A DNA stretch of 64,000 bases from Mizugakiibacter sp. (GCA_003233305.1 QILI01000006.1:1-64000), one strand, 5' to 3'. Positions 1 through 64,000 are shown, numbered from the stretch's first letter. A program made the numbers and translations. Notes: a model not told the origin generated them from the sequence alone.

Positions 1-1
1 T

Positions 2-193
2 GGCAGTGCATTGCTGATTGGCCAAGTGGTCTACAGCCTCACTCAAAATACCAGCGTTACAGCCGGGCTCCAATGGGGCTTTGGAGGTCGCTTGGCCGAG
101 TATGGCGGTGGTCTGGAGACGGCTCCGAACTCAGGTATTTTTGTGGCCCCTGCCGATCGCCTCTATGCACGGTTTATGTGGTATTTCCAGTAG
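2..193 (+). CDS. C-terminal fragment of a probable outer-membrane beta-barrel protein (truncated by window start)
   Basis: Open frame from the window edge to the stop at 193; alternating hydrophobic/polar strands with an aromatic-rich end (...LYARFMWYFQ). The family is not identifiable. Confidence 0.4.
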   Translation, partial: GSALLIGQVVYSLTQNTSVTAGLQWGFGGRLAEYGGGLETAPNSGIFVAPADRLYARFMWYFQ

Positions 194-253
194 CACTGTG
201 AACAACGGAACCTTCTGGCCCAGAAAAGGATGGATTCGCATGCCAATGCATGG

Positions 254-2080
254 TTATTCCACGGTCACCGACTTGGCCAGATTGCGCGGTTGGTCGACAT
301 CGGTGCCGCGTAACACGGCGACGTGATAGGCCAGTAGTTGCAAGGGAATGGTGAACACGGCAGGAGCAATGAGTAATCCTCCTGCATCGAGCCGGACGAT
401 ATGTTCATGGGTATTGTGATCGAGTGTGACCTGGCGATCGGCGAACACATACAGTTTGCCGCCACGAGCCCGGACTTCTTCAAGATTTGATTTGAGTTTG
501 TCGAACATGGCATTGTTCGGTGCCACGGCGATCACCGGCATATTTTCATCGACCAGGGCTAGAGGCCCGTGTTTCAATTCGCCGGCGGGATAGGCTTCGG
601 CATGGATGTAGGAAATTTCCTTCAGCTTCAGGGCACCTTCAAGAGCGACGGCAAAATGGGCCCCCCGGCCGAGGAACAGGGCATGTTGACGATGCATGAT
701 CTTGGCCGCCAGCTGCTCGACTTCCGCTTCGCACTGCAGCGCATTTTGCAGAGCCTGGGGTAAGTGCGCCAGTTGCTTTGCCAGTTTGGCCTGTTCTGTA
801 CCATCAAGGCCTCGGGTCCGAGCCAGCTCCAATGTCAGCAGGGCCAAGGCTGTGATCTGGGTGGTGAAAGCCTTGGTTGAAGCGACCCCGATTTCCGGCC
901 CGGCCCGGGTCATCAGTTTCAGCATCGACTCACGGACCAAAGACGATTCGGGAACATTGCAGATGGCTAGCGTGCCCAGATAGCCACGCTGTGAGGATTC
1001 GCGCAAGGCGGCGAGTGTATCGGCGGTTTCACCCGACTGGGAGATGGCGACCAGCAGGGTGTTGTTTGGAACCACCACATCCCGATACCGGTATTCGCTG
1101 GCAACTTCCACATTCACGGGTAGCCTGGCGAGTTTTTCTATCCATACCCGGGCGATCAGTCCGGCGTGGTAACTGGTGCCACAGGCGACGATATGTACGC
1201 CTCGCACCTTGTCCAGCAGCGGTTGACCCTCAGGGCCGAAAATGCCGGCTAGTACTCCGCTGGATCCCAGCCGACCCTCTAGGGTCGCAGCGACGGCACG
1301 TGGTTGTTCAAAAATTTCCTTTTGCATGTAGTGGCGATATTTGCCGCGTTCGATCGCGTCGCTGCTGAGATCACTTTCGTGAACTGCCCGAGCGACTTGC
1401 CGGCCTTCACCATCATGGATCAGATATCGGTCACGGTGGATTTCAACCAGGTCTCCGTCTTCGAGGTAGATCACCTGGTTGGTGACCTTGATCAGGGCCT
1501 GCATGTCGGAGGCCAAAAAATGCTCACCGATACCAATGCCCAGTACCAAGGGGCTGCCACGGCGGGCCCCGATGATTTGCTCGGGGTCCTCGGCATCGGC
1601 TACGGCAAGGGCGTAGGCGCCATCCAGTTTCCCGAGTGTGTGGCGAACCGCTTGCAGCAGCGATTGTCCTTGGCCGAGTTGTTCATCGATCAGGTGGGCG
1701 ATGATTTCCGAGTCGGTTTCAGAGCTGAACCGATGGCCACGGGTGAGTAGCTCCTCCCGTAGGTTGGCATGGTTTTCGATGATGCCGTTATGTACCAGCA
1801 ACACCCTTCCCGAGCGGTGGGGATGGGCATTGGCTTCGCTGGGAACGCCATGGGTGGCCCAGCGGGTATGCGCAATCCCCGTACCGCCGGAAAAGGGGGC
1901 TTGAGCGTGGCGGGCTTCGAGTTCTCGAACCTTACCAAGTACCCGCAGGCGTTGCGATGTATGGGCTTGAATCACGGCGAGGCCCGCCGAGTCGTAGCCA
2001 CGGTATTCGAGGGCTTTGAGGCCTTCGATCAGAATCTGGGCGACATCGCGTTGAGCGACAGCGGCAACGATTCCACACAT
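254..2080 (-). CDS. glmS: glutamine--fructose-6-phosphate aminotransferase (isomerizing)
   Basis: 608 aa; N-terminal MCGIVAAVAQRDVAQILIEGLKALEYRGYDSAG (class II GATase) and C-terminal SIS domains ending in LAKSVTVE. Confidence 0.98.
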   Translation of the reverse strand: MCGIVAAVAQRDVAQILIEGLKALEYRGYDSAGLAVIQAHTSQRLRVLGKVRELEARHAQAPFSGGTGIAHTRWATHGVPSEANAHPHRSGRVLLVHNGIIENHANLREELLTRGHRFSSETDSEIIAHLIDEQLGQGQSLLQAVRHTLGKLDGAYALAVADAEDPEQIIGARRGSPLVLGIGIGEHFLASDMQALIKVTNQVIYLEDGDLVEIHRDRYLIHDGEGRQVARAVHESDLSSDAIERGKYRHYMQKEIFEQPRAVAATLEGRLGSSGVLAGIFGPEGQPLLDKVRGVHIVACGTSYHAGLIARVWIEKLARLPVNVEVASEYRYRDVVVPNNTLLVAISQSGETADTLAALRESSQRGYLGTLAICNVPESSLVRESMLKLMTRAGPEIGVASTKAFTTQITALALLTLELARTRGLDGTEQAKLAKQLAHLPQALQNALQCEAEVEQLAAKIMHRQHALFLGRGAHFAVALEGALKLKEISYIHAEAYPAGELKHGPLALVDENMPVIAVAPNNAMFDKLKSNLEEVRARGGKLYVFADRQVTLDHNTHEHIVRLDAGGLLIAPAVFTIPLQLLAYHVAVLRGTDVDQPRNLAKSVTVE

Positions 2081-2138
2081 AATTGCGGGATCCTTGTACG
2101 GGTGGAGGCGGCCGGGGATAAGAGCTCACATCCCGGTA

Positions 2139-3170
2139 CTACAGCGTGGTGATATGTTCCTTGCAGCTTTTAGTATAAGAGAGATACCAGGCCACGAAAC
2201 GTTCGATACCCGGCTCGATGGCCGTGCTGGGTGCCCAGCCCGTCGCCTGACGCAGTGCGCTGATGTCGGCCCAGGTGTCTTTCACATCACCCGCTTGCAT
2301 CGGCAGCAGTTCCTTCTTGGCCTGGCGGCCCAGAAATCGTTCTAGAAGCTCGATGAAGTACAACAACTCGACGGGTTGATCGTTACCAATATTGAAAATA
2401 CGCCAGGGCGCAGAAGATGTCAGCAGCGACGGCTTGACCGGATCGAAATCCGGATCCGCTGTAGCGGGTTGATCGAGCACCCGGATGACACCTTCGACGA
2501 TATCGTCGATATAGGTGAAATCACGACGATGGTGGCCGTAATTGAAAACCTGGATCGGTTCGCCGGAGAGGATGCGTCGGGCAAACAGGATCGGCGACAT
2601 GTCCGGTCGACCCCAGGGGCCGTAGACGGTGAAGAAGCGCAATCCGGTAGCGGGCAGACCGTACAGGTGGCTGTACGAGTGGGCCATCAGTTCATTGGCT
2701 TTCTTGCTCGCGGCGTACAGGCTCAGAGGGTGATCGACGGCATCACTTTCGGTATAGGGCAGCTTGCGATTGGCGCCATACACCGAGCTGGATGAAGCAA
2801 AGACCAGATGTTCCACTGCTGCGTGCCGGCAGCATTCCAGAACATGGCCGAAACCAAGCAGGTTGCTGTGTAGATAGCTTTGTGGGTGCTGCAGTGAGTA
2901 GCGCACACTGGCCTGGGCAGCGAGATGGACCACTCGCTGCGGAGCAAAAGAGTGAAATACCTCATCGAGAGCTTTTTCATCACCCAGATCAAGCCGGGCA
3001 TGCCGATATCCAGGGTGCTCGAGAAACCGGTCAACACGGGCCTGTTTCAGTGCCGGATCGTAGTAATTGTTGTGGTTGTCGATACCGAGCACTTCCTCAC
3101 CCCGGGCGAGCAGACGCTCGACCACGGCGGCACCGATAAAACCCGCTGAACCTGTGACCACAATGCGCAT
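2139..3170 (-). CDS. NAD-dependent epimerase/dehydratase (UDP-glucuronate 4-epimerase-like)
   Basis: MRIVVTGSAGFIGAAVVERLLARGEEVLGIDNHNNYYDPALKQAR; SDR YxxxK motif (YAASKKANE); GLRFFTVYGPWGRPDM. Confidence 0.9.
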   Translation of the reverse strand: MRIVVTGSAGFIGAAVVERLLARGEEVLGIDNHNNYYDPALKQARVDRFLEHPGYRHARLDLGDEKALDEVFHSFAPQRVVHLAAQASVRYSLQHPQSYLHSNLLGFGHVLECCRHAAVEHLVFASSSSVYGANRKLPYTESDAVDHPLSLYAASKKANELMAHSYSHLYGLPATGLRFFTVYGPWGRPDMSPILFARRILSGEPIQVFNYGHHRRDFTYIDDIVEGVIRVLDQPATADPDFDPVKPSLLTSSAPWRIFNIGNDQPVELLYFIELLERFLGRQAKKELLPMQAGDVKDTWADISALRQATGWAPSTAIEPGIERFVAWYLSYTKSCKEHITTL

Positions 3171-3646
3171 AAGGGCACCTCTGCAAGCAGCGCATAATTG
3201 TAGCGGGTCGCTGGCACGGAGGTGAGAGGTACTGAGTGGTTTCTCTGTGTGTCAACCTGGGCCCATACACTGACTGTCTTGGATAGCATAGATTCCAGGA
3301 CTATAAATACAGGATCCATGGCGCTGCCAAGATCTGCATCAGGGCTTCCCGACGCTCACCGCAGCCGGGTACGTGAGCAATAAAGGTGAATTGATATTAT
3401 CTAAAATGTAACTGTCTATATGAGGTTGATACGTTCCGCAGGCGTGGCAAGACGTTCAGGATCAGGTCGAGTACGCTAGGACCGTCGTCGGCATCCGCAA
3501 GGGACTCGATCAGGCCCGTGATGGGTAGGGTGTTGAGGCATCCGCCTTATTCGAGATGCTTGGCCCCACCAGGGCATGCAGCGCTACAAGGTCGTCATCA
3601 CACTACACTAACCCCAAATCCAGTGAAGCCGATAGGAGACAATGAC

Positions 3647-3931
3647 ATGATATTCGGAAACAAACGTAAGGCGTCCGAGGCCTCGGGCGAAACCATCTAC
3701 ACCTGCCCGATGCACCCCGAAGTGCAAAGCACCGAGCCGGGAAAGTGTCCCAAATGCGGCATGTTCCTCGTTGCAAAAACCGACGCCGACGCCGATGACA
3801 ACGAGCATAAGCACGAAGCCAGCGATGAGGCCAGCAGCGGATGCTGCGGCGGGCATGGGCACCAACACGCCAGTCACGCCTCGGGCGACGGATGCTGCGG
3901 CGGCCACAAAGACGAACACGCGCATCACTAA
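3647..3931 (+). CDS. small heavy-metal-binding-domain protein with Cys/His-rich tail
   Basis: YTCPMHPEVQSTEPGKCPKCGMFLV motif followed by two GCCGGH segments and His clusters. Start taken as ATG 3647 after GATAGGAGAC. Confidence 0.75.
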   Translation: MIFGNKRKASEASGETIYTCPMHPEVQSTEPGKCPKCGMFLVAKTDADADDNEHKHEASDEASSGCCGGHGHQHASHASGDGCCGGHKDEHAHH

Positions 3932-4057
3932 AGCGCGGCTATAACCACATGAAATACCCCCTGATCTTCGGGCGTGAAAACCTATGGATCGGGGGCTGTA
4001 GCAGAAGTTGGATATAGCCCAACAACCTGTTTTTGATTCACTTGTCAGGGCGTAGAC

Positions 4058-4957
4058 CTACGCGTATTCCTCACGCGGTTTTTCCGTGGCTCTGTCCCGG
4101 CTGGCCAGCGCGATCCCTACAAGGGTCAGGGCTACGCCGATTGCCTCGAACCAGCCCAACCTCTCGCTGAAAAACAGTGCTCCCATTGACAGCCCGAACA
4201 CCGGCACCAGAAAACTGAAAGTGTTGGCAACGTTCAGTACAGTTTCTTGCAGGATCAGGTTCCAAAGCCAGTAGGCCAGCGCCGATCCGAACAGACTGAG
4301 CCCGCCCAGAGCCAACAGAAATTGCGGCGCCCAGACAATAGTAAAGGGCTGCTCCAACGCAAAGGCTGCCACCAGCAGCGGTACGCTGCCAATCAGCATC
4401 TGGCAACCCATCCCCATCACCGCGTCAACCTTTGGCGCGAGGTAGCGGATCAGAACATTGCTGATGGTGATGCCAAGGGCGGCCAGCAAGATATAGCCAA
4501 ATCCGATCAGGTAGGTTTCGGCTCGTGCGGTCAGCAGCTGTGGCAGCGCGATGAAGACGATACCGGCAAATCCTAGCGCAAGCCCCAGCTTGCCCCGTCT
4601 TCCCATATGCTCGCCCAGAAACAGGCTGGCCAGCACCGCAGCAAGCAGGGGCTGGGTGTTGGCGATGACCGTGGCGATACCCGGCGATACGAACTCGGCC
4701 GCGTGAAACATGCCGAGATAGGCAAGACTCGTGGCCCCCAGCCCGATGGCGGCCAGCGTGATCCAGACCCGCACCCCACGTGGCCAGGGGTGCCCCAGCG
4801 CCATCCCCGCCCCCACCAGCATCGCGCCAGAAAGGAGCGCACGCAACGCCGCGAATGTCATCAACGGCGCATAGGCTAAGCCCGCTAGGATCAGGGGATA
4901 GCAGAGCGCCCAGAGCAGCATGACCAGAACAATCCTGGAAATCCCGAATACGCCCAT
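4058..4957 (-). CDS. EamA/DMT-superfamily transporter
   Basis: 299 aa, about 10 hydrophobic segments, two EamA-like halves (ALRALLSGAMLVG; IANTQPLLAAVLASLFLGEHM; LVPVFGLSMGALFFSERL). Confidence 0.9.
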   Translation of the reverse strand: MGVFGISRIVLVMLLWALCYPLILAGLAYAPLMTFAALRALLSGAMLVGAGMALGHPWPRGVRVWITLAAIGLGATSLAYLGMFHAAEFVSPGIATVIANTQPLLAAVLASLFLGEHMGRRGKLGLALGFAGIVFIALPQLLTARAETYLIGFGYILLAALGITISNVLIRYLAPKVDAVMGMGCQMLIGSVPLLVAAFALEQPFTIVWAPQFLLALGGLSLFGSALAYWLWNLILQETVLNVANTFSFLVPVFGLSMGALFFSERLGWFEAIGVALTLVGIALASRDRATEKPREEYA

Positions 4958-4992
4958 TCAGAGGGGGCCTGTCAGGCGAGGCGGCACTTGGC

Positions 4993-6336
4993 TCATCGGC
5001 ATTTCAGCTCCTGGATATTGTCGCCCCCGGCCTCGCCGCTGTCCCAGCCCGCGCGCCCGTATCCGGCTTCTGAAATATCGTTTCGGATCATTGGCAGTAC
5101 CCCGACCTTGCGGGTCAGCTGGATCTGGAAAACGACCAGTCCGCCGTAGCGGAAACTGGCTTCGCAGGCGGCAAGATAGAATTCCCACATTCGGCAGAAC
5201 CGTGCATCATAAAGTGCTTCCACATGGTCGCGGTTGGCCAAAAATCGCAGCCGCCACGCTTTGAGTGTTTCGGCGTAATGGAGGTGCAGAACTTCGATAT
5301 CGGCAACGATCAGGCCGCTTCTTTCGATTGCCGGCATGATTTCCGATAGCGAAGGAATATAGCCGCCCGGAAAGATGTATTTACGGATCCAGGGATGCGG
5401 CGCGGCTGGCTCGGTCACGCTGCCGATGGTATGAACCAGCGCGACCCCGTCCCCGCTCAGTAACTCGGCAATTCTGGAAAAATATTCAGGGTAATACGCA
5501 ACCCCAACATGTTCGAACATGCCAACCGACACGATCCGGTCGAACTGCCCGCGCTGATGGCGGTAATCGCGCAGCGCGAAATGCACTTTGTCCGACAGAC
5601 CTTCGCGTAGGGCGCGCGCCTCGGCATAGTGCTGCTGCTTTGCCGACAGGGTCACCCCGATGACCTCCACATCCGCGCGCCGGGCCAGCGACAGGGCCAG
5701 CCCTCCCCAGCCACTGCCGATATCAAGCACCTTTTGGCCGGGCGCAAGATGCAGTTTGGCCGCGATATGGTCCAGCTTTCGTATCTGCGCCGTTTCCAGA
5801 CTGTCCCTCGGGGTCTCAAAATAGGCGCAGGAATACTGCCGTTCAGGGTCAAGGAAGAGATCATAGAGATCATCGGACAGGTCATAGTGATGGGCGACGT
5901 TGCGTTGCGCCCGCCCTACTGAGTTATGCATCATGAAGCGTCGCCCCAGCTGGTGCAGGCGTTGCTGCAACCGGCGGACCCAATGGCCGCTGCCAAGACC
6001 GATATTCGAGAGACAGAGGTCAAGGAATGCGTATATATCGCCGTGCGTCACGCTGAGCCGGCCATCCATATAGGCCTCGCCCAACGCTAGATCGGGATTG
6101 ATGGCGATCCGGCGTACGGTTTGCCAATCATGGATGGCAATGGCGACGATCGGTCCGCCAGTACCGAAGTGCAGCACACGCCGGTCGGGCAGGCAAAGCT
6201 CCAGCGTTCCGGTGCGAATGATCCGCGTCAATGCGGCCCGCAACACTATGGCCGACGGTCTTCTAAGAGGGCTGCGGGGGTCGGGAGCATCAGGCTTGGC
6301 CCCAACTGCGGTAAAGCCAGTATTGTTGGTGGTCAT
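4993..6336 (-). CDS. cfa: cyclopropane-fatty-acyl-phospholipid synthase family protein
   Basis: SAM motif VLDIGSGWGGLALSLA, SVGMFEHVGVAYYPEYF, YDLSDDLYDLFLDPERQYSCAYF. Start taken as MTTNNTG within the longer ORF. Confidence 0.93.
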   Translation of the reverse strand: MTTNNTGFTAVGAKPDAPDPRSPLRRPSAIVLRAALTRIIRTGTLELCLPDRRVLHFGTGGPIVAIAIHDWQTVRRIAINPDLALGEAYMDGRLSVTHGDIYAFLDLCLSNIGLGSGHWVRRLQQRLHQLGRRFMMHNSVGRAQRNVAHHYDLSDDLYDLFLDPERQYSCAYFETPRDSLETAQIRKLDHIAAKLHLAPGQKVLDIGSGWGGLALSLARRADVEVIGVTLSAKQQHYAEARALREGLSDKVHFALRDYRHQRGQFDRIVSVGMFEHVGVAYYPEYFSRIAELLSGDGVALVHTIGSVTEPAAPHPWIRKYIFPGGYIPSLSEIMPAIERSGLIVADIEVLHLHYAETLKAWRLRFLANRDHVEALYDARFCRMWEFYLAACEASFRYGGLVVFQIQLTRKVGVLPMIRNDISEAGYGRAGWDSGEAGGDNIQELKCR

Positions 6337-6352
6337 GTCATGCTCCTTTCCA

Positions 6353-6625
6353 TCAGTCAGCGTCAATTTCATGCGCCCTGCGCCCACGCATCAGCGGTCC
6401 TTGCGGGGCGTGGGTGGGAAACCCGTCAGATGTTTTTTTGCCCGGCACCGCAGCACCATCATTGTACGGTTCATCCCCGTCATGCTCGTGGCTCCCGTGC
6501 CGATACCCATATCCACCGCCATGTCCGCTCCCGTAACCCGGAACTCGTGAATGACACCTTAGCTGTAAACCCGATTTCAGAATTGTCACGCTGCCACAGC
6601 AAACTGAAACCTTCCAGGACTTCAT
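6353..6625 (-). CDS. hypothetical small Gly/His-rich ORF immediately upstream of cfa
   Basis: 90-aa ORF ending 16 nt before the cfa start; contains GYGSGHGGGYGYRHGSHEHDGDE. No family recognised. Confidence 0.22.
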   Translation of the reverse strand: MKSWKVSVCCGSVTILKSGLQLRCHSRVPGYGSGHGGGYGYRHGSHEHDGDEPYNDGAAVPGKKTSDGFPTHAPQGPLMRGRRAHEIDAD

Positions 6626-6709
6626 TAATGCCGGGGGACTACCTCAGGTATGACCTATACTGCAGTTACTGCAAATCTCCAAACTCAACCAAGAGAAGGA
6701 GATTTACCC

Positions 6710-6763
6710 ATGAAGGAATGTCAGAGCTTGAGCTATACGAAGTGGGACTGTAAGCACCACGTT
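6710..6763 (+). pseudogene. 5' relic of an IS200/IS605-family tnpA transposase
   Basis: AGAAGGAG RBS and ATG encoding MKECQSLSYTKWDCKHHV, resembling the N-terminus of IS200-type TnpA (xxSLSHTxWDCKYHVVF). Similarity stops abruptly after KHHV. Confidence 0.55.
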
Positions 6764-7226
6764 TTTACTCTGCTGAGGGAGCCTCAGGTCGCTGGCACCC
6801 TCATCTCTGGCGACCGAAAAGGTCACCGCCTGGACGCCTACCAGGGACTCGGTGAGTTGATCGATGCTTGTTCAGTCTTCGAGTTTCATGCTGGTTTTTA
6901 TCTCCCCATCATGAACGGTTCCGCTTCCAGCTTCAGACTCGTGGCCTATTGGACAAGACTGGGCGTTGACATGCCCAGGTGCTCGGGATAGCGTAACGCT
7001 TTCGTTAAATCTCCAAGGTGGCCCGCCGCAACAGTGGGTCGAGTGTGCGACATGGGAACGATACAAGTCATTTTCAGCCCCCGGCAGTGCATGTTCTGAT
7101 TGCCGATGCACGCCTTGTCTGTAACCGTGTTGTGCTTACGGTCTTCATTAGCTTGGCAGACTGTTCCCCCCGTAACCCAGTCAAAACTCTGCTTCCCGGC
7201 AAGAATTGTCTGCACAGGTCTTTCTG

Positions 7227-9131
7227 ATGATCCAAATCACATTACCCGATGGCAGCAAGAAATCTTTCGAACACGCACCCACTCTGCACGAGGTCGCTGA
7301 GTCGATTGGGGCCGGACTGGCCAAGGCGGCCCTGGCCGGGAAGATCGACGGGGTTACGGTCGACCTGGCGCGTACGGTGGATCGCGACGCGGCCATCGAG
7401 ATCATTACTTCCCGGAGCCCTGAGGCGCTGGAAATCCTGCGGCATTCTACGGCCCACTTGCTTGCGCAGGCGGTGCAGCGCTTGCACCCGGGTGCGCAGG
7501 TCACTATTGGCCCGGTGATCGAGAATGGCTTCTATTACGATTTCGCCTATACCAGGCCTTTTACCCCAGATGATCTTCCGGCCATCGAACAGGAAATGCA
7601 CAAGATCGTGGCTGCCGCCATGCCGGTGACCCGTTCGGTGCTGTCCCGTGATGCGGCCAGCCAATTTTTCAGTGCCAAAGGTGAGACGTACAAGGCGCAG
7701 ATTATCGCTTCAATTCCGGCCGATGAGGACCTTTCGCTGTATGCACAAGGGGAGTTTACCGATCTTTGTCGGGGTCCACATGTGCCCAATACCGACCGTA
7801 TCAAATCCTTCCGTTTGATGAAGGTGGCCGGCGCCTACTGGCGTGGCGATTCGTCCAACGAGATGCTGTCGCGTATTTATGGCACGGCCTGGTTCAGCGA
7901 CAAGGAGCTCAAGGCCTACCTGCGCATGCTGGAAGAGGCCGAGAAGCGCGATCACCGGAAACTTGGCAAGGCGCTGGATCTGTTCCACCAGCAGGAAGAG
8001 GGGCCGGGAATGGTGTTCTGGCATCCACGCGGCTGGGCAATATGGCAGGTTATCGAACAGTACATGCGTGGCGTATACCGCCGCTCGGGATATCAGGAAG
8101 TGCGTGGTCCACAGATTCTCGACGTATCGTTGTGGAAAAAGTCCGGTCACTGGGATAATTACGCCGAGAACATGTTTTTCACCGAGTCGGAGAAACGTAC
8201 CTATGCGGTGAAGCCCATGAACTGCCCGGGCCATGTGGAGATCTTCAAGTCACGGCTGCGTAGCTATCGCGATTTACCGATCCGTTATGCCGAATTTGGC
8301 AGTTGTCACCGCAACGAGCCCTCCGGGGCCCTACATGGCTTGATGCGGGTTCGTGCATTTACCCAGGATGATGGGCATATTTTTTGTACCGAGGCGCAGA
8401 TAGAATCCGAAGTGACGGCTTTCCACCGGCAGGCGATGCAGGTCTATACCGATTTCGGGTTCCAGGATATCGCTGTAAAAATTGCCTTACGTCCAGATCA
8501 GCGGATTGGCTCCGATGCGATTTGGGATCGTGCCGAGGAGGCCCTGAGGGCGGCTCTTACCCGTGCCGGGGTGGCCTGGCAGGAACTGCCCGGTGAAGGG
8601 GTCTTCTATGGCCCGAAGATCGAGTATCACATGCATGACTCGATCGGCCGAGACTGGCAGGTCGGGACCATGCAGGTGGACTTCATGATGCCTGAGCGAC
8701 TCGGTGCCGAGTATGTCGATGAGCACTCCAACCGGCAGCATCCGGTGATGCTGCATCGGGCCATTGTTGGGTCGATGGAGCGTTTCATCGGCATCCTGAT
8801 TGAGCACCATGCCGGCATTCTGCCCACCTGGCTTGCCCCCGTTCAGGCGGTGGTCATGAACATCACCGATGCGCAGACCGAGCATGTCAATAAAGTCGTT
8901 CGCCTGCTCACTGAGCAGGGTCTGCGCGTTGTCGCCGATTTGCGAAAGGAAAAAATCGGCTATAAAATCCGTGAGCATACATTGCAGCGTGTTCCCTGGT
9001 TGCTTGTGGTCGGTGATCGCGAGCAAGAGGCGGACACGGTTGCTGTGCGCGCGTTGGATGGCACGGACCTGGGCAGTATGCCGTTGCAGGAATGTGTCGA
9101 AAAACTAGTTTCCGCAGTGGCAAAGCACTGA
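7227..9131 (+). CDS. thrS: threonyl-tRNA synthetase
   Basis: TGS domain [14 protein letters not shown], class II motifs ([57 protein letters not shown]). Confidence 0.99.
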
Positions 9132-9167
9132 CCTGCGGGTAATTTTCAACTGATTGGAGGATGTGGT

Positions 9168-9698
9168 ATCGCTACCAGCAGCGATGTAAAAAGGCACCGG
9201 CGTAACCAGGAAATTCGGGTTTCGCAAGTTCGTGTCATCAATGCCGAAGGCCAGCAGGTCGGCATTCTGTCTCGTGATGAAGCGCTGGGACTGGCTGAGG
9301 CCGCCGGCCTTGATCTGGTCGAGATCCAGCCCTTAGTCGAGCCCCCGGTTTGCCGGATCATGGATTTTGGAAAATTCAGGTTTGATCAGCAAAAGAAGTC
9401 CCAGGCCGCAAAAAAGAAGCAGCGGCAAATCGAAATCAAGGAAGTCAAATTCCGGCCTACTACGGATGTAGGCGATTATCAGATCAAGTTACGCAATATC
9501 CTGCGTTTTCTTACGGATGGCGACAAAGTCAAGGTAACCATTCGGTTCCGGGGCCGGGAGCTTTCCCACAAGGAACTCGGCTTTGAGCTGGCCCAGAAGG
9601 TGCAGCAGGATGTCGCCGAGCTTGCGGTGGTCGAGCAGTTTCCGCGCCTGGAAGGGCGACAGATGGTCATGCTGATTGCCCCGAAGCAAAAAAGCTGA
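9168..9698 (+). CDS. infC: translation initiation factor IF-3 (ATC start codon)
   Basis: Open frame from the thrS stop; TTGGAGG at 9154-9160, 7 nt before ATC at 9168; translation (I/M)ATSSDVKRHRRNQEIRVSQVRVINAEGQQVGILSRDEALGLAEAAGLDLVEIQP...CRIMDFGKFRFDQQKK. The ORF track shows only the internal start at 9360. Confidence 0.95.
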   Translation: MATSSDVKRHRRNQEIRVSQVRVINAEGQQVGILSRDEALGLAEAAGLDLVEIQPLVEPPVCRIMDFGKFRFDQQKKSQAAKKKQRQIEIKEVKFRPTTDVGDYQIKLRNILRFLTDGDKVKVTIRFRGRELSHKELGFELAQKVQQDVAELAVVEQFPRLEGRQMVMLIAPKQKS

Positions 9699-9842
9699 TG
9701 CTTCCGTGGGAAGTTAAATCAAGCTAAACTGAACGACTTGATCGCGTGGATCGTGATCATGACGAGCCGGCCGGGGCAGGGATGGCAAGTGCGGTGCAAC
9801 CGTCGCCCAGGCCAGTCAAATAATACTGAATGGAGCACTTTC

Positions 9843-10040
9843 ATGCCCAAGATCAAGACCAAACGTGCCGCGGCGAAGCGTTTTCGCAAGACCGCAACAG
9901 GCCGTTTCAAGGCGGGACACGCCTTCAGAAGCCATATTCTGACTAAAAAATCAACCAAGCTGAAGCGTGGCTTGCGTGCTACCAACCATATCGATGCCTC
10001 CGACCAGAAGTCGGTAGCGCGAATGCTGCCCTACCTCTGA
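9843..10040 (+). CDS. rpmI: 50S ribosomal protein L35
   Basis: [45 protein letters not shown]. Confidence 0.98.
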
Positions 10041-10052
10041 GGAGAATGGATT

Positions 10053-10412
10053 ATGGCTCGAGTTAAACGTGGCGTCGTAGCGCACCGCCGTCATAAAAAA
10101 ATCATTGGCCAGGCGAAGGGTTATTACAATGCCCGCCGCAAGGTTTTCCGGGTTGCTAAGCAGGCGGTCACCAAGGCCCAGCAATACGCCTATATCGGTC
10201 GCAAACAACGCAAGCGCCAGTTCCGGGCGCTATGGATCGTACGTATCAACGCGGCGGCCCGGCAGTTCGGATTATCCTACAGTCGCTTGATCAACGGCCT
10301 ATCCAGAGCCGGTATCACCATCGATCGCAAGGTCCTGGCCGATCTCGCTGTACACGACATTAAGGCTTTCGGAGTTATCGCCGAGAAAGCCAAAGCCAGT
10401 CTTGCAGCTTAA
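10053..10412 (+). CDS. rplT: 50S ribosomal protein L20
   Basis: [42 protein letters not shown]. Confidence 0.98.
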
Positions 10413-10416
10413 TTGA

Positions 10417-11499
<1,083 letters not shown>

Positions 11500-11545
11500 A
11501 TTGCGGTGCCGGTACCAGGCGTCGATTTCCGGACGTGGAGGAATC

Positions 11546-13933
11546 ATGAAATTCAGTGAAAACTGGTTGCGCTCACTGGTCGATGTGAAAGTGAGTCGGG
11601 AGCAGCTGCTCGACGGCCTGACCATGGCGGGTCTCGAAGTGGAAAGTGTTGAAGCGCTGGGTAGCCATTTGCAGAATGTGCTGGTGGGCGAGATTCTCAC
11701 CTGCGAACCCCATCCAAATGCCAAGCGCCTGCAGATTTGCCAGGTGAATACTGGGGCCGATGAAGCGACCACTATCGTCTGTGGTGCCCCCAACGTCAGG
11801 GTCGGCTTGAAAGCTCCATTGGCCTTACCCGGTGCCGTCTTGCCTGGAGGGGTGCGTATCGAACGCGCTGAACTCCGTGGGGTGGCCTCCGCTGGCATGC
11901 TTTGCTCGGCCCGTGAACTGCAGATTGATGCAGATGCCTCAGGCCTGTTTGAACTGCCTGAAGAGACACGGCCTGGCCAGTCGCTGAGCGAGGCCTTGGG
12001 ATTGCCGGATGCCAGCATTGAGCTGAAATTGACGCCGAACCGGGCCGATTGTTTCGGTATGCTGGGGCTTGCCTATGATGTCGCGGCACTGTTCGATGCG
12101 GGCGTGCGTACGCCGCCTTGCGTCGAGGTACCCATTCAGGGTGATCGTCATCGTCAGGTCAAACTGGAGGCCGGGCAGGCCTGTCCGCGCTATCTGGGAC
12201 GAGTCATCGAAGGAGTGGATCCCCAGGCTCCGATTCCCACCTGGATGCAGCAGCGTTTATGGCGTGCGGGTTTGCGTCCAGTGAATGCGGTAGTTGATGT
12301 TGCCAACTACGTAATGCTTGAACTAGGCCAACCCTTGCATGCGTTCGATGATGATCGTTTGCAGGGAGAGATTCATGTGCGCTTGGCAAAGACGGCTGAA
12401 TCGATGCGCTTGCTTGGGGACCTCGATGTAAGCTTGGATCCTGACATGCTGCTGATTACCGATGATCACGGGCCGATTGCCATGGCGGGGGTTATGGGAG
12501 GGGCAGACAGTGCCGTGCAGGCGTCAACTCGAAGCGTTTTCCTGGAAAGTGCTCATTTTGCTCCGGCCTCGATCATGGGGGTGGTGCGTCGGCTTGGCTT
12601 GCATTCCGATGCGGCGCATCGTTTCGAGCGGGGGGTTGACCCCGAGCTTCCGAGCCGGGCGCTGCAACGGGCCAGCGGCCTGCTGATCGCAATAGCCGGG
12701 GGCAAGGCCAGTGCCATCACGGTTGCCGAACACCCACAAGATATCCCCTCCCGATTGCCGATCCGCCTCCGCAGTGAGCGGATAGCACGGATACTCGGTG
12801 TGCTTATTGCGGATCCTGACATTGAGCGGATACTCACCGCCCTGGACATGCGTCTGGCCCGTGAGCAGGGAGCTTGGTTAGTGGTGCCTCCTTCCCGGCG
12901 TTTTGATATTGAGTGTGAGGAGGATCTGATCGAAGAGATCGCTCGCATCCATGGCTATGATCGGATCCCGGTAAGTTTACCCGTGACGAGCGGCCGTGTG
13001 GTCACCGAACCTGAGACCAGGGTGAGCGATAGCATGTTCCGCAACGCCTTGTGTGCGAACGATTATCTGCAGGCCATCCACTACGCATTTGTCTCCTCCG
13101 CCAGCCTCGAAACATGGGGGTTGCAGGATGCTTCGGTACCGCTCGCTAATCCCCTGTCGGCAGAATTTGCGGTGATGCGCACATCCTTATTGCCCGGTCT
13201 TGCGGCTTCCGTGCAGGCCAACCGCAATCGCCAGCAGAGCCGCGTCCGTCTATTTGAACTGGGCCGCACTTTCCAGCGGGGTGCAGACGCTGCAGCACCG
13301 ACTGAGATTGAGAGTCTGGCAGGTATGGTGGTGGGCACGGTACAGCCCGAGCATTGGCATCAGCCACTTCGTAGTGTCGACTTCTACGATATCAAAGGTG
13401 CTGTGGAAACCTTGTTGGCCCTGACCGGAGAGCCTGGGCGTTTCCGGTTTGAACAGGATAATTTACCACCGTGGCTGCATCCCGGTCGTGGAGCCCACCT
13501 GCTTGCAGATGGACGCCCGATCGGTGCGTTGGGGGCCTTGCATCCACAATTGCTGAGTAAACTTGGTATGGATGGAGAGATCTATGCCTTTGAACTGCGT
13601 TTGGATGCGCTGCGTGAGCGCAGTTTGCCAAAGGCTCGGCCACTTAACCGCTTTCCAAGTGTGCGCCGCGATCTTGCTCTGGTGGTGAATGAGGACGTAG
13701 TCTGGGCAGACGTAGAGCAAATCGCCCGTCAGGCGGCAGGTGGTTTACTGGTAAATCTCCAGCTTTTTGATCTGTATCGGGGCCAAGAATTACCTAATGG
13801 GCAAAAAAGTTTCGCTATTAGCTTGATTTTACAAGATAGTTCACGCACTCTTACGGATGAGAAAGTGGATGCATGCATACAGAAAGTGATGGATGCTCTA
13901 TTGTTGGGTGTGCAGGCGGAGTTCAGGGGGTAG
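11546..13933 (+). CDS. pheT: phenylalanyl-tRNA synthetase beta subunit
   Basis: [48 protein letters not shown]; full-length B1-B8 architecture. Confidence 0.98.
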
Positions 13934-13935
13934 TC

Positions 13936-14235
13936 ATGGCATTGACCAAGGCAGAGCTGGCAGAACGACTTTTCAGCGATGTCGGATTAAATAAGCGCGA
14001 AGCCAAAGAGTTTGTGGATGCGTTTTTCGAAACCATCCGGGCGGCTCTTGAAGGTGGAGAAACCGTCAAGTTATCGGGGTTTGGCAATTTTGGTGTGCGC
14101 ATAAAAAACCAGCGACCGGGGCGTAACCCTAAGACCGGGGAAGAGATTCCCATCTCCGCGCGGCGGGTGGTGACCTTTCGTCCTGGCCAGAAGCTGAAAC
14201 TGAGGGTGGAGGCCTATGCTGGACCCAGGCAGTAA
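13936..14235 (+). CDS. ihfA: integration host factor alpha subunit
   Basis: [88 protein letters not shown]. Confidence 0.95.
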
Positions 14236-14569
14236 CCGGGAACTTCCGCCGATTCCGGCGAAACGCTATTTCACCATTGGTGAAGTCAGCGAGTTGTGTG
14301 CAGTCAAACCGCATGTATTGCGGTATTGGGAGCAGGAATTTTCCAGTCTCAATCCGGTGAAACGCCGCGGTAATCGCCGTTACTACCAGCGCCATGACGT
14401 ACTCATGATTCGGCAGATCCGCTCACTCCTGTATGAACAGGGGTTTACTATTACCGGCGCTCGGCAGCGTTTGCAGGGCGAACAGGTCAAGACCGAGCCC
14501 CATCTTTCCCTTGAGGTGGTGCGTCAAGTACGGCAGGAATTGGAAGAAATTCTGCACTTGCTACATTAA
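14216..14569 (+). CDS. MerR-family transcriptional regulator
   Basis: [62 protein letters not shown], conserved partner of pheST-ihfA. Confidence 0.9.
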
Positions 14570-14622
14570 GGCTTCTTTTCTCTCCGCTGGGCCTGTTAGA
14601 ATCACTGATTCTGAAATGCCGT

Positions 14623-14699
14623 CGGGGCGTAGCGCAGCCTGGTAGCGCACCACAATGGGGTTGTGGGGGTCGCGAGTTCGATTCTCGCCGCCCCGACCA
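14623..14699 (+). tRNA. tRNA-Pro (anticodon GGG)
   Basis: CGGGGCG acceptor, D arm GCGCAGCCTGGTAGCGC, anticodon stem CCACA/TGTGG with loop ATGGGGT, T arm GCGAGTTCGATTCTCGC, encoded CCA. Confidence 0.97.
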
Positions 14700-14764
14700 G
14701 TTTCAGAATCCACTACCCGGCGTCACCAGGCGCCGTTGTTGTTTTTGCAGTCCGGAGAGACCGC

Positions 14765-15727
14765 ATGAGCTCTAGTCAACGTCGTATCCTGTATCCCGAG
14801 ATCGAGCCCTATGAACATGGGCATTTAAAGGTTTCCGAGCTGCATAGCTTGTACTACGAGCAGTGCGGAAATCCACAAGGTAAGCCGGTCGTGTTTTTGC
14901 ATGGTGGTCCGGGGGGCGGATGCAATACTCGGTGTCGACAGTTTTTTGATCCATCGGCTTACCGTATTGTGCTGTTCGATCAACGCGGTTGTGGCCGATC
15001 CACGCCGCACGCCGAATTGAACGGGAATACAACCTGGGATCTGGTGGCGGATATCGAACGCCTGCGGGAACACTTGGGTATTGATCGCTGGCAGGTATTT
15101 GGTGGCTCCTGGGGCTCAACGCTGGCTCTGGCCTATGCCGAGACTCACCCACAGTCGGTGACCGAACTGGTGTTGCGGGGGATCTTTCTATTACGACGCG
15201 AAGAGCTGGAATGGTTTTATCAGAGGGGCTGTAACACGCTCTTCCCGGATGCCTGGGAGGGCTATCTTGATGCCATACCCGAGGCTGAGCATGGTGATTT
15301 GATAAGCGCCTATCATCGGCGCCTGACCAGCGCTGATCCTGAATTACGCTTGGCGGCCGCACGGGCCTGGTCGACCTGGGAAGCGGCCACCAGTTTTCTG
15401 CATCAGGATCCGGCGTATATCGAAGCCAGTTCGGCTGATGACTTCGCCCTGGCCTTTGCCCGCATCGAATGCCATTACTTCGTGCACGGTGGTTTTTTTG
15501 AGCAGGATGGGCAATTGCTGCGGAACATTGAACGCATTCGTTCTATTCCGACGGTGATTGTACAGGGACGTTATGACGTGGTTTGCCCATTGCGTTCCGC
15601 CTGGGATCTGCATAGAGCCTGGCCGGAGGCCGATCTGCAGATCACTGCTGATGCCGGGCATTCGGCCTTCGAACCAGGCAACCTGGATGCGCTGATTCGT
15701 GCCACTGACCATTTCCGCAAGGGTTGA
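14765..15727 (+). CDS. pip: proline iminopeptidase
   Basis: VVFLHGGPGGGCNTRCRQFFDPSAYRIVLFDQRGCGRSTPHA, GGSWGSTLALAYAETHP nucleophile elbow. Confidence 0.93.
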   Translation: MSSSQRRILYPEIEPYEHGHLKVSELHSLYYEQCGNPQGKPVVFLHGGPGGGCNTRCRQFFDPSAYRIVLFDQRGCGRSTPHAELNGNTTWDLVADIERLREHLGIDRWQVFGGSWGSTLALAYAETHPQSVTELVLRGIFLLRREELEWFYQRGCNTLFPDAWEGYLDAIPEAEHGDLISAYHRRLTSADPELRLAAARAWSTWEAATSFLHQDPAYIEASSADDFALAFARIECHYFVHGGFFEQDGQLLRNIERIRSIPTVIVQGRYDVVCPLRSAWDLHRAWPEADLQITADAGHSAFEPGNLDALIRATDHFRKG

Positions 15728-15788
15728 TTAGACGTCTTCAGGGTCGCCGCGCATTTTGCGCGGCGTTTCCCAGGTCTGAGCATGTTGC

Positions 15789-17288
15789 TCAGGCGGCGTC
15801 GCGAGCCCCCAGACGTGGACCGTGCAGCAAGGTTTCACGAAGCTGGCCGATAATCAGATCAACCTCGGCACTGCTGACATTGAAATGCGGGGTAAAGCGC
15901 AGCGAGTTGGCACCCCCATGAATGACCCCGATACCTTGTTGGCGCAGGTATTCTTCGGCTGAATCAGCGCCGGAACATTTGAATTCAGGGGCTAATTCGC
16001 AGGAGAACAGCAACCCGGTGCCCTGTACCTTGGTGATCAGACCGCCCAGTTCACCCTTCAGCAATTCCAGTTTCCTGATGAACTCGGCCCCCTTGTCACG
16101 AATATTGTGGCGTATTTCTGGGGTGAGCATTCCAAGTACGGTACAGGCTACATCCAGGGCCCGCGGATTGGCGGTCATGGTGTTGCCGTAAATGCCCTTG
16201 CGGTATAGGCCTGCAGCCCGCTCATTGACGGCCAGTACCGAGAGAGGGTAGTGGCCGGCGTTGAGGGCTTTCGAATAGGTTTCCATGTCTGGGGCTTCCA
16301 GGCCCGTGAAACCGGGGTAATCTACGATGGAAAGTACCCCGTGGGCACGCAGACCGGCTTGGATCGAATCCACCAGCAGAAGGGTGCCGTGGGCCTTGGT
16401 CAGCTCACGTGCTGCAGCATAGAACTCCGGGGTCACCGACCGGCCCGGGTCGCCTTCACCCATCACTGGTTCCAGGAACATGGCCTCGATATGCCAACCC
16501 TGCTGCTCCGCTTTTGCGAAGACCTGCTTGAGCTGGTCAACGCTGTAAGGCTCGACGGTAAGCAAATCGGCTTCAGGGGATTGGTAGCTGGCCAGGTATT
16601 TGCGGTAGGTTTTACGTGTCGAATCGGAATACATTGCCGGCAATTCGGTACGCCCGTGAAAACCGCCTCGTACTGCCAGCCGTTTGATGGTGCGACCGGC
16701 ATGGATGGCGCCGGGTTCGGTCATGTTGCGGGCATTGACGTCGGCGATGCGCCCGGCCAAGCTGACCGATTCTGAGCCTGAATTAAGGCACATAAAGTGG
16801 CTGTAGGGGCATTGACCCAGAGTCTGGCCGATTTCCTTGCGCAAAGCTGTGGTGAAATACATCTGCGCCAGACTGGGGGTCATCACATTGGCCATGACTT
16901 GATGTTTGGCCATGGCCGCAATAACCGGCGCCGCAGCATGGCCGAAGCCGAGCATGCCGTAGCCACCGTTGTCATGGAGTACCGCACCTTTCAGGGTGAC
17001 GATCCAGGGGCCCCGTGCCGCCAGCGCAACATAGGGGTTGATGGCATCGTCGGGGTAGAAATTGATAAACCCCGCTTGCACCCGGTGGATCTGTTCCTGC
17101 TCGTCCAGAGTGAGGATGTCGGAGCCGGCATCACGTAGTGCGCAGAATTGCTCATAGGCTTCATCAATGGCCGTGACCAGGTCGGGATCCTGGGTGGCAA
17201 AGTGCTCGATACTGGCATCGTTCAGTCCGGTAGTGCGTGGGGTGCCACCCACAGTACGTAATGGGCGCAGTTTCTCGATCGCTTGCAT
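15789..17288 (-). CDS. class-III PLP-dependent aminotransferase
   Basis: 499 aa; CLNSGSESVSLAGRIADVNARN, GGFHGRTELPAMYS, MFLEPVMGEGDPGRSVTPEF, YSKALNAGHYPLSVLAV. Substrate not assignable. Confidence 0.85.
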   Translation of the reverse strand: MQAIEKLRPLRTVGGTPRTTGLNDASIEHFATQDPDLVTAIDEAYEQFCALRDAGSDILTLDEQEQIHRVQAGFINFYPDDAINPYVALAARGPWIVTLKGAVLHDNGGYGMLGFGHAAAPVIAAMAKHQVMANVMTPSLAQMYFTTALRKEIGQTLGQCPYSHFMCLNSGSESVSLAGRIADVNARNMTEPGAIHAGRTIKRLAVRGGFHGRTELPAMYSDSTRKTYRKYLASYQSPEADLLTVEPYSVDQLKQVFAKAEQQGWHIEAMFLEPVMGEGDPGRSVTPEFYAAARELTKAHGTLLLVDSIQAGLRAHGVLSIVDYPGFTGLEAPDMETYSKALNAGHYPLSVLAVNERAAGLYRKGIYGNTMTANPRALDVACTVLGMLTPEIRHNIRDKGAEFIRKLELLKGELGGLITKVQGTGLLFSCELAPEFKCSGADSAEEYLRQQGIGVIHGGANSLRFTPHFNVSSAEVDLIIGQLRETLLHGPRLGARDAA

Positions 17289-17360
17289 GATGTGTCCTCC
17301 CAGAGGTGAGGTGAGTCGTCATGCCCTGTCAAAGTGTCGGGGACAACTCTATGGTAAGGA

Positions 17361-17420
17361 AGGTCTACGGAGTAAGTAGACCTAAGTATATGTAGATAAA
17401 AGGAAATTTGTATAATTATA
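17361..17420. promoter_or_regulatory. divergent promoter/operator region: stem-loop plus palindromic TATAATTATA
   Basis: AGGTCTAC-GGAGTAA-GTAGACCT (17361-17383) and self-complementary TATAATTATA (17411-17420) between divergently transcribed genes. Confidence 0.4.
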
Positions 17421-17547
17421 GCATGTGTTCTGATCCCGCGTAACCCTCAATGACGCCTGTCAGGGGCATTGTGTGACGGCGGCGACTTGGATGCAAACGG
17501 TGCTGATTCCACCATGACATGCCGTCATACTATTTTGGGAAACCACC

Positions 17548-18453
17548 ATGAATAAGTTGGATCAACCCGTTGCTGCACTTCATGGTGTGGTCAAACGCTA
17601 CGGAGATGTGACGGCCGTCGATGGTCTGGACTTGGAGGTGCATCGCGGTGAGCTGCTGGCTCTGCTCGGTCCCAACGGAGCCGGCAAGAGTAGCTGTGTG
17701 TCATTACTACTGGGCTTGCTACGCCCGGATGCCGGTCGGGCCGAGTTGTTTGGGCGCAATCCACAGCATGTGGATGTACGACGGCGTATTGGGGTGATGT
17801 TGCAGTCGGCCGAGTTACCCGCCACGCTGCGGGTTCGCGAGCTGCTGCGTCTGACCGCCAGCTATTACCCCCAGCCACGTGATCTGGCCGAGAGTGCACG
17901 ATTGGCCGGAGTTACCGATGTGCTGGCCCGTCCGTACGCGAAACTCTCGGGTGGTCAGAAGCGTCGTGTGCAATTCGCGCTGGCGCTGTGTGGCCGCCCT
18001 GGGGTGCTGTTTCTGGATGAACCTACCGTGGGCATGGACATCGATGCTCGCGAACGACTGTGGTGGGCCATGCGCACGCTGGTCGGGGAGGGCTGTGCCG
18101 TGGTGTTGACCACGCATTACCTTGAAGAAGCCGAGGTGCTGGCCACGCGCGTAGTGGTGCTGGGGCGAGGCCGGGTGCTCAGCGAGGGCAGCGTCGATAC
18201 CTTGCGAGCCCACGTCGCCAGTACCCGTATCCGTTGCATCAGCACCCTGCCCGCAGCAATGATCGCTGGCTGGCCGGGCGTCGAGAAGGTCGAATGCGGG
18301 GGGGAGCACCTGATTATCATCAGTAGCGCAGAGGTTGAAGGCTTGGTTCGCCGTCTACTCGATTCCGATCCGGCCCTGCGCGACCTGGAAGTACGTCGGG
18401 CCGGGCTGGCCGAAGCCTTTACTCAGCTCACCCGCGAAGCGGAGGCGGCTTGA
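17548..18453 (+). CDS. ABC transporter ATP-binding protein
   Basis: Walker A GPNGAGKSS, signature LSGGQKRRVQFALALCG, Walker B VLFLDEPTVGMD. Confidence 0.93.
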   Translation: MNKLDQPVAALHGVVKRYGDVTAVDGLDLEVHRGELLALLGPNGAGKSSCVSLLLGLLRPDAGRAELFGRNPQHVDVRRRIGVMLQSAELPATLRVRELLRLTASYYPQPRDLAESARLAGVTDVLARPYAKLSGGQKRRVQFALALCGRPGVLFLDEPTVGMDIDARERLWWAMRTLVGEGCAVVLTTHYLEEAEVLATRVVVLGRGRVLSEGSVDTLRAHVASTRIRCISTLPAAMIAGWPGVEKVECGGEHLIIISSAEVEGLVRRLLDSDPALRDLEVRRAGLAEAFTQLTREAEAA

Positions 18454-19245
18454 ATGAACATGGCCATTAGAGCTGGGTTTACCGAAGCAATCCCGATGTC
18501 GCGGCGGCGCCTGTTCGGAGCTTATCTTGAGGAAGCGCGTAGCGAATGCCTGCGTTATCTGCGTGCCCCGGGCTTCATGTTACCGATTCTGTTGTTTCCA
18601 GCGGTATTTTATCTGATGTTCGGTGTGCTTATGGTGCATGGCCATGATAGTGCTGGATTAGCGCGTTTTATGTTGTCCAGTTACGTCGCGTTTGGGGTGA
18701 TGGCACCCGGTTTGTTCGGCTTTGGGGTATCACTGGCGATTGAGCGTGATGGCGGTCTGCTGACTTTGAAGCGGGCCATGCCGGAACCACCCGGTGCGTA
18801 TCTGCTGGGCAAGATGTTGATGGCAATGCTGGCCGCTGGGCTGGTGGTGCTGTTACTGCTGGTTCTGGCGATTACGATGGCGGGTTTATCCATAACTCTT
18901 GCCCAAGGCCTGGAACTATTGATAACCGGCATGCTTGGCGTATTGCCGTTCTGTGCCCTGGGCATGTGGGTGGGTACCCTGATCAAAGGCCAAGGTGCCC
19001 CCGGTCTACTCAATCTGGTGTATTTACCGATGGCCTTTCTGTCCGGGTTATGGGTGCCGTTGCCAGCGCTGCCTGAAGTGCTGCGGCAGACGGCCCCGCT
19101 CTGGCCCGCCTATCACCTGCATCAACTGACCCAGGCCGCACTTGGATTGCGCTCAGGCTCGATCTTTGTCCATGCAGGTGAGCTGTTGGTGTTTACCGTC
19201 GTGTTCTTGCTGTGGGCAATGTGGCGGCTGCGTCGGCATGGGTGA
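18454..19245 (+). CDS. ABC-2 type transporter permease
   Basis: Directly downstream of the ATPase; six hydrophobic segments; SIERDGGLLTLKRAMPEPPGAYLLGK, VYLPMAFLSGLWVPL. Confidence 0.9.
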   Translation: MNMAIRAGFTEAIPMSRRRLFGAYLEEARSECLRYLRAPGFMLPILLFPAVFYLMFGVLMVHGHDSAGLARFMLSSYVAFGVMAPGLFGFGVSLAIERDGGLLTLKRAMPEPPGAYLLGKMLMAMLAAGLVVLLLLVLAITMAGLSITLAQGLELLITGMLGVLPFCALGMWVGTLIKGQGAPGLLNLVYLPMAFLSGLWVPLPALPEVLRQTAPLWPAYHLHQLTQAALGLRSGSIFVHAGELLVFTVVFLLWAMWRLRRHG

Positions 19246-19418
19246 AGTAACATATCGGCAGTACCGGCATGTTGGCGAGGTGCGTCATTGCGTCCCCGCT
19301 GCTGCTTGGGAGAAGGTGATGAAAAGAACTCGCTGTTTGCCGATGATGGCTGTCCATCGCCGGATCGGGCTTTTGACCCGCTTGATGCTGGACCAGAAGT
19401 TGGAGTTGGAGTTGAGCC

Positions 19419-20648
19419 ATGGCCTTTGAGATTGCTCCCGATTCGCTGCTCGGTCGCGCCCGTATTCGTTCACCTCACTCTGGCAGAAAAATCTATCTGA
19501 TGCCGTTGGCGATGCTGGTGTGGACCTTCTGGATCTTCGCCCCGCCGCTGTTGGACAACACGCCGCCCGCACACTGGTTGTGGCCAACATTGGCAAGCTT
19601 TGGGCCATTTCTGTGGCTGTATTTTCGTACCTACACGGCACCCAAAGCGAAGCTCCTGCAGTATGCCCTGGGCATGGGGGTGCTGGGATTTATCCTGACG
19701 CCCTTCAATTGGGGTGGCCAAAGCTACGTCATCTATGCCTGTGCTTTCCTGGCGTTTACCGGAACAAGTAGCTATCGGGCCATTGGGACCATGCTGCTTG
19801 TGGTTGCTCTCTACACGGTGGAATCGGCAGTACTCGGTTTGTCGTGGCCGGCCATGCTTATCATGGCATTCATGGCCCTTTCGATAGGTTTGATGAATGT
19901 GATGTGGCGACGTAATATCGAGGCTAATGCCGAGCTGATATTGAGCCATGAGGAAGTCCGCCGCTTGGCTGCGACCGCCGAGCGTGAGCGGATCGGTCGT
20001 GACCTGCATGATTTGCTTGGCCATACACTTTCGTTGATTACCCTGAAGTTGGAACTGTCAGGCAAGTTACTGGATCGTGATCCGGAGGCGGCTCGCTTGG
20101 AAATCGGTGAAGCCGAGAAGGTGGCCAGGGAGGCGCTGCGGGAAGTCCGCGCAGCGGTAACCGGGATGCGTGCGGTAGGTCTTGCAGCCGAGCTAGCGGC
20201 AGCGAAATTGTTGCTGGAATCGGTTGGTATCCAGTTGCGCTATGTATGGCCCGGCTGGACTCTACAGGAATCCAGCGAACATGCTCTGGCCCTGATTCTC
20301 AGGGAGGCGATCACCAACGTGATGCGCCATGCCCAAGCCAGATTGGTGGAGGTTGACTTCAGCCATGATAGCGGTCAGTTGGCCATGTCGATCACTGACA
20401 ACGGCCACGGTGGGGCGGTGGCTGATGGCAATGGTCTGCGTGGTATGCGCGAGCGGGTGGCAGGCCTGGGAGGGGAGATGAACATCACCTCCGCATCCGG
20501 CCAGGGAACCCGGCTGGACTTGCATTTTTCCGACGCTCAGGTTTGGGCCGACGAGACTGTGGAGACTGCCGGTATCCTGTTTGCTGGCAAGACAACAGGT
20601 GTTGCAGGTTTAGGCCGGGTCGCCGGACTGCAAGCGGAGCGGTCATGA
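19419..20648 (+). CDS. sensor histidine kinase (HisKA_3/DesK-like)
   Basis: Multi-TM N-terminus; ERERIGRDLHDLLGHTLSLITLKLELS; REAITNVMRHAQA; DNGHGG..GNGLRGMRERV. Confidence 0.9.
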   Translation: MAFEIAPDSLLGRARIRSPHSGRKIYLMPLAMLVWTFWIFAPPLLDNTPPAHWLWPTLASFGPFLWLYFRTYTAPKAKLLQYALGMGVLGFILTPFNWGGQSYVIYACAFLAFTGTSSYRAIGTMLLVVALYTVESAVLGLSWPAMLIMAFMALSIGLMNVMWRRNIEANAELILSHEEVRRLAATAERERIGRDLHDLLGHTLSLITLKLELSGKLLDRDPEAARLEIGEAEKVAREALREVRAAVTGMRAVGLAAELAAAKLLLESVGIQLRYVWPGWTLQESSEHALALILREAITNVMRHAQARLVEVDFSHDSGQLAMSITDNGHGGAVADGNGLRGMRERVAGLGGEMNITSASGQGTRLDLHFSDAQVWADETVETAGILFAGKTTGVAGLGRVAGLQAERS

Positions 20649-21247
20649 TTGGGGTGCTGTTGGCCGAAGATCAGGCCATGGTGCGTGGTGCGTTGTCGGC
20701 CTTGTTGAGCCTGGAGCCGGATATCGAGGTGCTGGGCTCGGCATGTGATGGAGAAGTCGCGTGGGTTGAGTTGCAACGTCTGCAACCCGACGTGCTGGTG
20801 ACCGACATCGAGATGCCGGGATTGACCGGCCTGGAACTGGCGCAGCGGGTGCAGCGCTACGAGCTGTCCTGCAAGGTAGTAATCGTCACGACTTTTGCCC
20901 GACCGGGATTTTTGCGTCGGGCGCTGGATGCCGGGGTGGCGGGCTATTTACTCAAGGATGCGCCGGCCGAAGATCTTGCCGAGGCCCTACGCACGGTACA
21001 TCGGGGTGGCCGAGCCATCGACCCCCAACTGGCTCTGGAGGCCTGGTCTGAGGCCGATCCCCTGAGCGACCGGGAGCGCAGTGTGTTACGTTTTGCCGGC
21101 GAAGGCCTGAGTGCACCGGATATTGCTGCACGCCTGAATCTATCACGTGGCACCGTGCGCAATTATCTTTCCGAAGCAATCGGCAAGCTTGGGGCGAATA
21201 ATCGCATTGATGCCTACCGAATGGCACGACAGAAAGGTTGGTTGTGA
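20645..21247 (+). CDS. LuxR/NarL-family response regulator (DesR-like)
   Basis: MIGVLLAEDQAMVRGALSALLSLEPDIEVLG; VTDIEMPG; HTH LSDRERSVLRFAGEGLSAPDIAARLNLSRGTVRNYLSEAIGKL. Overlaps the kinase stop (ATGA). Confidence 0.93.
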   Translation: MIGVLLAEDQAMVRGALSALLSLEPDIEVLGSACDGEVAWVELQRLQPDVLVTDIEMPGLTGLELAQRVQRYELSCKVVIVTTFARPGFLRRALDAGVAGYLLKDAPAEDLAEALRTVHRGGRAIDPQLALEAWSEADPLSDRERSVLRFAGEGLSAPDIAARLNLSRGTVRNYLSEAIGKLGANNRIDAYRMARQKGWL

Positions 21248-21348
21248 CACCCATAATGGTTTACCGGCTGAGATGATCCGCTCCCTGGTCACCACCTATC
21301 CGAGTGCTACCCCCGATCTCGAATACATGTTGCCCAGAAGGAGACTTG

Positions 21349-21567
21349 ATGAAGTGGTTTTTGGATATATTGCGGACGATTGCCGATCCACGCCATCTGC
21401 AACGTACTCTGCTGATCACCTTACTGGTTGGAATCTGGCTGAGCCTGTTCAATGAGGGCCCGCTACTCTTTGTGGCGCCCTGGAGCATACAGCTGGGTAC
21501 CAAGGTGTTTCTGAATTTTCTGACCCCATTCGTGGTGGCCAATCTGGGACTGGTTGCCCATCGCTGA
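21349..21567 (+). CDS. small two-TM membrane protein, NrtS-like
   Basis: MKWFLDILRTIADPRHLQRTLLITLLVGIWLSLFNEGPLLF...FLNFLTPFVVANLGLV; AGAAGGAG RBS. Confidence 0.5.
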   Translation: MKWFLDILRTIADPRHLQRTLLITLLVGIWLSLFNEGPLLFVAPWSIQLGTKVFLNFLTPFVVANLGLVAHR

Positions 21568-21923
21568 AGACCATGCCTACCGCAGGTGGGTGGAGCTTAT
21601 TGCTCCGGACGCGGGACGTCCACAGATAGGTGATTCACCCGCGGGCGGTTTCCATGCCGTTCGGCATAGCACAATGCGTGGTGAAGGAAGAGTCTCGATT
21701 GATGCGGTTCATACCCCAGCGCATCCTACGGCCGGCGCGGCAATGACGAGAACGGAGTAGTACGTCCACCTCAAAACGAGGTCACCCAAAAACAGGAACG
21801 CTTCTGGTGTCGAATGCTCAGAAAAGATGGTATTCGATCACGAAATAATTCAAAGGTAAGTTTGCATTCCGTGACATCTCTATAATGCACGCTTGCCATG
21901 TTTCAGGTTTCAGGGTGTTGTCG

Positions 21924-24091
<2,168 letters not shown>

Positions 24092-24252
24092 GTTCCGGGT
24101 GATTACGGGGCTGTAGCATTTTCGGTGGGGATATTTTGTATCGGATAGCGTCCATTGAGAGTTCCCTTCAGGCTGCACAAGTGCGCTCCACATGGCATAC
24201 TTGCCGATCTTTTGAATAAACACCGGTTCCGAACCGGTCCAAAGTGAGCTGA

Positions 24253-24591
24253 ATGATGGATTTTCTGATTCCCGTTGCCCACGCGCAGACCTCCGGCGCA
24301 GCAGGTACTTCAAGTAACCCCTTGGTCACGTTTTTACCACTGATTCTGTTGTTTGGGGTGTTCTATTTTTTGATGATCCGTCCGCAGATGAAGCGGCAAA
24401 AGGAACTCAAGAAGATGGTCTCGGAACTTGCCAAGGGTGATGAGGTCATTACCAACGGTGGTCTGGCAGGACGGGTGACCGGAATTGATGATGCTTTTCT
24501 GACCCTCGAGATCGCCAGCAATGTGACGGTTCGGGTGCAGCGTCATGCTGTGTCCTCGGTGTTGCCCAAGGGCACGCTCAAGCAATTGTGA
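24253..24591 (+). CDS. yajC: preprotein translocase subunit YajC
   Basis: LLFGVFYFLMIRPQMKRQKELKKMVSELAKGDEVITNGGLAGRV. Confidence 0.95.
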   Translation: MMDFLIPVAHAQTSGAAGTSSNPLVTFLPLILLFGVFYFLMIRPQMKRQKELKKMVSELAKGDEVITNGGLAGRVTGIDDAFLTLEIASNVTVRVQRHAVSSVLPKGTLKQL

Positions 24592-24633
24592 GTTCATGCC
24601 GCGAAGATATCGCGGCCGTTCAGGATCTCTGGA

Positions 24634-26493
24634 ATGAGTGATTTTCCTCGTTGGAAAGCTTGGCTGGTTGTGGCGGTACTGGTCTTTGGCCTAGTCTGGG
24701 CCTTACCCAACATTTTTCAAAAACAGCCGGCAATACAGATACAGGCCAATAGCGGTGCGACGGTTAACCAGGCACTGCAAGAGCGGGTCGTGTCGATATT
24801 GGCTAAAAACCATGTGAAGTCGAGCAAGATCACGATCAATGGCACTCACATGCTGGCCCGTTTCAGTTCGACGTCCACTCAGTTAAAAGCCTATAGCCTG
24901 ATTCGTGATACGTTGGGCGACCGCTATGTGGTAGCCCTGAATCTGGCTTCGACGGTGCCCGGCTGGTTGCGGGCCATCGGGGCTAATGCCATGCCCTTGG
25001 GCCTGGATCTGCAGGGTGGGGTGCATTTTTTACTGCAGGTAGATACCCAAGCTGTTATTCACCAGCAGTTACAGCGTTTTCGAGAAGATATTCATGATTC
25101 CCTGGGCCAGGAAAAGATCAAGTTCGAGGCGGTTACCCTTAGTGGTAATGATATCGTGGTGCATGTTGCGGACGAAAAGAACCTGGATGCCGCGCGGGCT
25201 CTGATTAGTCGTGATGATGCACAACTGGACTTGAGTACCTCCAGAATTGCAGCGGGTGGCTACCAGCTGCGTGCCACCCTCAAGTCCAGTGAATTACAGA
25301 AGATCGAAACCTCGATTATTCGCCAGAACTTGGCCACTATGCGCAATCGCGTTAATCAGTTAGGTGTTTCCGAGCCGCTGGTTCAGCAGCAGGGGACCAG
25401 TCGTATTGTGGTCGAACTACCCGGAATGCAGGATACGGCCGAAGCGAAGAAGATTCTGGGTGCTACGGCAACCCTTGAGTACCATGCCGTAGACGAGAAT
25501 GTGAGCGACCCGGTCGCGGCACAGAAAAATGGCACGCTGCCACCTGAGGATCGGGTGTATTACAACCGTCAGGGTCGGGCCTATGCACTGAAGAAAAAAG
25601 TGATTGCTTCGGGTGATGAACTGATTGATGCCACAGCGGGCATCGATCAGACCACAGGTCTTCCCGACGTATCGGTGGTGCTCGATTCTACGGCGGCCAA
25701 GCGCATGTTTGAATTCACCAGCGCTAACGTCGGCAAGCTTATGGCGGTGGTGTACATCGAACGAATTCCCGAAGTCAAGGTAATTAACGGCAAGCGGGTA
25801 CATACCTCCAAGGTCAAGCAAGTCGTTATTAATGCGTCGACCATTCAGGGGGTGTTCGGTAAGCGCTTCCAAAGTACCGGTCTGAGCACTCAGCAAGCGC
25901 ATACCCTGGCATTGCTGCTGAAATCGGGCTCACTCGCAGCGCCAATGAACATTGTTGAGGAGCGGGTGATCGGCCCCAGTCTGGGGCAGAGCAATATTGA
26001 CCGCGGTCTACTTTCGGTTCTGCTGGGTTTGGGTTTTGTGTTGATCGCTGCGGGGATCTATTACAAACTTTTTGGTCTGGTTGCCGATATTGCCCTGGTG
26101 TTCAACCTGATTTTACTGGTGGCGGTGCTGTCGGTGTTTCAGGCTACTCTCACTATGCCGAGTATTGCCGGTATCGTACTGACCCTGGGTATGGCCATCG
26201 ATGCCAATGTACTGATTTGCGAACGGATCCGGGAAGAGATGCGCAATGGTTCAACCCCCCTGGCATCGATTCGTGCTGGCTACCAGAAGGCTTGGTCGAC
26301 CATTCTCGATGCCAATGTCACGCATCTGATCGCTTCGGTCGCCTTGATGACCTTTGGTTCAGGCGCGATTCGAGGTTTTGCCATCACCCTTGGGGTGGGC
26401 ATTCTGACCTCGATGTTCACTTCGGTTACGGCCACCCATGCGATTACCGCAAGGATCCATGGTGGTCGCAAGCTCAAGACGCTTTCGGTCTGA
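24634..26493 (+). CDS. secD: protein translocase subunit SecD
   Basis: GLDLQGGVHFLLQVD, GMAIDANVLICERIREEMRNG; upstream of secF. Confidence 0.98.
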   Translation: MSDFPRWKAWLVVAVLVFGLVWALPNIFQKQPAIQIQANSGATVNQALQERVVSILAKNHVKSSKITINGTHMLARFSSTSTQLKAYSLIRDTLGDRYVVALNLASTVPGWLRAIGANAMPLGLDLQGGVHFLLQVDTQAVIHQQLQRFREDIHDSLGQEKIKFEAVTLSGNDIVVHVADEKNLDAARALISRDDAQLDLSTSRIAAGGYQLRATLKSSELQKIETSIIRQNLATMRNRVNQLGVSEPLVQQQGTSRIVVELPGMQDTAEAKKILGATATLEYHAVDENVSDPVAAQKNGTLPPEDRVYYNRQGRAYALKKKVIASGDELIDATAGIDQTTGLPDVSVVLDSTAAKRMFEFTSANVGKLMAVVYIERIPEVKVINGKRVHTSKVKQVVINASTIQGVFGKRFQSTGLSTQQAHTLALLLKSGSLAAPMNIVEERVIGPSLGQSNIDRGLLSVLLGLGFVLIAAGIYYKLFGLVADIALVFNLILLVAVLSVFQATLTMPSIAGIVLTLGMAIDANVLICERIREEMRNGSTPLASIRAGYQKAWSTILDANVTHLIASVALMTFGSGAIRGFAITLGVGILTSMFTSVTATHAITARIHGGRKLKTLSV

Positions 26494-26502
26494 GAGGCCC
26501 AC

Positions 26503-27441
26503 ATGGAAATCTTCAACCCCAACAGCAATATTAACTTTCTCAGCTGGCGCCGCGTCAGTATCGTTATTTCCATAGTGCTGGTGCTGGCCTCACTAGGTTT
26601 GATCCTTGTCCGTGGTTTGAATTATGGGCTTGATTTTACCGGTGGGGTACTGGTTGAGGTGTCCTATGCCAAACCGGTCGATGCCAAGGACGTACGCAAG
26701 GCGCTGCAGACCGGAGGGATCGACAATGCCCTGGTCCAGGGCTTGGGAGGCACCCGGGAATTCACTATTCGCATGCAGGTGAGCAAGGTCGACAAAAAAG
26801 CCGATACCGTTGCCACCAAGGTCATACGCGCGCTGCATGCCCAGCGTACCGATGTGTCCCTCAAACGTACCGATTTTGTTGGCCCCCAGGTGGGCCAGCA
26901 GTTGCGCAACAACGGTGCTATTGCGGTGATCTTCGTGATCATCGGCATCATGGTGTATTTGGGTATTCGATTCGAGAAACGCTTTGCGGTCGCCGCTTTA
27001 GTTACCGAAATCCATGACACCTTGCTCACGGTCGGTTTCTATGCGCTGACTCAGCGGGATTTCAACCTTACCGTGTTGGCCTCAGTGCTGGCGGTGGTGG
27101 GCTATTCGGTCAACGACAAGGTGGTGGTATTCGATAGGGTGCGAGAACTGTTTCGAATCACCCGCAAGGCCAGTTCTGAACAAATTCTCAATCGGGCGAT
27201 CAACTCCACCCTGTCACGTACCATCATTACCTCGTTGTTCACGGGTTTGGCAATGGGCGCCCTGTTCTTCTTCGGCGGACCTGCGGTGCATGGGTTTGCG
27301 ATCACCATGCTGATTGGTATCGTCATTGGTACGCTATCGTCGATCTTTGTTGCCAGCCCGCTGCTGCTCTGGCTGGGTATATCGAAGAAGGATCTGATGC
27401 CGGTAACCAAAAACGATCCGGAACTGGCCCGTCGGCCCTGA
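26503..27441 (+). CDS. secF: protein translocase subunit SecF
   Basis: GLNYGLDFTGGVLVEV, VGYSVNDKVVVFDRVRELFR, NSTLSRTIITSLFT. Confidence 0.98.
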   Translation: MEIFNPNSNINFLSWRRVSIVISIVLVLASLGLILVRGLNYGLDFTGGVLVEVSYAKPVDAKDVRKALQTGGIDNALVQGLGGTREFTIRMQVSKVDKKADTVATKVIRALHAQRTDVSLKRTDFVGPQVGQQLRNNGAIAVIFVIIGIMVYLGIRFEKRFAVAALVTEIHDTLLTVGFYALTQRDFNLTVLASVLAVVGYSVNDKVVVFDRVRELFRITRKASSEQILNRAINSTLSRTIITSLFTGLAMGALFFFGGPAVHGFAITMLIGIVIGTLSSIFVASPLLLWLGISKKDLMPVTKNDPELARRP

Positions 27442-27513
27442 CTGGCAGGGGTCGACCTGGCCGCTCTTCGCAAGTCCCGCCGCAAGTTGGGCGTTGTCGT
27501 TTAGGGCTTGCGA

Positions 27514-28227
27514 TCAGCTTTCCTGGTGAGTGGCCAGTTCAGCCTGCAGAGCCTTGAGCTGCTCGGGAGAGCCCAGGTTTCGCCAAAAGCCGTGAAAAGA
27601 TTCGCCACCCAATAGACCCTGGGCACAGGCCTGTCGCAACAGTGGAGCCAGTTTGAATGCCGCTGATGTCGGGGCTGGGGTGGTCTCGGCCGCGCCGTGC
27701 CAGTTGCTAAAAAGCTCGGGCCGGTACACGCCGATATTGCCAAATGTCAGACGCTGGCCAAGCTCAGGGGTGATGCGGCCATCGGCTTGTAGGTTGAAAT
27801 CACCCTGGGCGTGCCAGTCTGGATTGGGAACCAATACCAAGTGGGCCAAACCCACCGGCATACGGGGTAGTTGGGTGAAATCGTAATCGCTGTAAAGATC
27901 GCCACTGACGGCTATAAATGGTTCACTGCCACCCAGTAGTGGCAGGGCTCGCAGTATGCCGCCTCCTGTTTCCAGGGGGGTCGGCCCCTCGAAGCTGTAG
28001 CGGATACGCAAGCCCCAGCGGCGGCCGTCCCCCAGCATAGCCGGGAACTGTTCGGCCAGATGCGAGGTGTTAATCACCACATAGCGGATATCCGCTGCGG
28101 CCAAACGCTCAAGGTGCCAAACGATCAAGGGTTTACCGTGCACGGCCAACAATGGCTTGGGGACAGTATCGGTAAGTGGGCGCATGCGTTGACCCCGCCC
28201 GGCAGCCAGAATCAGAGCGTGGCGCAT
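27514..28227 (-). CDS. murU: N-acetylmuramate 1-phosphate uridylyltransferase-like nucleotidyltransferase
   Basis: MRHALILAAGRGQRMRPLTDTVPKPLLAVHGKPLIVWHLERLA; paired with an AmgK-like kinase. Confidence 0.85.
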   Translation of the reverse strand: MRHALILAAGRGQRMRPLTDTVPKPLLAVHGKPLIVWHLERLAAADIRYVVINTSHLAEQFPAMLGDGRRWGLRIRYSFEGPTPLETGGGILRALPLLGGSEPFIAVSGDLYSDYDFTQLPRMPVGLAHLVLVPNPDWHAQGDFNLQADGRITPELGQRLTFGNIGVYRPELFSNWHGAAETTPAPTSAAFKLAPLLRQACAQGLLGGESFHGFWRNLGSPEQLKALQAELATHQES

Positions 28228-29237
28228 GATTGCCTCGTGCTCAGATCACGATTTCTGACCGCTCGCTGCAATATGATTGCCAGATCTCTGAAAGCGCTAT
28301 CCTGGTGTGATGCCTCCAGCACGTAGTCGAATACCCGGGGTAAATTGGCTAAATAACTGGTTTTGCCATCGCGGTAAGCGAGTCGGCAGAAGATCCCCAG
28401 AACTTTCAGATGCCGTTGCAGACCCATGTGATCAAAAGCGCGCAGCAAGCTGGAGAGATTCCAGTCGTTGGGCAGCAGCTTTGCGAGCCGTAGTTTACGG
28501 TAGTAGGTTTCCAACCATTCGAGGACCCGGTCTCGTGGCCAGCTCACGTAACAGTCCTTGAGCAGCGATACCAGATCGTAGGTCACCGGACCTTGTAGCG
28601 CATCCTGAAAATCGATGATTCCGGGACTGCGCTGCTCGGTGATCAGCAGGTTGCGACTGTGAAAATCCCGGTGTACAAAAAGCTGCGGTTGGGCGAGTGC
28701 CGATTGGGCCAGGTGCCGGAAGGCCTCTTCGAGAATGTCCCAGTCTTCGCAAGCGGGCTCGAAACCCAGATGCCGCTGCAGAAACCAGCGTGGCATCAGT
28801 TCCATTTCCTCGATCAGACGATTGCCGTTGTAAGGGGGCAAGCCATCGCAGTGGCTGTGCTGCTGCATGTTCAATAGGGCCTCCATGGCCTCGCCATACA
28901 GGTCCTCGACGTGGCTCTCATTGAGAGCGGGAAGATAGGTGCGATGGCCCAGATCTTCCATAATAACAAATCCCTGCTCGACGTTACTGGCATAAACACT
29001 GGGAACATGTAGGCCCGCATCTTCAAGGCGTCGCTGCACGTCCAGCCACGGACGGATATCTTCCAGGTCGGGGGGGGCATCCATTACCACCACGCTGTGG
29101 CTATCGGTATACTGGCCGCGCCAATAACTGCGGAAACTGGCATCATTGGATGCCGGGACAAGTTCCAGCGCTGGCTGTTGCAGTTGTTTGCGTACCCACG
29201 CCAGGCGCAGACGGGTACGATCGGTGGGCTTGTCCAT
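28212..29237 (-). CDS. amgK: N-acetylmuramate/N-acetylglucosamine kinase-like phosphotransferase
   Basis: APH fold: LFVHRDFHSRNLLITEQRSPGIIDFQDALQGPVTYDLVSLLKDCYVSW; overlaps murU. Confidence 0.85.
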   Translation of the reverse strand: MDKPTDRTRLRLAWVRKQLQQPALELVPASNDASFRSYWRGQYTDSHSVVVMDAPPDLEDIRPWLDVQRRLEDAGLHVPSVYASNVEQGFVIMEDLGHRTYLPALNESHVEDLYGEAMEALLNMQQHSHCDGLPPYNGNRLIEEMELMPRWFLQRHLGFEPACEDWDILEEAFRHLAQSALAQPQLFVHRDFHSRNLLITEQRSPGIIDFQDALQGPVTYDLVSLLKDCYVSWPRDRVLEWLETYYRKLRLAKLLPNDWNLSSLLRAFDHMGLQRHLKVLGIFCRLAYRDGKTSYLANLPRVFDYVLEASHQDSAFRDLAIILQRAVRNRDLSTRQSCATL

Positions 29238-29363
29238 GAGCAGTGTGGAGTGGGAAAGATGAGAGCATACGGCCTGGCGCAGGATCTGGCATCCCGGGGT
29301 GAGACCAGAAGATGACTGGAGACGCGGCCCCATAGCCCCTACACTTGGGTTTTTCTACAGGTG

Positions 29364-29834
29364 ATGGCTGGCATGGCCGTGATTCAAGGCGATTTTTCCA
29401 CTCCGACGGGCCGCTTCGCATTGCTGGCAACCCGCTTTAATGCGTTCATCGTTGAACATCTGTTGCAGGGTGCACGTGATGCGTTGCTACGCCATGGTGT
29501 GGCCGAGGATGCCATAGACGTCATTTATGTGCCCGGGGCCTGGGAATTGCCTCAGGCTACGGCACGATTGCTGGGTGGTGATCAATACGTGGCGATCATT
29601 GCGCTGGGTTGTGTGATTCGCGGGGCTACTCCACATTTTGATTTTGTAGCCGGCGAGACCGCCAAGGGCTTGTCCACCCAGGCGCAGCTTAGCGGGGTAC
29701 CGGTTGCTTTTGGAGTGCTGACCACCGATACAATCGAGCAGGCTATCGAGCGCGCTGGCACCAAGGCAGGTAATAAGGGCACAGATGCTGCTATGGCTGC
29801 CTTGGAGATGGTCAACCTTTACACCCGTCTATGA
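29364..29834 (+). CDS. ribH: 6,7-dimethyl-8-ribityllumazine synthase
   Basis: [63 protein letters not shown]. Confidence 0.96.
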
Positions 29835-30301
29835 GCAGTAGCAGTCACTACACCCCGTCAGCCGGGGTTGATGCAGGGGCCCGTTCCCGGGCTCGGCGGC
29901 GTGCTGTTCAGGCTTTATATGCCTGGCAGGTGGCAGGTACTCCGATGGTCGAGGTCATTGTTCAGTTTCGCCGGGAGCAAGACATGGAGGTGGCTGATCT
30001 TGCCTACTTCGAGGATATTTTGCGTGGTGTTGAGCGGCTCAAGGAGGAGTTGGATGAACTGCTGGCGCCGTGCCTGGATCGCGGTATCGAGGATATTGAT
30101 CCGGTAGAACGCGCCACTTTGCGGATGGCTACCTACGAATTGAAATGCCGCTCCGATGTGCCCTATCGGGTGGTCATTAACGAAGCTATCGAAGCAAGTA
30201 AGCGGTTCGGTGCGGAGCATGGGCACACCTACGTCAACGGAGTCCTGGACCGCTTGGCGACGGGCTTGCGTAGTTCCGAATATCTGTCCGAACGTCGCTG
30301 A
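29831..30301 (+). CDS. nusB: transcription antitermination factor NusB
   Basis: [49 protein letters not shown] overlap with ribH. Confidence 0.95.
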
Positions 30302-30312
30302 GCCCGATCGTC

Positions 30313-31302
30313 ATGGCTGAGTTTGATCTGCTTGCACTGATCCACGAACTCGGGGGGAATCAGCGTTCCGATGTCCTTCTTGGCATCGGTGATGATGCTG
30401 CGGTATTACGGATTACGGAGGGTATGGATCTGGTCACCTGCGTTGACACGTTGGTGGCCGGCGTACATTTTTTACCGGCTACCCCGGCATGGGATCTGGG
30501 TTGGAAGTCCTTGGCGGTCAATCTTTCGGATCTTGCCGCAATGGGCGCCCGCCCAAACTGGGCGCAGTTAGCCCTGACGTTGCCGAACTCAGAACCGGCC
30601 TTCGTCCGGGACTTCATGCAGGGGTTCCTGGCGCTGGCGCAGCGCGAAGGGGTGGCCTTGGTGGGGGGCGACACGACCTGTGGAGGTCTGGCCATCAGCG
30701 TTACGGCTTACGGTCTGATACCACCGGGCCAGGCCTTGCAACGCGATGGCGCGCAGCCTGGCGATCACATATTGGTGTGCGGAGTGCTTGGTGAGGCGGC
30801 AGGGGGATTGGCCTGTTTGCAAGCCGGTGGGCGTTCTACGGAATGGTCTGAGGTGGTGCTTGCAAAACCACGGCAAGAGCGTTTGGTACAGCGTCTACAG
30901 CATCCCGAACCGATGCTTGCAGCCGGTCTGCTGTTGCGCGGCAGGGCTAGTGCCTGCATCGATGTTTCGGACGGCTTGCTCAGCGACCTTGGGCATCTCT
31001 GCACGGCCAGTGGTGTTGCTGCGGAACTGTGGTTGGATTCGTTACCCCATTCTGAGGATTTGTGTGCCTTATTCAACGCTGAGCAGGTACTTGATTTTAT
31101 TCTTGCCGGAGGGGATGACTATGCCTTGTGCTGTACCGTACCCGAAGCACTTCTGGTTGCGGTGCAGGATGATTTAGCGAAGCGGGAGATTGAGACCCAC
31201 GCGATCGGCCGGGTAGTTGCAGGCCGGGGTATCAATGTCTTCGACAGTACCGGTCATACCTTCCAGCCTCGCCGCCGTGGTTATGAGCATTTTAGAACAT
31301 GA
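30313..31302 (+). CDS. thiL: thiamine-monophosphate kinase
   Basis: EFDLLALIHELGG, GIGDDAAVLRI, SLAVNLSDLAAMGARPNWAQLALTLP, DVSDGLLSDLGHL, GGDDYALC. Confidence 0.96.
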   Translation: MAEFDLLALIHELGGNQRSDVLLGIGDDAAVLRITEGMDLVTCVDTLVAGVHFLPATPAWDLGWKSLAVNLSDLAAMGARPNWAQLALTLPNSEPAFVRDFMQGFLALAQREGVALVGGDTTCGGLAISVTAYGLIPPGQALQRDGAQPGDHILVCGVLGEAAGGLACLQAGGRSTEWSEVVLAKPRQERLVQRLQHPEPMLAAGLLLRGRASACIDVSDGLLSDLGHLCTASGVAAELWLDSLPHSEDLCALFNAEQVLDFILAGGDDYALCCTVPEALLVAVQDDLAKREIETHAIGRVVAGRGINVFDSTGHTFQPRRRGYEHFRT

Positions 31303-31796
31303 GTGGCAGGCTAACTTTGGCACAACGAACCGCACTGCTAAGCCATGTTGATGGCTGGATCGCCCTGGGTTTTGGTAGCGGCCTGGTACCTGTAGCACCG
31401 GGTACTTTCGGCTCGCTGGCGGCTCTGTTGCCCTGGCTGGTCTTGCGGCAGTTGTCCTGGTCGGGATACGGTTTCGCCGTACTGGTGGCCTTCGCACTGG
31501 GCACCTGGGCCTGTTCGCGTGCGGCGCGGCGGGTCGGTCTGCATGATCCGGGGGCGTTTGTATGGGATGAGTTTGTTGGTTTATGGATCGCTCTGTGGCC
31601 GGTGTGGGTGGCTCCGTGGTGGATGGTCGTGGTCGGTTGGGTCTTGTTCCGAGGTTTCGATGTGTTCAAACCCTGGCCCATACGCTGGGCAGACCGGAAT
31701 ATTTCCGGAGGCTTCGGCATCATGTTTGACGATGTCCTGGCCGGGTTTGCGACTGCCATAGTCCTATTGCTGCTGAACCGGTTTATCGGAACCTGA
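31299..31796 (+). CDS. pgpA: phosphatidylglycerophosphatase A
   Basis: GFGSGLVPVAPGTFGSLAALLPW, DPGAFVWDEFVGLWIALW, RGFDVFKPWPIRWADRNISGGFGIMFDDVLAG. Confidence 0.95.
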   Translation: MSGRLTLAQRTALLSHVDGWIALGFGSGLVPVAPGTFGSLAALLPWLVLRQLSWSGYGFAVLVAFALGTWACSRAARRVGLHDPGAFVWDEFVGLWIALWPVWVAPWWMVVVGWVLFRGFDVFKPWPIRWADRNISGGFGIMFDDVLAGFATAIVLLLLNRFIGT

Positions 31797-31810
31797 GGTA
31801 ATCATCCGCC

Positions 31811-33181
31811 TCAGTCAGTTGAATGTTGTATCAGGGCACCACTTTGGGTTGCGGAGCCGTTGCCTGAAGATGAAGGAAGTCGCCCCATATGCACGGAACG
31901 TCCGCTGAGTTTGCGGTAGATGAGTTCGGTAAGCAGGGCGAGGAGGATCATGCCAGCGAGAATGAGTAGTTGCCAGCGGGTCTGGGGATTGCTGAGAACC
32001 TGTAAGCAGAGAGCGGCGAAGGCAAGCACGCAGGCGATCAGCCCGGCGGCGGCCAGGCTGCGCCGGGCTCCGGTTTCCCGGGCCAGTTTGAGGTTGGCGA
32101 GATTGACCGCAGCAAATACCAACAGAAAACCAGCACTGCCGATGGTAGCGATGGCCGCGAGTGGAATCAGGTTGACAATCAGTAGGGCTAAGGCCACGAA
32201 AGCGATCATGCCCTCTAGGGGTTGATTACGGATGTTTTTCTCGAAAGACTCAGGCAGCTCGCCGTATTTGGCAATCAGATACGTCAGTCGTCCGGAACCA
32301 TACAGTGTAGCGTTGATAGCCGAGGCCGTGGCGGTGAGTGCGGCAATGACGATGGCAATACCACCGATGGACCCAGCCATGAGCTGTGCCGAGAGGGATA
32401 GCACCGAGTCGCGGTGCAGGGCGATGTTGGCGAAACTCGCATGCAGCAGAACCACGCTGACGATTGCTACATAGAACAGCAACACAATAGCCGTACCGCC
32501 AAGATAGGCGATGCGTAAGGAGCGTTGCGGATTGCTGGCCTGCGGTGCTGCGTTGGCGATGAGTTCAAAGCCTTCATAGTTGAGAAAGATCACCATGGCT
32601 CCGGCGAATAGCGGCAGTGGGGCCACCCAGTGCTGTGGGGCTAAGTGTGACCAGTCACCGGGTAGTAGCAAGCCGATCCCGATGAAAGCCGCAAGTAGCA
32701 GCATCTTGATGATGTTGAAGCTGTTTTCGCTGCGAATCACAATATGTGGCCCGATCAGATTTAAAACTCCAAGCAGAATCAGGACCCCACTGGCCAGCCC
32801 ATACAAAGCGGTACGACCACCACCGGTCAGCTCGGCCCCATAGCTACCGAAAGCGTAGGCGTAGATGGCCAACAGAATGATGTAACTCAGGCACAGCAAG
32901 ATGCTCAGTGCCCCGGTCAATACCCCGGGCCCGAAGGCCCGGTTGAGAAACTCCACTGTGCCACCGACGCTGGGGTAGCGCAGGCTGAGCTTGAGATAAG
33001 AGTAGGCGGTGAGCAGGGCGACGAGACCCGCGATGGCAAAGGCAATCGGTGCGGCGCCATGGGTTAGTTCGATAGTCAGGCCGGTGACGGCAAAAATGCC
33101 GCCGCCGACCATGCCACCGATACCGATGGAAAGCAGGGCACCGGTACCCAAGGTGGCTTTAGGGCGCACCACTTCAGCCAT
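31811..33181 (-). CDS. APC-family amino acid permease
   Basis: 12-TM; GTGALLSIGIGGMVGGGIFAVTGLT, FLNYEGFELIANAAPQASNPQRSLR. MAEVV start overlaps the gadB 3' end by 8 nt. Confidence 0.88.
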   Translation of the reverse strand: MAEVVRPKATLGTGALLSIGIGGMVGGGIFAVTGLTIELTHGAAPIAFAIAGLVALLTAYSYLKLSLRYPSVGGTVEFLNRAFGPGVLTGALSILLCLSYIILLAIYAYAFGSYGAELTGGGRTALYGLASGVLILLGVLNLIGPHIVIRSENSFNIIKMLLLAAFIGIGLLLPGDWSHLAPQHWVAPLPLFAGAMVIFLNYEGFELIANAAPQASNPQRSLRIAYLGGTAIVLLFYVAIVSVVLLHASFANIALHRDSVLSLSAQLMAGSIGGIAIVIAALTATASAINATLYGSGRLTYLIAKYGELPESFEKNIRNQPLEGMIAFVALALLIVNLIPLAAIATIGSAGFLLVFAAVNLANLKLARETGARRSLAAAGLIACVLAFAALCLQVLSNPQTRWQLLILAGMILLALLTELIYRKLSGRSVHMGRLPSSSGNGSATQSGALIQHSTD

Positions 33182-34547
33182 GGTGGAAGTGCCCGTCGAG
33201 CTGTTTGGGCTGGGCCGGTGGCGAGGCTTCGAGTTCGTCGATGACTTTACTAAGATCAGCCAGCAGCAGTTCAGACATATCGCGGGAAAAACCTTCACGA
33301 ACCACTATGCGCAGCACTGCAATATGTTCAGCCTCGGCGGGCATGGTGTAGGCCGGTACCTGCCAGCCGCGTACTCGTAGGCGCTCGGAAACGTCGTATA
33401 CCGAGTAGCGTGAGGCATCCTTGAGGCGAAAGGCAAATACCGGGATCGTGCTGCCATCACTGAGCAGCTCAAAGGGGCCGAGTTTGACGATGGCGGTGGC
33501 GAGTTCCATGGCGATATCACGCAGAGTTTGCATGATGCGGGTGTAGCCGCTGCGGCCCAGACGCAGAAAGTTGTAGTACTGGCCCACGATTTGATTGCCG
33601 GGACGGGAGAAATTGAGAGTAAAGGTGGGCATGTCGCCACCCAGGTAATTGACATGGAATACCAGGTCTTCGGGCAAGTGTTGTCGATCGCGCCATACGG
33701 CCCAGCCAACGCCGGGGTAAACCAGCCCGTACTTGTGACCGGAGGCATTGATGGAAACTACGTTGGGGAGGCGGAAATCCCAGCGTAGATCGGGATGAAT
33801 AAAAGGCGCGACGAAGCCACCGCTGGCCGCGTCGATGTGCAATGGTACGGCCAGGTCATGGTGCTGGTTATGCGCGACCACCGCATCGTGGATGGCTTCG
33901 ATGGGTTCAAACTCGCCAGTAAAAGTGGTGCCGAGAATGGCCACTACGCCAATGGTGTTCTCGTCGATACGCTTGACTACCTCCTCGGGGGTGATGACGT
34001 AACGATCCTCACCTATGGGGATATAACGCGGTTCGACCTCCCAGTAACGGCAGAACTTCTCCCATACCACCTGGACGTTGGTACCGAGGATAAGATTGGG
34101 CTTGGTAACGCTTTTACCTGCCGCTTCACGGCGGGCTTTCCAGCGCCATTTCAAGGCCATACCGGCGAGCATCACCGCTTCGCTGGAGCCGATGGCCGAC
34201 ACGCCCACCGCCTCACCGTCCTCGGGCGCGTGGAACAGGCGGGCGATCATATTTACACAGCGAGTCTCAATCTCCGCAGTCTGTGGGTACTCGTCTTTGT
34301 CGATCATGTTCTTGTCGAAGGTCTCGGCCATCAGTTGCTCGGCTTCGGGTTCCATCCAGGTGGTGACGAAGGTGGCCAGATTCAGACGGGCGTTACCGTC
34401 GAGCATAAGCTCGTCGTGGATCATCTGATAGGCCGTGCGTGGCGGCATTTCGGTATCCGGCAAGCGGTACTTAGGTACCGGTTCGGACATGGCGCGGGAG
34501 CCGAAAGTGGGGGCGAGTTCAGCGTGGGGTTGCAATTTCTTGACCAT
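33174..34547 (-). CDS. gadB: glutamate decarboxylase
   Basis: RLPDTEMPPRTAYQMIHDELMLDGNARLNLATFVTTWMEPEA, VSINASGHKYGLVYPGVGWAVWRD (PLP Lys), LNFSRPGNQIVGQYYNFLRLG. Confidence 0.96.
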   Translation of the reverse strand: MVKKLQPHAELAPTFGSRAMSEPVPKYRLPDTEMPPRTAYQMIHDELMLDGNARLNLATFVTTWMEPEAEQLMAETFDKNMIDKDEYPQTAEIETRCVNMIARLFHAPEDGEAVGVSAIGSSEAVMLAGMALKWRWKARREAAGKSVTKPNLILGTNVQVVWEKFCRYWEVEPRYIPIGEDRYVITPEEVVKRIDENTIGVVAILGTTFTGEFEPIEAIHDAVVAHNQHHDLAVPLHIDAASGGFVAPFIHPDLRWDFRLPNVVSINASGHKYGLVYPGVGWAVWRDRQHLPEDLVFHVNYLGGDMPTFTLNFSRPGNQIVGQYYNFLRLGRSGYTRIMQTLRDIAMELATAIVKLGPFELLSDGSTIPVFAFRLKDASRYSVYDVSERLRVRGWQVPAYTMPAEAEHIAVLRIVVREGFSRDMSELLLADLSKVIDELEASPPAQPKQLDGHFHHG

Positions 34548-34837
34548 GGTTCACTCCTGGGTAATGGAACAACGCTTCAATTCGAGAGGATGTGCATCAT
34601 GCACAGCACGAGAGACTGATGGGTCAGTGGTCCCAGCTTTCCATTAAGTTTTTTTTCGAGGTGATTTTTCATGTGGATGTTCTGCGCAGTTTGGGTTATC
34701 AATGGCAAACTCAGCAAGAGTACTTCACACCTTTCTAAACGGACTTCATCCCCACGCTCAGCACCCGTGGATACATCAAAAAGCCGCAGCAAGCGGTTTA
34801 AGTGCCCTGTGCCAAGGAGCGAGCTTCCGTGACCTAC

Positions 34838-34912
34838 CAGCTAGATAGGCGAGGAGTGAGTAAGGACGCAGCGCAGCAATCTGGTCGTGTAGTAGTTTAT
34901 CCTGCTACCCAG
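34838..34912 (+). repeat. interspersed spacer repeat, type 1 copy A
   Basis: CAGCTAGATAGGCGAGGAGTGAGTAAGGACGCAGCGCAGCAATCTGGTCGTGTAGTAGTTTAT...CCCAG; about 70% identical by hand alignment to 43748-43823. Overlaps the 3' end of the 34897 CDS. Confidence 0.5.
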
Positions 34913-36333
34913 GTACTGCGACGCCAGCGGTAGATCAGCATGGGGATGATCAGCATCAGTGCCAGAGTGGCGAGCATGGCCGGGGCGTATACCGATTCAG
35001 CAATACCGCCACCGGGCGGCAGTAGGCCGATGAGCAGGCAGGCCAGGGTGGTGACAAAGCCCATACCCGCAACCAACCACAGACCCCAGACCCGCCCACC
35101 GGGCACCCGATACGGCCGTGGGGTGTCGGGTTCGGTGTAGCGCAGACGGATGGCGGTAACGAACAGCATCAGGTACATCATGGAGTAGAGAATCACTGCG
35201 GCGGAGGTGAGCATCAAAAAGGCGGCATTGACCGAAGGCACCACCAGAAATACCATCGCTACCGCACTCATGGTGAGGGCTTGTACGATAAGCAGGTTAC
35301 GCGGTACCCCTCGGGCATTCACTTCCTGCAGTACTGGAGGCAGATTACCGGCTCGTCCCGCCGCCCACAGACCCTTGACCGGACCGACCACCCAGGTGCT
35401 GACCTGGCCCGCCGCACCCAGTGCGACCAGCACGGCGGCCACCGGTAACAATGCCCCCAGATGCCAGGTATCGAAGAGCTTTTGTAGGGCCTGCACACTG
35501 CCGGAAACGAGATTGAGCTGATCCATGGGTATGACCACGGCTACCGCCAGCCCACCCAGCAAGGTGATGACAAAACCGAGCAGGGCGGCGGCGAACACGG
35601 CAATGGGGTAGTTGTGACGGACGTTTTTCACCTCACGGGCGTGGCTGGCTGAGACTTCGATACCGACCACCCCAAAGATGAAGCTCAGAAACAACACCAG
35701 GTTTTGCTGCGGATGTTCCAGCGGCAGCCAGTTGGTTAGCGTGAGCGAGAGATCGAGATGGTTGGGCCGACCCTGGATGACGTACACCGCAGCCATACCG
35801 ATTAGCACCAGGCTTGGTAGCAGTACCCCGGCGCTCAGGCACACGCTGGAGATTAGCCCCGAGGCACGGGTACCCCGCAGGTTGGCGAAGGTGGCCGACC
35901 AGTACACGGCAAAAATCACGGCGATGATGAAATAGCGATTGGCGGCCAGATGAGGATCGAAGGCATAGGCCAGGCTTGCCGCCACATAGGACAGGATTGA
36001 GGTGATGCCGAACACGCTCTGTACCCACTGCAGCCATACGGCGGTGAATCCCCAGCGGGTGCCAAAGGCTTCCTCGACCCAATGAAATACCCCGTTCTTG
36101 GGCCAGGCGGTGGCTAGTTCTGCTGAGACTAGAGCGATGGGTACCAGAAAGGCGAACACCGTGACCAGGTTGAAGAACACCATCTGCAACCCGGTCGCAG
36201 CCATCATCGGCATGTTGCGCAGGGTCAGAAACAGCGCCGCAGTCATCAGCGTGAGCGTAACCACACCGAGGTGGCCACCAGCGGGAGAACGGGAGCTTGG
36301 TATCGTCTGCTGCAGGGGTGTGGGATGGTTCAT
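34897..36333 (-). CDS. GadC-like glutamate:GABA antiporter (APC family)
   Basis: LMTAALFLTLRNMPMMAATGLQMVFFNLVTVFAFLVPIALVSAELATAWPKNGVFHWVEEAFGTRWGF resembles GadC; adjacent to gadB. Confidence 0.85.
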   Translation of the reverse strand: MNHPTPLQQTIPSSRSPAGGHLGVVTLTLMTAALFLTLRNMPMMAATGLQMVFFNLVTVFAFLVPIALVSAELATAWPKNGVFHWVEEAFGTRWGFTAVWLQWVQSVFGITSILSYVAASLAYAFDPHLAANRYFIIAVIFAVYWSATFANLRGTRASGLISSVCLSAGVLLPSLVLIGMAAVYVIQGRPNHLDLSLTLTNWLPLEHPQQNLVLFLSFIFGVVGIEVSASHAREVKNVRHNYPIAVFAAALLGFVITLLGGLAVAVVIPMDQLNLVSGSVQALQKLFDTWHLGALLPVAAVLVALGAAGQVSTWVVGPVKGLWAAGRAGNLPPVLQEVNARGVPRNLLIVQALTMSAVAMVFLVVPSVNAAFLMLTSAAVILYSMMYLMLFVTAIRLRYTEPDTPRPYRVPGGRVWGLWLVAGMGFVTTLACLLIGLLPPGGGIAESVYAPAMLATLALMLIIPMLIYRWRRSTWVAG

Positions 36334-36543
36334 CGGTTTAGTTCTTCCATGCGAAGGGGATGGGGTCATTGCGGTGAGGGATGGGGGCCCAGGCCACGGT
36401 TTGTTGGCTAGGTAGTCCAGCAAGCATGGGCCGGATGAGCATGACCGCAATCCGGGGTGGCTTGGTAGCGATCAGGTATTCCCTGGATGCCACCTTGTTG
36501 CATCCAGACCGTGCGGTGGTTACCGCAGAATTGAGTAAGCGTA

Positions 36544-36625
36544 GGGGAGGGAACGATGATGAAAGGGTATTTTCTGGATTTCACTGGGTTGTATCCAGGT
36601 GACGTTGTGGTTACCGAGGGATTGA
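36544..36625 (+). repeat. interspersed spacer repeat, type 2 copy D
   Basis: GGGGAGGGAACGATGATGAAAGGGTATTTTCTGGATTTCACTGGGTTGTATCCAG...; about 70% identical by hand alignment to 38022-38102. Confidence 0.5.
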
Positions 36626-37043
36626 ATGTGCATAGTCCGGGTGAAGTGCGAGCGTAATCCGGGCTGGAACTGTGGTCGATCCAGTCTGTAGCACATGGGT
36701 GAAGAAAAGGAACTATATATGGAAAATGGAGTCCAAGTAACTGGGTTTGTGAAGGGTTATCGAGCCATAAGCTCGTGCAGGCACGGGGCTTGGCATAGCT
36801 CGGTACGCGAGTAAGGAGGTGGCTAGCGACCAAGGCGACGTTACAATTTTATTTATGATAAACGGGCTTCAATGCCCAGACAGTCCGGCTTTTTGTCGGC
36901 GTGTGATGTTATTTACTCACGGTTGAGTATATAAAAACAATTCAGATAGTAAAAGTTAGTTTCAGATTTTTATTTTTCCCTTAATAATCGTGTGTACACA
37001 TTTGTTTTACAAATACTTGTGGAATCACAAGAGGAGGGTTGAA

Positions 37044-37598
37044 ATGAACACTAATAGAACAACGATTACGACTACGATCGGTTACATGGCGTGGGCACTG
37101 GCATTCTGGATGATCAGCATGCCCCATGCTGCGTGGCTAGCAGACAAGTTCTTTACACCTGCAGTCAATATGGAATACCCATTGGCTATTCTTTTGTTTA
37201 TCATGGGCATTCTTGCTTTTTTACAAGATCAGACACTTGATTCTATAGTATTTTTTGGGGGTGGTGGCCTGTTATGGGTGACCCATATTGCCCTCGCCAG
37301 TAGTGCGGTGGGTGCGGTAGGCTATTTCGGTTGGTTCTACTTTATCTGGGCAGTATTTCTTGCTTACGTCTGGGTGGGATCATTCAGCAGCAGCTTTATA
37401 GGGATTGTACGAATGCTATTCCTGTTGGGTGCTTGGCTGAGCCTGCTGGCGCTCGCGATCGGTAGTTGGGCCAGCCTGGGAGGATTCATGATACTTGGTG
37501 GTTACATCGGCTTGGCTACCGCGATTCTCGCAGGAATTGTTTCGGCCAGCAGTGTCATTGCACATGGTATGCGTGCTGCCCCAACTACAGCAAGTTGA
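37044..37598 (+). CDS. six-TM membrane protein, probable GPR1/FUN34/YaaH (acetate transporter) family
   Basis: MNTNRTTITTTIGYMAWALAFWMISMPHAAWL...ILLFIMGILAFLQDQTLDSIVFFGGGGLLWVTHIAL...LGGYIGLATAILAGIVSASSVI; GAGGAGGG RBS. Confidence 0.55.
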   Translation: MNTNRTTITTTIGYMAWALAFWMISMPHAAWLADKFFTPAVNMEYPLAILLFIMGILAFLQDQTLDSIVFFGGGGLLWVTHIALASSAVGAVGYFGWFYFIWAVFLAYVWVGSFSSSFIGIVRMLFLLGAWLSLLALAIGSWASLGGFMILGGYIGLATAILAGIVSASSVIAHGMRAAPTTAS

Positions 37599-38021
37599 TA
37601 AGATAAGGATATTAATAAACGGACAGCCTCGGTTTCGGAAGTGAATCGCTTCCCGGAATCGAGGCGCCGCTATAAGCGTATCTGGAGAAGAGGTAGGTTT
37701 CTTGGGGTTGAATGGCTCAAGTGGTCAGCAGGTTATTGGTGGGCACATCCATGGCAATACGGCTGTACACTTCTGCTGATCTGTATCAGGGGTGACATGT
37801 TTTGCCCTGAGATAAATTCTCAGGAATTAGAGAGTAGGTCCCAGCGGCCATAGCTTAGCCATGAATGACCAAGCGGCTTGTGACCGTGGTTTTTATGGGG
37901 ATATCCAGTTCGCAGGCTATTTTGTAACTGGCGGTATCGTCTGTGACGATTACAATACGATCTCATTTCGAGATGGTAGATTTCCGGTAAATGTAGCCCT
38001 GATAGATTATGTACATAATCC

Positions 38022-38102
38022 GGGGTGGAACGATGGCGCGAGGACGTTTTCCGGATTCCACTGCATTGTGTGCAGATTACGGTGTGGCTATTGTGGAATT
38101 GA
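38022..38102 (+). repeat. interspersed spacer repeat, type 2 copy E
   Basis: GGGGTGGAACGATGGCGCGAGGACGTTTTCCGGATTCCACTGCATTGTGTGCAG...; matches 36544-36625. Confidence 0.5.
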
Positions 38103-38148
38103 GCAGGCACAGCGGGGGTGGAGTGCAAGTCTAAAGGATTGACAGGTT

Positions 38149-39522
38149 TCAGGCGATGCCGAGTCCAGGAATCGTATCCTGTTTTTCGGTATCGAAGCCG
38201 GCGAGGGTTGCAAAGTGCTGGCCACGTTCAGCGTAGTCGTGAAACTGGTCAAAGCTCGGCGCGCCGGGGGAGAGCAGCACGGTATTGCCGGGTGGGCTGT
38301 TACGCTGGATCGTTTCTACCGCTGCGGCGAGATTGCTCAGGCGTAGTGGATTAAAATTGTGAGTGCGCAGAGTGGCTTCGATGCGTGAAGCGTTGGCACC
38401 TTGCAGAACGATGCTTTGTGGTGGACAGGTCGTCAGCCAGCTGGCGAATTTGCTCCAGTCAAGACCGCGTTCGTGACCACCAAGAATCAGTACCAGGGGT
38501 GAGCCTTGCAGGCTTTCAATAGCTGCCCGACTGGCTTCGGGGGTGGTGCTAATGGAATCATCAATCCAGATTCTTCCATCTCTCTCGCCCAGCCTTTGTA
38601 GACGGTGTGGCAAACCATGGAAATCGGCAAGTGCGGATGCCGCGGCTTCAGCATCGTAGCCGAGGAGTTCCACGGCGGTGAGGGCAGTGCAGGCATTGCC
38701 GGCATTGTGCAAACCCGGTAATGACAGTTGCTGTCGCGGTAATACGGCGCGTGAGCCATAGCAGATTGCTTCGTGCTCTATGTGCCATCCGTGGCGCTCG
38801 CTATGGCAAACACGATTGGGGTGGTTTGCGGTGGCGGCCAGTAGCTCGGCTTGGGAACTACCCAGTAGTAGGGTGCTGGCTTGCTTGGCCAAGCGCAACT
38901 TGTCGGCTTGATAGCGTTCACGGGTGCCGTGCCAATCCAGGTGTTCCTCACTCAGGTTGGTGATCAGGCCGAGTTCCAGGGGTCCGCACTCGCCGGTTTG
39001 AAAACTGGATAGCTCCACCACCCAGAGTTGGGGAGGATCATCCGGATCGAGCAGCTCGAGCAGGGGTAAACCGATATTCCCAGCCAGGGCGGTACGCACT
39101 CCCAGACTGCGTGTTAGGTGGGCGAGCAGGGCGCTGGTGGTGCTTTTGCCTTTGGTGCCGGTGATGCCCACCACCCGGGCTTGGGGATGTTCAGCAAACC
39201 ACAGCGCGGTTCCGGAGATAAAAGATGTTCCACGAGCCGTGGCCGCAGCAATTTCAGGGCGGTAGGCGGGGATGCCGGGCGACTTGATGATGACCTCAAA
39301 GGCAGCAAGATCCTCGACATCAGGAGGACCGCTATGGATTTCTAGATCCGGCCATTCGACGTGGGCCCGGCGGGCTTCCGGCTCGCTTGCTCCCAGCAGA
39401 ACCGGCTGTAACTGGGGTTGACGCCGCTGCATGGCTCCCAATGCCGCCCGAGCTTCACGCCCATAGCCCCATACCGCTACACGGCATGAGGCAAGGCCAG
39501 CAAAAGTCAGGAGGGCAGCCAT
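38149..39522 (-). CDS. murD2: MurD-type ligase, probably MurD2 (UDP-MurNAc-L-Ala--L-Glu ligase)
   Basis: Mur ligase ATP motif VVGITGTKGKSTTSALLAHL; linked to a MurL-like gene, which favours the MurD2 subtype. Confidence 0.85.
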   Translation of the reverse strand: MAALLTFAGLASCRVAVWGYGREARAALGAMQRRQPQLQPVLLGASEPEARRAHVEWPDLEIHSGPPDVEDLAAFEVIIKSPGIPAYRPEIAAATARGTSFISGTALWFAEHPQARVVGITGTKGKSTTSALLAHLTRSLGVRTALAGNIGLPLLELLDPDDPPQLWVVELSSFQTGECGPLELGLITNLSEEHLDWHGTRERYQADKLRLAKQASTLLLGSSQAELLAATANHPNRVCHSERHGWHIEHEAICYGSRAVLPRQQLSLPGLHNAGNACTALTAVELLGYDAEAAASALADFHGLPHRLQRLGERDGRIWIDDSISTTPEASRAAIESLQGSPLVLILGGHERGLDWSKFASWLTTCPPQSIVLQGANASRIEATLRTHNFNPLRLSNLAAAVETIQRNSPPGNTVLLSPGAPSFDQFHDYAERGQHFATLAGFDTEKQDTIPGLGIA

Positions 39523-39543
39523 GATGGGATCCGGGTCGGCGGA

Positions 39544-40902
39544 TCAGTCGCCCCCGATCCACTGCATAGCCGGGCGGTAGCGTGCCGGGATGCCATGTTC
39601 AGAAGCGGCCTGCAACCAGGGTTCGAGGGGCAGGTCTTGCGGGTCGAGTTGCGGCAGGATCTCCTGGCGGAAGCGCGCCACCAAAGCATCCTCACGCCAC
39701 TCCGAGCGCACCGTCAGCGAGGCCATCGCCGCCCGTGCTTCGGCACCTTCGCCTACGCACTCGAAGGGTTTGTGTTGATGATATTCCAGTAGCGCATCGA
39801 AACCGTCACTCTGGCTTTCATCGTCGAGCAGGTTGTGGCCGAAAATGGACAGCAGGCGTGGTTTAGGCAGGAAGGGGGCCAGGGCCAGGAATACGAAGTG
39901 GCATTTGGGGCACTGCCCGCACCAGCGATCTGCTGGCTTGGGGCTGAGAATACGAAAATTTCGGTTGCAGCTTGAAAAGTGATTGAAGTATTGCGGCAGG
40001 TGAGAAAAAGCCTGGGTAACGGCGATTTCAGAGTACGGGCGCAATAGTGAGAAATACTGCAGATCGGCAGCAACATGGCGCTGCAGATATGTAGAGAAAC
40101 CCTGCTCGAAGGCCCAGCTTTTGCTCCATTGGTGGTTGACCTTTTGACCTTCGTACTCCAGCGTGGCACTGGAAGCAGAACGTTCGTTGGCGAAAGCAAT
40201 CGCCTTGAAGTCATACAGTAAGGCGGCAAGTACCAGAATGGCTGAATTCACCGCCGTCACCGGGATATGTCCATTCCAGGCTCCCATCCGATTCATCTTG
40301 AACAGCTCCGGGGCCAGCTCCCGGGTGATGTTGAGCATGGGCAGGCCGGTCGTTTGTGCACAGGCGGCAATCAACGGGGAGGTGCCGACCCAGATGGCCG
40401 TAGCCTTCGCAGCCATCGATTTCAGGGCCTCGACTACTACCAGAGAATCCTTGCCACCACCCATCGGTACCAGCACCCGATCTGACAATTGGGCCGAAGC
40501 GGCATGCTCCGGTAGCTTTGCATCCGCTGGAAAATGGATGCGATCGCCCAGTTGCAGTTGGTTACGATAGGCAAACTCGGCCAGGCCGTGGCGATACAAG
40601 GTGTCCAGCAAAGCAGCACTGTCGGAGTCGATGGGCTCATCGTCGAAGCTGATTTCTGCTGGCACGCCGGCTTTGTAATAGCTGGTTCCAGCGACCCAGT
40701 GGAGTAACCGCAGGGCCTGGGTGAAGGCTTTGCGGCGCCCGGGCTGGGGTTCGGGCTGGCCGGGAAAATGAATCCGTTCGATGAGTTCAGGGCCAGCGTC
40801 GAAGGCATACACCAACTCAGCCGTGCCCTCGGCATAGCAGCAGCGTACCAAGCGGAAGCACTGGGCGGTGCGGGGATCACTCACGGATGTCGGGGTATTC
40901 AT
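39544..40902 (-). CDS. murL: UDP-MurNAc-L-Ala-L-Glu epimerase-like protein (MurL)
   Basis: 452 aa; VLVPMGGGKDSLVVVEALK pyrophosphatase-like loop, CNRNFRILSPKPADRWCGQCPKCHFVFLALAPFLP Cys motif; next to murD2 and lysC-lysA. Confidence 0.8.
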   Translation of the reverse strand: MNTPTSVSDPRTAQCFRLVRCCYAEGTAELVYAFDAGPELIERIHFPGQPEPQPGRRKAFTQALRLLHWVAGTSYYKAGVPAEISFDDEPIDSDSAALLDTLYRHGLAEFAYRNQLQLGDRIHFPADAKLPEHAASAQLSDRVLVPMGGGKDSLVVVEALKSMAAKATAIWVGTSPLIAACAQTTGLPMLNITRELAPELFKMNRMGAWNGHIPVTAVNSAILVLAALLYDFKAIAFANERSASSATLEYEGQKVNHQWSKSWAFEQGFSTYLQRHVAADLQYFSLLRPYSEIAVTQAFSHLPQYFNHFSSCNRNFRILSPKPADRWCGQCPKCHFVFLALAPFLPKPRLLSIFGHNLLDDESQSDGFDALLEYHQHKPFECVGEGAEARAAMASLTVRSEWREDALVARFRQEILPQLDPQDLPLEPWLQAASEHGIPARYRPAMQWIGGD

Positions 40903-43490
40903 TCGATGACCGTTTCGGTGGCCGGAGTACGCAGATTGTATTGCGAGGCCATGACCGCACCATAGGCACCTGTATTGGCGATAAGCAGCACGTCACCCTC
41001 CCTGCAGCGGGGCAGGCGGCAGTCCTTGCCAAGAATGTCGCCGCTTTCACAGATGGGGCCGACGACTTGATAAAGCGTATCGGCTTCGGCATGCAGCCGG
41101 CTGAGATTGATGATGGGGTGCTGTGCACCGTACAGGGCGGGCCGGATCAGGCTGTTCATGCCGGTTTCGACACCGAGATACTGTAGGGTCTTTTTCGACT
41201 TGATCTGGGTAACGCGGGCCAGCAGTACTCCTGCTTCCGCGACCAGAAAACGGCCCGGTTCCATCCATAACTCATATTGCGGATAGACCCGCTGCACCTC
41301 AGCCAGTCCTTCGGCAAGAGCATCGAGGTCGAGGGGGGCTTCGTCAGGGTATTGCGGGATACCGAGTCCGCCACCGATATCCAGTGCTGCGACTGTGCCC
41401 ATGCGTTCGGCCAGACCGGCGAGCTCGGCATAGACGCGTACCCAGTGGTGTGGATCCAGCACGCCTGAACCCAGATGCGCATGCAGCAGGGTCACCCGTG
41501 CCCCAATCCGTTTGGCTAGGTCCAGGAATGCATCCAGATCATCGAGCGCAAGTCCGAATTTACTGAAAACGCCGCCGGTACGTACCTTCTCATGATGACC
41601 GAGGCCGCGTCCCAGATCGATGCGTAGGCCGATGTCGCGATCACGGAACCATAGGCCCCAGTGTTGCAGTGGATGCAGACCGTCCAGGGTGATTAAAGTG
41701 TTGGGGTCCTGGGTGGCCAGGCGAAAATCCTCCTGAGAGGCAAAATTGGCTGAAAACAGTCGGCTGGTCTTAGCCGTGGCACCCCGCGCTCGCTGCAATT
41801 CACCGGGTGACACACACTCGAGTCCGAAGCCTTCCTCGGCCAAGACCTGGAGAAGACGCTGCTGAGGGTTGGCTTTGATCGCGTAGTACCAGCGGTTTAC
41901 GGCACCGATATGTCGCAAGGCGCGAGCCCGGGCGCGCACCGTGGGCAAGTGATAGACGTAGCAGGGGCCCTGCTCGGCAAGATCCAGCAATCGTTGCCGT
42001 TGAGCATGCCACCACGGTACGCTGGGGGCCGCTTTATCCTGTCCGTACAGACTGCGCCAGCTGGCTCCAAAGCATAGCGGGTCATCAGCACGCAATACGC
42101 CGGTACGCAACAGCAGAGAGTGCAGACGGGGCACCAACTCATCGGCCAGACCTTCATCGACCACAAAGGTGAGGTTGAGATTGTTGGATGACTGGGTGAT
42201 CAGGTGTACATGGTGTTCGCCAAACTCGGCTAACAGCGGTGAAAGCCGGTGCAGCATGCCGCGCATGCCACGACCGACCAGGGTAATGGCCGCACAGGGG
42301 GCAATGACCTTGACCCGACAGATGGTGCTCAGATCATCGGCGAGTCGGGCCACTGCATCGGAATCAAGTAGATTTTCGGTGGGATCCAGGGATACGGTCA
42401 CATTGGTTTCAGCCGAGCCGACCAGATCTACCGAAAGACCGTGTCGTTTGAAGTAGGCAAATACATCGGCAAGGAAGCCCACCTCTTGCCACATGCCGAC
42501 GGATTCCATCGACACCAGGGTGATTCCCCGGCGTGCGCTGATACCTTTTACACTGGGTGCGGTTGAGGCCTTGGTCGGGCCGATAAGCGTTCCGGGAAGT
42601 TGCGGATTGGCGGTGTCGTGGATACGTAGCGGCACCCTGGAACGACGCAGGGGACTCAGGCAATGGGGGTGCAAAACCTTGGCCCCGGTAGCAACAATTT
42701 CCTGGGCCTCTTCGTAGTCGAGTTGCGTCAGCAATCTCGCATCCGGCACTTGGTGCGGGTTGGCACTGAATATACCGGCGACATCGGTCCATATTTCCAC
42801 CCGCTCGGCGGCAAGTTGGGCCCCAAAATAGGCGGCAGAAGTATCCGATCCACCCCGTCCCAGCAACACGGTTTGTCCGGAACGATCCCGGGCAATGAAA
42901 CCCTGGGTAATGAACAGTTCGCCGCGGGCTGCCAGGGCCTCGCTCCAGGCCTGGTCAGGTCTGGCCCGGACACTGGCTGAAAGTAGCCGGGTACGCTCAT
43001 TGCGGTGGGGTAGTTCTGTGGCCAGCAGTGCCAGCCGTGCGTCCAGCCACTGGGCGTGCAGTCCTTGGGCGTTCAGATATGCGGCGCCCAGGGTGCTGGA
43101 CAGCAGCTCACCCTGGGCCAGTAATTCAGCACGCCAGGCGAGTTCACTACTGCTGTGCGATGGACAGGAGCATAGAGAGACCAGGGCATCGAGTTGCGTG
43201 CGCAGTGCCTTGGGCCTATGCAGCCCTAGTTTCTCAGCGAGATGTTGATGCTGAGCAACGATAAGCATAGCTTCACTTGGTCGCTGTGTTGCCGAGGCCT
43301 TGTACAGGGCATGCAGTGCATCGGTGATGCCGGCAAGAGCGGATACCACAATGAGTACACGGGCCCCTTCCTGACGGCGGGTGGTAGCCAGTGCGGCGAT
43401 CTGTTGCCAGCGTGAAACGGTGCTGACACTGCTGCCGCCGAATTTGAGTACGATCCAGGGGGCATCCACAGCAAGGGAAGGCGGGTTCAT
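40899..43490 (-). CDS. bifunctional aspartate kinase / diaminopimelate decarboxylase
   Basis: N-terminal WIVLKFGGSSVSTVSRW and LLGRGGSDTSAAYFGAQL (aspartokinase); C-terminal YYAIKANPQQRLLQVLAEEGFGLECVSPGEL and EPGRFLVAEAGVLLARV (DAP decarboxylase). Confidence 0.96.
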   Translation of the reverse strand: MNPPSLAVDAPWIVLKFGGSSVSTVSRWQQIAALATTRRQEGARVLIVVSALAGITDALHALYKASATQRPSEAMLIVAQHQHLAEKLGLHRPKALRTQLDALVSLCSCPSHSSSELAWRAELLAQGELLSSTLGAAYLNAQGLHAQWLDARLALLATELPHRNERTRLLSASVRARPDQAWSEALAARGELFITQGFIARDRSGQTVLLGRGGSDTSAAYFGAQLAAERVEIWTDVAGIFSANPHQVPDARLLTQLDYEEAQEIVATGAKVLHPHCLSPLRRSRVPLRIHDTANPQLPGTLIGPTKASTAPSVKGISARRGITLVSMESVGMWQEVGFLADVFAYFKRHGLSVDLVGSAETNVTVSLDPTENLLDSDAVARLADDLSTICRVKVIAPCAAITLVGRGMRGMLHRLSPLLAEFGEHHVHLITQSSNNLNLTFVVDEGLADELVPRLHSLLLRTGVLRADDPLCFGASWRSLYGQDKAAPSVPWWHAQRQRLLDLAEQGPCYVYHLPTVRARARALRHIGAVNRWYYAIKANPQQRLLQVLAEEGFGLECVSPGELQRARGATAKTSRLFSANFASQEDFRLATQDPNTLITLDGLHPLQHWGLWFRDRDIGLRIDLGRGLGHHEKVRTGGVFSKFGLALDDLDAFLDLAKRIGARVTLLHAHLGSGVLDPHHWVRVYAELAGLAERMGTVAALDIGGGLGIPQYPDEAPLDLDALAEGLAEVQRVYPQYELWMEPGRFLVAEAGVLLARVTQIKSKKTLQYLGVETGMNSLIRPALYGAQHPIINLSRLHAEADTLYQVVGPICESGDILGKDCRLPRCREGDVLLIANTGAYGAVMASQYNLRTPATETVIE

Positions 43491-43747
43491 GGGTGACGCA
43501 GGTGGTGGCAACGGTATGAGTGTTGCGTGCACTGCAACAAAACGCAATGGTCATGGCGGCCTGATCCTGCCTGCTTAGTACCCCGGTCTCTCAATACTTC
43601 AAGAGTGGGTGCGAAAATCCACGTAATTTCAATAACGCAGACAGATCACGTAGTGTGATCCGGTTCAGTACGGATATAGTTGGGTACCTCCAACCATAGT
43701 GAGCGGTTTGAGTGCTCAGTACCCCAGAGCGAATCTCCGAAACATAT

Positions 43748-43823
43748 CAGGTAGATAGGTGTGGAGTGGTCAAGGATGTAACGTGGCAATCGAGCCGTGC
43801 AATAGGTTTATAGGGGTATCCAG
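43748..43823 (+). repeat. interspersed spacer repeat, type 1 copy B
   Basis: CAGGTAGATAGGTGTGGAGTGGTCAAGGATGTAACGTGGCAATCGAGCCGTGCAATAGGTTTATAGGGGTATCCAG; matches copy A. Confidence 0.5.
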
Positions 43824-44057
43824 TTGTAGATCAATTTGATACACGGGGTATGGGCTCAGGTCTTGCAGAAACGGAATGACCGATCCGGATTTTGATATCG
43901 GTCGATGAACGTCGCAGAGCGGCATCCATACCCAACCGTTCGCTTTACGACCTTGTTGGCAATGGGGTCGGGTCGATCTGCGGCAGGTATCGACTAGGTT
44001 AGGTCGGGCATGCTTCCACACCGCTCAGAACTTGCCGGAAAGGTGCTGGAGTGGGAG

Positions 44058-44086
44058 CCGTCACCCGCCCCACCGCCGGGTGACGG
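44058..44086 (-). terminator. stem-loop downstream of the PhaC-like gene
   Basis: CCGTCACCCG (44058-44067), loop CCCCACCGC, CGGGTGACGG (44077-44086); lies 3' of the minus-strand gene ending at 44100. No clear U-tract. Confidence 0.45.
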
Positions 44087-44099
44087 TTGACCGGCACAC

Positions 44100-45221
44100 T
44101 CAGTCTGTCTGCCTGACAATCCACGCAGCGATTTCCGGCCACGTATCTTTCAGAGTACGTGCCCCCATGAACAGGCCCACGTGACCACCGGGTACTATGC
44201 GCTTATGGATCTTTTTCCGGGGTGTGCTCATCAGGATCTCAGCTGCGAAAACCTGTTCGTGTGGGGTGATATCGTCTTTTTCACCCGCCAGCAGGTATAG
44301 CGGGCAGGTAATTGCTTTCAGATTCAGTGTATGTCCCAGCGCAATGTATTTACCTTTGGCCAGTAAATTGCGTTTGAATAACTGATCGATAACCTGCAGA
44401 TACCAGCGCCCGGGCAAATCCAGCGGATTCTCATACCAACTGTCGAAGGCCTCAGCCTTAGACAGCCACACCGGATCATTAATGTGTTCGTAGAGGTCGA
44501 TGTGATCCTGTACGTAATGCTGCTTGGGATGCATGTTTTTCCAGCCGGCCAGCATATATTTGCCCAACATCAGCCCATCTCCACTGGCTACCAGTTCCTC
44601 GTAGAAACTCATTGGACTATCTTTCACCATCTTTAGCAGCGGACCACTGCCGGCATACGTGTCGATCGGTGATCCGGCCAGAACCAGGCTGGCTACTTTA
44701 TCGGGAAAGCGTGCGGCCAACATTGCCGCCATCCAGCCACCCTGGCACAGTCCGACCAGATTGACGCGGCCGCCCAGATCGTCCACACAGGTCAGTAATT
44801 CGGCCAGATACTGATCCACCTCAAGATCCCTCATATCCATGCTGGCCGAGTGCCAGTCGGTGAGAAAGAGGTGCCCGACGCCGTTTTCCTGCAACGTCTG
44901 CATCAGGCTTTGACCCTGATGGTAATCGGCAATCATCGAGGTATGCCCGGCGTAGGGTGCGTCGACCAGGGTGGGAATGCCTTTAGCAGCCAATCCTGAG
45001 TAGTCGCACAGATCCAGCGTGCGTAGTTTCAATCGCACACTGTGTGGAGTAGCCAGTTGCGGCTTGAGTCCATCGTGTAACAGGATCTCTTCCTCAACGA
45101 ACTTGACGTTTCGTGCAGCAAGCTCCAGACCTTGCTCGGCCATGTCAGCGGCGAGTTGCATAGGCCAGAAAAATGGTACGTTGATATTGGACTGGATAAC
45201 AGTAGGTTGGGTTGCGTTCAT
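44100..45221 (-). CDS. PhaC-like alpha/beta hydrolase (PHA synthase/depolymerase superfamily, Cys nucleophile)
   Basis: VNLVGLCQGGWMAAMLAARFPDKV (GxCxGG), LLAGEKDDITPHEQVF, VPGGHVGLFMGARTLKDTWPEIAAWI. Confidence 0.75.
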   Translation of the reverse strand: MNATQPTVIQSNINVPFFWPMQLAADMAEQGLELAARNVKFVEEEILLHDGLKPQLATPHSVRLKLRTLDLCDYSGLAAKGIPTLVDAPYAGHTSMIADYHQGQSLMQTLQENGVGHLFLTDWHSASMDMRDLEVDQYLAELLTCVDDLGGRVNLVGLCQGGWMAAMLAARFPDKVASLVLAGSPIDTYAGSGPLLKMVKDSPMSFYEELVASGDGLMLGKYMLAGWKNMHPKQHYVQDHIDLYEHINDPVWLSKAEAFDSWYENPLDLPGRWYLQVIDQLFKRNLLAKGKYIALGHTLNLKAITCPLYLLAGEKDDITPHEQVFAAEILMSTPRKKIHKRIVPGGHVGLFMGARTLKDTWPEIAAWIVRQTD

Positions 45222-45357
45222 GAGCGAACTCCTTCTCGGATAGTTTGGAAATGGTGAGCTGTCAAGTACATGATTGCTTCCGCAAAATATAGTCATGATT
45301 TTTGACAGCGGGTGCGCAAGGCCCCCGGGTCCTTGGTGGCGGTGCCATTCACCGACA

Positions 45358-46545
45358 TCAGCCGGTCTGCAACAGCCGCAGTGTATGTCGGGCGATCATC
45401 TGTTCTTCATCGGTTGGAATAACTCGTAAGGCTATTGCTGAATCTGTAGCGGCGATGTCACTGGCGTTAGCAGCATTGGCTGTGGCGTCGATCCGGGCGT
45501 TGAATATGGCCAGGCGGCGGACGATGGCAGCACGCACAGCACTGGCACGCTCGCCGATGCCAGCGGTAAAAACCAACCCGTCGATGCCCCCCATACTTGT
45601 TGCCATCGCGGCAACACTCTGGGCGACTCGATGTACAAAGACGTCCACAGCTAGACGGGCCTCGGGTGTGTCCACTTCCAGCAGCTCACGCATGTCTCCA
45701 GTGTTGCCTGACAGCCCTTTCAATCCACATTCATGGTAAAGAAGGTGGCTGATAGCCGCGGCATCCTGCCCGCACTCCTGCATCAGGTACAACACGATAC
45801 CTGGGTCGAGATTACCCGGACGCGTCCCCATCACCAGTCCTTCCAACGCTGAAAAGCCCATGGTGCTGTCCACACTACGACCGTTGTGCAGTGCGCAGAG
45901 CGAGGCACCATTACCGAGGTGAGCGATTACCAGTCTTCCAGAGGCTAGGTCCGGGGCCATCTTGGGCAGACACGAGGCAATATACTCGTAAGACAGACCG
46001 TGGAATCCGTAACGTCGTACACCGGACCGTATCAAGTATTGCGGTAAGGCATATATATCCATCTCGGGACGGTGCCCATAATGAAAACCGGTGTCGAAAC
46101 AGGCTATCTGGGGCAGATCCGGGTTCTTTTTCAGTAATGAGCGGATCGGTGCCAGATTGAACGGCTGATGCAATGGTGCCAGTGGTGTCAGGGATTCGAG
46201 TTTTGCCAATACTTCGGCATCGACCCGGATCGGCTCATGAAACATTGTGCCACCATGAACCACCCGGTGCCCCACCGCGTCAGGCGCACTATCAAGATGG
46301 GTAGCCACCCAGTCGTTGACGACACTCTCGGCAGTTGCCATATTCGCAACTGTCCCGGGCTCAAACGTACGTTCGAGCAGTACTTTGCCATGGCCATCAT
46401 GTACGTGTAAATGAGGCGTATCCCCGACCTCAGCAAGTTCTCCGCGCTGTAGAAGGGTCGGATCCCCAAGGCCGTCAGCGGCTTCATTGTAGGCAGCAAA
46501 CTTGATGCTCGAGCTGCCGACATTTAGAACCAGAATCATGGTCAT
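45358..46545 (-). CDS. ackA: acetate/butyrate kinase family protein
   Basis: MILVLNVGSSSIKFAAY, VGHRVVHGGTMF, CFDTGFHYGHRPEMDIYALP, VIAHLGNGASLCAL. Confidence 0.96.
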   Translation of the reverse strand: MTMILVLNVGSSSIKFAAYNEAADGLGDPTLLQRGELAEVGDTPHLHVHDGHGKVLLERTFEPGTVANMATAESVVNDWVATHLDSAPDAVGHRVVHGGTMFHEPIRVDAEVLAKLESLTPLAPLHQPFNLAPIRSLLKKNPDLPQIACFDTGFHYGHRPEMDIYALPQYLIRSGVRRYGFHGLSYEYIASCLPKMAPDLASGRLVIAHLGNGASLCALHNGRSVDSTMGFSALEGLVMGTRPGNLDPGIVLYLMQECGQDAAAISHLLYHECGLKGLSGNTGDMRELLEVDTPEARLAVDVFVHRVAQSVAAMATSMGGIDGLVFTAGIGERASAVRAAIVRRLAIFNARIDATANAANASDIAATDSAIALRVIPTDEEQMIARHTLRLLQTG

Positions 46546-47963
46546 AGCGATTCCCTGGCAGGGAGCCAGGATGCGTGAGCAATGTCTAGAAGCACGGCCA
46601 GTGCGCAGGAAGCCATGCGGGCGTCGGCCAGATCTGCGCGACTGGTCAGCACGACCGGAACCCTGGTTCCGAGGACGATACCTGCGACCTTGGCCTCCCC
46701 CAAGTACTCAAGCTGCTTGGCTAACATATTACCGGCTTCGAGGTCGGGTGCGACAAGAATATCGGCGTGCCCCGCCACTGGCGAGACAATACCCTTGGCC
46801 TTCGCCGCTGCGACCGAAACGGCGTTGTCGAAAGCCAGCGGCCCGTCGAGCAGTGCCCCGATAATCTGGCCGCGATCGGCCATCTTGCACAATGCCGCAG
46901 CATCCAGGGTTGAGGGTATTTTTGGATTGACTGTTTCTACCGCGGACAGAATAGCGACCTTGGGCTGATCCATACCCAATGCGTGGGCCAGTTCAATCGC
47001 GTTCTGGACGATGTCGTGCTTGGCGGCAAGGTCCGGCGTTACATTGACGGCTGCATCCGTGACCAGTTGCAGACTCGGTTGGCCAACGATATCCATCACG
47101 AATACGTGACTAATGCGCCGTGCGGTACGCAGACCGACCTGGGTATCAACTACGGCATGCATTAATTCATCAGTGTGCAGTGAGCCTTTCATTACCGCCT
47201 GTACCTCACCGGCACGGGCCATAGCCACGGCCCTTTCTGCGGCCGCCTGGCTATGTTCGGTCGAAACCACAGGGTAGGCTGAAAGATCGATATGGGCGAC
47301 GGCTGCGGCAGTACGAATCTTCGCCTCCGGCCCTACGAAGGTCGGCGCAATGAGACCTGCCTGCGCCGCATCGACTGCGCCACCCAGAGAAATGGCATCA
47401 ACCGCATGTACCACCGCCATCTTCAGTGGCTCGTGCCCGTTCAGAGCTTGTTGCGCCTGAGTGATGAGATCACGTAATTTTGCTCCAGGGTCACGTAGTT
47501 CGAGCTTGGGTAGATGCATACGCGGACGGCAAATTTTCTCGGTAGGAACCAGAACCACCGCTTCACCTTCAACCGCAGTTTCGTTGCGTTGGTTAACGAC
47601 CACGCATTGTAGGGTTGCCCGCCTGAAGGCAACCTCGATTCCGGTTACGGTCACTGTGACCCGCACCGTATCACCGACCAGAATGGGCTTGAGAAATTTT
47701 AGATTCTGAGTGAGGTATACCGTACCCGGCCCAGGAAGCTGGGTACCCAGCACATTTGAAACCAAAGCGGCGCTCCACATGCCATGTGCCACCACTCTAT
47801 GAAAGGGGTCGCCGGCCGCGAATTCCGGATCGACATGCGACGGGTTTACGTCGCCAGATGCCAATGCAAAGATCTGTGCACCTTTCTGGGTGAAAGTCCG
47901 GGTGAGGTTGGCGCAATCGCCGATCTTTAGTTCGTTCAGCGGATGGTTTTCAATCAGGGTCAT
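46542..47963 (-). CDS. fused MaoC-like enoyl-CoA hydratase / phosphate acyl(acetyl)transferase
   Basis: N-terminal IFALASGDVNPSHVDPEFAAGDPFHRVVAHGMWSAAL (MaoC/PhaJ); C-terminal PTA_PTB domain (EAGNMLAKQLEYLGEAKVAGIVLGTRVPVVLTSRAD); ATGA overlap with ackA. Confidence 0.93.
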   Translation of the reverse strand: MTLIENHPLNELKIGDCANLTRTFTQKGAQIFALASGDVNPSHVDPEFAAGDPFHRVVAHGMWSAALVSNVLGTQLPGPGTVYLTQNLKFLKPILVGDTVRVTVTVTGIEVAFRRATLQCVVVNQRNETAVEGEAVVLVPTEKICRPRMHLPKLELRDPGAKLRDLITQAQQALNGHEPLKMAVVHAVDAISLGGAVDAAQAGLIAPTFVGPEAKIRTAAAVAHIDLSAYPVVSTEHSQAAAERAVAMARAGEVQAVMKGSLHTDELMHAVVDTQVGLRTARRISHVFVMDIVGQPSLQLVTDAAVNVTPDLAAKHDIVQNAIELAHALGMDQPKVAILSAVETVNPKIPSTLDAAALCKMADRGQIIGALLDGPLAFDNAVSVAAAKAKGIVSPVAGHADILVAPDLEAGNMLAKQLEYLGEAKVAGIVLGTRVPVVLTSRADLADARMASCALAVLLDIAHASWLPARESL

Positions 47964-48378
47964 TGTGGGTTGCCATTTTCTGTGCAAAAGGCGGTACCGG
48001 ATATCCGTAGTGGTGTGTTGGAGTAGTGCAAAAATACATGGATTCCCGGTACCTTCAGCAGTAGTTTTTCTGGGAATGCCCATATACGGTCAGCCACTTG
48101 CTCCAGCGTTGCCACCACAATAGCTGTCTAGCTGGGGCCTGCCGTACCTATCAGTCGAGAGTGGGAAATGTCTATTCCTGTTCGGGGGCGAACCCGTGTC
48201 GGTACCGTGAGTGAGGGGGGTGTCATCATGCGCGCAACGGTCGAATGAATGACATGATCGAGCGTTCTGTAGGAGTGGGTATCCATAGGTCAGCAAGTCC
48301 CGGAAATCATGTGGCCGCTTGCAGCGATAAATGGCTGTTCGGGTTGGTTAATAGTAGTTGCAGTGACAGGTGCCTTAG

Positions 48379-48392
48379 TTGACATATATCAA
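48379..48392. promoter_or_regulatory. FNR/Anr-like box upstream of the phasin gene
   Basis: TTGACATATATCAA, matches TTGAY-N4-ATCAA; followed by GG. Confidence 0.6.
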
Positions 48393-48548
48393 GGAATTAT
48401 GCTTGACGAAAGCGCACTCTGTAAGCGTTCAGGCAGCATGACCTGCTAGCAGTACGGTTAGTGGTATTTTCGTTATGGCCGTACCAGGACGATAGGTGCG
48501 CTGCCTTTATGTCGCATGACGTTATTGTCCATGTAGAAGGAGATTGTT

Positions 48549-49130
48549 ATGTTTTCCGAAACCCAGATTGAAGAATTGCAAAAACTGCACACTGCACACA
48601 TTGCCAACACTTTTCTGTTTGCCGGAAAGATCCTTGATCAGCAGCGCCGTATTACTGATGCCCAGACCGATGCACTGCACGAAGCGCTGGTGCAGATGGC
48701 CAAGACCAACGCCTTTGATCCACAGCAGGATCCAACGGCCATGGTTAAGAATGCGGTGACCACATTCTCTTCCGGTCTAAGTGGTCATAACAGCCGCGTT
48801 AACCACCTTGTTGGCAGTATGGCCGATGCCTATATGTCGATTATGAACATGGCTCTGGAGTACGGTAACGATACCTTTACGCACTTTCAGCATCTGACGA
48901 AGACCTCGGATGCTCCTGCTTCTGACAACGGCGTGCCGGTAGAATCATGGAAATCCTGGTCGGACATGTTCTCCAAGGCCGTCAAGGAGAGTTCCGATCT
49001 GTTTGCCGACAACATGCGGACGCTAATGGCACGGAGTATTCCGGTACCCGGATCAGCGGAAAAAACAAGTGATAAAAAGTCTGTAAAAACCGATTCTGAC
49101 ACCACTTCGAAACCTGCGAGTAAGGCATGA
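48549..49130 (+). CDS. phasin-family (PHA granule-associated) protein
   Basis: 193 aa, helical, polar; MFSETQIEELQKLHTAHIANTFLFAGKILDQQRRITDAQTDALHEALVQM; Lys/Ser-rich tail; AGAAGGAG RBS. Confidence 0.85.
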   Translation: MFSETQIEELQKLHTAHIANTFLFAGKILDQQRRITDAQTDALHEALVQMAKTNAFDPQQDPTAMVKNAVTTFSSGLSGHNSRVNHLVGSMADAYMSIMNMALEYGNDTFTHFQHLTKTSDAPASDNGVPVESWKSWSDMFSKAVKESSDLFADNMRTLMARSIPVPGSAEKTSDKKSVKTDSDTTSKPASKA

Positions 49131-49200
49131 GAAATACCTGATTCATAGGGTTTGACTACCTGCCCCGGCAGATTGATGTCCGGGCCTCCGGCAAAGGAGT

Positions 49201-49647
49201 ATGGCTATGAGCGTTTTTAAGAAAATCCTTGTTCCTGTGGACGCGAGTGAATGCGCAACGCATGCTGTAGAAAGAGCGCTCGATCTTGCACTGGATCAAC
49301 AGGCGGCGATTCATTTTGTACACGTGCTTAACATTCACCCCATAGTTATCGCCTACCCAACGGTTATCGATGCCATGAATGCGGAAGCTGAGGTACTGCT
49401 TGACCGGACTGCAAGCCGGGCCGGGGAAAAGAAGGTTCTCACTACCAAGGCCCTGTTGATTACGGATCCCAAGCACCCCAGGATTGTCGACCAGATTCTG
49501 CTTGAAGCAACGAATGTCGGGGCGGACCTGATTATCGCGGGAACGCACGGCAAAGGATCCTTTGAAACCTGGTTTCTTGGTGGTGTGGCCGAGGCCCTTA
49601 CGCGCCGAAGTTCTCTGCCGGTAATGTTGGTTCCATCCGGGCGCTGA
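49201..49647 (+). CDS. universal stress protein (UspA family)
   Basis: KKILVPVDASECATHAVERALDLA, ADLIIAGTHGKGSFETWFLGGVAEALTRRSSLPVMLVPS. Confidence 0.93.
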   Translation: MAMSVFKKILVPVDASECATHAVERALDLALDQQAAIHFVHVLNIHPIVIAYPTVIDAMNAEAEVLLDRTASRAGEKKVLTTKALLITDPKHPRIVDQILLEATNVGADLIIAGTHGKGSFETWFLGGVAEALTRRSSLPVMLVPSGR

Positions 49648-49837
49648 TAGCGCAGCACCGGTTTGGCCTATCCGCAGGTCCGAATGTATCCGTCCCCCTT
49701 AGGCGGTCACGTAGTCGGGTCGCCCCCGTGGAGTCACTGTCCGTCACCCCGCACGGCCACACGATATATACAACCGGTGGGTGGGGTAGTGACTTCATGT
49801 ACTCGCCCTGATGTTTTCTTACCCAAGGAATTTCAGC

Positions 49838-50563
49838 ATGAAACGACTCGCTCTCGTAACCGGAGGCACTCGGGGTATCGGTGCCGCCATCGCTGTGCAC
49901 CTTCAGCAGCATAATTACTGTGTTGCGGTGACCTATCATGGTAACGACGCCAATGCCATGGCATTCAACAAAGCCCATGGCATTCCCGTTTACAAATGGG
50001 ATGTTGTCGATTTCGATGCCTGTGCGGCAGGTACAAAACAGGTCGAAGCCGATGCCGGCCAGGCCCTGGATATCTTGGTCAACAATGCTGGCATCACCCG
50101 CGACAGTACCTTGCATAGGATGTCACCCCACGACTGGCGTACGGTACTCGAAGATGATTTGTTTGCCTGCTTCAATATGTGTCGTGCTGTCATTGTCGGA
50201 ATGCGTGAGCGTACCTGGGGCCGGATCGTAAATATTTCTTCGATCAACGCCCAGAAAGGCCAGTGCGGGCAGACCAACTACTCGGCAGCCAAGGCCGGTG
50301 TGATTGGGTTTACCAAGGCCCTGGCGTTGGAATCTGCGCGCAAGGGCATCACCGTCAATACCGTTGCACCGGGCTACACCGATACCGATATGGTGGCCAA
50401 GGTCAAGCCCGAGGTACTGGCCGGCATTATTCAACAGATCCCGGTTGGCCGTCTTGCTCACCCTAATGAGATTGCTCATGCGGTAACCTTTCTTGTTCAT
50501 GACGACTCATCGTTCATCACTGGTTCGACCTTATCGGTAAACGGAGGCCAGTATCTGGCATGA
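49838..50563 (+). CDS. phaB: acetoacetyl-CoA reductase
   Basis: MKRLALVTGGTRGIGAAIAVHLQQ, ILVNNAGITRDSTLHRMS, NISSINAQKGQCGQTNYSAAKAGVIGFTKALALE. Confidence 0.92.
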   Translation: MKRLALVTGGTRGIGAAIAVHLQQHNYCVAVTYHGNDANAMAFNKAHGIPVYKWDVVDFDACAAGTKQVEADAGQALDILVNNAGITRDSTLHRMSPHDWRTVLEDDLFACFNMCRAVIVGMRERTWGRIVNISSINAQKGQCGQTNYSAAKAGVIGFTKALALESARKGITVNTVAPGYTDTDMVAKVKPEVLAGIIQQIPVGRLAHPNEIAHAVTFLVHDDSSFITGSTLSVNGGQYLA

Positions 50564-50744
50564 ACATGAAGGATTCTGATTCGTGCCGTGCCGATGTCCC
50601 GGTCCTTCAAACGGGGTCCATGCTGACCACGCGGTTGCTCTATTCCATGCGGCGAGGTGATCTCAAGTGCGGCGGGGTTACCTTGTGTATTGGCAGCGGG
50701 CAAGGTACTGCCCCGGCACTGGAAAGTTTTTGAAGGGGGTCTCC

Positions 50745-51572
50745 GTGAATAGTCCCTCCATATCCACGGAAGAAAATACATTAGCGAATTCCGATCCTAG
50801 GCCACATACTCTTGATCTGCGTGGCCAACGAGGTCTGATAATCGGTATCGCCAACGATCACAGTATTGCCTGGGGTTGCGCTCGCAGTATGCGGGCCCTG
50901 GGTGCTGAGCTCGCGGTGACTTACCTCAACGAAAAAGCCAAGGCTTGGGTGCAACCGTTGGCCGGGCAGTTGCAGGCATCTCTTTTGCTGCCTTGTGATG
51001 TGCGTCAACCCGGACAACTCGATGCCGTCTTCGAAACCATTCGGAATCACTGGGGCAGACTGGACTTCGCTTTGCATGCAGTGGCGTATGCGCCCAAGAA
51101 AGACTTGCAAGCCCCGCTACTGGATACCTCCGCCAGCGGATTCTCCATGGCCATGGACGTGTCGTGTCATTCATTCGTACGTATGGCCCGACTTGCTGCG
51201 CCCCTGATGGAACACGGTGGCACCCTACTCGCCACCAGTTACTACGGTGCTGAAAAAGTGATCGGACACTACAATCTTATGGGCCCGGTCAAAGCCGCAT
51301 TGGAAGCCGTCGTGAGGCAACTGGCTGTGGAACTTGGCCCCCAGCACATTCGTGTTCACGCCCTGTCACCCGGTCCGGTCCGCACTCGCGCGGCCAGCGG
51401 TATTGCTGCCTTCGACGAGTTGCTGGACCAGGCCGCTCGGCGTTCTCCCGAGCATACCCTCGTCAGCATCGAGGAAGTTGGTGCCGTTGCCGCTGGACTG
51501 GTCAGTGACCTGGCCCGGGGAATGACCGGTAACGTAGTTTTCGTTGATGCCGGCTACCACATCATGGGCTGA
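50745..51572 (+). CDS. FabI-type enoyl-ACP reductase (probable GTG start)
   Basis: LRGQRGLIIGIANDHSIAWGCARSMRALGAELAVTYLNEKAK, LLATSYYGAEKVIGHYNLMGPVKAALEAVVRQLAVELGPQHIRVHALSPGPVRTRAASGI. Confidence 0.88.
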   Translation: MNSPSISTEENTLANSDPRPHTLDLRGQRGLIIGIANDHSIAWGCARSMRALGAELAVTYLNEKAKAWVQPLAGQLQASLLLPCDVRQPGQLDAVFETIRNHWGRLDFALHAVAYAPKKDLQAPLLDTSASGFSMAMDVSCHSFVRMARLAAPLMEHGGTLLATSYYGAEKVIGHYNLMGPVKAALEAVVRQLAVELGPQHIRVHALSPGPVRTRAASGIAAFDELLDQAARRSPEHTLVSIEEVGAVAAGLVSDLARGMTGNVVFVDAGYHIMG

Positions 51573-51612
51573 ATAAAACCGGACTTAACAGCACTCTGCA
51601 TCCGTATTACCT

Positions 51613-51626
51613 TTGACTTGGATCAA
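51613..51626. promoter_or_regulatory. FNR/Anr-like box upstream of the small Cys4 protein gene
   Basis: TTGACTTGGATCAA, matches TTGAY-N4-ATCAA; followed by GG as in the first box. Confidence 0.6.
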
Positions 51627-51734
51627 GGTAATCACCCCTCCCTGGGGCGGACAATCAAAACGATGGTCTCGTGAAGAGGCATACTCGCCACGAAGACCAA
51701 TCGCTTCAGGTAACTTCTACGATGGAGACCTTCA

Positions 51735-51938
51735 ATGAGTAAACAACAGCATCCCCAGCATCCACAAGAAGCCGTTATGTGTGAGTCCTGCGCCAGGGAT
51801 GGCCAGCAGGTGGAAATGGTCAAACAGGATCAAATCGAGAATTCGTTTCTTGACCAGGACGGGGAGACCGCCCCGATCAATCTGCGCACCTATCGTTGCC
51901 CGGCTTGTGAGCATACGCAGGTATTCCAGGTCGATTGA
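51735..51938 (+). CDS. small Cys4 (zinc-ribbon-like) protein of unknown function
   Basis: 67 aa, CESC...CPAC pair of CxxC motifs; GGAGA upstream; FNR-like box 109 nt upstream. Confidence 0.55.
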   Translation: MSKQQHPQHPQEAVMCESCARDGQQVEMVKQDQIENSFLDQDGETAPINLRTYRCPACEHTQVFQVD

Positions 51939-52418
51939 ACCTGATCGGCCTAGCCGGCTCCGGTAAGCGTTCTGGTGGGTATTCCGCTATGGCAATTCAG
52001 CTCGTGGCGGGGAAACCGGACTGGATATCCATGCAGTACTCGAATGGACACCGGTATGGAAATTCCGGATATATAGCTCACTAGGCGCCTACTCTGAACC
52101 CGACCATAAATAGACTGCAAGATGAATCGTGTTCCTAGGTCCTGCCACCGAAATACGTAAGTATCCTGTAGACGCATGCGCTCACAGTGACCGTATTGCA
52201 GTGATCTTCAAGGGTCGCAAAGATGAGGGCACGGACGACGGCATCAAACACCACCCAACCTCTCGCAATGCGAAACCCGTGTGGTTACGTTGCACACTGT
52301 TCTAACTACCATCGCTCAAGCTGGAACTTCCAGCGCTACATACTGCATTTACCGCTGATTGAGGAAATGGTGTTGTTTAACCGCAGTCGGTATCACCTAT
52401 TCAAATAAGGAATTAGCA

Positions 52419-55031
52419 ATGGACGAGAACATCGATATAAGCCAAGTAGAAAAACTTGTCACTGAGGATGTTTTCAAGCAACTCGGAAGCAGTGATAAGG
52501 GGCTAAGTACCACCGAGATTAAACAGCGCCTCGAGCGTTTCGGACCGAATGCCTTGGATGAGAAAGAAACCCCGCTATGGCGTCGGTTAGTAACTTATTT
52601 CTGGGGGCCGATTCCCTGGATGATCGAGGTTGCCGCCATTCTCTCCGCAGCCAACAGCGATTGGAAGAGTTTTAGCGTGATCTTCGCCATGCTAGTGATC
52701 AACGGGGGCATCGGATTCTGGGAAGAAAAGGGTGCCAGTGATGCACTCAAGGCACTCAAAAACCAACTGGCACTTAAGGCGCGTGCCTTGCGCGACGGTC
52801 AGTGGGGTGAGGTCGATGCCGCCGAATTGGTGCCGGGCGATGTGGTACGGGTGCGTCTTGGTGATATTTTACCCGCTGACGTCAAACTGTTCGATGGCGA
52901 TTATCTTGCCGTAGACCAGTCTGCACTCACCGGTGAATCTTTGCCGGTGAACAAGAAGGCTGGCGATGTGGCTTATTCCGGAACCATCGCAAAACAGGGC
53001 GAAATGGCCGGTCTTGTCTATGCCACGGGGGGGCGGACCTTTTTCGGACGCACTGCCAGCCTGGTGCAGCGGGCTGCCCCGGTCTCCCACTTTCAGAAAG
53101 CCGTACTTTCAATCGGTAATTTTCTGATATTTCTTGCGATTGCGCTATCGATTCTCCTCATCGTAGTCGAGCTGATTCGTGGGCTGTCATTCCTCGAATT
53201 GATTGCCTTTGTACTGGTGGTGGTGGTTGCCTCAATTCCGGTGGCGATGCCAGCTGTACTGTCTGTCAGTATGGCGCTGGGGGCGCTTTCGCTGTCAAAG
53301 CTGAAGGCGATTGTGTCCAAACTAACAGCCATTGAGGAAATGGCCGGTGTAGACATTCTCTGCTCTGACAAAACCGGCACGTTGACGCAGAACAAGCTTA
53401 CCCTTGGTGATACCGCGCTGTTCTCCGCCAGGGATGTTCAGGAAGTCATCCTGGCTGCGTCACTTGCATCGAAGGCCGAGGATGCTGATGCCATCGATAC
53501 TGCCGTACTCAACGGATTGCAAAATAAGGATGAACAACTCAAAGGTTTCCGGCAAAACAAATTTGTGCCCTTCGATCCGGTCTCTAAACGTACCGAGGCA
53601 ATCATTCAGAGTGCGGAGGGTAAGACTTTTCGTGTCACCAAGGGGGCCCCGCAAGTTATTATGGGCCTGGCCAAACTTGTGGGTGATGACCAGAACAAGG
53701 CTGACAAGGTGGTTATGGATGCTGCGGCCAAGGGTTTCCGTACCTTGGGTGTAGCGCGTTCTGAGGATGATGGCGCGCATTGGACGTTTCTGGGCATTCT
53801 GCCCTTGTTCGATCCCCCCCGCGTCGACTCGAAAGCCACCATTATGGAGGCTCAAGCGCACGGTATCGAAGTTAAGATGGTCACCGGTGACCACCAGGCC
53901 ATTGCCAGCGAGATTGCCGGGCAGCTCAACCTCGGTACACACATCGTACCAGTGGATCAGAGCCTGTCCAAGGTGGCCGAAGGCGGGGTGGTATCCCCGG
54001 CGTTGGGTGATAGCATCGAACGAGCCGATGGCTTTGCCCAAGTCTATCCCGAGCACAAGTACGCTATCGTCAAGGTACTTCAGGATCGCGGCCATATCGT
54101 TGCCATGACCGGCGATGGTGTCAACGACGCCCCCGCCCTCAAACAGGCTGATGTCGGTATCGCGGTGTCCGGTGCCACTGATGCCGCCCGTAGTGCTGCA
54201 GCCCTGATTCTTACGGCTCCGGGATTGAACGTTATTGTTCGCGCAGTCGAGGAAGCCCGGCGTATCTTCGAACGCATGATGAGTTACACCGTGTATCGCA
54301 TTGCCATGACGCTCGATATCCTGTTTTTTGTGGTGGTGGCTATGCTGCTGTTCAATAGCTATCCACTGACTGCCATCATGGTTGTGCTGCTCTCACTACT
54401 CGATGATATCCCTATCATGACTATCGCCTGGGACAATACGACGGTACAGAAAAAGCCGGTGCACTGGGAGATGTCACGAGTGCTCGGGCTGTCGTCGGTA
54501 ATGGGGGCGCTGGCTTTCGGTGGGACCTTCATACTCTATCTACTCGTGCGCTTTCTGTATCACATGCCCGTTGGCCAGGTACAAACGGTGATGTTTTTGC
54601 AGCTCATTGCCGGCGGCCATCTGATGCTGTTCCTGACCCGGGTGCGTGGTCCTTTCTGGCGCCCACCCTATCCTGCCTTGCCGCTGCTAGCAGCCATTCT
54701 CATCACTCAGATTATTGGTGTCGCCATGGCTGGCTTCGGTTGGTTGATGCCGGCCCTTTCATGGTCGGTTGTCGGGCTGGTGTGGGTTTACAACATCATT
54801 TGGATGCTTGTGGCGGACTTTACTAAGCTCGGTGTGCATCGCCTCATGGATAGCCAAGCAGTACATCAAAGCCGTTTTCTCCGTACTGTAAACGCCTCGC
54901 TGCATCCAGCTATAACCCAGTTTCAGCATGAAGAGGCTGCCGCGCACCGTGATATCAGACGGGCCTTTGCGATCTTTAAGCACGACGTACATCAGACCGG
55001 AGGTCATCCCCGGCGTCCAAGGTCCGGATAA
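52419..55031 (+). CDS. P-type (P3A) plasma-membrane proton-efflux ATPase
   Basis: DKTGTLTQNKLTLGD, LTGESLPVNKKAGD, MTGDGVNDAPALKQADVGIAVSGATDAARSAAALILTAPGL. Confidence 0.95.
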   Translation: MDENIDISQVEKLVTEDVFKQLGSSDKGLSTTEIKQRLERFGPNALDEKETPLWRRLVTYFWGPIPWMIEVAAILSAANSDWKSFSVIFAMLVINGGIGFWEEKGASDALKALKNQLALKARALRDGQWGEVDAAELVPGDVVRVRLGDILPADVKLFDGDYLAVDQSALTGESLPVNKKAGDVAYSGTIAKQGEMAGLVYATGGRTFFGRTASLVQRAAPVSHFQKAVLSIGNFLIFLAIALSILLIVVELIRGLSFLELIAFVLVVVVASIPVAMPAVLSVSMALGALSLSKLKAIVSKLTAIEEMAGVDILCSDKTGTLTQNKLTLGDTALFSARDVQEVILAASLASKAEDADAIDTAVLNGLQNKDEQLKGFRQNKFVPFDPVSKRTEAIIQSAEGKTFRVTKGAPQVIMGLAKLVGDDQNKADKVVMDAAAKGFRTLGVARSEDDGAHWTFLGILPLFDPPRVDSKATIMEAQAHGIEVKMVTGDHQAIASEIAGQLNLGTHIVPVDQSLSKVAEGGVVSPALGDSIERADGFAQVYPEHKYAIVKVLQDRGHIVAMTGDGVNDAPALKQADVGIAVSGATDAARSAAALILTAPGLNVIVRAVEEARRIFERMMSYTVYRIAMTLDILFFVVVAMLLFNSYPLTAIMVVLLSLLDDIPIMTIAWDNTTVQKKPVHWEMSRVLGLSSVMGALAFGGTFILYLLVRFLYHMPVGQVQTVMFLQLIAGGHLMLFLTRVRGPFWRPPYPALPLLAAILITQIIGVAMAGFGWLMPALSWSVVGLVWVYNIIWMLVADFTKLGVHRLMDSQAVHQSRFLRTVNASLHPAITQFQHEEAAAHRDIRRAFAIFKHDVHQTGGHPRRPRSG

Positions 55032-55541
55032 ATAGCATGAGCCCCCTATGGTGGCCCAGCAAGACACAGCTTCGTCCGATAGAACAACCCGGTGCTGACG
55101 GTTACCGACATAGTCATATTGGAACCGACTATTTTGGTGTCGGTTGTCTACGCCGACACGGCAGGCCGATCTATATTGGAAAGCGGATATCCCTGTGGAA
55201 CTGGCCGTAATCAGCGCTGTGGCTGCGGGGTTCGGGTACGGGTATCGGTCCTGGTGGGGGTTCGGCATGGCCAGTATGGTGGAGCACGAGAGACATGGAG
55301 GAATACCTTGTTGCCCACATTATGAATGACCGGCATGATGGTGCCTGGGAGCTTCTGCCATAGCTGACCCCGAGGTTTCTATGCACGCCACACTCAAATG
55401 GAAATTTGCTACGATGCCCGCCCCTACCTTGCGAGGGAACCCACTCATGTGCCGTCTACCATCGCGACTTTCGTGGGTGCCGTGTGTGGTGCTATCCATG
55501 CACAGGCTAGTCCATACCCGACATGACCGGGCTGCGCCAGA

Positions 55542-56306
55542 ATGAAACGCTATCCACGCCTTGATGCGCATGACCATCTCACCACCCGCTTATGCATAAA
55601 AATGCTCCCGGAAGCATTCCTGCCCACCTTGCGACAACATGTTGCCGAATGTGTCAGTGCATCTATTCAGGTCAATCGGGGTGAATACCTGGCCCGTTGT
55701 GGGCAGCCCTTCCTGCATATTTTTCTAATTGTGCAAGGTTCTTTTAAGCTGGTGCAACCGGGCAATATCGATCACGACCAGATTGTTGGTATCCGCTGGC
55801 CCCGACACTTGATTGGTATGGACGGATTTGCTGGGCGCGTGTATGCCACCGACCTGATAGCCCTGGAGTCTTCTACCGTATACGAGTTTCCAGTTCTGGC
55901 GATCGAGCGGCTTGCCAACAGTGATCCCGACCTGCTTGATGAACTGTTGACCTTTGTATCTGAGGACTTGGCACAGGCTGAGCATCTTCAATACATGCTC
56001 GGAAGTATGAATGCCACCCAGAAAATGGGCTTCTTCTTCCTGTTTATGGATGATCACCTGGGCCATATTCGTGATGAAGACTCGCATTTTGTGTTACCTA
56101 TGACCCGGGAGGAAATCGGTAGCTTTGTGGGTCTGAGTATGGAAACGGTCAGCCGCCTGATCTCACACCTGCACAAACGGGGCGCTATCGATATTCACCG
56201 GCAGACTGTGCGTATCCTACAACGTGATCTACTTGAAGGCTGGCAATCCGGAACCCACACTCGCGATTACGATGGGGACATGACTGATGTTATGTCAAGC
56301 AGTTAG
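55542..56306 (+). CDS. Crp/Fnr-family transcriptional regulator
   Basis: cNMP-like N-domain and HTH LPMTREEIGSFVGLSMETVSRLISHLHKRGAIDIHRQTVRILQ. The four-Cys N-terminal pattern of E. coli FNR is not evident. Confidence 0.92.
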   Translation: MKRYPRLDAHDHLTTRLCIKMLPEAFLPTLRQHVAECVSASIQVNRGEYLARCGQPFLHIFLIVQGSFKLVQPGNIDHDQIVGIRWPRHLIGMDGFAGRVYATDLIALESSTVYEFPVLAIERLANSDPDLLDELLTFVSEDLAQAEHLQYMLGSMNATQKMGFFFLFMDDHLGHIRDEDSHFVLPMTREEIGSFVGLSMETVSRLISHLHKRGAIDIHRQTVRILQRDLLEGWQSGTHTRDYDGDMTDVMSSS

Positions 56307-56647
56307 CTATCGGGTCACGTTAGTTTATGTATTCTTTTGACAAATAACTCTGAGCGAGTGCGCTGTCATTCCTTCATTGCCTCAATGGGGGGGGTCGTAA
56401 CTCCCATTTTCTCAGAACGGTGGGGGCAGGATGCTCTACCCCTCAAATCCCAGAAAAAATGACGGCTGTCGCAACGAGCTCGCTATGTTCCTACCCATGA
56501 ATTTTCCTGAAGAGCCTACTATTTTGACAAGAAGGCAGTGAACTCGTGCGTTGCAGGTTCAGGAAACAAAGAGGTTCTATAAGTTTTTGTCCAGCGGTGC
56601 CGGGTATTGTCCGGGAGTGCCGAATTATGCTCAGCAGGTTCAGCGGC

Positions 56648-57703
56648 TCAGCCAATCCAATACAAGCCGAGCATGCCGACAAGGAATAGCCATCCGGTGA
56701 GCAGAATGCCGAGTAGCAGAGGGCGCCGGCCTAAAGCCCGGACTTTGGAGATTCGCGTTTCCAGACCGATGGCCGCCATCGCGCCACCGAGTAGTAAATC
56801 GTCTCCAGAGGCCACCAGATGGTGTATTCCGGGAGTCAACGGATAGAGGCTGATCAGGCCGCTGAGGGCTACAAATCCGAAAGCGAACCAGGGTAGCTGA
56901 ACGCGAACCTGATGAGGGTGGTCCTGGTGGCGACGCAACCACCATCCCAGCACCAACAGGGCCGGGGCGAGCATGATGACACGCCCCAGTTTTACTACGA
57001 TGGCCACTCCGGTGGTGGTGTGGCCAATGCTATCGCCGATGGCCAGAACCTGCCCGACGGCGGGTACGGTGGCCCCGACCAGGGTGCCGAATCCGGATGG
57101 ACCAAGATAACCCAGAAAATGGTGGTACAGCCAGGGGTCAAAAAAGATTTCCAGCGTTGATAACAATATGACTACGGCAATTGCTGCGGCAATTTTACTG
57201 TGCTCGGCGTGAATCATCCGGGCTAAAGCCAGAATTGCTGCGACTCCGCAGATGGCATTGCCGAAACCCAACAGCAGGGAGGTGTCCCGATCCAGCCCCA
57301 GAACCCGTCTGCCAAGGAAAATTCCCAGTCCCAGTGTCGATACGACAATAAAGGCATCAAGCAGCAGCCCCGTCAGGCCGATACCGGCGATGGCGGTCAA
57401 TGAAATCCGTGCGCCATACAGTAAAATACCGAGGTTCAGCAGGCGGTGCTGAGCGATCCCCACCCCGGGTTCAATGTGCTGGGGTAAGCGTTCACCCAGT
57501 AGTGCCCCGATGGCAATGCCGATGACAATGGCCAGCATGAGTGGGTCGACGCGGTACCTGACCAGCAAGGGTTGGCGAGCCAGCCATAGACTCAAGGCGC
57601 CGATTGCCAAAGCCAGTGCCAGGCCAGGGATAATGCGTAGCAGGTGGTGGGGGATACTGTGTTGGAGCGCCACTTCGGGGTGGGGTTGGGAAACAGGCAT
57701 CAA
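56648..57703 (-). CDS. YeiH-family putative sulfate exporter
   Basis: LLNLGILLYGARISLTAIAGIGLTGLL, LLGFGNAICGVAAILALA, GATVPAVGQVLAIGDSIGHTTTGVAIVVKLGRVIMLAP; about 10 TM. Confidence 0.93.
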   Translation of the reverse strand: MMPVSQPHPEVALQHSIPHHLLRIIPGLALALAIGALSLWLARQPLLVRYRVDPLMLAIVIGIAIGALLGERLPQHIEPGVGIAQHRLLNLGILLYGARISLTAIAGIGLTGLLLDAFIVVSTLGLGIFLGRRVLGLDRDTSLLLGFGNAICGVAAILALARMIHAEHSKIAAAIAVVILLSTLEIFFDPWLYHHFLGYLGPSGFGTLVGATVPAVGQVLAIGDSIGHTTTGVAIVVKLGRVIMLAPALLVLGWWLRRHQDHPHQVRVQLPWFAFGFVALSGLISLYPLTPGIHHLVASGDDLLLGGAMAAIGLETRISKVRALGRRPLLLGILLTGWLFLVGMLGLYWIG

Positions 57704-57772
57704 ATAGGAGCGATCTGGTGACAGGGCCGAGCATTTTCGATGCTGGAAGATAATATAGAAATACGCTATTTT

Positions 57773-57787
57773 TTATCATCGCGATAA
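57773..57787. promoter_or_regulatory. putative LysR-type operator (T-N11-A with dyad)
   Basis: TTATC-ATCGC-GATAA between the divergently oriented yeiH-like and lysR genes. Confidence 0.4.
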
Positions 57788-57796
57788 GATGTCCTT

Positions 57797-58696
57797 ATGA
57801 TAGGTATTAGCCCACGGCAACTGGAAGTCTTTGTCAGCATTGCGGTTACCGGTAGCGTGCGTGCTGCTGCGGATTCTCTGCACCTTACCCAACCGGCGGC
57901 CAGCATGGCTTTGGCCGGTTTGGAAAGACGTATAGGTGTGAAATTGTTCGATCGGGTCAGCCAAAGGCTGCATTTGAATGAATGTGGACGCAATTTATTG
58001 CCACTGGCTCAGGATACGCTTCGGCAGTTGCAGGAAATAGAAAACGTCAGTCACTTTACTGAGGGCCAGGCGCTATGCGGCGATCTGCGCATTGGTGCCA
58101 GCAATACCGTGGGCAGTTATCGGGTACGTGAACTGCTGGGCGATTTCGTATCGGCCCATCCCGCTGTAGGAATTTGTTTGGCCGTAGACAACACCAAGCA
58201 TATCCTTGGTAAATTGCTGGATTACAGTTTGGATATTGGCTGTGTCGAGGGCCCGGTGACGCAGGTTGGGGTGGATGTACTGCCTTGGCGTGAAGATCGT
58301 CTGGTGGTCTGCGTGCGTCCTGACCATCCGCTGGCTCACAAGACTTCCCTGCAGCCTACGGATTTTGCTGACGTACGCTGGATTCTGCGCGAACACGGGT
58401 CGGCTACCCGAGCTTTGGTCGAACATGAGCTGACGCACTTGCCGAGTGGTGTGAATGTTCTTGAGTTGGGTCACAGCGAGGCAATCAAACAAGCCGTCAT
58501 TGCTGGTCTCGGCTTGGCTTGCTTGCCCAAAGTGGCAGTACGTGATGCGGTTGTAGTGGGGGATATCGTGTGTCTGGATACACCGTTTCTGGATCTGCAA
58601 CGGAGCCTGTCTCTGGTACTGGTGCAGGGTCGTTACCGTGGTGCGCTGATCAAGACGTTTCTGGCTTCAGCACTCAATGCAGAAGCAGCAGGGTAG
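57797..58696 (+). CDS. LysR-family transcriptional regulator
   Basis: ISPRQLEVFVSIAVTGSVRAAADSLHLTQPAASMALAGLERRIGVKLFDRVSQRLHLNECGR. Confidence 0.95.
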   Translation: MIGISPRQLEVFVSIAVTGSVRAAADSLHLTQPAASMALAGLERRIGVKLFDRVSQRLHLNECGRNLLPLAQDTLRQLQEIENVSHFTEGQALCGDLRIGASNTVGSYRVRELLGDFVSAHPAVGICLAVDNTKHILGKLLDYSLDIGCVEGPVTQVGVDVLPWREDRLVVCVRPDHPLAHKTSLQPTDFADVRWILREHGSATRALVEHELTHLPSGVNVLELGHSEAIKQAVIAGLGLACLPKVAVRDAVVVGDIVCLDTPFLDLQRSLSLVLVQGRYRGALIKTFLASALNAEAAG

Positions 58697-60035
58697 ACAG
58701 AGCGAGAAACGAGGCAAAGCCACAGCTGTCGGTGACCGTGGTCAGGATGACCCCTCCGGCGAGTGCCGGATCGACCCCGATTCGCTTCAAAATCAGGGGG
58801 ATATAGACACCCGACAATGAGGCAGCCAGAAGATTGATGATCATGGCTGCGCCGAAAGCCAGAGACAGCAGCGAATCATGAAACACCAGCCATGACAGGC
58901 TGCCGACCACCAATGCCCAAAGTACCCCATTGGCCATACCAACCAGTACCTCCTTGCGCAGTAGCGGTAGGGCATTGGTAAAGCCCACCTGTCCCAAGGC
59001 CAGGGCACGCACCATGATGGTCAGTGTCTGGGTGCCAGCGATGCCACCCATGCTGGCAACGATAGGCATGAGCACGGCGGTGGCCACCACTTTCTGCAAC
59101 ACCGCTTCGAAGTTGCCTATGACCCATGAAGCAAAGAATGCCGTCAGTAAGTTGATGCCCAACCAGATGGCTCGGCGTCGGGCACTGCGCCGGACCGGTG
59201 CGAACAGATCTTCTTCCTCGTCCAGACCGGCGGCACCGTAGACTTGGTGTTCGGCCTGAGCCCGGATGATATCGACCACATCGTCGATGGTGATCCGGCC
59301 CAGCAGAATATTGTTGGCATCGACCACCGGAGCGCTGTACCAATCATGGTTGGCGAATAGTTCTGCGACCTGATCCTCAGAGGTGTCGGCCCGGATTGCT
59401 GCAAGGTTTTCGTCCATGATTCGATTAAGTGGGGTATCCGGGTCGGCGGTCAGCAGACTGGCCAGGCGTAATTGCCCAAGGTGGGTACCGCGACGGCTCA
59501 CCACATATAGGGTATCGGTGGATTCGGGAAGTTCCCCCCGTAGGCGCAAATAGCGCAGTACGACATCCACCGAGACGTTGGCGCGGACGGTAACCACATC
59601 GGTATTCATCAAGCGCCCGGCGGTTCCTTCGGGATAGGCCAGCATATGTTCCAGGCGTTCGCGGTGCAGTCGGTCCATGGACTTGAGTAACTGGTCGACA
59701 ACTGTGGCGGGCAGGTCGTCGATGAGTTCGGCCAGATCATCAAGTTCGAGGCTACCGGCTGCGGCGATGATTTCATCGTCATCCATGCCGCGCAGTAGAC
59801 TTTCGCGAACCTCGTCGTTGACGTGAACGAGAACCTCGCCATCGTCGCTGGGATCGACCAGTCCCCAAACTACTTCGCGCTTGGCAGGCGGCAGCGACTC
59901 CAGCAGGTTGGCGATTTCTGCCGGGGTGAGGGTATTGATCAGGCGTCGCACCGGTCCCAGCCGGCCCGATTCCAACGCATTGGCCAACAGTTTTAGACGT
60001 TCAGCGATGCGGGTCTCGCGACTGGTTTCGACCAT
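58674..60035 (-). CDS. mgtE: magnesium transporter MgtE
   Basis: AEIANLLESLPPAKREVVWGLV, CBS domains (LLGRITIDDVVDIIRAQAE), MPIVASMGGIAGTQTLTIMVRALALGQ. Confidence 0.96.
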   Translation of the reverse strand: MVETSRETRIAERLKLLANALESGRLGPVRRLINTLTPAEIANLLESLPPAKREVVWGLVDPSDDGEVLVHVNDEVRESLLRGMDDDEIIAAAGSLELDDLAELIDDLPATVVDQLLKSMDRLHRERLEHMLAYPEGTAGRLMNTDVVTVRANVSVDVVLRYLRLRGELPESTDTLYVVSRRGTHLGQLRLASLLTADPDTPLNRIMDENLAAIRADTSEDQVAELFANHDWYSAPVVDANNILLGRITIDDVVDIIRAQAEHQVYGAAGLDEEEDLFAPVRRSARRRAIWLGINLLTAFFASWVIGNFEAVLQKVVATAVLMPIVASMGGIAGTQTLTIMVRALALGQVGFTNALPLLRKEVLVGMANGVLWALVVGSLSWLVFHDSLLSLAFGAAMIINLLAASLSGVYIPLILKRIGVDPALAGGVILTTVTDSCGFASFLALSTLLLLH

Positions 60036-60107
60036 GCTCGTATCCGGTTGACAGCAACTGAATTATTGCCGTATCAGCGTGGAGGTGTTGTCACGCAAGA
60101 GTAACAG

Positions 60108-61850
60108 TCAAACGGTGGAGGTAACGATTTGCTGCAGCAGAGACTCGACTTCCTGTAGATCCGTAGCGTGTTTCAGACGTGGAGCCAGGCTCCGAAGAGT
60201 GTGTACATCGAGACGGGCCAGCTGCTCGCGCATGGCCGGTAAGCGAGATGGCGACATACTGAATTCGGTAACGCCGATGGCGAGTAACAGTGCCACACAG
60301 GCGGGATCACCAGCGATTTCACCGCATACGCTCACCGGTTTTCCAGCGCGGTTGGCTACGCTGATGACCAGGGCTACCAGGCGCAGCAGGGCAGGGTGGC
60401 GTGGGTCGTACAGATTGGCCAGTTCGCCATTGTTGCGATCAGCAGCCAGCACGTATTGAGCCAGATCATTGGTGCCCACGGCGAGGAAATCGACTTCTTT
60501 CAGCAAGCCACGAATTCCAAAGGCGGCCGCCGGCACTTCGATCATGGCCCCAATAGGCGGCAGTTGATCGGTTACCACGATGCCTTCATTACGCAGTTCT
60601 TCCAGGTAGGTCTGGGCCAGAGTACGGACTTCGCGCATTTCCTTGGCCAGACTGACCATGGGGATCAGGATACGTAGAGGTCCCAAGGCGGCAACGCGGA
60701 GAATGGCCCGAAGTTGGGTACGGAAAACTTCGGGACGACGCAGTGACATACGCACTCCACGTACTCCCAAAGCCGGGTTTGGTTCACTTCGACCGGCAAG
60801 GCCGGTACCTACGGTCTTGTCAGCACCCAGGTCAAGGGTCCGTACCGTGGCAGGCTTACCGCAAAGACCGAATACCAGCTCCCGCAGGTTGGCGTATTGC
60901 TCTTCCTCGTTTGGCAAATTGGGACGACTCAGATAAAGAAGTTCGGTGCGATATAAGCCGATTCCCGCTGCACCGTACTGATGAGCTTCTTCAATCTCAT
61001 GGGGTAACTCGGCATTGGCATACAGGAACAGCTCGATACCATCACGTGAAAAGCATGGACCCTGCGTGATGGAAGTGTGGCGTGCGCTTTGTGCTCGTTG
61101 TCGTTGCCAGGTGCGGTAGCGGGCAAGATCCTGGGCGGCGGGGTGCAGGACGGCTTCTCCCGACTCGCTATCGAGCAGAACCAGATCACCATCACGCATG
61201 CAATCGAGTGCGTTATGTACCCCGATTAACATGGGCAGGTGCAGGCTACGGGCTAGGATAGCGGCATGCGAGTAGCGGCTGCCGAGGCCGGCAATGATAC
61301 CTTGTAGTCCTCTTCTCGCCAGAGCGGCGATGTCGGCAGGTGATGGATTCTCGACGACCAGAAGTTCGCCGACGCGTGCCGCTAAACGCCGCTCCTCATC
61401 ACTTGCACCGCCGGGTTCAAGAGCCGCCAGGACCCGGGCGATAACGTGATCGAGATCTTCGCGACGACTGCGCAGGTAGGGATCGTCCATGGCCTCGAAG
61501 ACGGCTGCCAGCCGGTCTCGTTGCGCCATCAGCGCATTCTCGGCTCGATAGCGTCCTTTGCAAATCATGTCGTGCAGTCCCGACAGCAGTTCCGGATCTT
61601 CGAGTAGCAGCGAATGCGTATTGAGGAATGGGTCGGCTTCTTGGGCTAGCACCCCCCGAAGTTGCGAGCGCAAGGCCTGCAATTCATCACGAGCCTTGGC
61701 CATGGCCCCATCAAGCCGCTTGATTTCAGTTGCCGTGGCGCCGGCTTCGAGGGGCCGCTTATCCGGGTGAAAACGTCGGGGCTCCACCATGCGTACCCGA
61801 CCAAAGGCCATACCCGGGGCGGCGTTGTGGCCGTGGAGCGTTTGTCTCAT
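60108..61850 (-). CDS. ptsI: phosphoenolpyruvate-protein phosphotransferase (PTS enzyme I)
   Basis: GIIAGLGSRYSHAAILARSLHLPMLIG (active-site His), YGAAGIGLYRTELLYLSRPNLPNEEEQY, VAVGTNDLAQYVLAADRNN, VCGEIAGDP. Confidence 0.95.
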   Translation of the reverse strand: MRQTLHGHNAAPGMAFGRVRMVEPRRFHPDKRPLEAGATATEIKRLDGAMAKARDELQALRSQLRGVLAQEADPFLNTHSLLLEDPELLSGLHDMICKGRYRAENALMAQRDRLAAVFEAMDDPYLRSRREDLDHVIARVLAALEPGGASDEERRLAARVGELLVVENPSPADIAALARRGLQGIIAGLGSRYSHAAILARSLHLPMLIGVHNALDCMRDGDLVLLDSESGEAVLHPAAQDLARYRTWQRQRAQSARHTSITQGPCFSRDGIELFLYANAELPHEIEEAHQYGAAGIGLYRTELLYLSRPNLPNEEEQYANLRELVFGLCGKPATVRTLDLGADKTVGTGLAGRSEPNPALGVRGVRMSLRRPEVFRTQLRAILRVAALGPLRILIPMVSLAKEMREVRTLAQTYLEELRNEGIVVTDQLPPIGAMIEVPAAAFGIRGLLKEVDFLAVGTNDLAQYVLAADRNNGELANLYDPRHPALLRLVALVISVANRAGKPVSVCGEIAGDPACVALLLAIGVTEFSMSPSRLPAMREQLARLDVHTLRSLAPRLKHATDLQEVESLLQQIVTSTV

Positions 61851-61879
61851 TGCCTTCTTTTCCCTTATAGAAGTGGGTC

Positions 61880-62149
61880 TTATTCGGTCTCGTCAAACTT
61901 GTTCTGGAACAGGTTGATAACAGCGGCCAAGGCCGCCTCGGCTTGTTGTCCTTCAGTACGCACCGTCAGGAGACTGCCAAGACTTGCCGCCAGCATCATC
62001 ACGCCCATGATGCTCTTGGCATTGACTTCACGGCCTTTGGCGCAAAGCCATACCTCGGCATCAAATCCCTGTACCCGTTGGACCAGTTTAGCGGCGGCGC
62101 GGGCATGTAAGCCAAGGCGGTTGCTGACGGTAATATCCTGTTTTGGCAT
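61880..62149 (-). CDS. ptsH: HPr phosphocarrier protein
   Basis: NRLGLHARAAAKLVQRVQGFDAEVWL (active-site His), KSIMGVMMLAASLGS (Ser site). Confidence 0.96.
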   Translation of the reverse strand: MPKQDITVSNRLGLHARAAAKLVQRVQGFDAEVWLCAKGREVNAKSIMGVMMLAASLGSLLTVRTEGQQAEAALAAVINLFQNKFDETE

Positions 62150-62298
62150 GTCGTTTCCGGGGAGCTATATTGGCCGGGAGTGAAGGGCGCATGGTGTATC
62201 CGCTTGGCAGCATCGCATGATGCTTCTTTGCCGGGGTGAGCGGTTAGCTATCGACGTCATGCTGGTTGTGGTCTGGATACTAAGCCAAGGGAAGGTGT

Positions 62299-62688
62299 TC
62301 ATCGGTCAACCCGTACCCCGTCGCGTCCGCCGCAGACCGCAATCTCTGCCAATTCTGATAAGGGCCGTTCAGCGTAGTTGAGTACCCGTAACAACATGGG
62401 CAGGTTCAGTCCGGATACGCAGCGGGTGTTCAATCCTGCCTTGTGCAGGCGCAGCGCCACGTTACAGGGGGTAGCTCCGAACAAGTCGGTCAAGACCAGA
62501 ATCCCATCGCTTTGTTCGAGTCGGCGACCAAGATTTGCGGTATTGAGCAAGGCTGTTTCGGGGTCGGTATCGGCACCTATTTCAACGGATTCGACATGCA
62601 GCGGCAAACGGGTGAGGACGTGCCGAGCCGCCTCAATCAAGGCCGCCCCGATCTTTTCATGGGTAACCAGAAGTACACCAACGCTCAT
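62299..62688 (-). CDS. PTS mannose-type EIIA component
   Basis: MSVGVLLVTHEKIGAALIEAARHVL, GILVLTDLFGATPCNVALRL, VSGLNLPMLLRVLNY. Confidence 0.92.
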   Translation of the reverse strand: MSVGVLLVTHEKIGAALIEAARHVLTRLPLHVESVEIGADTDPETALLNTANLGRRLEQSDGILVLTDLFGATPCNVALRLHKAGLNTRCVSGLNLPMLLRVLNYAERPLSELAEIAVCGGRDGVRVDR

Positions 62689-62691
62689 GAC

Positions 62692-63561
62692 TCATTCCAG
62701 CTCGCGGTGAAAACAGAGAACTTGTGGATACAACGGTCGAAAGTGTTCAGCAAGTCTTTCGACCAGATAGACCGAACGATGACGCCCACCCGTACAACCG
62801 ATACTGACCGTGACATAGCTGCGATCAGCATGGACAAAGTGTGGCAGCCAAGTCTCCAGAAGTGTGCGTAAATCATCGAGGTAGCGTCCAGCCAGGGGTT
62901 GGGACTGTAGATAGGTACGTACCGCGTGGTCCTTGCCAGATAACGGGCGCAGAGCGGGGTCCCAGTGTGGGTTGGGTAGACACCGGGCGTCAAAGACGAA
63001 GTCGGCATCCGCTGGCAACCCCCTACGGAAAGCGAATGATTCAAACATCAGCGTCAGTCCTTCACCACGGATGCCATATTCGGTAGCGATCCACCCACGC
63101 AGCTGATGTACGTTCATCGTGCTGGTATCGAGTTGGCGATCGGCAATGTTGCTGAGCGGTTTGAGCAAGGTACGTTCGTGGGCGATGGCCCCGGACAGGG
63201 ACAGGCCAAGAATGGATAATGGATGGCGCCGCCGGGTATCCGAGTAACGTTTCAGCAGTACTTCGTCACAGGCACCCAGGAAAATCAATTCAGCAGGGGT
63301 CCCCGCACCAGCCAGGGCGGCCAGTATCCCGGGGATACGCTCCATCTCGCCACCACGGTTGCGGATATCCACACCCAGGGCGATACGCCGTGGTCCTTGG
63401 GGGTCCCCAGTGAGGGTCTGGACCAGTGCCGGCATCAGTTCTGCAGGGAGGTTGTCTACGCAGTAATAGCCCAGATCCTCGAAGGTTCGCAGGGCAATCG
63501 TTTTACCGCCGCCGGACAGTCCTGACAACACGACCAGATGAGTGGATTCAGTACCTTTCAT
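62692..63561 (-). CDS. rapZ: RNase adapter protein RapZ
   Basis: LVVLSGLSGGGKTIALRTFEDLGYYCVDNLPAEL, SFAFRRGLPADADFVFDARCLPNPHWDPALRPLSGKD, IGCTGGRHRSVYLVERLAEHF. Confidence 0.97.
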   Translation of the reverse strand: MKGTESTHLVVLSGLSGGGKTIALRTFEDLGYYCVDNLPAELMPALVQTLTGDPQGPRRIALGVDIRNRGGEMERIPGILAALAGAGTPAELIFLGACDEVLLKRYSDTRRRHPLSILGLSLSGAIAHERTLLKPLSNIADRQLDTSTMNVHQLRGWIATEYGIRGEGLTLMFESFAFRRGLPADADFVFDARCLPNPHWDPALRPLSGKDHAVRTYLQSQPLAGRYLDDLRTLLETWLPHFVHADRSYVTVSIGCTGGRHRSVYLVERLAEHFRPLYPQVLCFHRELE

Positions 63562-63565
63562 TGCT

Positions 63566-64000
63566 TCACCATGGGGGTAGTTTTTGCAGTTGATGGGCCT
63601 GTCTGTCCATGAACGCCTGTGCTGGATCGATACCCTTGCTCTTCAATATGTGACTGCGTACGGCCGCCTCGGCCAATACCGCAAGATTACGCCCCGGGGC
63701 GACTGGAATGGTGATAACCGGCATTGCTACATCCAGGACGGTGCGATATCCGGTGATGCCGGTCAAGCGCAGCAGGCCATCCTTATCGGAGATCGCCTCC
63801 AGCGGTTTCAAATCGAGTATTAGACGCAGGTATTTGGAATCTTTTACTGCCGTATGATCAAACATTTCACGAACATTGAGTACCCCCAAACCACGTACTT
63901 CAAGCAGATCGCGTAACAGCTCGGGACAGGTACCGTCCACGATATCCGGTGCGACCAGGGTGAATTCGGGGGCATCGTCGGCAACTAACCGATGGCCACG
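63566..64000 (-). CDS. hprK: HPr kinase/phosphorylase, C-terminal part (runs off window end)
   Basis: [66 protein letters not shown]...; frame remains open to 64000. Confidence 0.95.

Follow-up and report, generated by a model that had tools for sequence, protein, structure and literature searches.

We asked what a group of genes built around a MaoC-Pta fusion contributes to Mizugakiibacter sp., where it occupies positions 44,100-51,572 of the 64,000-nucleotide stretch of DNA that we analysed (the window), itself part of a 2.66 Mb assembly that is 99% complete. An earlier note on this DNA had proposed that seven genes within 7.5 kb act together as a redox sink. With ORF finding and Pfam and NCBIfam profile scoring against curated cut-offs as the basis for gene identities, all seven ORFs were recovered at or near the positions claimed for them. 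We find that the gene set is real, conserved and previously described, and that it probably forms a low-oxygen carbon and energy module of the FNR/ANR type, resembling the lxa locus of Burkholderia cenocepacia, in which PHB-linked acyl-CoA would be converted to acyl phosphate and then yield ATP. New here are FNR boxes shared with congeners, a FabI clade with linkage to pta-ackA in 5/5 cases, decay of MaoC in relatives, and a class III synthase in the genome.

The fusion (46542..48083, minus strand) joins a PhaJ-like MaoC hydratase domain (PF01575, 77 bits) to a Pta/Ptb domain (PF01515, 141 bits), and its match to PRK08190 (665.8 bits, cut-off 282) covers residues 3-458 of 467, taking in both domains. 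The fusion itself is not new, being a curated family that is named in many public records; with its partners it is widespread in proteobacteria (at least 596 loci), and its best named relatives among the matches listed come from a betaproteobacterial MAG (75%) and a Thiomonas MAG (72%), which by themselves would make a host close to Thiomonas in the Burkholderiales likely. No paper assaying the fused enzyme was found in the literature searched. The MaoC domain is closest to (R)-specific enoyl-CoA hydratases and retains Asp78 and His83 in the motif SGDVNPSH; among 94 fusions, nine have lost the catalytic Asp and/or His, and two of these nine adjoin fabI. The best match to the Pta domain is 7vg9, a phosphate butyryltransferase (221 bits over 284 residues); Lmo1369 and a branched-chain phosphotransacylase come next, with true Pta structures at about 50 bits. 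Likewise, it scores 294 bits against the Ptb model TIGR02706, under the equivalog cut-off of 410.5, and 66 bits against the Pta model TIGR00651. By sequence the domain is thus much nearer to phosphate butyryltransferase than to Pta, a likeness that does not decide between acetyl and butyryl specificity. PTA_PTB matches only one other protein of the genome, in the C-terminal part of its 762 residues, and the sequence of that protein resembles malic enzyme.

Beside the fusion gene lies ackA (45358..46545, minus strand), which encodes an acetate/propionate-family kinase (PF00871, 338 bits; TIGR00016, 340 bits, above the cut-off of 293) and scores 36 bits against the butyrate kinase model, under the cut-off of 289. 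Across the divergent promoter, the plus strand carries genes for a universal stress protein (USP; 49201..49647; PF00582, 90 bits), the acetoacetyl-CoA reductase PhaB (49811..50563; TIGR01829, 324.6 bits, cut-off 302) and a FabI-type enoyl reductase (50667..51572, with the conserved part at about 50799-51572). The starts called for the fusion, the FabI and the hydrolase described below are probably too early, as conservation begins at about residues 41, 48 and 26, respectively; the true starts probably lie near 47963 for the fusion and near 45221 for the hydrolase.

Whether this FabI is simply the enoyl-ACP reductase of fatty acid synthesis bears on the redox-sink proposal, and the idea that it is the sole one is contradicted by the genome. 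A second FabI, on contig C43, shares 42% identity with it and fits other FabI models better than PRK07533, the clade to which the window FabI belongs (430 bits, cut-off 337). In the tree, a clade with support of 100/100 unites the fusion-linked FabIs and separates them from the genus's housekeeping FabIs. Among 151 Burkholderiales genomes, only five PRK07533-type FabIs score above the cut-off, and all five adjoin pta-ackA. In three of these five operons the Pta lacks a MaoC domain, and of these three, the two that were scanned begin with a gene for a DUF3141 protein. On this sequence evidence, the window FabI is a dedicated enzyme and not the housekeeping one.

Co-occurrence of the genes in related genomes, which the earlier note had anticipated, was borne out by the neighbourhood survey. 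Across 80 named fusion loci among the matches listed, counted within fetched flanks that in some cases ended at contig ends, ackA was found at 74, phaC at 30, fabI at 24 and phaB at 9; AckA lies on the same strand and within 500 bp of the fusion in nearly all loci. When all ORFs were clustered independently, the real families that recurred most often were those of the fusion, ackA, phaC and fabI, clusters 1, 3, 4 and 6 being apparently shadow ORFs of these genes. The fusion-AckA and FabI-Pta-AckA linkages are kept across alpha-, beta- and gammaproteobacteria. Since three of the five FabI operons keep Pta-AckA without MaoC, the conserved core is FabI-AckA-Pta, often with a PhaC-superfamily hydrolase, and MaoC is, as judged from gene content, frequent yet dispensable in the set.

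Within the genus, the fusion occurs in seven of 13 genomes and class I phaC in four (G002, G003, G011 and G012), each of which has phaC and the phasin-like gene in divergent orientation. The window has no phaC, and there the phasin-like gene is instead paired divergently with the fusion, an arrangement most simply explained by loss of phaC at this position. A candidate phaC remnant between the fusion and the phasin-like gene (23 residues matched at E 0.005 within 701 bases) was unconvincing and was rejected. An intact cluster FabI is present only in the window genome among the 13, while in G011 a broken remnant of fabI lies close to the cluster.

The remaining two members were harder to name. 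The hydrolase (44100..45296, minus strand), described previously as PhaC-like with a Cys nucleophile, does belong to the PhaC/PhaZ/DUF3141 superfamily of alpha/beta hydrolases and has a conserved Cys184, read together with Asp341 and His372 from invariant alignment columns. By curated cut-offs, however, it is neither a class I PHA synthase (no PhaC_N; TIGR01838, 67 bits versus 623) nor the PHB depolymerase PhaZ (TIGR01849, 87 bits versus 301); PHB_depo_C matches it at 58.5 bits. Its orthologues in four congeners (71-82% identity) are confined to fusion-bearing genomes (5/7 versus 0/6 without the fusion; Fisher p = 0.02), an association that is indicative only, given that the genomes are related and partly incomplete. 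Its structure prediction, with a mean pLDDT of 40, was unusable. The supposed phasin (48549..49130, plus strand) has no profile match in Pfam or NCBIfam, and the label is assigned from context only, because homologues in congeners stand divergent to class I phaC. Its model is all-helical but of low confidence (pLDDT 49) and matched nothing in the PDB at E < 0.001. A plasmid search found no copies, and homologues are limited to five genomes of the genus, namely the window genome, G002, G003, G011 and G012.

The absence of a beta-ketothiolase holds for the locus but not for the genome, where other contigs (C38, C41 and C44) carry three full-length genes of the thiolase family. Similarly, no class I PhaC was found in the genome, yet contig C1 carries a class III PHA synthase pair, PhaE-PhaC, with both members above cut-off, and PHB synthesis is therefore possible.

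Predicted regulatory sites suggest when the cluster may be used. The strict FNR pattern TTGA[TC]-N4-[AG]TCAA occurs exactly twice in 64 kb, both times at the cluster and both on the plus strand: TTGACATATATCAA at 48379..48392, in the promoter region that separates the divergent fusion and phasin-like genes, and TTGACTTGGATCAA at 51613..51626, just past fabI and upstream of a small ORF and a gene for a plasma-membrane-type H+ P-type ATPase (52359..55031, plus strand; TIGR01647, 952 bits). The background over all fusion loci is 0.026 strict boxes per kb. Congeners share such boxes: they lie between the divergent genes in G011, G012 and G003, upstream of a usp leading into the cluster in G004 and G008, and in the phaC/phasin promoter in G002 and G003. 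G009 has none near the fusion, though its genes for the H+-ATPase and the hydrolase have boxes close by, and most alphaproteobacterial loci lack a strict box near the fusion. Boxes with two mismatches were not used, because they proved unspecific (41 matches versus 22 expected, dispersed in genes), and a search for PhoB boxes returned only matches with four mismatches and none with fewer. FNR would be expected to bind the two strict boxes, and a Crp/Fnr-family protein encoded nearby (55542..56306, plus strand; PF13545, PF00325 and PF00027) is a candidate regulator, its score against the Fnr model being 82 bits, under the cut-off of 228. In relatives, too, an H+-ATPase gene adjoins the fusion or the hydrolase.

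Related loci have been described. In B. cenocepacia, the hypoxia-induced lxa locus encodes USPs, PhbB and a phosphate acetyl/butyryl transferase (PMC6127331) and aids anoxic persistence (PMC9104464). Like lxa, the window brings together a USP, an acetoacetyl-CoA reductase and a transferase of this type, and predicted FNR/ANR-type sites lie at the promoters of its cluster; in contrast, lxa is far larger, and its transferase, at 35 kDa, leaves no room for a MaoC domain. In Herbaspirillum seropedicae, ChIP-seq and RNA-seq identified the operon dksA-phaC2-fabI-Hsero_2407 as directly targeted by Fnr1 (PMC5934665); Hsero_2407 may be a fusion of this type. Clusters of the fusion with phaC, ackA, fabI and phaB have been reported from Burkholderia (PMC8231600) and, as 'bi-pta', from Cobetia/Halomonas (PMC8686332). 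These share the fusion and partner genes with the window, and no phaA is reported there; the window differs in that its cluster lacks class I phaC and has instead a phasin-like gene and a PhaC-like hydrolase that is shorter, and its predicted FNR boxes, with the USP, assign it to a low-oxygen type. In Sinorhizobium meliloti, an ORF-pta-ackA-fabI operon is, as cited in PMC8231600, induced by phosphate starvation via PhoB (Summers 1999). By that account it has pta, ackA and fabI together, as the window does, but is PhoB-controlled where the window has two FNR-type boxes, so that low oxygen would not be a universal signal for such sets. The first ORF of this type of set is, in the Burkholderiales loci that were scanned, a DUF3141 gene, of the same superfamily as the window hydrolase.

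The low-oxygen module that we favour builds on gene content, conservation, the FNR boxes, the separate FabI clade and the Ptb-like sequence, all of which are established. In it, PhaB, the phasin-like protein and PHA synthase would manage the pool of (R)-3-hydroxybutyryl-CoA and PHB, the MaoC part would interconvert hydroxyacyl-CoA and enoyl-CoA, and the dedicated FabI would reduce enoyl thioesters. The Ptb-like Pta part and AckA would then convert acyl-CoA via acyl phosphate to ATP and acid, and the USP would belong to the same stress set, as possibly does the H+-ATPase. These substrates, and the direction of flow, we infer. That the genes are merely chance neighbours is very improbable: PhaB, the phasin-like gene and the USP are tied to the fusion mainly inside the genus, as chance would allow, but the breadth of the fusion-AckA and FabI-Pta-AckA linkages in proteobacteria and the FNR boxes common to congeners argue against it.

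The flow could also run the other way, with AckA-Pta assimilating acetate or propionate into acetyl- or propionyl-CoA for PHB, MaoC supplying (R)-hydroxyacyl-CoA from beta-oxidation and FabI playing an auxiliary part in lipid metabolism. A similar interpretation is given in PMC8231600 and, for propionate and AckA-Pta, in PMC8686332, and this reading agrees with the reversibility of the reactions, with an AckA above the acetate/propionate kinase cut-off and with phaC beside the fusion in 30/80 of the loci surveyed among the matches listed. Nevertheless, we consider it doubtful for the window, whose cluster lacks class I phaC and whose FNR boxes and USP indicate energy stress, not growth on acetate. 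The complete chain behind the redox-sink proposal would run from acetoacetyl-CoA through (R)-3-hydroxybutyryl-CoA (PhaB), crotonyl-CoA (MaoC), butyryl-CoA (FabI) and butyryl phosphate (Pta) to butyrate and ATP (AckA), consuming two NAD(P)H as an electron sink. The cluster holds a candidate gene for every step, the Pta domain is nearest to 7vg9 and prefers TIGR02706 over TIGR00651, the MaoC domain is of the (R)-specific kind with its catalytic residues intact, and the FabI is dedicated. If this reading is right, the chemistry from enoyl-CoA to butyrate would be that of the clostridial Ptb-Buk pathway, which differs in the stereochemistry of its hydroxyacyl intermediate and in using Bcd-Etf instead of FabI and Buk instead of AckA. 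Against the chain, FabI-Pta-AckA occur without MaoC in three of five Burkholderiales loci, the MaoC active site has decayed in some fusions, including two beside fabI, PhaB is rarely close to the fusion (9/80, matches listed), an intact cluster FabI is restricted to one of 13 genus genomes, and the Ptb and butyrate kinase matches both fall under their cut-offs. We therefore regard the full chain as unlikely.

The integrated redox-sink role of the earlier note is thus upheld in part. Two tests set for it beforehand came out in its favour, in that FabI is not the sole reductase and the genes co-occur; the dispensability of MaoC and the rare linkage of PhaB speak against it. The butyrate chain is possible, being compatible with the data and chemically coherent, but is not singled out from a role in acetate or propionate metabolism. 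Its boldest form is a speculation to which we give little weight: that aerobic proteobacteria possess an FNR-controlled drain in which a MaoC-Ptb fusion and a FabI-type enzyme repurposed for crotonyl-CoA carry (R)-3-hydroxybutyryl-CoA or PHB through to butyrate, with ATP made at the substrate level. More generally, should the module form ATP from the storage-polymer pool in the absence of oxygen, this would account for the survival of PHB-bearing aerobes under anoxia and for the association of pta-ackA with FabI copies that do not serve fatty acid synthesis.

In three loci from other genomes (L190, L191 and L192), a long PhaC-superfamily protein precedes an unfused pta-ackA-fabI operon. This protein belongs to DUF3141, a family for which no function is known, in L190 and L191, the two of the three that were scanned. 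The gene layout of all three loci agrees with the ORF-pta-ack-fabI operon of Sinorhizobium meliloti, as described in a citing paper (PMC8231600). Near the pta-ackA set of the loci that carry the MaoC-Pta fusion, a large ABC-transporter-like ORF recurs (14 of 80; ORF cluster 9), accompanied in some by HlyD- and permease-like ORFs (clusters 14 and 26).

Elsewhere in the window, an 882-aa ORF (40899-43547, minus strand) resembles by eye an aspartate kinase-diaminopimelate decarboxylase fusion, and a pyridoxal-dependent decarboxylase lies between two amino acid permeases (31811-36450, minus strand), an acid-resistance-like order. Downstream of the FNR-type box at 51613 is a short unannotated frame with CxxC-like motifs (51690-51940, plus strand).

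Close to the cluster of the congener G011 lies a broken fabI remnant (L038:17756-17959; 51% identity, internal stops). The catalytic Asp or His of the fused MaoC is gone, with the Pta domain intact, in L042, L043, L044, L010, L065, L084, L096, L108 and L126; this suggests that hydratase activity was lost while the fusion was retained in the nine loci.
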